DNA from: Candidatus Polarisedimenticola svalbardensis
GTDB taxonomy: Bacteria; Acidobacteriota; Polarisedimenticolia; Polarisedimenticolales; Polarisedimenticolaceae
DNA: 32,578 bases
NCBI GenBank assembly: GCA_014764515.1
Contig: JACXWD010000038.1
Span: 1-32,578 of the forward strand
Reading direction: 5' to 3'
The number at the start of each line of letters is the position of its first letter. The stretch's first letter is position 1. Shown here in pieces: positions 1-32,578 of the stretch. The notes under the pieces are model-generated. The model was given only the letters and a program-made list of their open reading frames with translations. It made no database searches and had not been told where the DNA came from. The position numbers were made by a program, and so were the translations under genes.

Positions 1-1229
1 TCATGGGCGCCGTCGAGGAAGCCGAAGAACTGTTCCGGAATCCCTTCGGCGGTGAACCGAACAACGCTCGACTCTCCGGAGGCCAGGGTCTCGTTCAGCT
101 TGAAGTCCAGCAGCCCGTTCTCCTGATTAAACGAAACGGGGCGGTCCTGGCCATCTTTCGCCTCCTTTACGAGAATTCCCGGGTTCAGGCTGAACAATGC
201 ACTCTCCAGCGACTCACCCTGCCCTGCCAGGCATCCGATCTCGAGATCCAGGGCCAGCGATTCTCCCGGGTTGACGACCACTTCTCCGGTGATGGAAGTC
301 ATGTTCGGCACCGGGTCGTTCAGGCGGGCCTCGTGAGCAGTCTTCCAAACCAGCCGTTCTTCGATGCCGTTCTTACGCGCCAGGACGATGCCGCCCAGTG
401 TCGCGGCCGCAACGGAAATCAGTAGCAGACCGACTCCGAAGCGCTGTGCGAATTTGCCGTCATCCTTCCTGGGATGGAAGCCGGCAGCCATCCAGAGCAA
501 TCCGAGACCCATAAGCATGACTGCGATGCGCTGAATCATCGCCTCGCCGGTTATCACTTCAGGGATGATGTCCGACGGGAATGAATTGAGGGCGCCGCCG
601 GTCATATCGGTGGCCGGAGCCAGCCAGATCGGAGAGAAGAAGAAAGCGGCGTAGATACCTGCCATTATGGCCAACAAAAGGACGGACGCCGCACCACGGT
701 GTTTCACGAGCAAAAGGACGCAATAGGCTATGCCGATAATCAATGTAAAAGCGGGAATGGCCATCCAGAACAGGAGGTAAATCATGGTATGTGGTTGGAT
801 GCTTCCACCCCAAATAAATCCTACCGCCCATAGTGTGAGGATAATCAGTGTCAGGGGTATCCATGATGGTACGAACACACCGATGTATTTGCCAAAAACC
901 AGTTCAAGGTTGGAGCAAGGCAGAGCATCCAGGACCCCGTCCATCCTTTCTCGAACGTCTCTGGCCCTTACGTCCATCCCCAGGAAGATGATGCCGACAA
1001 GAAACACGAAGAGGTACCTGAACCCGATATCACTGATGAGGAACCGAGGGTTGAGAGTTCCGACGGTCGCGGAGGCGGAAGAAAACTGATAGTGCAGCAA
1101 GGAATACTGGGCGTAGAAAAAAGCGCCAACAAGAGCTGCCAGGATCATGAACACCCAGTAACGCACCAGACGGCGGGTCAGCCGGGACTCTGCACGAGCG
1201 ATGCCCATCATCATTTTCAAGCGGATCAT
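1..1229 (-). CDS. ABC-2 type permease fused to an M1-peptidase-like part (C-terminus cut by window edge)
   Basis: The minus-strand frame is open from the ATG at 1229 to the left edge, giving 409 codons without a stop. The ATG overlaps the stop of the upstream ATPase gene (ATGA), so the two are probably co-translated. Residues 1-285 look like an ABC-2 permease with about seven hydrophobic segments, near 24-42, 71-85, 115-137, 148-175, 180-203, 232-251 and 264-284. After residue 290 the sequence becomes soluble and beta-rich (for example NMTSITGEVVVNPGE and VRFTAEGIPEQFFGFLD). That resembles the start of the extracytoplasmic part of the known ABC permease/M1 aminopeptidase proteins, which are roughly 1100 residues long. 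The HExxH zinc motif would lie beyond the edge, so peptidase activity is inferred. The likely role is an exporter half whose periplasmic peptidase acts on peptides, but the substrate is unknown. The permease call is firm; the fusion is probable. Confidence 0.75.
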   Translation of the reverse strand, partial: MIRLKMMMGIARAESRLTRRLVRYWVFMILAALVGAFFYAQYSLLHYQFSSASATVGTLNPRFLISDIGFRYLFVFLVGIIFLGMDVRARDVRERMDGVLDALPCSNLELVFGKYIGVFVPSWIPLTLIILTLWAVGFIWGGSIQPHTMIYLLFWMAIPAFTLIIGIAYCVLLLVKHRGAASVLLLAIMAGIYAAFFFSPIWLAPATDMTGGALNSFPSDIIPEVITGEAMIQRIAVMLMGLGLLWMAAGFHPRKDDGKFAQRFGVGLLLISVAAATLGGIVLARKNGIEERLVWKTAHEARLNDPVPNMTSITGEVVVNPGESLALDLEIGCLAGQGESLESALFSLNPGILVKEAKDGQDRPVSFNQENGLLDFKLNETLASGESSVVRFTAEGIPEQFFGFLDGAH

Positions 1230-2185
1230 GATTCCACCTCCGCCTCGGTCTCGATAACCCCTTCTGCGGCGGCGTCGGCACGGCCCCGCTCCGCCATGAA
1301 CGCCAGGTAACCTTCTTCAAGGGTCGGGGCAGCGACCATGGTGGCTCCCGGCGGGGGCTCCACCCCTGCGGCCACACCACGGATCTTGATCCCCACTCCT
1401 TCCCGGGCACGGGAAACGATCTCGATGCCGGGGGCCAGTCTGGCCTCGCCGTCAACCGCCAGGAGTGCCTCAAAAACTTTCCCTTGGGCGTTTTCAACCA
1501 GCTTAACCGGGCTCCCCCGGAACACGACCTTGCCCCGGTCGATCAGGGCCAGGTCCTCACAGCCGGAGCCCAAATCGGCGACGATATGGGTCGAGAGCAG
1601 GATGACCCGCTCCTGGCTCAGCTCCGCCATCAGCTTACGGAACCGCAACCGTTCCTGGGGATCCAGACCGACGGTCGGCTCATCAACGATCAACACCTGG
1701 GGGGCATGCACCAGCGCCTGGGCCACACCCAGCCTGCGGACCATGCCGCCGGACAGCTTCTTGACCTTGCGGTCCAGCACTTCCTGAAGCCCGACCCGTT
1801 CCAGCACTTCCCGGACACGTTTCTTTCGTACCGCCTTGTCCGCCAGCCCTGACAGCAGGGCCAGCGTATCGATCACTTCTTCCACACGGTGCAACCGCCA
1901 CGCGCCGAACTCCTGGGGCAGGTAACCGATCTGCTGCCGGACCGCCTGACGGTTCTTCACGACATCATGGCCGCCGACGCTTGCCTTGCCGTCGGTGGGG
2001 ACGATCAAGGTGCACAGGATCTTCATTAAGGTGCTCTTCCCTGCGCCGTTGGGTCCGAGCAAGCCGAACAGTCCGGTGCCGATTTCCAGATCGACCCCGT
2101 CCAGGGCAAGTGTGCCGCCCTTCTTGTAGACGTGGCGTACGCCTTCAACCTGGATCCGGCCGTTTTGGGTAGTACTGGCTGTCAT
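1226..2185 (-). CDS. ABC transporter ATP-binding protein, partner of the fused permease
   Basis: This 319-residue protein is the ATPase that powers the adjacent permease. It has Walker A GPNGAGKST, a Q-loop in IGYLPQEFG, the signature LSGGMVRRLG, Walker B VLIVDEPTVGLDP and the switch histidine in STHIV. The C-terminal third is an accessory tail of the kind seen in ABC-2 exporters (FEALLAVDGEA onward). I chose the ATG at 2185 because GAGGGG lies 6-7 bases upstream. An in-frame ATG at 2224 would add 13 residues without a ribosome-binding site and would fall inside an inverted repeat. The 3' end overlaps the permease start by 4 bases, so the two form an operon. The substrate cannot be read from the sequence. 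Confidence 0.9.
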   Translation of the reverse strand: MTASTTQNGRIQVEGVRHVYKKGGTLALDGVDLEIGTGLFGLLGPNGAGKSTLMKILCTLIVPTDGKASVGGHDVVKNRQAVRQQIGYLPQEFGAWRLHRVEEVIDTLALLSGLADKAVRKKRVREVLERVGLQEVLDRKVKKLSGGMVRRLGVAQALVHAPQVLIVDEPTVGLDPQERLRFRKLMAELSQERVILLSTHIVADLGSGCEDLALIDRGKVVFRGSPVKLVENAQGKVFEALLAVDGEARLAPGIEIVSRAREGVGIKIRGVAAGVEPPPGATMVAAPTLEEGYLAFMAERGRADAAAEGVIETEAEVES

Positions 2186-2200
2186 GACGTTCCCCCTCGG

Positions 2201-2224
2201 ATGCCGGGCATGCATCGCCGGCAT
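2201..2224 (-). promoter_or_regulatory. Inverted repeat in the ABC operon leader (possible operator)
   Basis: Two perfect 7-base arms (ATGCCGG and CCGGCAT) flank a 10-base spacer. The element lies between the predicted -10 box at 2234-2239 and the ATPase start at 2185, where a repressor dimer could block transcription. It could instead form a leader hairpin. No regulator is identified. Confidence 0.35.
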
Positions 2225-2233
2225 TCTCGCCTA

Positions 2234-2239
2234 TTTATA
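2234..2239 (-). promoter_or_regulatory. Probable -10 box of the ABC operon
   Basis: TATAAA (followed by T) reads toward the ATPase gene in an otherwise GC-rich gap. No good -35 hexamer is found at 16-18 bases; the best is TGAATA at 18 bases. The transcript would start near 2228 and contain the inverted repeat. Confidence 0.4.
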
Positions 2240-2375
2240 CCCGAGCCTGCAGGCGGATATTCATAATCCGTCACCAAAGGCTCGCTTTCGTATACGGGAG
2301 GCGAGTGTACCGGTTATCACGGGGGAAAACGGAAACGGTTACACCGAATCCGGAGCGATCAGGATTACAATTACT

Positions 2376-3089
2376 CTAGCGCTTGAACTTGTAGCCGTAG
2401 CGGTGGACGGTGACCAGGTATTTCGGCTCGGCCGGGTTGTCCTCGATCTTTTTCCGCAGCTTGGCGATGTGCATGTCCACGGTGCGGGTGAACGGCATTT
2501 TTTCGTACCCCCAGACCGCATCCAGCAACTGGTCCCGGCTGACCACATCGCCCTCGTGTTCGATCATGAACCGAAGCAGTTCCAGTTCACGGGGGGTCAG
2601 CTCCAGCAGTTTGCCGCTCTTGGTGACTTCACACTTCTTGAAATCGGCCGCGATATCCCCGAACTCGGCGTGGTCCAGCTTGCTCTCCCGCGGCGCCGAG
2701 CGACGCAGCAGCGCCTCTACCCGTGCCATCAGCTCCAGGAAGCTGAAAGGCTTGGTGACGTAATCGTCCGCTCCCAGCTTCAGGCCCAGGACCTTGTCGA
2801 TCTCCTGCCCCCTGGCGGTAAGCATGATGATCGGCACGTTGTTGCCGTCGCTCCGGATCTTCTTGCAGATATCCAGACCGCTTTTCTTGGGTAGCATGAC
2901 ATCCAGGATAATCAGGTCCGGATTGGCGCTGGTCGCCTTGTCCATCCCGATCTCTCCATCCCGGGCCAGGGTGACGTCGAAGCCTTCATACTCAAAACCG
3001 TCCCGGAGGGCGATCCCCATGGACTCGTCGTCCTCAACGATGAGGACCTTGATCCCTTCCCGGTTGCCGCTGTCTTCCATCTGTTCCAT
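2376..3089 (-). CDS. OmpR/PhoB-family response regulator
   Basis: This 237-residue protein has an N-terminal receiver domain (about 13-127) and a C-terminal winged-helix DNA-binding domain (about 140-236). Receiver residues visible are the acidic pair D20/D21, phospho-acceptor D63 in [10 protein letters not shown] in MLTAR and K in VTKPF. The output domain shows [12 protein letters not shown] and [14 protein letters not shown], and ends [10 protein letters not shown], all typical of the PhoB/OmpR family. The start codon at 3089 shares a base with the stop of the kinase gene, with GAGGTG upstream, so kinase and regulator are translationally coupled. It probably binds tandem half-sites about 11 bases apart, and candidates lie at 4771-4826. 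The physiological signal is unknown. Confidence 0.92.
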
Positions 3090-4702
3090 TACATCACCTC
3101 GGTTGTGGGTAGGATAATACTGAACCGGCTGCCCCGGCCCGGCTCGCTCTTGACCCGGATCTCGCCGTGATGGGCGGCCACCACGTGATGGACGATGGAC
3201 AGCCCCAGGCCGCTGCCTTTTACGTTGTGGACCGCGCCGGTGGGCACACGGTGGAAGCGGTCGAAAATTTTCTTCTGTTCAGAGCGGGAGATCCCCACCC
3301 CCTGGTCCTCCACCCAGAACACAACCTTGCCCCCGGAACGCTCCAAACCGACTGAAATATCCCGCGAATCTCCGGAGTACTTCACCGCGTTGTCCAGCAG
3401 GTTGTGGAACGCCTGGGCCATGGCCTCGCAATCGATACGGAGCTCGGGGAAATCGTCATCCGGCCTCTCGTAGTGGATGTTGAACCCGCTGTGGCGGTTC
3501 CGGACTTCCATGGTCTTGAGCACCTGGGCCAGGACGACTCGCAAGTCGCAAGGCTCCATGTGGTAGGTCTTGGCGCCGGACTCGATCTTCGAGAAATCCA
3601 GGATGTTGTTGAGCAACTGGGTCAAACGACGACTCTCGGTCTCGATGTACTCGCCGTACTCCTCGCACTTTTCACTATCGGTCACCCTTCCAAGGCGCAT
3701 GAATTCACCGAAGACCCTGATTGAGGCAAGGGGCGTCCGGAGCTCGTGGGAGACGTTGGAGACGAAGTCCCCTTTCATCTCCGACAGTTTCAGTTCCCTG
3801 GACACGGCGCGAAACGCCAGGGCGATCCCTCCCAGCAGCACCGCCGCCAGCAGTCCGGACAGGCTGAGGTTGACGATGAAATTGCTCCGGGCCCACTGTT
3901 CCGGCGTGGCGTAACCGCTCTGAACCACCAGGCGGTAGTGGGAAAAGATCCATGGGAAATACCGGGAGACACCATGGGCGACATCCGGCAACCAGTCGGA
4001 TTCGTACGCCGTGACATCCACCGGATCGATGACCTTGACCACCGGCTTCAGATCCGGATCGTCCTTGAAGTACTTGTCCAGGGTCTCCCCGATAACCTCC
4101 GGCAGGAGTCGTGTCCGGAAATACTCCATGTTGACGACCATACCGGCCACGCCGACGACCTGAAAATCATCGTTGGTCAACGGGTAGAGGATCATGTAAT
4201 TGTCCGAATCCTTTTCGTCTACAACAAGGTTCGGCGACTCCAGGTTGGTCCCTTTCCGGCTCATGAGCTGGAACGGGGCGCAGGCGACGAACACGGAGCG
4301 GGATTCTGCCTGCCGGTTGGAGGGCAGCATGGAAACGGAGGCTGCGTCGTAGTACCACAGCCGGTCCTTGGCTCCGGTGTAGTCCATGACGAACAGCCGA
4401 CTGGCCCCTTCCACCTCCTTCTTGCGGAAGTGCCAGGCGATCTTGTGGCTGTTGCCCTGGACCAGGTAGGACGGCGGTACGCTCAACACCCTCTCGGCAT
4501 TGCCGCGATAAAAATAGAGCACCCGGTCGAAGACACCTTCAAGGAAGTTCTTGAGGTACGCCTCTCCAGCATAGGCGGATGCGGCCTCCAGTTTCACCAG
4601 CGAGTTGTACTGCAGGGCCATGAGCGCCAGGAGGGGCAGGAAGGCGGCTATGAAGCCGACCCACAACACGTGCCGTTTAAGGAATGTACGGTACGGCGCC
4701 AC
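3089..4702 (-). CDS. Membrane sensor histidine kinase, partner of the adjacent regulator
   Basis: The protein is 537 residues. It starts at a GTG (4702), chosen because AGGAGG lies 5 bases upstream. One membrane segment lies near 12-31 and a second near 276-298, enclosing a sensor region of about 240 residues outside the membrane that I do not assign to a family. The cytoplasmic part has the HisKA box with phospho-acceptor H319 ([10 protein letters not shown]), the N box with N437 ([11 protein letters not shown]), G1 (EDQGVGIS, about 465-472) and G2 (GSGLGLSIV, about 496-504). The order kinase then regulator, with overlapping stop and start, shows a classical two-component pair. It is divergent from the secreted PDZ protein at 4889 and may share regulation with it. 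Confidence 0.9.
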
Positions 4703-4770
4703 TCAAACCTCCTGGGACGCTCCCAATATACTCCTTCGCGTCGAGCTGAAACCCCCTTATTCCATAGCAG

Positions 4771-4826
4771 TTTACAGCCCGTTTACATCTCGGACATCTT
4801 TTTACAAGGAGTTGGACCCATTTACA
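4771..4826. promoter_or_regulatory. Four TTTACA direct repeats between the kinase operon and the PDZ gene
   Basis: TTTACA occurs at 4771-4776, 4782-4787, 4801-4806 and 4821-4826. Start-to-start spacings are 11, 19 and 20 bases. The 11-base pair fits the tandem half-site spacing bound by OmpR/PhoB-family regulators, and TT(A/C/T)ACA with a 5-base gap is the known Bacillus PhoP pattern. The regulator encoded next door is of this family, so the site may be its own operator. The last copy can double as a -35 box. Confidence 0.4.
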
Positions 4827-4849
4827 ATAATTGAACCTACACTTATGAG
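4821..4849 (+). promoter_or_regulatory. Candidate promoter of the PDZ gene
   Basis: TTTACA (4821-4826) and TATGAG (4844-4849) are separated by 17 bases and lie 40 bases before the ATG at 4889. The -10 match is only moderate (4 of 6). Confidence 0.35.
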
Positions 4850-4888
4850 TGCGCGGAGGGAGAACATCCCGATCAAGGAACAGAAACG

Positions 4889-5407
4889 ATGAGAAGACAG
4901 ACGGCCATACTGATGATTGTTGCGGCGCTGCTGCTGGCGCTTGCGCCATCCACCGCCCTTGCCGGTGAGTACAAGTGCACCGCCCCGACCCAGGAATGCC
5001 TGGACAAGATGGCCGCCAACCTGATGAAACGGGGCTGGCTGGGGATTTTCGGGGACGAGATCCGGGAAAACGGCACGATGTACATGAAGATCATCGAAGT
5101 CGTACCGGGGAGCCCGGCGGAGAAGGCCGACATCCGCCCCGGGGACATCCTGGTGGCGATCAACGGCGTCGACCTCATCGAGAGCAACAAGGAAAAGCTC
5201 TACACGATCCAGAAGAAGAACAAGCCCGGTGTTGAATTCCGGTACACCGTCCTGCGCAACAAGCGCCGCGTCTACAAAAGAGCCCGCCTGGAATCGATGC
5301 CTTACGAGGTCATCGTCCGGGCCGTCGGCGCCCACATGCTGGAACACTCCAGCGTGGACATGGCTGCACTGAAGCAGGAAGACGAGCGCAAAGGGAAGAA
5401 AAAGTAG
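4889..5407 (+). CDS. Secreted PDZ-domain protein
   Basis: The protein is 172 residues. A signal peptide covers about 1-25 (hydrophobic core LMIVAALLLALAP, cleavage near ALAG). It is followed by a single PDZ domain at about 48-130: GWLGIFGDE forms the carboxylate-binding region, and VVPGSPAEKADIRPGDILVAING is the classic PDZ turn. The tail is short, charged and lysine-rich. There is no protease domain, so it probably acts as an adaptor or substrate binder in the periplasm. AAGGA lies upstream of the ATG. It is divergent from the two-component operon and shares a promoter region with it, so a role in the same envelope response is plausible but inferred. It ends 9 bases from the convergent aldehyde dehydrogenase gene. 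Confidence 0.8.
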   Translation: MRRQTAILMIVAALLLALAPSTALAGEYKCTAPTQECLDKMAANLMKRGWLGIFGDEIRENGTMYMKIIEVVPGSPAEKADIRPGDILVAINGVDLIESNKEKLYTIQKKNKPGVEFRYTVLRNKRRVYKRARLESMPYEVIVRAVGAHMLEHSSVDMAALKQEDERKGKKK

Positions 5408-5416
5408 TCCGAACGC

Positions 5417-6844
5417 TCAGGGTGTCCGCACCACCATCAGTCTCATCTCGGTCATCTCTTCCATGCTGTAACGGATCCCCTCCCGTCCGAGGCCGCTGTC
5501 TTTCACGCCGCCGTACGGCATGTGGTCCACCCGCCAGGACGGGATATCGCCGATGACAACGCCGCCGACCTCCAGTTTGTCCCAGGCATGGTTGGCCTTG
5601 TAGAGATCTCGCGTAAAGATTCCGGCCTGCAGGCCGTAGCGGCTGTCGTTGACTCGATCCAGCGCTGCGTCGAAGTCGGTGAACGGCTCCAGGATCGCAA
5701 CCGGCCCGAACGCCTCCCGGCAGGACAGCGGTTCATCGTCAGGTACGCCCTCCAGGATCGCCGGGGAGACCATGGAACCGTTCCGGGCGCCGCCGCACAG
5801 GAGCCTGGCGCCGGCATGGGTGGCGGAGGTGATCCATTGCTCCAGCCGTTCCGCTTCGCTCTCGGCGATCATCGGTCCGATGAAGTTGCCCTCTTCCTTC
5901 GGGTCGCCCATCTTTAGCTTGCCGGTTTCCTCGATGAGGCGGTCCTTGAACCGGTCGTAGAGTGATACGTGAACAAATATCCGCTGCACGCTGATGCAAC
6001 TCTGCCCCGACTGGTAGAACGCGCCGATAACCACCCGGGAGACGGCGTCTTCGATGTCGGCATCTTCATCGATAATCACGCCGGCATTGCCGCCCAGCTC
6101 CAGGACAACTTTCTTCTTGCCCGCTTTCGCCTTCAGGTCCCAGCCGACCTCCGGGGAGCCGGTGAAGCTAAGCAGCTTCAACCGTTCGTCGGTGGTGAAC
6201 TGTCCCGCCCCGTCCCGGGAGCACGGCAGGATGGAGAAAGCGCCTTGCGGCAGGTCGGTTTCCGCCAGGACTTCGCCGATGATCAACGCCCCCACCGGGG
6301 TCATGCTGGCCGGCTTCAAGACGAACGGGTTACCGACCGCCAGAGCCGGGGCGACCTTGTGGGCCGCCAGGTTGAGGGGGAAGTTGAACGGCGAAATGAA
6401 CGAGCACGGCCCGATCGGGACCCGCTTCCACATCCCGGTGTAGTTCGCCGCCCGGGGAGTGATGTCCAGAGGCAGGACTTGACCGTGGATCCGCACCGAC
6501 TCTTCCGCCGCGATCTGGAACGTGTCGATGAGCCGTGTGACCTCCCCCCGGGAGTCGGCAATCGGTTTGCCGGCTTCGATGCACAGGGACAGGGCCAGTT
6601 CGTCCGCCCGCTCCTCGAAGCGCCGGACGCAGTGGTACAGCACATCCTGACGCTGGTAGGCTTTCAGAGCCGCCATCGCTTCCCGGGCTTCCACCGCCGC
6701 TCCGATCGCCTCGTCGATGGCGGCGGCGTCGGCGCGGGCCACCTTGTATGCCGGCTCACCGGAGAACTTGTCGGTCACCACCAGGTCGGTGTTCGGCTTG
6801 CGGGGCTCGTTGGCCAGGTAGTACGGGTATTCCTTCAACGCCAT
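5417..6844 (-). CDS. Aldehyde dehydrogenase family protein
   Basis: This 475-residue NAD(P)-dependent aldehyde dehydrogenase oxidises an aldehyde to a carboxylate through a thioester on a cysteine. The family residues are all visible: N154 in SPFNFPLN, K177 in VLKPAS, the FTGS loop (227-230), general base E249 in LELGGN, nucleophile C283 in GQSCISVQR and E377 in EAFGPV. Length is normal for the family. AGAGGA lies upstream of the ATG at 6844. The substrate is not clear; the sequence has the look of the lactaldehyde/phosphonoacetaldehyde-like branch, but I would not name it. It stands alone, divergent from the S9 peptidase gene. Confidence 0.9.
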   Translation of the reverse strand: MALKEYPYYLANEPRKPNTDLVVTDKFSGEPAYKVARADAAAIDEAIGAAVEAREAMAALKAYQRQDVLYHCVRRFEERADELALSLCIEAGKPIADSRGEVTRLIDTFQIAAEESVRIHGQVLPLDITPRAANYTGMWKRVPIGPCSFISPFNFPLNLAAHKVAPALAVGNPFVLKPASMTPVGALIIGEVLAETDLPQGAFSILPCSRDGAGQFTTDERLKLLSFTGSPEVGWDLKAKAGKKKVVLELGGNAGVIIDEDADIEDAVSRVVIGAFYQSGQSCISVQRIFVHVSLYDRFKDRLIEETGKLKMGDPKEEGNFIGPMIAESEAERLEQWITSATHAGARLLCGGARNGSMVSPAILEGVPDDEPLSCREAFGPVAILEPFTDFDAALDRVNDSRYGLQAGIFTRDLYKANHAWDKLEVGGVVIGDIPSWRVDHMPYGGVKDSGLGREGIRYSMEEMTEMRLMVVRTP

Positions 6845-6913
6845 GGTGTTCCTCTTTGCAACCCGGGCTGATGTGCATTAATGTCTGCGGATCCCATTAT
6901 AGGAAGACTCACC

Positions 6914-8710
6914 ATGATCCCCCTGGAAGATTTTTTCCGTAAACCGGACAAGGTCCATCTACGACTCTCCCCGGACGGCGGGCGTCTGGCCTGGATGGCG
7001 CCTTACAAAAGACGGTTGAACGTATTCGTCAGGGATCTGGCCACCGGCCGGGAGCGACAGGTGACTTCCTCGGAAACCCGGGATATTGCCGGGTTCCTGT
7101 GGGCCGGAAACGACCGGCTGATCTACCTGCAGGACACCGGCGGGGACGAGAACTTCCGGCTGTACGCCGTCGGCGTGGACGGCTCCGGCCTGCTGGACCT
7201 GACGCCTTACGACAACGTCAAGTGCGGCATCGTGGACGATCTGGAGGATATCGACGACCAGATCCTGTTCCAGATGAACCGCAGGGATCCGGAACTGTTC
7301 GACGTCTTTCGGCTGGATGTGAACAGCGGCGAAGCGACCCTGCTGGCCGAGAATCCGGGGAACATCCAGAGCTGGATCACCGATCAGGACGGCCGGCTGC
7401 GCATGGCCACCACAACCGACGGGGTGAATACCAGCCTGTTGTATCGGGCTGCGGAAGAAGACGAATGGCGGACGGTGGCGACCTACGATTTCAAGGAACA
7501 CGCCTACCCGCTCTACTTTCAATATGACAAGGATGCGATCTGGGTCGCCTCCAACGTCGGCCGGGACAAGACGGCGATTTTTGAATACGACCTTGAATCC
7601 GGCAAGGAAGGGAGGCTGGTCTACGAGCATCCGAACGTGGACGTCTCCCACCTGCTGCTGTCGAAGAAGCGCAAGCTGGTCACCGGCGTCGCCTTCGAAA
7701 CAGACAAGATGGAGTACGCGTTCTTTGACGACCAGCGGGCCGGCCTGCAGGCGACAGTGGATGACCAGCTGCCGGAAACCGTCAACACGGTCGTCTCCAC
7801 CAACCGGGACGAAACGATCTACGTCGTCCATTCCGGATCGGATCGCAGCCGCGGGGCGTACTATCTTTTCGACTCCACAACTTCCGACCTGACCAAACTG
7901 TTCGACCTGTCCCCCTGGCTGGACGACACCCAGATGACGGAGATGCAGTCGGTCACCTACCGATCCCGGGACGGTCTCACCATTCCCGGCTACCTCACAC
8001 TGCCGAAAGGTGATGGTCCGTTTCCCATGGTGGTCCACCCTCACGGCGGGCCGTGGGCCCGGGACAGCTGGGGGTTCAATCCGGAAGTGCAGTTCCTGGC
8101 CAACCGGGGATACGCGGTGCTGCAGATGAACTTCCGTGGATCCACCGGCTACGGCCGCAAGTTCCTGGAGGCTTCGTTCGGCCAGTGGGGCCTGGCGATG
8201 CAGGACGACGTTTCCGACGGTGTGAACTGGGCGGTGGAACAGGGCTACGCCATCAAGGACAAGGTGGCGATTTACGGCGGGAGTTACGGCGGCTATGCGA
8301 CCCTCGCCGGCATGACACTGACGCCGGAACTGTACGCCTGCGGCGTGAGCTATGTCGGCGTCTCCAACCTGTTCACCTGGATCGCCGCCTTCCCGCCGTA
8401 CTGGAAACCGTACCTGGAAATGATGTACGAAATGGTCGGCCACCCGGAACGTGATGAGGAGCGGTTCAAGGCGACGTCACCGTTCTTCCACGCCGACAGC
8501 ATCAAGGCGCCGCTGCTGGTGGCCCAGGGCGCCAACGACCCCAGGGTCAAAAAGGAAGAGTCGGACCAGATCGTCGCCGCCATGGAGAAGCGCGGTATCC
8601 CCACCGAATACATCGTCAAGGACGACGAAGGCCACGGATTCCAGAATGAGGAGAATGTCTTCGAGTTCTACCGGGCGATGGAGAAGTTTCTAGGAGAACA
8701 TCTGGCGTAG
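6914..8710 (+). CDS. S9-family prolyl oligopeptidase-like serine peptidase
   Basis: The protein has 598 residues with the start at 6914, chosen because AGGAAG lies 8 bases upstream. An in-frame ATG at 6881 would add 11 residues but has no clear ribosome-binding site. The first 340 residues are beta-propeller-like, with blade motifs such as LRLSPDGGRLAW. The C-terminal alpha/beta hydrolase domain has HPHGGPWARDSWGF (oxyanion region) and the triad S457 (GGSYGGYA), D542 (ANDPRV) and H574 (EGHGF). No signal peptide is seen, so it is probably cytoplasmic and cleaves short peptides, as acylaminoacyl-peptidase/S9C-type enzymes do. It is a single-gene unit followed by a convergent operon. Confidence 0.92.
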   Translation: MIPLEDFFRKPDKVHLRLSPDGGRLAWMAPYKRRLNVFVRDLATGRERQVTSSETRDIAGFLWAGNDRLIYLQDTGGDENFRLYAVGVDGSGLLDLTPYDNVKCGIVDDLEDIDDQILFQMNRRDPELFDVFRLDVNSGEATLLAENPGNIQSWITDQDGRLRMATTTDGVNTSLLYRAAEEDEWRTVATYDFKEHAYPLYFQYDKDAIWVASNVGRDKTAIFEYDLESGKEGRLVYEHPNVDVSHLLLSKKRKLVTGVAFETDKMEYAFFDDQRAGLQATVDDQLPETVNTVVSTNRDETIYVVHSGSDRSRGAYYLFDSTTSDLTKLFDLSPWLDDTQMTEMQSVTYRSRDGLTIPGYLTLPKGDGPFPMVVHPHGGPWARDSWGFNPEVQFLANRGYAVLQMNFRGSTGYGRKFLEASFGQWGLAMQDDVSDGVNWAVEQGYAIKDKVAIYGGSYGGYATLAGMTLTPELYACGVSYVGVSNLFTWIAAFPPYWKPYLEMMYEMVGHPERDEERFKATSPFFHADSIKAPLLVAQGANDPRVKKEESDQIVAAMEKRGIPTEYIVKDDEGHGFQNEENVFEFYRAMEKFLGEHLA

Positions 8711-8722
8711 GGCCGGCCTGTG

Positions 8723-8995
8723 TTACCTGCGTTTCCTCCGCCCCAGCAGATATCGCACGATCGGGATGCCGAGCCAGACCCACGATTCAAGGTCGAGACC
8801 GATCCGTCCGGATGTAGCCCGGGAGACTTTCGGAGTTCGGAACGTCATCGCCTTGCCGATCCAGCCTGCGGCGGATCCGAGAACTCCGAACGGCCGCAGC
8901 TTGTAACGCAGCACGTCCACTTCCGCCACCATGACGTCCCGGTGGGCGTCGATCTTCCGGATGACCGCCAGTTTCGGGTCCTGTTCAGTCGCCAT
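8723..8995 (-). CDS. Small protein of unknown function downstream of yqjE-like gene
   Basis: The protein is about 90 residues. I chose the ATG at 8995 because GGAGG lies 8 bases upstream; an ATG at 9001 is only 2 bases from it. The start overlaps the end of the upstream gene, so it is the last member of a four-gene minus-strand unit. An N-terminal helical part (LAVIRKIDAHRDVMVAEVD) is followed by a glycine-containing stretch, a weakly hydrophobic segment (WVWLGIPIVRYLLG) and a basic end RRKRR. It resembles in style the small DUF3618/YqjK-like proteins that accompany YqjE, but I do not assign a family firmly. A membrane-associated location is likely. Confidence 0.6.
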   Translation of the reverse strand: MATEQDPKLAVIRKIDAHRDVMVAEVDVLRYKLRPFGVLGSAAGWIGKAMTFRTPKVSRATSGRIGLDLESWVWLGIPIVRYLLGRRKRR

Positions 8996-9386
8996 AGTCA
9001 TTCCCTCCCCGGGTCAGTGTCTCCTGGTCCTTGCGCAACACTTCCAGGGTGGTGTCGAACGGCTTGGGCGCATTTTTGATGCGATGGCGGATGATCAGTC
9101 CGAGACCCGCTGCCATCAGCATGTAGATCAGCATGAGCACTGTCGCCAGGATGGCGCGCTGATCCCAGAACAGGACCAGAAGCAGGACGTTCAGGCAGAG
9201 GAACGACAGGAACAGTGAGAACAGAGCCGCCATGGCCAGCACGAGGTGCGAAATGAGGGAGTTTTTCTCTTCAGTCAGTTCCAGGGCGAACAGCTCGCCG
9301 CGGTAGCGCACACCTTCAGTCAGGCTTCCCAGCACCTGCCGCAGGGCGCCGCCGATACCTCGTGTCGATCCTGTTTCCTGTGCCAT
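8985..9386 (-). CDS. YqjE/phage-holin-family (DUF1469-like) membrane protein
   Basis: The protein is 133 residues. An amphipathic N-terminal helix (LRQVLGSLTEGVRYRGELFALELTEE) leads into two strongly hydrophobic segments, about 45-73 and 80-101. The charged C-terminal tail ends with the 17-base overlap to the next gene. This layout matches the putative Actinobacterial holin-X / YqjE family, whose members sit in the inner membrane of many Gram-negative bacteria and whose function is poorly known. A holin role is not implied, because no phage genes are nearby. It starts 22 bases after the sirtuin stop, so it is probably co-transcribed with it. Confidence 0.75.
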   Translation of the reverse strand: MAQETGSTRGIGGALRQVLGSLTEGVRYRGELFALELTEEKNSLISHLVLAMAALFSLFLSFLCLNVLLLVLFWDQRAILATVLMLIYMLMAAGLGLIIRHRIKNAPKPFDTTLEVLRKDQETLTRGGNDYGD

Positions 9387-9408
9387 ACCGATCCGAGTTT
9401 ACACCTGT

Positions 9409-10140
9409 TCAGGCCATGGACGACACGAAACCGGGAAGGATTTCACCGGCCGGACCGTCGTAGTGCTCATCAACCATCGGCGTCAGGGGGGTTCGTTCAG
9501 GATTGACCTCCACCACGAACGCTCCCGCCGCCCTGGCGGCCTGGGGCATGGCCGCCGCCGGGTAGACCAGGCTCGAAGTGCCGACCACCAGCATCAGCCG
9601 GCAGTTCCGGACAGCGTTTTGAGCTTTACCCATCGATTCCCTGGGAAGCTGCTCTCCGAACCAGACCACACCGGGCCGGAGCATGCCGCCGCAACCGCAC
9701 CCGGGAGGCAGCGGATGGAGCGCCGGCCGGAGATCCTCCCTCTCCGCTCCGCAAACTGTGCAACGCAGGGTCCACAGACTGCCGTGAAGGCGAATGATCT
9801 CAGCTGTTCCGGCCCGCTCATGAAGACCATCCACATTCTGGGTCACTACCGTGAGGTTGGACAGCTTCTTTTCCAGATCGACAATGGCGGTATGGGCCGG
9901 GTTCGGTTTCGCCGACGCCGCCTGGGTCCGGCGCCAGTCATAGAACCGCCAGACCGTCATCGGTTCGGCGTCGAACGCCTCCGGCGTCGCCAGGGACATC
10001 GGATCCCGGCCTTCCCAATGTCCACCCGGCCCCCGGAAAGTGGCCAGTCCGGATTCGGCGGAAACGCCGGCGCCGGTGAGCACTACCGTCGGCGGATCGG
10101 AGGACAGCAGGCGGAGCAGTTCTCCGGTCGGTTCCTGCAT
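9409..10140 (-). CDS. Sir2-family NAD-dependent protein deacylase
   Basis: This 243-residue sirtuin removes acyl groups from lysines using NAD. Motifs in order: GAGVSAESGLATFRG (23-37), FYDWRR (66-71), TQNVDGLH (100-107), catalytic H119 in LHGSLW, zinc cysteines C127/C130 and C148/C150, LRPGVVWFGE (154-163), VGTSS (186-190) and VEVNPE. Y67 and R70 form the Y-x-x-R pattern that in CobB and SIRT5 marks desuccinylase/demalonylase-capable (class III) enzymes, so activity on acidic acyl groups is likely. The second zinc pair is C-x-C rather than the usual C-x-x-C. The ATG at 10140 shares its first base with the upstream stop, so the gene is coupled to the STAS-like gene. A longer in-frame start at 10176 is rejected for that reason. 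Confidence 0.92.
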   Translation of the reverse strand: MQEPTGELLRLLSSDPPTVVLTGAGVSAESGLATFRGPGGHWEGRDPMSLATPEAFDAEPMTVWRFYDWRRTQAASAKPNPAHTAIVDLEKKLSNLTVVTQNVDGLHERAGTAEIIRLHGSLWTLRCTVCGAEREDLRPALHPLPPGCGCGGMLRPGVVWFGEQLPRESMGKAQNAVRNCRLMLVVGTSSLVYPAAAMPQAARAAGAFVVEVNPERTPLTPMVDEHYDGPAGEILPGFVSSMA

Positions 10141-10532
10141 CAGGCGTTCCTGGCGTGCTCGTGGTTGTCGAGCCATTCCACCGCCCGGACCGGGTCGTCA
10201 AAAACGGCGGTGCGCTCTCTTCCCGTGGGGTAGGTCCGTTCTCTCGGCTCTCCCAGGGCGAAGTACAGCTCCGGTTTCAGCAGGAACGCGATGACCCCGC
10301 GACCGTTGCGCAACTCGTCCCGGCGGATCATTTCAACCAGCGGCCAGATATCTTCCCGGCCGGTCAACCCCTCAGCCTCCCTGAGATCCCAGAGGCTGTT
10401 GCAGTCCGGAAGGTAGTCGGGATCCTCTACCAGGCTTGCGATGGTCCGCCGGACCCGGTTGGCGGTCAGCGCGCCGGTGACGGTGTGTGTCGGGACACGG
10501 GAGTTCGGGTCGATGGAAGTTCGGATCAGCAT
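10140..10532 (-). CDS. STAS-like / SpoIIAA-type small protein
   Basis: The protein is 130 residues, starting at the ATG at 10532 with GGAG 7 bases upstream. Its shape matches the 'TheSTAS'/SpoIIAA-like group: an N-terminal beta segment (HTVTGALTANRVRRTI), a central SLWDLREAEGLTG motif where these proteins place their conserved Asp, and a C-terminal RTAVFDDPVRAVEWLDNH helix. These are cytoplasmic proteins of unclear function. It is the first gene of the unit STAS-like, sirtuin, YqjE-like, small protein. The family call is by pattern only. Confidence 0.6.
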   Translation of the reverse strand: MLIRTSIDPNSRVPTHTVTGALTANRVRRTIASLVEDPDYLPDCNSLWDLREAEGLTGREDIWPLVEMIRRDELRNGRGVIAFLLKPELYFALGEPRERTYPTGRERTAVFDDPVRAVEWLDNHEHARNA

Positions 10533-10563
10533 CGATCTACTCCAGGCGGTTCGCGTATCATGC

Positions 10564-10569
10564 ATTGTA
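10564..10569 (-). promoter_or_regulatory. Probable -10 box of the STAS-sirtuin operon
   Basis: TACAAT reads toward the STAS-like gene, 31 bases before its ATG. It sits in the 64-base gap shared with the divergent aat gene. No convincing -35 hexamer is visible. Confidence 0.4.
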
Positions 10570-10596
10570 CTCCAAACTGTGACGCGAGGTTACCTG

Positions 10597-11298
10597 GTGC
10601 CGGTCTATCGCCTGTCCGACAGCATCGCCTTTCCACCGCCTCGAGAGGCTGACGAAAGCGGACTGCTGGCTGTTGGCGGGGACCTGCGGCCTGAACGGTT
10701 GATCCTGGCCTACAGTTCCGGAATCTTCCCCTGGCCCCACGAAGGTTATCCCCTGCTGTGGTTCTCCCCGGACCCGCGGATGGTGCTGGAGCCGAAGCGG
10801 CTGCCGGAGCGCAAACGGCTGGAGCGGTCCATCCGGTCCCGCCGGTTCCGGTTCACCCTGGACCAGGCGTTCCGGCAGGTCATGGAACAGTGCGCCGTCA
10901 CACCTTCCCGGGCCGAGGAGGGCACCTGGATCAACGGTCCGATGGTCGAGGCGTACTGCACGCTGCACCGGCTGGGACACGCCCACTCCATCGAGTGCCG
11001 GCAGGACGACCGGCTTGTCGGTGGTCTGTACGGAATCGTAGTGGGGTCGATCTTCATCGGCGAGTCGATGTTCTCGGATGTCACCGACGCTTCCAAAGCC
11101 TGCTTCTACCGGCTGGTGCAACAACTGGCCCGCTGGGGCTTCACCCTGATGGACGGCCAGGTCGAAACCGACCACCTGGCCTTCCTGGGGATGAAGCCGC
11201 TGGATCGGGACCACTATCTGGATATGCTGCACCAGTCATTGGATTCCGGCTTTCAGCACCAGGACTGGGTGCTGGATCCAGACCTGGCCGGCGGTTGA
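10597..11298 (+). CDS. aat: Leucyl/phenylalanyl-tRNA-protein transferase
   Basis: This 233-residue enzyme moves Leu or Phe from charged tRNA to the N-terminus of proteins that begin with Arg or Lys, creating a degradation signal. I place the start at GTG 10597, with GAGG 7 bases upstream; the protein then begins VPVYRLSDSIAFPPP, as family members do. Family motifs: GLLAVGGDL (22-30), GIFPW (42-46), WFSPDPR (55-61), TWI (110-112), GGLYG (142-146), FIGESMFS (153-160) and LMDGQ (184-188). Length is typical. Its pathway partners ClpS and ClpA are encoded 3.3 kb downstream on the same strand, separated by a beta-helix protein gene. Confidence 0.93.
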   Translation: MPVYRLSDSIAFPPPREADESGLLAVGGDLRPERLILAYSSGIFPWPHEGYPLLWFSPDPRMVLEPKRLPERKRLERSIRSRRFRFTLDQAFRQVMEQCAVTPSRAEEGTWINGPMVEAYCTLHRLGHAHSIECRQDDRLVGGLYGIVVGSIFIGESMFSDVTDASKACFYRLVQQLARWGFTLMDGQVETDHLAFLGMKPLDRDHYLDMLHQSLDSGFQHQDWVLDPDLAGG

Positions 11299-11333
11299 GT
11301 CGAAATCCTGGACCTAATGTAGATAGTTGGTTG

Positions 11334-11344
11334 TATATTTTAAT
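11334..11344 (+). promoter_or_regulatory. AT-rich promoter-like patch before the beta-helix gene
   Basis: TATATT (11334-11339) and TTTAAT (11339-11344) lie in an AT-rich patch of the 115-base gap after aat, about 70 bases before the next ATG. No good -35 element is found at standard spacing, so this is weak evidence that the beta-helix gene is transcribed separately. Confidence 0.25.
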
Positions 11345-11413
11345 GTACCAGGCATGTTACGGACGGACCGAACCGCCGATCAGAGACACCCGCCAAGCAA
11401 GGGAGACCGGATC

Positions 11414-14400
11414 ATGACCTTCCGCAAACGGGTCGGTGAAGTTGTCACGTTCAGCCTGGTTGTTCTTGTGACGCTGTCTTTTTCTACTGTCGTGTGCGCT
11501 ACGACAACAGGGACCGTGCAATTCGACGAGACCTGGGTCGGTGAGGTAGTACTCACCGGCGACGTCACCGTACCGGATGGTGTAACCCTGACCATCGCGG
11601 CAGGAACAATCGTCAAGGCGGCCCCCCTGTCCGACGACCAGGCCAGTGGGCTGGATACTGCGCGAATCGAACTGATAATCGAGGGTACCCTGAACCTGGA
11701 AGGCACACCCTCACTTCCCGTGACGTTCACCTCGAATCAGCGGCGGCCGCAGGTCCCTACCGCAGGGGACTGGTACGGCATCCGCATGACCAACACCGCG
11801 GATAGCACCATCACAATCCATGATTTGATCATCGAGGCCGGTGTTGCCGGCTTCTCGGCGAATGCCGGATCCCATCAGGACATTGTGAATTGTACCGTGC
11901 GGGACATGACCTCCAAGGGAATCTACATGGAGTTCGGGGAAGAACCTAGAGACGGCGCCGACCCAGGCATTTTGATTTCGGGCAATACACTCGAGGGAAC
12001 AGGCCCATCGTTCCCGGGCATCTATCTCAAGCTCTCCAGCAACGCCGACCCCAGTTGGGATGATGCTACCCACCAGATTGTCGGAAATGTTATCCGGGAT
12101 GGTGCATACCAGGGCATCGACGTTTCCGTCCCCGACTTCGAACGATTGGAAATTGTTGACAACACCGTCTCCAACACCTTCACAGGGATCTATGTGTTCA
12201 GCAACTACAACACATCGTCCAACAATCAGCTTACGATTCGCGACAACTCCATAACTGGCGCCCCTTACATAGCCATCAACATTGGCGGCGGCCGGTCGGT
12301 TCTGGTTGAAAACAATACCGTCACAGGAGGTACGGATGGTATTGAGTTGACCAACGCACTGGCCCCGCGAATTGTTGACAACACTCTCGACGGGGGAACC
12401 GATTTCGGTATCACCATTCTAGGCCTTGGAAGCCTTACAGAAACGCATGTCCACAGGAACCTGATCAGCGGATACGGAAGCGGGATACGGTTTAGGGGCC
12501 GCACCTCCCTGGTGGCCTTGTACAACACAATCACAGGCACTGAAAGATCGATCGAGCTGACCGGTGGCACCCCAATGGGGGTGCCGCGGTTCCACTGGAA
12601 TAACATCCAGGACAGCACTATTTACGCCGCCTACAACGACAGCTCGGCGTCCGTTGACATGAAACACAATTACTGGGGCACAACCAATGTCGAGATGCAG
12701 GCAGAAGGGTACCCCTCGGACATCACAACTATCTTTGACATCGAAGATTGGGCCGGAAAAGGCCGGGTCGATTATCGGGGAGTGGAGAACCTACTTATCG
12801 ATACCGCCATCACCCTGGAGAGCCGTTTCGTCTGGCCATTTAACGGCGACTTGCTCAGCCGGCAGACCATTTCTCTTGAAGGGACAGCCTATGCCGAAGC
12901 CGGCGTGCAATTGGTGGAACTGTCCACCGATGGCGGCTCGAACTGGCTACCTGCCTCAGGTACCGATTTCTGGAACTTCCAGTTCACCCCCACACTGGAC
13001 GGCCTGCATCAGTTTCTGAGCCGCGTTACCGACAATGACGGCATTGTGGAGGCCACCCCCGATGTCATCACAGTGGACTTCGACTCGACACTGCCGACAA
13101 CCGAGGGGACACTGCCAGATAACGAAACATGGTCCGGGACCATCATTCTCACTGGTGATGTGCTCATCCCGCAGGGAAGGACCCTGACTATAGATCCAGG
13201 TACCACAATCCTGATGCAGCCGACCGCGGACAATACACATAGCGGAATTGACACATCTCGAATCGAATTGATCGTGGAAGGCGACCTGATCGCGGAGGGG
13301 AGTGGACCAGGATCAATCCAGATGACTTCCGGCTCAGTCACACCAGGAAAAGGGCACTGGTACGGAATTCGCTATAGCGGTGAGAACCGGGCACTAACCG
13401 ACTTGAGAGGCCTTACCGTGGAGTGGGGAGCCTGGGGACTTTCCGGAACCAGCATCCCAAGCCTTGACCAGGTCGTGGTCCGGGGAATGCGAACCTACGG
13501 TATCCATGCGGACCAGGCACCGTTGGGAGCCGGAACCTGGACGTTCAGGGATCTGGAGATCAATGACGTGGACCGGGACGGAGCCAGACTCACCACAGGC
13601 TCGGAGGATACCAACATCCTCATGGAAAGGGTCACGATCAGGAATACTACCTATGACTCGATGGACTTGTTCATGGACACAACCGAGACGGTAACACTTC
13701 GGGATTCCACATTCGAATCATTAACGAACGAGGATGCCGTATTTATCCAGCAACCTGGGAGCGTCACCCTGGAACGTGTTTCCATCCACAATGATACAAG
13801 CTCGGGCTACGGTGTTCGGGTATATGGAACTATGGGAACCGGCGTCATCAACATCAGGGATAGTGCAATTACTGGAGGCAGCTGGCCCGTAGATATCTAC
13901 GGAGCCTACACTGTGTCGATCAGGGACAACTGGATTTCAGGAGGAAGCTCAGGCGGCGTGAACCTCAGAGGAAGCGGATTCGGTTACTTCACAGCCGCCC
14001 TGACAGGCAACCACATCAGCGATAGCCCATCGGACGGATTGTTCATTCATGAGTATGTCGACGTAACGATGCATCAAAACAACCTGACCAATACAGGCGG
14101 GTATGCCCTGAACAATGTCTCGACGAACCCTGTGGACGCCGTCGACAATTACTGGGGGGTGACTGCCACAGCCGAGATGGACGCCGAGGGCTGCGTTTCC
14201 AATATCGAGACCATATTCGATTTCCATGATGATCCAGCCAAAGGCCTGGTGACCTACTGCGGGTATGCAACAGAGCCGTTCGGTGACACGTCGGCTCTCT
14301 ATTTCCACAAGAGCGGCGGCCAGTACGAACTCCACTGGAACGCCAAAGGCAGCCTGACCTACGACCTCATCCGTGGGGATGTGGCGAACCTGGCCCTTGG

Positions 14401-14596
14401 TGTGGGAATCATCGACCTGGGTGCTGTTACTTGCGAAGAGCAGGCCAACGGCACCGGCATCATCGTCGATTCCAGCACCCCCCCTGCATTGGGCCAGACC
14501 TGGTTCTACCTCCTGCGGGATCATTCCACACCGGGGGACTACGGGCAGAGCACCGGTGGCCTGGAACGGATTCCCTCCAGCGGCGATTGCCCCTGA
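11414..14596 (+). CDS. Secreted right-handed beta-helix protein with internal duplication
   Basis: The protein has 1060 residues. The ATG at 11414 has GGGAG upstream and opens a signal peptide (about 1-30, core FSLVVLVTLSFSTVV). Two homologous halves follow. Each begins with a TW(V/S)G..(V/I)LTGDV..P.G.TLTI entry (about residues 38 and 570), goes on to a WYGIR segment, runs through many short beta-helix rungs rich in N, D, G and V, and closes with NYWG, an AEG/C-S-I-TIFDF block and a short tail. NYWG is common in NosD-like beta-helix proteins. An Ig-like linker (about 475-565, VQLVELSTDGGSNW) joins the halves. The C-terminus (about 960-1060) has YDLIRGD, LGQTWFYLLRD and a G-YG-S-GGLER ending, a form I associate with terminal domains of large secreted proteins in related bacteria. 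No catalytic residues are evident; it may bind surface polysaccharide. Codon choice seems less GC-biased than in its neighbours. Confidence 0.85.
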   Translation: MTFRKRVGEVVTFSLVVLVTLSFSTVVCATTTGTVQFDETWVGEVVLTGDVTVPDGVTLTIAAGTIVKAAPLSDDQASGLDTARIELIIEGTLNLEGTPSLPVTFTSNQRRPQVPTAGDWYGIRMTNTADSTITIHDLIIEAGVAGFSANAGSHQDIVNCTVRDMTSKGIYMEFGEEPRDGADPGILISGNTLEGTGPSFPGIYLKLSSNADPSWDDATHQIVGNVIRDGAYQGIDVSVPDFERLEIVDNTVSNTFTGIYVFSNYNTSSNNQLTIRDNSITGAPYIAINIGGGRSVLVENNTVTGGTDGIELTNALAPRIVDNTLDGGTDFGITILGLGSLTETHVHRNLISGYGSGIRFRGRTSLVALYNTITGTERSIELTGGTPMGVPRFHWNNIQDSTIYAAYNDSSASVDMKHNYWGTTNVEMQAEGYPSDITTIFDIEDWAGKGRVDYRGVENLLIDTAITLESRFVWPFNGDLLSRQTISLEGTAYAEAGVQLVELSTDGGSNWLPASGTDFWNFQFTPTLDGLHQFLSRVTDNDGIVEATPDVITVDFDSTLPTTEGTLPDNETWSGTIILTGDVLIPQGRTLTIDPGTTILMQPTADNTHSGIDTSRIELIVEGDLIAEGSGPGSIQMTSGSVTPGKGHWYGIRYSGENRALTDLRGLTVEWGAWGLSGTSIPSLDQVVVRGMRTYGIHADQAPLGAGTWTFRDLEINDVDRDGARLTTGSEDTNILMERVTIRNTTYDSMDLFMDTTETVTLRDSTFESLTNEDAVFIQQPGSVTLERVSIHNDTSSGYGVRVYGTMGTGVINIRDSAITGGSWPVDIYGAYTVSIRDNWISGGSSGGVNLRGSGFGYFTAALTGNHISDSPSDGLFIHEYVDVTMHQNNLTNTGGYALNNVSTNPVDAVDNYWGVTATAEMDAEGCVSNIETIFDFHDDPAKGLVTYCGYATEPFGDTSALYFHKSGGQYELHWNAKGSLTYDLIRGDVANLALGVGIIDLGAVTCEEQANGTGIIVDSSTPPALGQTWFYLLRDHSTPGDYGQSTGGLERIPSSGDCP
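11524..14275 (+). repeat. Two homologous halves of the beta-helix gene
   Basis: Half 1 spans about 11524-12790 and half 2 about 13120-14275. They share the order TW-G..LTGDV, LTI..GT, ARIELI(I/V)EG or SRIELIVEG, WYGIR, and NYWG..AEM(D/Q)AEG. The copies have diverged at DNA level, so the duplication is old. Confidence 0.75.
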
Positions 14597-14602
14597 TTTT
14601 TT
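14578..14602 (+). terminator. Rho-independent terminator at the end of the beta-helix gene
   Basis: Bases 14578-14584 pair with 14589-14595 (six pairs and one C-C mismatch) around a GATT loop. A run of six T (14597-14602) follows. The stop codon lies within the 3' arm. This would separate transcription of the beta-helix gene from clpS. Confidence 0.5.
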
Positions 14603-14631
14603 GGGAATAGGCGAAAAGGTGCCTGACCCCT

Positions 14632-14637
14632 TAAAAT
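14632..14637 (+). promoter_or_regulatory. Candidate -10 box of clpS-clpA
   Basis: TAAAAT ends 9 bases before the clpS ATG at 14647. No ribosome-binding site precedes that ATG, so the mRNA may have almost no leader. The -10 is preceded by AAAAGGTGCCTGACCCC, an imperfect palindrome (14614-14630). Confidence 0.35.
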
Positions 14638-14646
14638 AGCCCCGGC

Positions 14647-14961
14647 ATGAGTTCAGACAAACCCGAACGGGACGAAAAGACGATCACCCGGGAGAAGGAT
14701 CGCGTCAAGCGGCCCCGGCGGTGGAAGGTCGTGATGCACAACGACGACTACACCACCATGGAATTCGTCCTGGATGTGCTGGTGCGGCACTTCAACAAAA
14801 CCAGTACCGAGGCGACCCACATCATGCTGCAGGTACACTACAAGGGGATCGGCACTGCCGGTGTGTACACCCGGGACCTGGCTGAAAGCAAGGTTGCCGC
14901 CGTTCTCAAGGATGCAGAGGAACGCGGACAGCCGCTGAAGCTCACTACGGAGCCGGAATGA
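14647..14961 (+). CDS. clpS: ATP-dependent Clp protease adaptor ClpS
   Basis: This 104-residue adaptor recognises N-terminal Leu, Phe, Tyr or Trp and delivers the protein to ClpA. After a charged, flexible N-terminal extension of about 25 residues comes the ClpS core with WKVVMHNDDYTTMEFV. N32, D33, D34, T36, M38 and H64 correspond to the ligand-pocket residues of the E. coli protein (N34, D35, D36, T38, M40, H66). Length matches the family. The stop overlaps the clpA ATG by 4 bases (ATGA), so the two are translationally coupled. There is no clear Shine-Dalgarno sequence at its own start. Confidence 0.95.
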   Translation: MSSDKPERDEKTITREKDRVKRPRRWKVVMHNDDYTTMEFVLDVLVRHFNKTSTEATHIMLQVHYKGIGTAGVYTRDLAESKVAAVLKDAEERGQPLKLTTEPE

Positions 14962-17183
14962 AACTATCCACCGATCTTCAGATCGCCATCTCCGTCGCAA
15001 TGACCGAAGCGGCGGGGCGCGGGCACGAGTTTGCCGGGCTGGAGCACATGATGGTGGCCCTGCTGCTGGATGAAAAGACCAGCCGGGTCCTGCGTCACGC
15101 CGGCGCCGATACCGACGTCCTCAAAGAAGGCCTCATCGGGTTCCTGGACGAGGAAGTGGAGGTTCTTCCGGTAGACAAACAGGGTGACCCGGAGTTAAGC
15201 CGGGGAATTCAGAGCGTCATGACACGAGCCCTGGCCCACACCGAAGGTGCAGGCCGGCAGGAGATGGAAGGCTACGACATCCTGGTTGCGATGTTCGACG
15301 AGCCGGACTGCTTCGCCGTCCACTTCCTGGAACAGGCCGGGGTCACCCGGCTGGACATCGTGAACTACCTGGCACACGGCATCTCCCAAATCGACCCTGC
15401 CGGAGTCCCTGCCGGCGCGCCGCTGGATGACGACGAGGACACCGCCGCAGCCGATCCCCTGGACAGCTTCACCCGGAACCTCACTGCCCTGGCCCGTGAG
15501 GGGAAAATCGATCCACTCATCGGGAGGGAGCGGGAGATCGACCGCGCGATCCATATCCTCCAGCGCAGGCGAAAAAACAACCCGGTCCTGGTCGGCGATC
15601 CTGGAGTCGGCAAAACCGCCCTGGTGGAAGGGCTGGCCTGGCTCATCGCCCACGACAACGTTCCGGACCCGCTGAAAGGGGTGGCCATCCATTCCCTGGA
15701 CATGGGCGCCCTCCTGGCAGGGACACGGTACCGTGGCGACTTCGAAAACCGCATGAAGGGAGTCCTGCACTCCCTGGAATCCAAGGCCCACTCGATCCTC
15801 TTCATCGACGAGATCCACACGCTGGTCGGCGCCGGCGCCACCGGTTCGGGCACTACCGACGCCTCCAGCCTGCTGAAGCCGTCCCTGGAGGCCGGCGCCC
15901 CCCGGTTCATCGGCGCCACGACGTGGGAAGACTTCCGGCAGTACTTTGAACGGGACCGGGCCCTGGCCCGACGCTTCCAGAAGGTGGAAATCAAGGAACC
16001 GTCGGTGGAAGACACCGTCAAGATCCTGCAGGGGTTGAAATCCCGCTACGAGGACCACCACGGCATCCGGTACACCAAGGCAGCCCTCACCGCCGCTGCC
16101 GAACTGGCCGGACGGCATCTGCGGGACCGCAAGCTGCCGGACAAGGCGATCGACCTCATGGACGAGGCCGGCGCCACCGCCGCCCTGGCCGGCCGTAAGC
16201 AGGTCGGTGCCCTGGATGTGGAACGGGTCCTGGCCGGAATGGCCCAGATCCCGCTCCAGACCGTCAAGGGTAGTGACCGTGATCGACTGAAAGGTCTCGA
16301 GGACCAGGTCCGCGGGGTTGTTTTCGGGCAGGATCACGCCATCGAAAAACTGATCACCGCAATCAAGATGGCCCGTGCGGGACTGGGCCGACCCGACACC
16401 CCGGTCGGTTCGTTCCTGCTCACCGGACCCACAGGTGTGGGAAAGACCGAAGTCGCCAAACAGCTTGCGGTCGCACTGGGGATCGCGTTCCTTCGCTTCG
16501 ACATGAGCGAGTACATGGAGCGACACTCTGTCTCCCGATTGGTTGGCGCACCTCCCGGATACGTCGGGTACGACCGGGGCGGCCTTCTCACCGAGGCGGT
16601 CAACCAATCGCCTCATGCCGTGCTGCTCCTGGACGAGATAGAGAAAGCCCATCCCGATGTTTTTAACATCCTCCTGCAGATCATGGATCACGGCACCCTC
16701 ACCGACACCAACGGCAAGGAAACCGATTTCCGACAGGTCGTTCTGCTCATGACCTCCAACGTTGGCGCCCGGGAACTGGCCGGCAGGCAGGTCGGCTTTG
16801 ATGGCGGCACGACCCGGGAAGGGGCCGATCAGCAGGCGTACGAGAAGATGTTCAACCCTGAGTTCCGCAACCGCCTGGACGGCCGGATCTCGTTCAAGCC
16901 GCTCTCCACCGGCGTCATGAAGAAGATCGTGGACAAATTCCTTGCCGAGCTCAGGGACCAGCTGAAGGATCGCAAGGTCGAATTGACCATCACCGACGAG
17001 GCGCGGGAGCTCCTGGCCCGCCTCGGTTACGATCCGGCCTTCGGCGCACGTTTCCTGGCCCGGCTGATCGACGAGAAGGTCAAGAAGCCGCTCACCGATC
17101 AGGTATTGTTCGGAAAGCTGGAAAATGGCGGAACGGCGCGGATACTTGCCGACGGGGATGCGATCCTGGTGGACTACAGCTAG
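14958..17183 (+). CDS. clpA: ATP-dependent Clp protease ATP-binding subunit ClpA
   Basis: This 741-residue Hsp100 unfoldase feeds substrates to ClpP. An N-terminal Clp_N domain (about 1-140) binds ClpS. The first AAA+ module has Walker A GDPGVGKT (213-220) and Walker B LFIDE (281-285). The second has Walker A GPTGVGKT (490-497) and Walker B LLLDE (556-560). Between them there is only a short linker and no ClpB-type coiled-coil middle domain, which supports ClpA rather than ClpB or ClpC. The tripeptide VGF (612-614) is in the position of the ClpP-docking loop (IGL in E. coli). Overlap with clpS shows an operon. clpP itself is not in the window. Confidence 0.95.
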   Translation: MKLSTDLQIAISVAMTEAAGRGHEFAGLEHMMVALLLDEKTSRVLRHAGADTDVLKEGLIGFLDEEVEVLPVDKQGDPELSRGIQSVMTRALAHTEGAGRQEMEGYDILVAMFDEPDCFAVHFLEQAGVTRLDIVNYLAHGISQIDPAGVPAGAPLDDDEDTAAADPLDSFTRNLTALAREGKIDPLIGREREIDRAIHILQRRRKNNPVLVGDPGVGKTALVEGLAWLIAHDNVPDPLKGVAIHSLDMGALLAGTRYRGDFENRMKGVLHSLESKAHSILFIDEIHTLVGAGATGSGTTDASSLLKPSLEAGAPRFIGATTWEDFRQYFERDRALARRFQKVEIKEPSVEDTVKILQGLKSRYEDHHGIRYTKAALTAAAELAGRHLRDRKLPDKAIDLMDEAGATAALAGRKQVGALDVERVLAGMAQIPLQTVKGSDRDRLKGLEDQVRGVVFGQDHAIEKLITAIKMARAGLGRPDTPVGSFLLTGPTGVGKTEVAKQLAVALGIAFLRFDMSEYMERHSVSRLVGAPPGYVGYDRGGLLTEAVNQSPHAVLLLDEIEKAHPDVFNILLQIMDHGTLTDTNGKETDFRQVVLLMTSNVGARELAGRQVGFDGGTTREGADQQAYEKMFNPEFRNRLDGRISFKPLSTGVMKKIVDKFLAELRDQLKDRKVELTITDEARELLARLGYDPAFGARFLARLIDEKVKKPLTDQVLFGKLENGGTARILADGDAILVDYS

Positions 17184-17186
17184 ACT

Positions 17187-17203
17187 GGCTGATTCAACCA
17201 GCC
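17187..17203 (+). other. Small hairpin between clpA and the FKBP gene
   Basis: GGCTG (17187-17191) and CAGCC (17199-17203) form a 5-base stem just after the clpA stop. No T-run follows, so it is not a standard terminator. It may be an mRNA-stabilising or attenuating structure, or chance. Confidence 0.2.
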
Positions 17204-17225
17204 CTAATCTCTGGAAAGGACCGTC

Positions 17226-17966
17226 ATGAAGTCAGTCATTCTTTGTATCTCACTGTGTCTTGCGCTCCTCACCGGTTGCGCGGCATCCGCCAATGAACAG
17301 CCTCCCGTCCTGGATACCGACGACCAGAAGGCGCTCTACGCCGTCGGGTTCGCTCTCTCCCAGAACCTGACCACCCTGGATCTGACCCCGGAAGAACTGA
17401 CCCTGGTCCAGCGCGGGCTGAGTGACGGAATCCAGAAAGTTGACGAGCCGTTCGACATCCAGGCGTTCATGCCCCAGCTGGAGCAGATTTTTGACGGTCG
17501 CGTACGAGCGAAGATCGAGCGCGAGAAAGCAGCCGGTCTTGCGTTGGTGGAAGCGGCCAAGGCGGAAACCGGCGCGAAGGTCCTGCCCTCCGGCGCGGTC
17601 TATCTTGAAACCGCCGCCGGCACCGGAGCCCAGCCGGCCATCACCGAACGGGTCAAACTGCATTACCACGGCACCTTCCACAACGGCGACGTGTTCGACA
17701 GTTCGGTGGACGCCGGTGAGCCGGCAGAGTTCACCCTGAATCAGGTCGTCCCCTGCTTCGGCGAAGGCGTCTCCAGCATGAAGGTCGGCGGCAAGGCGAA
17801 ACTGACCTGCCCTCCGGAGGCTGCTTACGGTGAATCCGGCCGTCCCGGCATCCTCCCCGGCACCACCCTGATCTTCGAGGTGGAGCTGCTGGACATCCTG
17901 GCTGCACCGGCGGCTCCGGCTGTGCCTTCCGGCAACTCCGACATGGGCGAGAGCCCGGCGGAGTAA
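17226..17966 (+). CDS. FKBP-type peptidyl-prolyl isomerase lipoprotein (FkpA/Mip-like)
   Basis: The protein is 246 residues. The lipobox LLTGC places the lipidated cysteine at C18. An N-terminal helical dimerisation-type domain (about 30-115, including YAVGFALSQNL and QRGLSDGI) precedes a C-terminal FKBP domain (about 122-228). The FKBP domain has VKLHYHGTFHNGDVFDSS, GEGVSSMKVGGKAKLTCPPEAAYGE and PGTTLIFEVELLDI, all near-consensus active-site elements. The tail is Ala/Pro-rich. It helps fold exported proteins in the periplasm as a membrane-anchored chaperone. GGAAAGGA lies 5 bases before the ATG. It starts 42 bases after clpA, so co-transcription is possible. Confidence 0.92.
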   Translation: MKSVILCISLCLALLTGCAASANEQPPVLDTDDQKALYAVGFALSQNLTTLDLTPEELTLVQRGLSDGIQKVDEPFDIQAFMPQLEQIFDGRVRAKIEREKAAGLALVEAAKAETGAKVLPSGAVYLETAAGTGAQPAITERVKLHYHGTFHNGDVFDSSVDAGEPAEFTLNQVVPCFGEGVSSMKVGGKAKLTCPPEAAYGESGRPGILPGTTLIFEVELLDILAAPAAPAVPSGNSDMGESPAE

Positions 17967-17981
17967 AGTCTCTCCCCTGCG

Positions 17982-19088
17982 CTAGACGTACCGGCCGTCC
18001 CGCATCAGCGGGGCGGCCACACCGTCTTCTCCAACCAGATCCACCGACAATACGCTGACCTGGGGCTGCACTTCCGGGATGTAGACCCGGTCGATGTGGA
18101 CCACCTTGTCCGGTGAGCTGAAATCATCCGGGCCAACCTGTCCGCCAAAATGGTCACTGCGGCCGAAGGCGATGTGCAGTCCGAGTTTCTCGTCAAGAAG
18201 CAGGGAGCCGACCGGCTTGATGCCGTAACCGGCCAGGATGCCCAGGCCGAGTTCGGCCACGTTGCGATAGGCCGGTTCGTTATCAACCTCGGCCCGTTCC
18301 ACCGCAGCCAGAGGGCCATCCCCCTCCACAGCCGTGATCCGGTTCTCCTCGATGCGGTAGACCATCAATTCGCCGTCCAGATCCAGCGGAAGCTCACCTT
18401 TGGTCCGGCTGGGATCTCCGGCTCTCTCCCCTTCATACGGCACGATGTAGGTCTCACCTGAGGGAAGGTTCCCGGCGATCCCGGGCTTGTTCAGGAGCCC
18501 GCCACTGGCGGTGCCTGTTCGATACCTCAGGTCCAGGGTCAGCCGGAACTCCCTGCCGTCGGCCGCCATCAGGATTTCCGCCGATGAAACCCGGTCGACC
18601 TTTTCCCTCAATTCGTGGCAACGCCTGTCGATCTCCTCCCAGTCCAGTCGCAGGGCCGGGATCATCGCCGCCCCGAACCCGGGCATGGTCGCCGCCCGGA
18701 ATTGATGCTTCTTCGCCAGCAGTTTCAACGGCGCCGTAGCCGACAGCTCGGTAGGGGCGATGACGATCTGGTGGGAGGACAGGATTTCATCGAACGTGGT
18801 TTCCCGGCCGCTGTGATGGATGGTGCACCGCTCCGGAAGCTCGGCGTTGTTCCTGCGGACGTTGTCGTACACCACCAGCCCGGCAGCCTCGAGTCCAAGA
18901 TCGGCAGCCCCTTCGTTCAGCTTGGCGGCCCAGTCGGCGGCCATTTCCCGTCGTGCGCGCCAATCCGGGTTGTCGGGCAACTCCCGGTCGGGCAGATCGC
19001 AGATCACCGCCAGGTTGCGATCTCCAGGCTGGGAGCCGAACACCCGGCGGACCAAGGTGATCAGTTCGTCTTTCGTTAAATCATGCAT
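17982..19088 (-). CDS. M29-like (aminopeptidase T family) metallopeptidase
   Basis: The protein has 368 residues, starting at the ATG at 19088, with AGGAGG 6 bases upstream; a GTG six bases earlier touches the ribosome-binding site and is unlikely. It resembles the M29 / leucyl aminopeptidase (aminopeptidase T) group. Visible candidate metal ligands are the Glu in NLPSGETY, the Glu in VAELGLG, histidines in KLGLHIAFGRSDHFGG, and the H-x-D of KVVHIDRVY (about H331/D333). No signal peptide, so cytoplasmic. It probably trims N-terminal residues from peptides, which would complement the nearby N-degron genes, though the link is only positional. The N-terminal half is more divergent than the C-terminal half. 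Confidence 0.75.
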   Translation of the reverse strand: MHDLTKDELITLVRRVFGSQPGDRNLAVICDLPDRELPDNPDWRARREMAADWAAKLNEGAADLGLEAAGLVVYDNVRRNNAELPERCTIHHSGRETTFDEILSSHQIVIAPTELSATAPLKLLAKKHQFRAATMPGFGAAMIPALRLDWEEIDRRCHELREKVDRVSSAEILMAADGREFRLTLDLRYRTGTASGGLLNKPGIAGNLPSGETYIVPYEGERAGDPSRTKGELPLDLDGELMVYRIEENRITAVEGDGPLAAVERAEVDNEPAYRNVAELGLGILAGYGIKPVGSLLLDEKLGLHIAFGRSDHFGGQVGPDDFSSPDKVVHIDRVYIPEVQPQVSVLSVDLVGEDGVAAPLMRDGRYV

Positions 19089-19137
19089 GGCCACCCTCCT
19101 GGGATACCGGGTTTTCGTCCAATCGCCGGGCAGGCAG

Positions 19138-19143
19138 TATACT
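19138..19143 (+). promoter_or_regulatory. Candidate -10 box of the DSTW-repeat gene
   Basis: TATACT ends 9 bases before the ATG at 19153, in the 64-base gap to the divergent M29-like gene. The implied mRNA leader is only a few bases long. Confidence 0.35.
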
Positions 19144-19152
19144 CGTTGGACA

Positions 19153-19782
19153 ATGCGTCACGCCGTTCTGATCCTGCTGCTTCTGCTGATCCCGGCCCTT
19201 TCCATGGCTGACGCCGAACTGGTCCTGGAAGACGGCCAGGTTATCAAAGGGACCGAGCTGGAGCGCAAGGACGACCTCTACATCCTGCACCTGGCCACCG
19301 GTGGAGTGCTGACCCTGCCGGCAGGACTGGTGAAGGAGTTCCGGCTGACGGTGGAAGGGGAACCGGAGGAAAAGAAGACCGCCCCTACCGGCGTACGGGA
19401 GACAGGGCCGGAGGAGCTGTCCGGCTCCGGCTCCACGCCCAGGCTTCCCCGGATGGGCGACCAGATCGAAGCGTTCGACAAGCCGCCGGCCCGGTTCCGC
19501 AACAACATCGTCGATTCCAGCTGGAGACCTGAAAGCGACTGGACCGACGATCCGGATCTGAACAACTTCAACCCGTCCCGCTGGTACAAGGCTCCTATCG
19601 ATTCGACCTGGAGGCCGGAATCGTCTTACGACGACAGTGTCGATGTCTTCCGCGGGAACCGTTCCAGCTGGCAGCGCAGCATTGTCGATTCGACCTGGAC
19701 GCCGTCGGACGGATTCGCCGGAGAGGAGATCTCCCTGGTCCCCAGGGAGGAATATGTCCCCCTGGTTACGTTCGAACCCTAG
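19153..19782 (+). CDS. Secreted protein with a 29-residue DSTW repeat, unknown function
   Basis: The protein has 209 residues, starting at the ATG at 19153, where a hydrophobic signal peptide begins ([19 protein letters not shown], about 3-21). A small beta domain (about 22-60, [14 protein letters not shown]...[16 protein letters not shown]) looks like the short SH3/Sm-like unit that reads 'describe the property, then expand its effect' in many secreted proteins. A charged linker follows. The C-terminal half carries three tandem copies of (I)(V)DS(S/T)W-x-P at W124, W153 and W182, an exact 29-residue period. No catalytic motif is seen and I know no family with this repeat. It is convergent with the RlpA gene, and their stop codons share the bases CTAG. 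Confidence 0.75.
19501..19713 (+). repeat. Three 29-residue DSTW repeats (87-base period)
   Basis: Core motifs [20 protein letters not shown] and [10 protein letters not shown] begin near 19507, 19594 and 19681. An aromatic/Arg-Ser segment (RWYK, SWQR) precedes the second and third copies. The DNA has diverged but the spacing is exactly 29 codons. Confidence 0.8.
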
Positions 19783-20195
19783 CCGGGGCCGGCCTTCACC
19801 ACCCGGATCCGAACCGGTGCGATGCCGTCCCGGATCATATCCAGCTTCCTGGCCGCCCCGTACGAAAGATCGATGATCCGCCCTGCCACGAAAGGGCCAC
19901 GGTCATTGATCCGGACCTTCAGCTCCCGGCCGTTCTTCATGTTCCGGACCAGGACCACAGTTCCGAAAGGCAGCGTCTTATGGGCGGCGGAAATGCCGTA
20001 CATATCGTAGCGCTCTCCGTTGGCGGTGCGGCGACCATGGAACTTCTTTCCGTACCAGGATGCGATCCCTTCCTCATCCCAGGCGGAAGAAGGAGCCGCA
20101 CCTGTAGACGGCGGCCTGTGCGGACCGCATCCTGCCGCCAGAAGCATGGCCGCTGCCAGGAACAGAATCGGCATCGATTTGGGAACTGCGATCAC
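19779..20195 (-). CDS. rlpA: RlpA-like septal/envelope lipoprotein
   Basis: The protein is 138 residues. The start is a GTG at 20195, supported by a -10 box 6 bases upstream; an ATG at 20174 is the alternative. A hydrophobic N-terminus ends in the lipobox LLAAGC (C23). The double-psi beta-barrel domain covers about 42-136, with [19 protein letters not shown], the His of AAHKTLPFG and the Asp of RINDRGPF, the conserved positions of RlpA lytic transglycosylases acting on bare glycan strands. There is no C-terminal SPOR domain, so it is the short form. It is divergent from the Rieske gene. Confidence 0.88.
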
Positions 20196-20201
20196 CGGGC
20201 A

Positions 20202-20230
20202 ATTGTATTAAGGTAATCGGGAGACTCCAA
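20202..20230 (-). promoter_or_regulatory. Candidate leaderless promoter of rlpA
   Basis: TACAAT (20202-20207, minus strand) lies exactly 6 bases before the GTG at 20195. TTGGAG (20225-20230) lies 17 bases further upstream as a partial -35 box. No ribosome-binding site precedes the GTG. Transcription would begin at or next to the start codon. Confidence 0.45.
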
Positions 20231-20240
20231 GGGAGAACCG

Positions 20241-20675
20241 ATGTCCGAATACATCCATGTCGGCTCCGCAACGCGGCTCACCAAGCTCACCCGGGGCAGT
20301 TCCAGGGTCTACCCCTGCAACGGTGAAGATGTGGCGGTATTCCGTACCCGAGAGGGGTACGTCGCCGTTTCCGACACCTGTCCCCACATGGGGGCTTCAT
20401 TGAGCCACGGACGCCTTTCCGGGAACCAGCTTGAATGCAGTTGGCACGAGTGGAAATTCAACACCGACACGGGGGTGTCCGACGCCAGGGATTGGTGCTG
20501 CCTGAACGTGTACGACGTCCGCATCGACGGGGACAAGCTGTTCCTCCGGCCCAGGCCGAAACCTGAAAAGCCGATCAGGGACCGGTCTGCTCCCGATGCA
20601 TCGGACGAAGAAAAATGGATAGAGTGGGATCCGGACCGTTACTTCAAGAAGCCGAAGGACCATGATAACGATTGA
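20241..20675 (+). CDS. Rieske [2Fe-2S] ferredoxin-like protein
   Basis: This 144-residue protein binds a Rieske cluster through C47 and H49 (CPHMG) and C66 and H69 (CSWHEW). The fold spans about 5-108. It is followed by a charged tail (about 110-144, rich in D, E, K and P) not found in minimal Rieske ferredoxins. No signal peptide or oxygenase catalytic domain is present, so it is a soluble electron-transfer or sensing protein. GGGAG lies 5 bases upstream of the ATG. Its 3' end overlaps the PLP-enzyme gene by 14 bases, indicating coupled expression, but a functional link is not known. Confidence 0.88.
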   Translation: MSEYIHVGSATRLTKLTRGSSRVYPCNGEDVAVFRTREGYVAVSDTCPHMGASLSHGRLSGNQLECSWHEWKFNTDTGVSDARDWCCLNVYDVRIDGDKLFLRPRPKPEKPIRDRSAPDASDEEKWIEWDPDRYFKKPKDHDND

Positions 20676-21648
20676 CCATATCCGGGAAGCCCGGGAAAGG
20701 CTGGGCGACACCGTCCACCACACGCCGCTCCTGGAATCGACCTTCCTGAATCGACTTCTGGGCCACCGCATCCTGTTCAAGGCGGAAAACCTCCAGAAGA
20801 TCGGAGCGTTCAAGGCCAGAGGCGCCCTCAACACGTTGCTGGTGCTGGAGGAGCGCGATGACCTGCCCCGGTCGGTCGTCAGCCACAGCTCCGGCAACCA
20901 TGCCCAGGCGGTGGCCTGGGCGTGTGGACTGCTGAACATACCGTGCACCGTGTTCATGCCTGAAACGGCATCGGCCATCAAGCAGCAGGCCACCAGGGGG
21001 TACGGCGCCACGGTAGTGACTGCCCCGACACGCCAGGAAGCGGAAGCCGGTTCTGCGGCTATGCAACAGGACGGAGCCATGCTGCTCCACCCGTACGACC
21101 GGGACGAGGTCATCGCAGGCCAGGGCACAGCGGCCCTGGAAGTGCTGGAGGACGGCCTGTTGCCGACGGCCGTGTTCACACCCTGCGGTGGAGGCGGACT
21201 TCTATCGGGCAGTGCGGTCGTTTTCCGGGAACTGGCACCGAAAACGGCGCTCTACGGCGTCGAGCCGGTTGCAGCCAACGATGCGGCCCGATCCTATCGT
21301 TCCGGGTCCCTGTTCCGGTTCGACGAAGCTCCGAAGACACTGGCCGATGGCGTTCAGACCCTCAGCCTCTCGGAGCGGACCTTGCGCTACATTCGGCGAA
21401 CCGACGGCATCATCGAGGTGGACGAAACGGAGATCGTGTACTGGACCCAATGGCTGACCCACCTCCTCAAGGTCACCGTGGAACCGACCGCCGTACTAGG
21501 GATGGCAGGGGCGGCACGCTGGCTGACCGGCAGGAAAAAACCGGAAACCGTACTGGTGATCCTGACCGGCGGGAACATGTCGATTGAAACACGGGCCCGG
21601 ATCTGGGAGCACGACCTGCTCCAGGATGTCCCGGAGCCGGGACTCTAG
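20662..21648 (+). CDS. Threonine/serine dehydratase-like PLP enzyme (fold type II)
   Basis: The protein is 328 residues. K51 in QKIGAFKARGA is the Schiff-base lysine position (the family usual is KTGSFKxRGA). SSGNHAQAVA (about 75-84) binds the substrate carboxylate, and the glycine-rich CGGGGLLSG holds the PLP phosphate. TGGN near the C-terminus binds the pyridine ring side. There is no ACT regulatory domain, so it resembles catabolic threonine dehydratase or serine racemase. It probably deaminates L-Thr or L-Ser to a 2-oxo acid. The gene begins inside the Rieske gene. Its TAG stop overlaps the TAG stop of the convergent ATP-grasp gene within CTAG. Confidence 0.88.
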   Translation: MITIDHIREARERLGDTVHHTPLLESTFLNRLLGHRILFKAENLQKIGAFKARGALNTLLVLEERDDLPRSVVSHSSGNHAQAVAWACGLLNIPCTVFMPETASAIKQQATRGYGATVVTAPTRQEAEAGSAAMQQDGAMLLHPYDRDEVIAGQGTAALEVLEDGLLPTAVFTPCGGGGLLSGSAVVFRELAPKTALYGVEPVAANDAARSYRSGSLFRFDEAPKTLADGVQTLSLSERTLRYIRRTDGIIEVDETEIVYWTQWLTHLLKVTVEPTAVLGMAGAARWLTGRKKPETVLVILTGGNMSIETRARIWEHDLLQDVPEPGL

Positions 21649-22862
21649 CCGGCGTACAGGTTCAGATCGTTGGCGACGGCATCGGTCATCCCGAGGGTTT
21701 CCTGAAGATCGGGATGGCGCACAATGACAAACCCGTCGGAGATCTGGACCTGTTTCCAGTCCCTTCTGGGTGAGCCCACCGGCAACAGATCGATCCGGGC
21801 GATATGGGGACCGAACCGGTCCACGATTCCGTCCAAGCCGTCGATCCGTCGGATCCGGCCCTGACCCTGGGCCCGCTTGAACACGATCCCGCAGTTGTAT
21901 TTCCGCTCCACGGTCTGGGTGAAGCGGTCATGAACCACCGCTTCGGCCCAGCCCCGGAACACGTCGATGTCGCAGGCGTAGTTCATCAGCTCCACTGCGT
22001 TGGCGCCAGGCGGCCTGCCGCCGATCTCGCCGAACACCGCCTCTCCATCGGCCTTGAGGTACCACTCCATGTGGGTGAATCCGGTTCGGAACTGCAGTGC
22101 GTCAAGAACCTTGAACCCCATCTCACGTCCGGCGGCCAGCTTGGGATCGTCCACATCCCGCAGGGCAATGGCCTGGGGGCTGATCCACTCCTTGAGCTTC
22201 CCTTCCAGGGGCCGTGGCCGGTACCACATCATGTTGAAGTAATGCACCGTACCGCCTGAGCAGATCGTATCGAAGGTAAACTCCTCCCCCTCCACGAACT
22301 CCTCCACGGAAACTTCCTCGACGTGGCGGACCGCTCCGATCGCCTGATCCAGCTCCTCATCCGAGTCGACGCGGTAGGTATCGGTGGCGCCGGCGCCGGC
22401 GATCGGCTTCACGATCACCGGGTAGCCGATTTTCTCAACCGCCTCCCGGGCCTCGTCGGAAGTCCTCACACGGTAATGATGCGGAGTCCGGATGCCGGCA
22501 TGATCCAGGACCTGCTTCATGGTCTCCTTGTCCCGGAACGGCACGGTCTGGGCCACGGTCAGTCCCGGCAGGCCCAGGGCTTCCCGGAACGCAGCCGCCA
22601 ATCCCATTCCGGGCTCCCAGAGACACTCCACACGGTCGATCTGCATCTGGTCCGCTATCCGCCGGATCTGGGCAACGCTGGTGCTCTCGTCCCATAGCGA
22701 CTCGGCCTGGAAATACGCCGACAGGGACTTTTTGACATCCCCGTCGAGGCCGGCCTGGGGCTGGTCGCCGAAACCGATCACCTGTGCGCCGACTTCCGCC
22801 AGTCCCCGGGTAAACCGTTGCATTTCCGCCGGGTACCCCGGCGAGATCATCAAAACGTTCAT
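21645..22862 (-). CDS. ATP-grasp domain ligase of unknown substrate
   Basis: The protein is 405 residues. The N-terminal Rossmann-like part starts MNVLMISPGYP. The ATP-grasp core has PVIVKPIAGAGATDTY (ATP-binding lysine and glycine loop), VEEFVEGEEFTFDTIC, and FGEIGGRPPGANAV with the Glu and Asn of the metal site. These enzymes join a carboxylate to an amine or thiol through an acyl-phosphate. The layout (preATP-grasp, ATP-grasp, C-terminal beta domain) is like L-amino-acid ligases and carbamoyl-phosphate-synthase-like proteins. The substrate cannot be inferred. The gene stands alone, 46 bases from divergent thyA, and has a possible -10 box (TAAACT) 6 bases before its ATG. Confidence 0.8.
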   Translation of the reverse strand: MNVLMISPGYPAEMQRFTRGLAEVGAQVIGFGDQPQAGLDGDVKKSLSAYFQAESLWDESTSVAQIRRIADQMQIDRVECLWEPGMGLAAAFREALGLPGLTVAQTVPFRDKETMKQVLDHAGIRTPHHYRVRTSDEAREAVEKIGYPVIVKPIAGAGATDTYRVDSDEELDQAIGAVRHVEEVSVEEFVEGEEFTFDTICSGGTVHYFNMMWYRPRPLEGKLKEWISPQAIALRDVDDPKLAAGREMGFKVLDALQFRTGFTHMEWYLKADGEAVFGEIGGRPPGANAVELMNYACDIDVFRGWAEAVVHDRFTQTVERKYNCGIVFKRAQGQGRIRRIDGLDGIVDRFGPHIARIDLLPVGSPRRDWKQVQISDGFVIVRHPDLQETLGMTDAVANDLNLYAG

Positions 22863-22868
22863 GGCGGC

Positions 22869-22902
22869 AGTTTATCAAAAGGGGGACCGTCCCTGTTACA
22901 AT
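22869..22902. promoter_or_regulatory. Divergent ATP-grasp/thyA promoter with perfect palindrome
   Basis: TAAACT (minus strand, 22869-22874) lies 6 bases from the ATP-grasp ATG. TACAAT (plus strand, 22897-22902) lies 6 bases from the thyA ATG. Neither start has a ribosome-binding site. Between them lies GGGAC-C-GTCCC (22883-22893), a perfect 5-base-arm palindrome that could be an operator for both genes. -35 elements are poor. Confidence 0.4.
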
Positions 22903-22908
22903 CCGGCC

Positions 22909-23772
22909 ATGCGGCAATATCTCAATCTGTTGCAGACGATCCTGGATGACGGCGAGTGGACCGAAAACCGCACCGGCGTCCGGTCCAGATCGGTCTGGGG
23001 CCACCAGTTGCATTTCGACCTGGCGGCGGGCTTTCCGCTGGTAACCACCAAGAAAGCCCACCTGCCCTCCATCATCACCGAACTGCTGTTCTTCATCCAC
23101 GGCTATACCGACGTAAGATGGTTGCAGGAACGGAAATGCCGCATCTGGAACGAGTGGGCCACCCCGGAGCACTGCCGCAGCCGCGGCCTTCTAGAGTTCG
23201 ATCTCGGTCCGGTATACGGCTGGCAGTGGCGCCACTTCGGCGCCGAGTACCGGGGGATGAAATCGGACCGGTCCGACTCCGTGGACTATACCGGCCAGGG
23301 GGTCGACCAGCTGCTCTGGGTCCAGGACCAGATTCGGACCTGCCCCGACAGCCGCCAGATCATCCTGAACGCATGGAACGCTGTGGACAAACCGAAGCAG
23401 GCCCTGCCTCCCTGCCATGTACTGGTGCACTTCCGGGTGTACGGCGACCGCCTCTCCACCCACATGTTCCAGCGCAGCTGCGACGCTTTCCTGGGCGTAC
23501 CGTTCAACATCGCCAGCTATGCGCTTCTTACCGTGATGATGGCCCAGGCCTGCGGCCTCAAGCCGGGCACCTATACCCACACCCTCAGCGACGCCCATAT
23601 CTACGAGAACCACATGGAACAGGTCAAGGAGCAGCTGGGGAGGGAGCCGCGTCCCCTGCCCCGATTGGAAATCAACAACGAAATAAAGGATATAACCCGG
23701 TTCGGCAAGGACGATTTCAAACTCACCGGCTATGATCCCCACCCGGCGATCAAGGGCAAGGTTGCGGTCTGA
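22909..23772 (+). CDS. thyA: Thymidylate synthase
   Basis: This 287-residue enzyme methylates dUMP to dTMP with methylene-tetrahydrofolate. R21 (ENRTGVRS) binds phosphate, nucleophile C169 is in ALPPCH, QRSCDAFLGVPFNIASYALL is the dUMP-binding signature, and HIYENH is near the C-terminus. It is about 20 residues longer than the E. coli enzyme because of an insert near 111-130 (GAEYRGMKSDRSDSVDYTGQ), as in several bacterial forms. The start at 22909 is the first Met that fits the family. No Shine-Dalgarno sequence is present, and a -10 box 6 bases upstream suggests a leaderless transcript. It is the first gene of a tight unit with folA. Confidence 0.95.
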   Translation: MRQYLNLLQTILDDGEWTENRTGVRSRSVWGHQLHFDLAAGFPLVTTKKAHLPSIITELLFFIHGYTDVRWLQERKCRIWNEWATPEHCRSRGLLEFDLGPVYGWQWRHFGAEYRGMKSDRSDSVDYTGQGVDQLLWVQDQIRTCPDSRQIILNAWNAVDKPKQALPPCHVLVHFRVYGDRLSTHMFQRSCDAFLGVPFNIASYALLTVMMAQACGLKPGTYTHTLSDAHIYENHMEQVKEQLGREPRPLPRLEINNEIKDITRFGKDDFKLTGYDPHPAIKGKVAV

Positions 23773-23779
23773 GACCGGC

Positions 23780-24283
23780 ATGATCGGCATCGTCGCCATG
23801 AACCGGGAGGGATGCATCGGCAAGGGCAACGACCTGCCGTGGCACTACTCCGCCGACCTGAAGCTGTTCAAAAAACGCACATTGAACGGCACCGTCATCA
23901 TGGGCCGCAACACATGGGACAGCCTCCCCCGGAAACCGCTGCCGAAGCGGGACAACGTCATCCTGACACGGGAACCCTCAGCCCTGGCCGCCACGATCCG
24001 GGACCTGCCCCGTGTCCACAGCGTGGACGATCACAACCTGGTCCGCCTTCTGGCCGGATGTCCTGCGCCCCACTTCGTCATCGGCGGCAAGCAGATTTTC
24101 CAGCTTCTGGCGGACCGCATCGACGAATGGTTCGTCACCCTGGTGCCCGACCAGGTCCCGGATTGCGACGTGCATTTTCCATTCTCACTGGAAGAAACTT
24201 TCCAGGAGGAGGAGCGGACCGACCTGCCGGAAGGGTGCATCCTGATCCGTTACCTTCGCAAGCCGGAGGGCTGGGGTCGATGA
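23780..24283 (+). CDS. folA: Dihydrofolate reductase
   Basis: This 167-residue enzyme regenerates tetrahydrofolate from the dihydrofolate made by thymidylate synthase. Motifs: MIGIVAMNREGCIGKGNDLPW, catalytic acid D26 in SADLKLFKK, TVIMGRNTWDSLP for NADPH binding, and FVIGGKQIF. The ATG at 23780 is chosen because the protein then begins as the family does; it lies 7 bases after the thyA stop. An upstream in-frame ATG at 23732 lies within thyA and adds no conserved sequence. The stop overlaps the next ATG by 4 bases. Confidence 0.95.
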   Translation: MIGIVAMNREGCIGKGNDLPWHYSADLKLFKKRTLNGTVIMGRNTWDSLPRKPLPKRDNVILTREPSALAATIRDLPRVHSVDDHNLVRLLAGCPAPHFVIGGKQIFQLLADRIDEWFVTLVPDQVPDCDVHFPFSLEETFQEEERTDLPEGCILIRYLRKPEGWGR

Positions 24284-25620
24284 TCCGCAGAGCATTGCCG
24301 CTGGCTCTACTGCTGATGACACTGGCCGGATCTGCGGCAGCCGGCGAGCCGGTCCGGGCCGAAGGCACATTGGTCTGGGTGTTTTCCGATGAACTGGATT
24401 TCATCGGCGACATCAACGTGGAGGTTCCGTTCCGGATCGGGAAAAAGTCGAAGCTCTACTTCGCCATGGACACGACCACCGCTATCGAGAAGACCACTTC
24501 CGACTTCACATTCATCGTTCGGGACATGCTGTACCGCGCCGACGTCGGCACCCGGATCGGACCATGGTCCCTGTTCGCAGGGCAAACCGGCCGGGCTCTG
24601 GTGGATTCTCCCGGTCATGGCTACATGCGTTACCTCGGCGGCGGGTGGGAAACCGCCGGACAGGCCTGGGACCTGGGGTTCAGCGCCGGACTGGTTCTGG
24701 ACGACCAGCGCATCGATGCCGACGGCTTTGCCCGGGGCAATGTCGCGTGGAGGAAGCCCTGGCGGAAATTCAGGGTCGGCTTCGACCTGTCGGTGGACGG
24801 CCTGGTTTCCTCCAGCGATTTCGGCGCCGATTACCGCGGCGGCCCCCGGATCGGGTTCGTGCTCCCAGGCGGCCGTCACGCCGACCTGTTCGTGCACTAC
24901 CTGGACGGCAACAACCCCCTGGGACTGCAACTGTCCGGAGTTCTGGCCGGGATCGACCTGCTGGAGGCGCCGACGGGAGACCTGAAACCGGTAGCCGGGA
25001 ACGGTGGCGACATCGACGGCACCATCGCCCTGGGCGGTGGCAGCGACCTCGCTTTCGGCCGGATGCGGATGCGGGTTGTTTCACCTTCCTTCGCCGGTGA
25101 CTGGCGCGCCCTGATTGAAGTCGACGGCAATGTTCTCAGGGGAGACGACAACGACGAGCTGTACTACCTGTACCACGTCGGCGTGGAGAAGCGCCGGGAT
25201 TCCCTGTCGGCCGGCGCTTACTATTACCATCGCTCAAACCACCTGGCCGCTACCGCCAACGATACCGTCACCAGCATCAACGTCCTGGAAGCCGGCCTTG
25301 AGACCGGGAGCTACGGCCGGTTCAGGGAGGATTCCGGTCTGGACTGGCGTGTTCGCGCCGGCTACCTGGTGGACTCGGCATTCGGCGAGGAAGAACGCTG
25401 GCATGTCCGTGGCGGCATACGCTACCTGCTCCATACCGGAACGCGCTGGTCGCCGTTCCTCGAACTGGAAGGCGAGGCCGGCGATGTGAACCGTACCGTT
25501 GCGAGGGCCGGCGTCCTCCACGGATCCGGACCCGGGTTCCACCTGGAGTACCTGGACGAGGACCAGTTCTTCGGCGCCGACAAAACCGCCTGGCTTCTGC
25601 AGGCGACCTACCTCTACTAG
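24280..25620 (+). CDS. Probable outer-membrane beta-barrel protein of unknown function
   Basis: The protein has 446 residues. The ATG at 24280 overlaps the folA stop (ATGA). A signal peptide covers about 1-21 (LPLALLLMTLAGSAAAG). The rest alternates polar and hydrophobic residues with many aromatic-ended strands and short D/G/N turns, for example FRVGFDLSVDGLV, ELYYLYHVGVEKR and WRVRAGYLVDSAF. It closes with WLLQATYLY, and a terminal aromatic on a final strand is typical of barrels inserted by BamA. I do not recognise a family. Why it should be coupled to folate/thymidylate genes is unclear; the overlap may only reflect gene packing. Confidence 0.65.
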   Translation: MIRRALPLALLLMTLAGSAAAGEPVRAEGTLVWVFSDELDFIGDINVEVPFRIGKKSKLYFAMDTTTAIEKTTSDFTFIVRDMLYRADVGTRIGPWSLFAGQTGRALVDSPGHGYMRYLGGGWETAGQAWDLGFSAGLVLDDQRIDADGFARGNVAWRKPWRKFRVGFDLSVDGLVSSSDFGADYRGGPRIGFVLPGGRHADLFVHYLDGNNPLGLQLSGVLAGIDLLEAPTGDLKPVAGNGGDIDGTIALGGGSDLAFGRMRMRVVSPSFAGDWRALIEVDGNVLRGDDNDELYYLYHVGVEKRRDSLSAGAYYYHRSNHLAATANDTVTSINVLEAGLETGSYGRFREDSGLDWRVRAGYLVDSAFGEEERWHVRGGIRYLLHTGTRWSPFLELEGEAGDVNRTVARAGVLHGSGPGFHLEYLDEDQFFGADKTAWLLQATYLY

Positions 25621-26073
25621 ATGTCCCACCGTCTGGCCTTGAACCGGGAAGGTGAATGGATGTGGGACGGAGTGGAAGTCACCCATCCCGGCACTCGCCG
25701 GTTCCTGTTCGAGCACCTCATCCGTGACGAAGGTGATGAGCTTTTCGTTCGGTGCGGTTCGGACCAGACCGAGGTGGAGGTTGAAGACGTCCCGTTCATC
25801 ATCCGGTCGGTGCATATCCCCAGGGAGGAGCACAGTACCGAACGGATCGTCATCATCCTCCAGGACGGATCGGAAGAACGCCTGAACCTGCGTTCCCTCC
25901 GCATCGGACCTGCCGCCGCCCTGTACACCAGGGTTCAAGGCGGTGGACGGGGCGGCCCCTTCGACGCCAGATTCAGCCGGGCCGCTTACCATCTGCTGTC
26001 GGAATGCATCGAGGAAACCGGGGACGGACGGTTCGTGATCAGGTTCCAGGGCAACGCCTACCTGATCGAATGA
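25621..26073 (+). CDS. DUF1285-like protein
   Basis: The protein has 150 residues, and its ATG directly follows the stop of the upstream gene (no gap, no ribosome-binding site), implying coupling. The order REGEWMWDGVEVTHPGTRRFLF, then RDEGDELFVRCG, then VEVEDVPFIIRSV, and finally a FSRAAYHLLSE helix follows the DUF1285 pattern. That family is structurally known but of uncertain function. No signal peptide or membrane segment is seen. It is the last gene of the thyA unit, followed by a 165-base gap. Confidence 0.6.
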   Translation: MSHRLALNREGEWMWDGVEVTHPGTRRFLFEHLIRDEGDELFVRCGSDQTEVEVEDVPFIIRSVHIPREEHSTERIVIILQDGSEERLNLRSLRIGPAAALYTRVQGGGRGGPFDARFSRAAYHLLSECIEETGDGRFVIRFQGNAYLIE

Positions 26074-26238
26074 CGGCGTTTTCCGGTTCGGCTCTTGTCT
26101 AATTCAAACCTTTCAGCCTATTCGCCTCAAAATCTACCAAGATGACCGGCTTCTGATTACAACATTCCTCGTTTCGCCAACTCCCTATTTCGCCTATATT
26201 GAACGCACTACCACGCTAGCGGTTACGGGAGCGTTGAC
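26074..26238 (+). promoter_or_regulatory. AT-richer gap with promoter of the giant FG-GAP gene
   Basis: This gap is visibly richer in A and T than the flanking genes. TATATT (26195-26200) is a good -10 candidate, about 39 bases before the ATG at 26239, and GGGAG lies 7 bases before that ATG. The motif CCTATT(T)CGCCT occurs twice (about 26116 and 26185). No clear terminator for the preceding unit is visible. Confidence 0.35.
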
Positions 26239-29200
26239 ATGAATCGACTTTCAAATTGCCTGTTGGCGGTAATCTGTCTCTATATGATGGCCGGCGGAGT
26301 TGCTGTGGCCCAACAGGAAACCATCTACCGGTTCGCTCCGGGGCAAGATGGAAACTGGCAGGCGCCGAATCGATTCCACCGTTTCTCGGTGCAGATTGGC
26401 GCCGACCGGATCTCGCTGCACGATCCCTCCGGATTGGATGGAAGCCCGGTCCTGACCCTGGATTTCGTCGCCGTGTCCGCAGGCTCCCACAGGCAGGTGC
26501 CGGGAATCCCTCGGGTCGCCGTTTCCGGATCCCGGGTCGAACGTTTCTTCGACGGGTTCTCCGACTGGTACATCAACGACCGCAAAGGACTGAAACAGGG
26601 GTTCACGATCGGAGCAAGGCCGACTGGAGACAGCACCGGCCTCCTGACCCTGCACTTCGCTATCGGCGGATCGCTTTCCGCATTTCCCGCCCCCGACGGA
26701 TCGTCCGTTGTTTTCCGTAATTCCACCGGTCGGGCGATCTATCACTACGGCGAGCTTGTGGTGTTCGATGCCACAGGACAGGTCCTGCCGTCCTACTTCG
26801 ACTTCGAAAACGGCCGATTGGCGATCCGGGTCGACGATGCCGAGGCGGTCTATCCCATTACAGTGGACCCGCTGCTCACTTCCAGTTCCTGGTCCCTGGA
26901 CGGTAACAAGAGCGGCGGTTCTTTCGGAGAAGCCGTTGCCACGGCTGGGGATGTCAATGGGGACGGGTTCAGTGACCTGCTGGTGGGAGCGCCGGGATGG
27001 GCAGACGCTCAGACGGGTGAGGGGCGCGTCTATCTCTACCTTGGAAGCAGCGCAGGACTGTCTTCTACTCCGGCATGGTCCGTTGACGCCGATCAGGCAG
27101 GAGCCGCACTGGGTACAGCGGTCTCCACGGCAGGCGACGTCAACGGCGACGGTTATGACGATTTTCTGGTTTCTGCCCCTGGCTATGATGGCGCCTTTGC
27201 CGATGAAGGACGAGTGTTTCTGTACCTGGGTTCGGCCACTGGGCCCTCGGTTACCGCGGACTGGTCTGCCGATGGCGGTCAGAGCGGTTCCGATTTCGGC
27301 GCAGCCCTTTCCTTCGCTGGTGATGTGGATGGAGACGGCTACGATGACGTTTTAATCGGTGCACCTGGCCATGACGGCACGTGGGTCGATGAGGGCCGTG
27401 CTCACCTGTTCCCGGGATCGGCTACCGGTCCTGCGGCCTCCGCATCGTGGACGGCGGACGGCGGCCAGACCGGTGCCGCCTGGGGCGCCACGGTGGCCGG
27501 CGCCGGTGATCTGAACGGGGATGGGTTCGCTGACCTGGCAGTCGGTTCACCATTGTTCGATGCGCCTGCAGTGGACGCAGGACAGATCGCCGTGTTCCTC
27601 GGTTCTCTCGGTGGCCCGGCCGCAGTGGCGGACTGGACCGTGAACGGTGATCAGGCAGGCGGCCGACTGGGCGACGGACTGGCTTCTATCGGTGATTCCG
27701 ATGGTGACGGCTACGCCGATCTGGCTGCAGCTGCTCCTTTGTACGACACTCCGGTGGTGAATGCCGGCAGGGTCTACCTGTTTTCCGGCGGTTCGGCGGT
27801 TCCGTTCGGTCCAGCCTCCTGGACGGCGGACGGCAGCCAGACTGCCGAGCAGTTCGGCTCCTCTCTGGCGGCTGCAGGCGATACCAACGGCGACGGCTAT
27901 GCCGACCTCGCAATCGGCGCCCCCGCCTACGACGCTGTCGGCACCGGTGAAGGCAGGGCGGTTCTCTACGAAGGATCGGGTGCGGGCCTCCAGGCTCTCC
28001 CGGCCTGGAATTCGATCGGAGACCAGGACGGCGCCGCTTTTGGAACCGCAGTAACGTCCGCCGGCGACGTCAACGGCGACGGCTTCGGTGACCTGGCGGT
28101 CGGCGCTCCTTTGTACGACGTAGTCACAGGCAATAATGAAGGCAACGCGGTCGTCTACCTGGGTACTGCCGGTCTTGTGGCCACCTCTCCGGACTGGAAC
28201 GTTCAGCCCCACAAGACCAACAACGAGTTCGCTATCGAGGTCGACATGGCCGGCGATGTCAACGGGGACGGTTATACCGACCTCATCATCGGTTCTCCCT
28301 GGTTCAACACCGGCCTCACTGAAATGGGCCGGGTTCTGATCTACCACGGTTCGCCGAACGGACCACCAGCCACCGAATCCTGGGTCGTCTGGGGAACACA
28401 GGAGGAGCAAGACTTCGGACATTCGGTATCTCATGCAGGAGACGTCAACGGCGATGGGTACGACGATGTCATTATCGGATCTCCGTTCTACGACAACCCG
28501 GAGTTGGACGAAGGCCGGGCCTTTCTGTTCCTGGGCTCTCCCACCGGGGTCGAGTTGACCCCTTCATGGTCCTACGACAGCAACCAGGCAGGAGGCGAAT
28601 TCGGTTTTTCGGTGAGTAATGCAGGAGACGTCAACGGAGACGGCTTCGCCGATGTGCTGGTTGGCGCTCCAGGCTTCGACAACGGCGTATCCAACTCGGG
28701 GCGGGCGTACCTGTTTCTTGGTTCCCCATCCGGACTGTCGACGGTCCCCAACTGGTCCTACCAGGCGACGGCAGATACCGAACAGTTCGGCTACTCGGTG
28801 TCTCTCGCAGGAGACGTCAACGCCGACGGGTATGGCGACATCATCATTGGTGCACGACGCGCTCCCGGCAACGGCAGGGCGTATGTGTTCCACGGCTCTC
28901 CGACCGGCCCGTCCCTGGTTCCGGATTGGAGCAAGGGCGACATAGGCGGTCAGTTCGGCGTACATGTGGATACCGCCGGTGATGTCAACGGGGACAGCTT
29001 CAGCGATGTCGTGGTAGGCGCCTACCAATACAACAACGAAGGCAAAGCGTTCGTCTTCCACGGCTCTGCCGCAGGCCTGTCCACCACGGAAGCCTGGTCG
29101 GCAACAGGCGGTCAGGCGGGATCACAGTTCGGCGTAGCCGTGTCGGCAGCAGGCGACATCAACCATGACGGCTTCAGCGACATCGTCATCGGCTCGAAAA

Positions 29201-32200
29201 AATACGACAATCCCGAAATCGACGAAGGCAGGGCCTACGTCTACCTCGGATCCGCCACCGGGCTGGCAGCCGGACCGGCATGGACTCTTGAAATCGACAG
29301 TGCCGGTGCGAACCTTGGCAACTCTGTGTCCGAGGCCGGCGACGTCAACGGGGACGGCTTCGATGATCTGCTGGTAGCTGCGGACCAGTGGACCAATTTG
29401 GCAATCAACGAAGGCCGGGCGGACCTGTTCTACGGGGGCGCGAGCAATGGCTTGTCCCGTCTCCCACGGCAGGCACGAAGTGATGACAGCGCACCGATCT
29501 CCCTGGGCGGCCGCTCCGACTCCCAGTCGGGATTCCGGCTCAAGGCGCTGGGCAGGACCCCGGCAGGTCGCGATCGTATCCGCTTCGTCTGGGAAATTGA
29601 GCCCATCGGGACCCCGTTTGACGGGCTCGGCCTCTCCGAATCACTCACGATGGAAACGGCCGCCCCCACGGCGAGCGGCAGCTTCGTCCCGTTCAATGAA
29701 CCGATCTCGGGTCTCAACCCGGTCACCGCCTACCACTGGCGTGTTCGCATCGTCTCCGACAACCCGCTCTTCCCCCGCTCACCGTGGCTGACAATGCCGG
29801 GCAACACGATCGCCGAACTGGAACTCCGTACCGACGGATGCACCGACAATGACGGTGATGGCTACGGCGCCACCGGCCATGCCAGCTGCCCTCAGGGCGC
29901 GACACCGGATTGCGATGACACCAATGCGGCGGTCTACCCCGGCGCGACAGAAGTCTGTGACGGCGTCAACAACGATTGCAGCGATCCGGGTTGGCCGGAC
30001 ACTACCGGCGGGATCGACGAGAACCTGGACGGCGACAACTACTCCACTTGCCAGGGAGACTGCGAGGACACCGACCCGACCATCAACCCGGGCGCAACTG
30101 AAATCACCTGTGACAGCATCGACCAGAACTGCAACGGAATCGCAGACGACACACCGGACACCGACGGCGACACTTTCACGGTCTGCACCGATTGCGATGA
30201 CGCCAACGCTGCCGTCTATCCGGGTGCAGCCGAGGTTTGTGACGGAGTCAACAACGATTGTGATGATCCTTCCTGGCCGGGTACGACAGGCGGAATCGAA
30301 GAGGATCTGGATACTGACAACTATTCGGTTTGCCAGGGCGATTGCGTCGATACGAACCCGGCAATAAACCCGGGAGCTGCAGAGATATTCTGTGACACTA
30401 TCGATCAGAACTGCAACGGTCTGGCCGATGACTCGCCCGACGTCGACGGCGACACCTACAGCGTCTGCGACGGTGACTGCAACGATACCAATCCTGCAAT
30501 CAATCCGGGTGCAACGGAAATAACCTGCGACCTGGAGGACCAGAACTGCAATGGTGATATCGACGAAGACCCGGATGCGGATATAGACGGCTACGGCCGG
30601 TGCTCGGGTGACTGCGATGACGCCGACCCCGCCATCAACCCGGGAGCTGCAGAGATTTTCTGCGACAGCATCGACCAGAACTGCAACGGGTTCGAGGACG
30701 ACGCTCCTCTCACAGACACCGACGGTGATACGTATACCTACTGTCTCGACTGCGATGACACCGACCCGGCCATCAACCCGGGAGCCGCCGAGATCACCTG
30801 CAACGGCATCGACGAGAACTGCAACGGCCCTGCCGACGACACCAGGGATCTGGATGACGACACCTATTCGGTCTGTGTGGACTGCGACGACACAGACCCG
30901 GCTATCAACCCGGGAGCCGCCGAAATCACCTGCAACGGCATCGACGATAATTGCAATGGAGCCGACGACGAAGCTCCGGATGTTGACGGGGATACGTATG
31001 GCCTGTGCAGCGGTGACTGTGACGACTCCGATCCGGCCATCAATCCGGGCGCGGCGGAACTTACATGCAACGGTATTGACGAGAACTGCAATGGCACCGC
31101 CGATGACGCGCCAGACGTTGATGGAGATACGTACAGCATCTGCACCGGGGACTGCAACGACACCGACCCGGCGGTCCACCCGGGTATGGTCGAAATTACA
31201 TGTAATGCCGTCGACGACAACTGCAACGGCCTGACGGACGACACACCGGACGGAGACGGCGACACCTATTCCATCTGTGTCGATTGCGATGATACCAACC
31301 CTCTGATCAATCCTGCCGGCAGCGAGATCACCTGCAACGGCATCGACGAGAATTGCAACGGCGCCCTGGATGACACTCCAGATGGGGACGGTGACACGTA
31401 TTCCGAATGTGACGACTGCAACGACGCCGACCCGGCCATCAATCCGGGTGCCACCGAGATCACCTGCAACGGCATCGATGAAAACTGCAACGGCGCGGCG
31501 GACGACACGCCAAACGTCGACGGCGACGCGTACACCATCTGTGACGGCGACTGCGACGACACCAACCCTGCAATCAACCCCGGCGTTACCGAGATCACCT
31601 GCAACGGTATTGACGAGAACTGCTCAGGACCGGCTGATGACGAACCGGACGCGGATGGGGACACCTACTCCACATGTGTCGACTGTGATGACGCCAACCC
31701 GGCCATCAATCCCGGCGCCACGGAAATCGCCTGCAACAGCACTGACGAAAATTGTAACGGTGCACTGGATGACGAACCGGACACTGATGGAGATACCTAC
31801 TCCGATTGCATCGACTGCGACATCACCGATCCGGCTATCAACCCGGGCGCCACCGAGATCACATGCAACGGTATCGATGAAAACTGCACCGGACCGGTGG
31901 ACGATGAACCAGACGTAGACGGCGACACATTCTCCGTATGTAACGATTGCGACGATACGGACCCGCTAATCAATCCGGGCGCTACAGAAATCACCTGCAA
32001 CGCCATCGACGAGAACTGCAACGGTGCTCTCGACGATGAACCGGATGTGGACGGCGACACGTTCTCGGCCTGCGTCGACTGCGACGATACCGATCCGGCT
32101 ATCAACCCGGCTGCTACAGAGATAACCTGCAACGCCATCGACGAGAACTGCAACGGCGCTGCAGACGATACTCCCGATGTGGACGGCGACACTTTCACCG

Positions 32201-32578
32201 TCTGTGCCGGCGACTGCGACGACACGGACCCGGCCATCAACCCAGGTGCTGCCGAAATCACCTGCAACGCCATCGACGAGAACTGCAATGGTGCGTTGGA
32301 TGACGAACCGGACACCGACGCCGACACCTACTCTGATTGCATCGACTGCGACATTAACGACCCGGCCATCAACCCGGGTGCTACCGAAATCACCTGCAAC
32401 GCCATCGATGAAAACTGTAATGGTGCTCTTGATGACGAGCCGGACACCGACGCCGACACCTACTCTGATTGCATCGACTGCGACATTAACGACCCGGCTA
32501 TCAACCCGGGCGCCACAGAAATCACATGCAACGGCATCGACGAGAACTGCAACGGACCTGCCGACGACACTCCCGATA
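26239..32578 (+). CDS. Giant secreted FG-GAP/MopE-repeat protein (3' end beyond window)
   Basis: The frame is open from the ATG at 26239 to the right edge, giving more than 2113 residues. A signal peptide covers about 1-24 (core LLAVICLYMMAGGVAVA). Residues 25-215 form a beta-rich domain ending YPITVDPLL, a phrase often found just before such repeats. Residues 218-1067 hold fourteen FG-GAP repeats with Ca-binding loops of the form DxNGDGxxD. Residues about 1090-1200 form a fibronectin-like linker (AYHWRVRI, PWLTMPG). From 1201 onward there are at least twenty MopE-type repeats of about 44 residues, with DCDDTDPAINPGATEITCNG as the core and usually four cysteines each. The likely role is a calcium-dependent cell-surface or matrix protein; adhesion is inferred from the repeat types. 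The remaining length and any sorting signal are not visible. Confidence 0.88.
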   Translation, partial: MNRLSNCLLAVICLYMMAGGVAVAQQETIYRFAPGQDGNWQAPNRFHRFSVQIGADRISLHDPSGLDGSPVLTLDFVAVSAGSHRQVPGIPRVAVSGSRVERFFDGFSDWYINDRKGLKQGFTIGARPTGDSTGLLTLHFAIGGSLSAFPAPDGSSVVFRNSTGRAIYHYGELVVFDATGQVLPSYFDFENGRLAIRVDDAEAVYPITVDPLLTSSSWSLDGNKSGGSFGEAVATAGDVNGDGFSDLLVGAPGWADAQTGEGRVYLYLGSSAGLSSTPAWSVDADQAGAALGTAVSTAGDVNGDGYDDFLVSAPGYDGAFADEGRVFLYLGSATGPSVTADWSADGGQSGSDFGAALSFAGDVDGDGYDDVLIGAPGHDGTWVDEGRAHLFPGSATGPAASASWTADGGQTGAAWGATVAGAGDLNGDGFADLAVGSPLFDAPAVDAGQIAVFLGSLGGPAAVADWTVNGDQAGGRLGDGLASIGDSDGDGYADLAAAAPLYDTPVVNAGRVYLFSGGSAVPFGPASWTADGSQTAEQFGSSLAAAGDTNGDGYADLAIGAPAYDAVGTGEGRAVLYEGSGAGLQALPAWNSIGDQDGAAFGTAVTSAGDVNGDGFGDLAVGAPLYDVVTGNNEGNAVVYLGTAGLVATSPDWNVQPHKTNNEFAIEVDMAGDVNGDGYTDLIIGSPWFNTGLTEMGRVLIYHGSPNGPPATESWVVWGTQEEQDFGHSVSHAGDVNGDGYDDVIIGSPFYDNPELDEGRAFLFLGSPTGVELTPSWSYDSNQAGGEFGFSVSNAGDVNGDGFADVLVGAPGFDNGVSNSGRAYLFLGSPSGLSTVPNWSYQATADTEQFGYSVSLAGDVNADGYGDIIIGARRAPGNGRAYVFHGSPTGPSLVPDWSKGDIGGQFGVHVDTAGDVNGDSFSDVVVGAYQYNNEGKAFVFHGSAAGLSTTEAWSATGGQAGSQFGVAVSAAGDINHDGFSDIVIGSKKYDNPEIDEGRAYVYLGSATGLAAGPAWTLEIDSAGANLGNSVSEAGDVNGDGFDDLLVAADQWTNLAINEGRADLFYGGASNGLSRLPRQARSDDSAPISLGGRSDSQSGFRLKALGRTPAGRDRIRFVWEIEPIGTPFDGLGLSESLTMETAAPTASGSFVPFNEPISGLNPVTAYHWRVRIVSDNPLFPRSPWLTMPGNTIAELELRTDGCTDNDGDGYGATGHASCPQGATPDCDDTNAAVYPGATEVCDGVNNDCSDPGWPDTTGGIDENLDGDNYSTCQGDCEDTDPTINPGATEITCDSIDQNCNGIADDTPDTDGDTFTVCTDCDDANAAVYPGAAEVCDGVNNDCDDPSWPGTTGGIEEDLDTDNYSVCQGDCVDTNPAINPGAAEIFCDTIDQNCNGLADDSPDVDGDTYSVCDGDCNDTNPAINPGATEITCDLEDQNCNGDIDEDPDADIDGYGRCSGDCDDADPAINPGAAEIFCDSIDQNCNGFEDDAPLTDTDGDTYTYCLDCDDTDPAINPGAAEITCNGIDENCNGPADDTRDLDDDTYSVCVDCDDTDPAINPGAAEITCNGIDDNCNGADDEAPDVDGDTYGLCSGDCDDSDPAINPGAAELTCNGIDENCNGTADDAPDVDGDTYSICTGDCNDTDPAVHPGMVEITCNAVDDNCNGLTDDTPDGDGDTYSICVDCDDTNPLINPAGSEITCNGIDENCNGALDDTPDGDGDTYSECDDCNDADPAINPGATEITCNGIDENCNGAADDTPNVDGDAYTICDGDCDDTNPAINPGVTEITCNGIDENCSGPADDEPDADGDTYSTCVDCDDANPAINPGATEIACNSTDENCNGALDDEPDTDGDTYSDCIDCDITDPAINPGATEITCNGIDENCTGPVDDEPDVDGDTFSVCNDCDDTDPLINPGATEITCNAIDENCNGALDDEPDVDGDTFSACVDCDDTDPAINPAATEITCNAIDENCNGAADDTPDVDGDTFTVCAGDCDDTDPAINPGAAEITCNAIDENCNGALDDEPDTDADTYSDCIDCDINDPAINPGATEITCNAIDENCNGALDDEPDTDADTYSDCIDCDINDPAINPGATEITCNGIDENCNGPADDTPD
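26892..29440 (+). repeat. Fourteen FG-GAP repeats
   Basis: Each unit of about 60 residues has FG..V, then GD(V/I/L)NGDGxxD(L/V)(L/I/V)(V/I)G(A/S)P, then GR(V/A)xx(Y/F)xGS. I count fourteen Ca-loop motifs, from about 26947 to about 29338. Four loops are altered (S-D-G at the fifth, N-A-D-G at the eleventh, N-G-D-S at the twelfth, N-H-D-G at the thirteenth). Fourteen is twice the seven blades of an integrin-type propeller. Confidence 0.85.
29839..32578 (+). repeat. At least twenty MopE-type Cys/Asp-rich repeats
   Basis: The unit is about 129-135 bases. I count twenty cores of the form DC(D/N/E/V)D..P.INPGA.EI before the window ends inside a unit. The first and third copies are longer (NNDC.DP.WP.TTGGI); the rest are regular. 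Copies become more alike toward the right end, where repeats 19 and 20 share 59 identical bases (32308-32366 and 32440-32498). Confidence 0.88.

Follow-up and report, generated by a model that had tools for sequence, protein, structure and literature searches.

A probable composite N-degron locus in Candidatus Polarisedimenticola svalbardensis: a native-looking beta-helix gene within a likely foreign aat-clpS-clpA cassette

The aat-clpS-clpA locus of Candidatus Polarisedimenticola svalbardensis is probably composite, made up of a horizontally acquired cassette of the type present in the genomes UCB3 and G062 and of a lineage-native beta-helix gene placed between aat and clpS. The account draws on gene order, phylogenies, a conserved junction, paralogs and the distribution of a C-terminal protein module, from which we infer the direction of transfer and the order of events. 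On this reading, horizontal exchange would have brought the genus a cassette of the UCB3/G062 type, either in place of older N-degron genes or as its only set, and a native gene for a large secreted beta-helix surface protein would have settled between aat and clpS by the time the two known members of the genus separated. The first-pass annotation had proposed that the beta-helix gene was inserted into a conserved cluster. The idea that the gene entered between aat and clpS is kept here, but the ClpA, ClpS and Aat trees, set against RpoB, make the cassette and not the beta-helix gene look foreign. A pathway cluster that looks tight can thus be a mosaic, with a native gene amid foreign pathway genes, which is the reverse of what would be read from composition alone.

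Layout of the locus and gene order in relatives

The stretch of DNA analysed (the window) is 32,578 nucleotides long. All four genes of the locus lie on the + strand, in the order aat (10597-11298), beta-helix gene (11414-14596), clpS (14647-14961) and clpA (14958-17183); open reading frames and profile matches agreed with the gene order and strands first assigned. The aat gene (233 aa, GTG start; PF03588, 7.5e-66) encodes leucyl/phenylalanyl-tRNA-protein transferase, clpS (104 aa; PF02617, 3.3e-31) the N-degron adaptor, and clpA, which overlaps the clpS stop, an AAA+ unfoldase of 741 aa that matched AAA/Clp models. The Aat, ClpS and ClpA homologs all scored above curated cut-offs, and the host genome has one copy of clpS. 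No structured RNA of known kind reached its gathering score in 9000-18000.

The three other genera of the family that have aat, clpS and clpA carry them in the order clpS-clpA-aat. This order prevails across family and phylum, and the family therefore does not show aat followed directly by clpS, the arrangement that had been proposed as a check on insertion. The statement that aat and clpS often lie together held in part: in a phylum sample of 149 genomes (the comparison genomes include MAGs), 49 had both genes, and these were within 10 kb of each other in 20 of the 49. In UCB3, L108, G045 and G122 aat adjoins clpS, and in G062 the two genes are on separate contigs. UCB3 (L091), an unplaced MAG, is the closest cassette relative in which aat, clpS and clpA are still linked, and it has an empty arrangement in which the aat stop is followed by 37 nt, the clpS ATG and then clpA. 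No match to P0001 was found in the UCB3 genome. The preference for insertion over deletion rests on parsimony, because UCB3 is the one cassette-clade genome from which the empty junction is known. We also considered whether a tandem duplication followed by reciprocal loss had converted clpS-clpA-aat to aat-X-clpS-clpA, since in L022 a module-like secreted ORF, albeit a weak match (E 0.008), comes right after aat; the different cassette type seen in the trees led us to drop this idea.

In the sister species of the genus (G004), the beta-helix gene lies between the same neighbours, spread over two contigs. Contig C141 carries aat and beta-helix residues 1-354 (65% identity), and C37 carries residues 510-1060 (73-85% identity) followed by clpS and clpA. 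The 3' junction of the beta-helix gene with clpS is nearly identical in the host genome and G004, and the protein itself has diverged to 65-74% over long matches. The gene had entered this position before the two species of the genus separated. The earlier idea of a later insertion is thus supported by the empty junction of UCB3, but the event was not recent. A contig break interrupts the G004 beta-helix gene, and a deletion and a frameshift affect its C-terminal module; this copy may be dispensable or misassembled.

Shared strand, and an adjacency kept in two species despite this divergence, might be taken to indicate a functional operon that yields the beta-helix protein along with Aat and ClpSA, coupling envelope or export stress to N-degron proteolysis in the genus. 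We regard such an operon as very improbable, since a 115-nt gap and an AT-rich patch precede the beta-helix gene, a repeat and a -10-like box follow it, the order differs in the other three genera of the family with aat, clpS and clpA, and the start of the protein resembles a signal peptide, at odds with the cytosolic location of the N-degron pathway. A functional tie between the beta-helix protein and the N-degron pathway is likewise unlikely.

Ancestry of the cassette and of the beta-helix gene

In the ClpA tree the window, G004, UCB3 and G062, a genome from another family of the same class, formed a clade (100/100), and the other rows of the family (f1) fell in a different clade, also at 100/100. 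The same four were united in the ClpS tree (99/93) and in the Aat tree (99/88), and a single f1 clade for ClpA was rejected (AU p 1.4e-5). In the RpoB tree, the genus grouped with its order at 100/100 and a union of the four was rejected (AU p 2.7e-43). The RpoB of UCB3, a short piece on a long branch, fell outside the phylum rows. Because ClpS, ClpA and Aat group with G062 and UCB3 while RpoB follows family and order, the likely foreign piece of the locus, on sequence evidence, is the degradation cassette.

Deep paralogy followed by differential loss could produce the same pattern as a transfer. If the class ancestor had carried both a clpSA-aat and an aat-clpSA cassette and each genus had kept one of them, no horizontal transfer would be needed, and both the presence of the same cassette type in G062, within the class, and the patchiness of the pathway (both genes in only 49 of the 149 phylum genomes) would be accommodated. 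We consider this unlikely, given that neither the 6 family genomes nor the 149-genome phylum sample has a two-copy clpS or aat and that UCB3 lies outside the phylum rows in the tree of its RpoB fragment.

The composition of the beta-helix gene had suggested the opposite history, a foreign gene simply inserted in the lineage's own N-degron cluster. Its GC3 of 0.668 (aat 0.812, clpS 0.771, clpA 0.795) is indeed the lowest among the 17 window genes measured, the next-lowest values being 0.689 and 0.702. However, other ORFs of the host genome with the same C-terminal module range in GC3 from 0.663 to 0.836, so that the weaker GC bias, although real, is no sign of foreignness, and the reading of foreign origin from GC3 was dropped as not diagnostic. 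The AT-rich patch noted upstream of the gene is also real (11299-11350 on the + strand, 34.6% GC) and is among the lowest-GC 50-nt stretches of the whole window. It contains a GTATATT that is also present upstream of the G004 copy and may be part of a beta-helix promoter, although a sigma-70 consensus scan gave no match in 11299-11350. Low GC3, the patch and the aat-clpS adjacency in UCB3, L108, G045 and G122 are what a foreign insert would predict. Against it, the conflict with the species tree lies in aat-clpS-clpA, and the beta-helix gene has paralogs in the genus (G000:C62 and G004:C94) and shares its C-terminal module with proteins throughout the class. We judge a foreign insert to be quite improbable; as a member of a genus-level family with a class-wide module, the beta-helix gene looks native. 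A phage origin of the gene was also rejected, as no phage genes were found among the scanned neighbours; a single weak PHROG tail-spike match (8.5e-9) covered the beta-helix part only.

The junction between the beta-helix gene and clpS

A terminator-like hairpin had been reported at the end of the beta-helix gene. A scan for intrinsic terminators found none there (3 in the region compared to 2.9 expected), and folding of the junction with clpS was no better than that of shuffled sequence (z -0.44), so that a terminator with a stable GC stem and T run at this 3' end is not supported. The palindrome at 14611-14632 (+ strand), of the form GCGAAAAGG-K-GCCTGACCCC-NT, is instead a dispersed repeat with 15 copies in the genome at ≤1 mismatch, compared to 0 in a reversed-pattern control. 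On contig C15, exact copies in inverted orientation lie on either side of a Y1 transposase ORF, as expected of REP/RAYT elements. The copies inspected start with GCGAAAAGG and have no classical REP GTAG foot in common.

RAYT/TIRtron elements, as outlined in two reports (PMC3733652, PMC6006769), consist of a Y1 tyrosine transposase gene with REPs or inverted repeats on its flanks, and the former report places inverted-repeat-flanked genes of this kind in Acidobacteria, among others. The repeat resembles these elements, so far as outlined there, in being dispersed and inverted around a Y1 tyrosine transposase gene; it differs in lacking the GTAG foot and in having just 15 copies at ≤1 mismatch. 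The idea that the repeat mobilised the beta-helix gene was dropped, because the window holds only one copy and so provides no flanking pair.

A TAAAAT (14632-14637, + strand) resembling a -10 box lies 9 nt ahead of the clpS ATG. It is present in G004 too, and its counterpart in UCB3 is TATCAT; G062 has no such box ahead of clpS. The pattern TANNNT occurs 5-10 nt ahead of the start in 2 of 18 window genes and in 22 of 905 background ATGs. Two independent cases, with G062 lacking the box, suggest a leaderless clpSA promoter at this position, and because the box points to such a promoter of its own, clpSA was probably left undisturbed by the insertion.

The beta-helix protein, its C-terminal module and known systems

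The beta-helix protein (1060 aa) has, in order, a signal-peptide-like stretch, a first beta-helix module, a Big_7 Ig domain, a second beta-helix module and a C-terminal module. Judged by eye, the N-terminal hydrophobic stretch looks like a Sec signal peptide. PF13229 (Beta_helix) matched at 3.4e-32 (111.7 bits, gathering score 25.9), PF05048 (NosD) at 5.9e-24 and PF17957 (Big_7) at 1.7e-5. The signal-peptide-like start and the PF13229 match are consistent with the description of the gene as encoding a secreted beta-helix. Most likely, the protein would be exported by Sec and act at or outside the cell surface, in an adhesin-like or polysaccharide-binding-like role.

The C-terminal module (14279-14593 on the + strand, ~105 residues) occurred in all 15 class genomes sampled, with counts reaching at least 32 per genome, and many large proteins of the class share it. 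It lies at the extreme C-terminus of most carriers, as a C-terminal sorting signal would: in 25 of 30 loci no more than 3 residues separate its end from the stop, in all 30 no more than 20, and the distances in ORFs of the host genome are 3, 0, 0, 200, 20, 0, 15 and 9. A nine-row alignment of the module has two invariant cysteines and no visible transmembrane anchor. Scans of Pfam and NCBIfam with the module returned no match at E≤1, and sequence searches of the PDB returned nothing useful, one with a best E of 0.23 and the other with no match. A single-sequence AlphaFold model was poor (mean pLDDT 44) and was set aside. As gauged by Pfam and NCBIfam scans and a loose literature search, which leave room for a description in print, the domain is undescribed. 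Tentatively, and judging from sequence, this domain, which large secreted proteins would carry by the dozen in each sampled genome of the class, might be a sorting or anchoring tag of an unrecognised export or display route, although this is rather doubtful.

The locus resembles the common bacterial N-degron cluster (PF03588, PF02617 and ClpA AAA+) in having all three genes with open reading frames and a clpS/clpA overlap; it differs in its aat-X-clpS-clpA arrangement, in place of the more usual clpS-clpA-aat, and its cassette is of the UCB3/G062 sequence type and not of the family type. The beta-helix protein shares with NosD and other right-handed parallel beta-helix proteins (PF13229, PF05048; TIGR04247) two NosD-like modules and a signal-peptide-like N-terminus, but differs from NosD in its internal duplication, Big_7 Ig domain and C-terminal module. 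Identity with the NosD copper maturation protein (TIGR04247) fails by score, at 30.1 bits where the cut-off is 300. C-terminal sorting domains are known in the T9SS CTD, PEP-CTERM and MYXO-CTERM systems. Like these, the module is short and conserved, has many copies per genome and mostly forms the very C-terminal end of large proteins; unlike them, it is ~105 aa long, matches no Pfam or NCBIfam model and shows no transmembrane anchor. It offers a concrete handle on the means by which uncultured members of the class might move large surface proteins out of the cell or display them.

Layout of the beta-helix locus

The first-pass annotation had placed aat, a beta-helix gene, clpS and clpA on one strand, and this layout is real. 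On the window, contig C175 of the 3.69-Mb draft genome (180 contigs), aat (10597-11298), the beta-helix gene (11414-14596, 1060 aa), clpS (14647-14961) and clpA (14958-17183, overlapping clpS) all lie on the + strand and are followed on the same strand by an FKBP gene from 17226. The N-terminus of the beta-helix protein is hydrophobic and, judged by eye, signal-peptide-like. Two modules, each starting with a stretch resembling ETW.G...LTGDV..P.G.TLTI..GT that leads into beta-helix repeats, are separated by a Big_7 domain, and a C-terminal module of about 105 aa ends the protein. The protein exceeds the Beta_helix cut-off of Pfam and scores far below the NosD cut-off of NCBIfam. Large beta-helix paralogs, each with several copies of the same module and each cut by a contig end, were seen on C62 (L047) of this genome and on C94 (L046) of G004, the sister species.

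Codon choice in the beta-helix gene is less GC-biased, as had been proposed; its GC3 of 0.668 is the lowest of 17 window genes measured. The insertion inferred from codon use does not follow, because the C62 paralog has a GC3 of 0.757 and eight other module-bearing ORFs of the genome, measured from stop to stop with some non-coding sequence upstream included, range from 0.663 to 0.836. An ORF running off the window (26239-32577) has a GC3 of 0.702; it contains 20 metal-binding motifs of the MopE type and numerous FG-GAP repeats.

In the search of six family genomes, G004 was the only other genus member, and its beta-helix gene is at the same place, spread across a contig break. C141 carries sir2, aat and beta-helix residues 1-354, and C37 carries residues 510-1060, clpS, clpA and fkbp; residues 355-509 fall outside its coverage. 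The 3' junction, including a repeat described below, is nearly identical in the two species while the proteins are only 65-74% identical over long matches. The layout is at least genus-old.

Gene order and descent of the N-degron cassette

The expected arrangement in sister genomes, aat directly followed by clpS, was not what we found: the order is clpS-clpA-aat in three family members (G001, G002, G005), and G004 has the beta-helix gene between. The pathway is patchy in the family and order. Among ten genomes aat is absent from five (G003, a single-contig family genome, and G006-G009 of the order) and clpS from three (G003, G006 and G007). In a sample of 149 phylum genomes, clpS was found in 53, aat in 51 and both in 49. 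Within 10 kb, clpS came first in 15 of these 49 and aat in 3 (this genome plus two from family f30); the genes were linked on opposite strands in 2, on one contig more than 10 kb apart in 8 and on different contigs in 21. The best 80 named aat loci, which may miss the window's own near relatives, comprised 15 with clpSA then aat, 4 with clpS and aat on opposite strands, 58 without clpS within the locus (6 with a clpA fragment) and 3 with aat then clpSA: the unplaced MAG UCB3, L108, and L125, which has other genes between.

A count by eye gives 37 nt between the aat stop codon and the clpS ATG of UCB3, whose genome yielded no match to the query protein P0001. In G062, from family f4 of the same class, clpS lies downstream of an ORF named from sequence by eye as an RND-type transporter, and aat is on another contig.

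The window, G004, G062 and UCB3 group together in trees of ClpA (100/100) and ClpS (99/93), each of 47 rows, and at 99/88 in the Aat tree (116 rows), whose bootstrap had not settled. Other family f1 members group with other phylum genomes (a ClpA clade of 9 rows, 100/100), and the named Acidobacteria locus L108 joins family f30 of the same phylum (ClpA, 100/99), a grouping that makes Acidobacteriota the probable phylum of this genome. In the RpoB tree (24 rows) both genus members fall inside the order clade (100/100) and G062 with family f4. With groups chosen after the ClpA, ClpS and Aat trees had been seen, AU tests rejected a single ClpA clade for family f1 (p 1.4e-5; 25 of 47 rows) and, for RpoB, the union of the cassette's four (p 2.7e-43), which includes the short, long-branched RpoB piece of UCB3. 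Horizontal exchange of the whole cassette is the simplest reading of these trees.

Later insertion of the beta-helix gene is supported by one empty relative, UCB3, and by parsimony, but it was not recent, and of the two parts the N-degron cassette is likelier than the beta-helix gene to be foreign. A function shared by the two is unlikely.

A class-wide C-terminal module

A profile (A2) built from nine copies of the C-terminal module (window 14279-14593; further loci L244-L273) matched 28 of 149 phylum genomes, including all 15 sampled class members, with at least 6 to at least 32 matches per genome (no more than 32 candidates were scored in each). Outside the class, 13 of 134 phylum genomes matched, with weaker scores. 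In 25 of 30 loci no more than 3 residues separate the end of the match from the stop, and in all 30 no more than 20; in this genome, one match of eight sits 200 residues upstream of the stop. Scans against Pfam and NCBIfam gave no match to the module at E≤1, and the best PDB match reached only E 0.23. The G004 copy (L023:1260-1536, C37) has a deletion and a frame change; genuine decay or misassembly may account for them. Right after aat in G002, a secreted-looking ORF of 169 aa (L022:10495-11004) shows a weak module likeness (E 0.008). Because G062 carries the module too, the module alone cannot separate donor from recipient. The class-wide module merits study of its own; the locus finding is of moderate interest.

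The repeat upstream of clpS

The terminator-like hairpin proposed at the end of the beta-helix gene proved to be a dispersed repeat, GCGAAAAGGTGCCTGACCCCTT (14611-14632); neither a terminator nor a folding excess was found. Its 16-base core occurs at 15 places in the genome with at most one mismatch, compared to none for the reversed pattern. The repeat continues into a TAAAAT box placed nine bases ahead of the clpS ATG; the counterpart in UCB3 is TATCAT, eight bases from its clpS ATG, and no such box precedes clpS in G062. From these boxes we infer a putative leaderless promoter for clpSA. The genome has four Y1 transposase genes. Exact copies of the repeat in inverted orientation lie on both sides of the C15 gene (L241:1361-1382 and 2186-2207), and the other three genes have none beside them. 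The repeat, together with the C15 gene and its inverted copies, fits the REP/inverted-repeat systems of PMC3733652 and PMC6006769.
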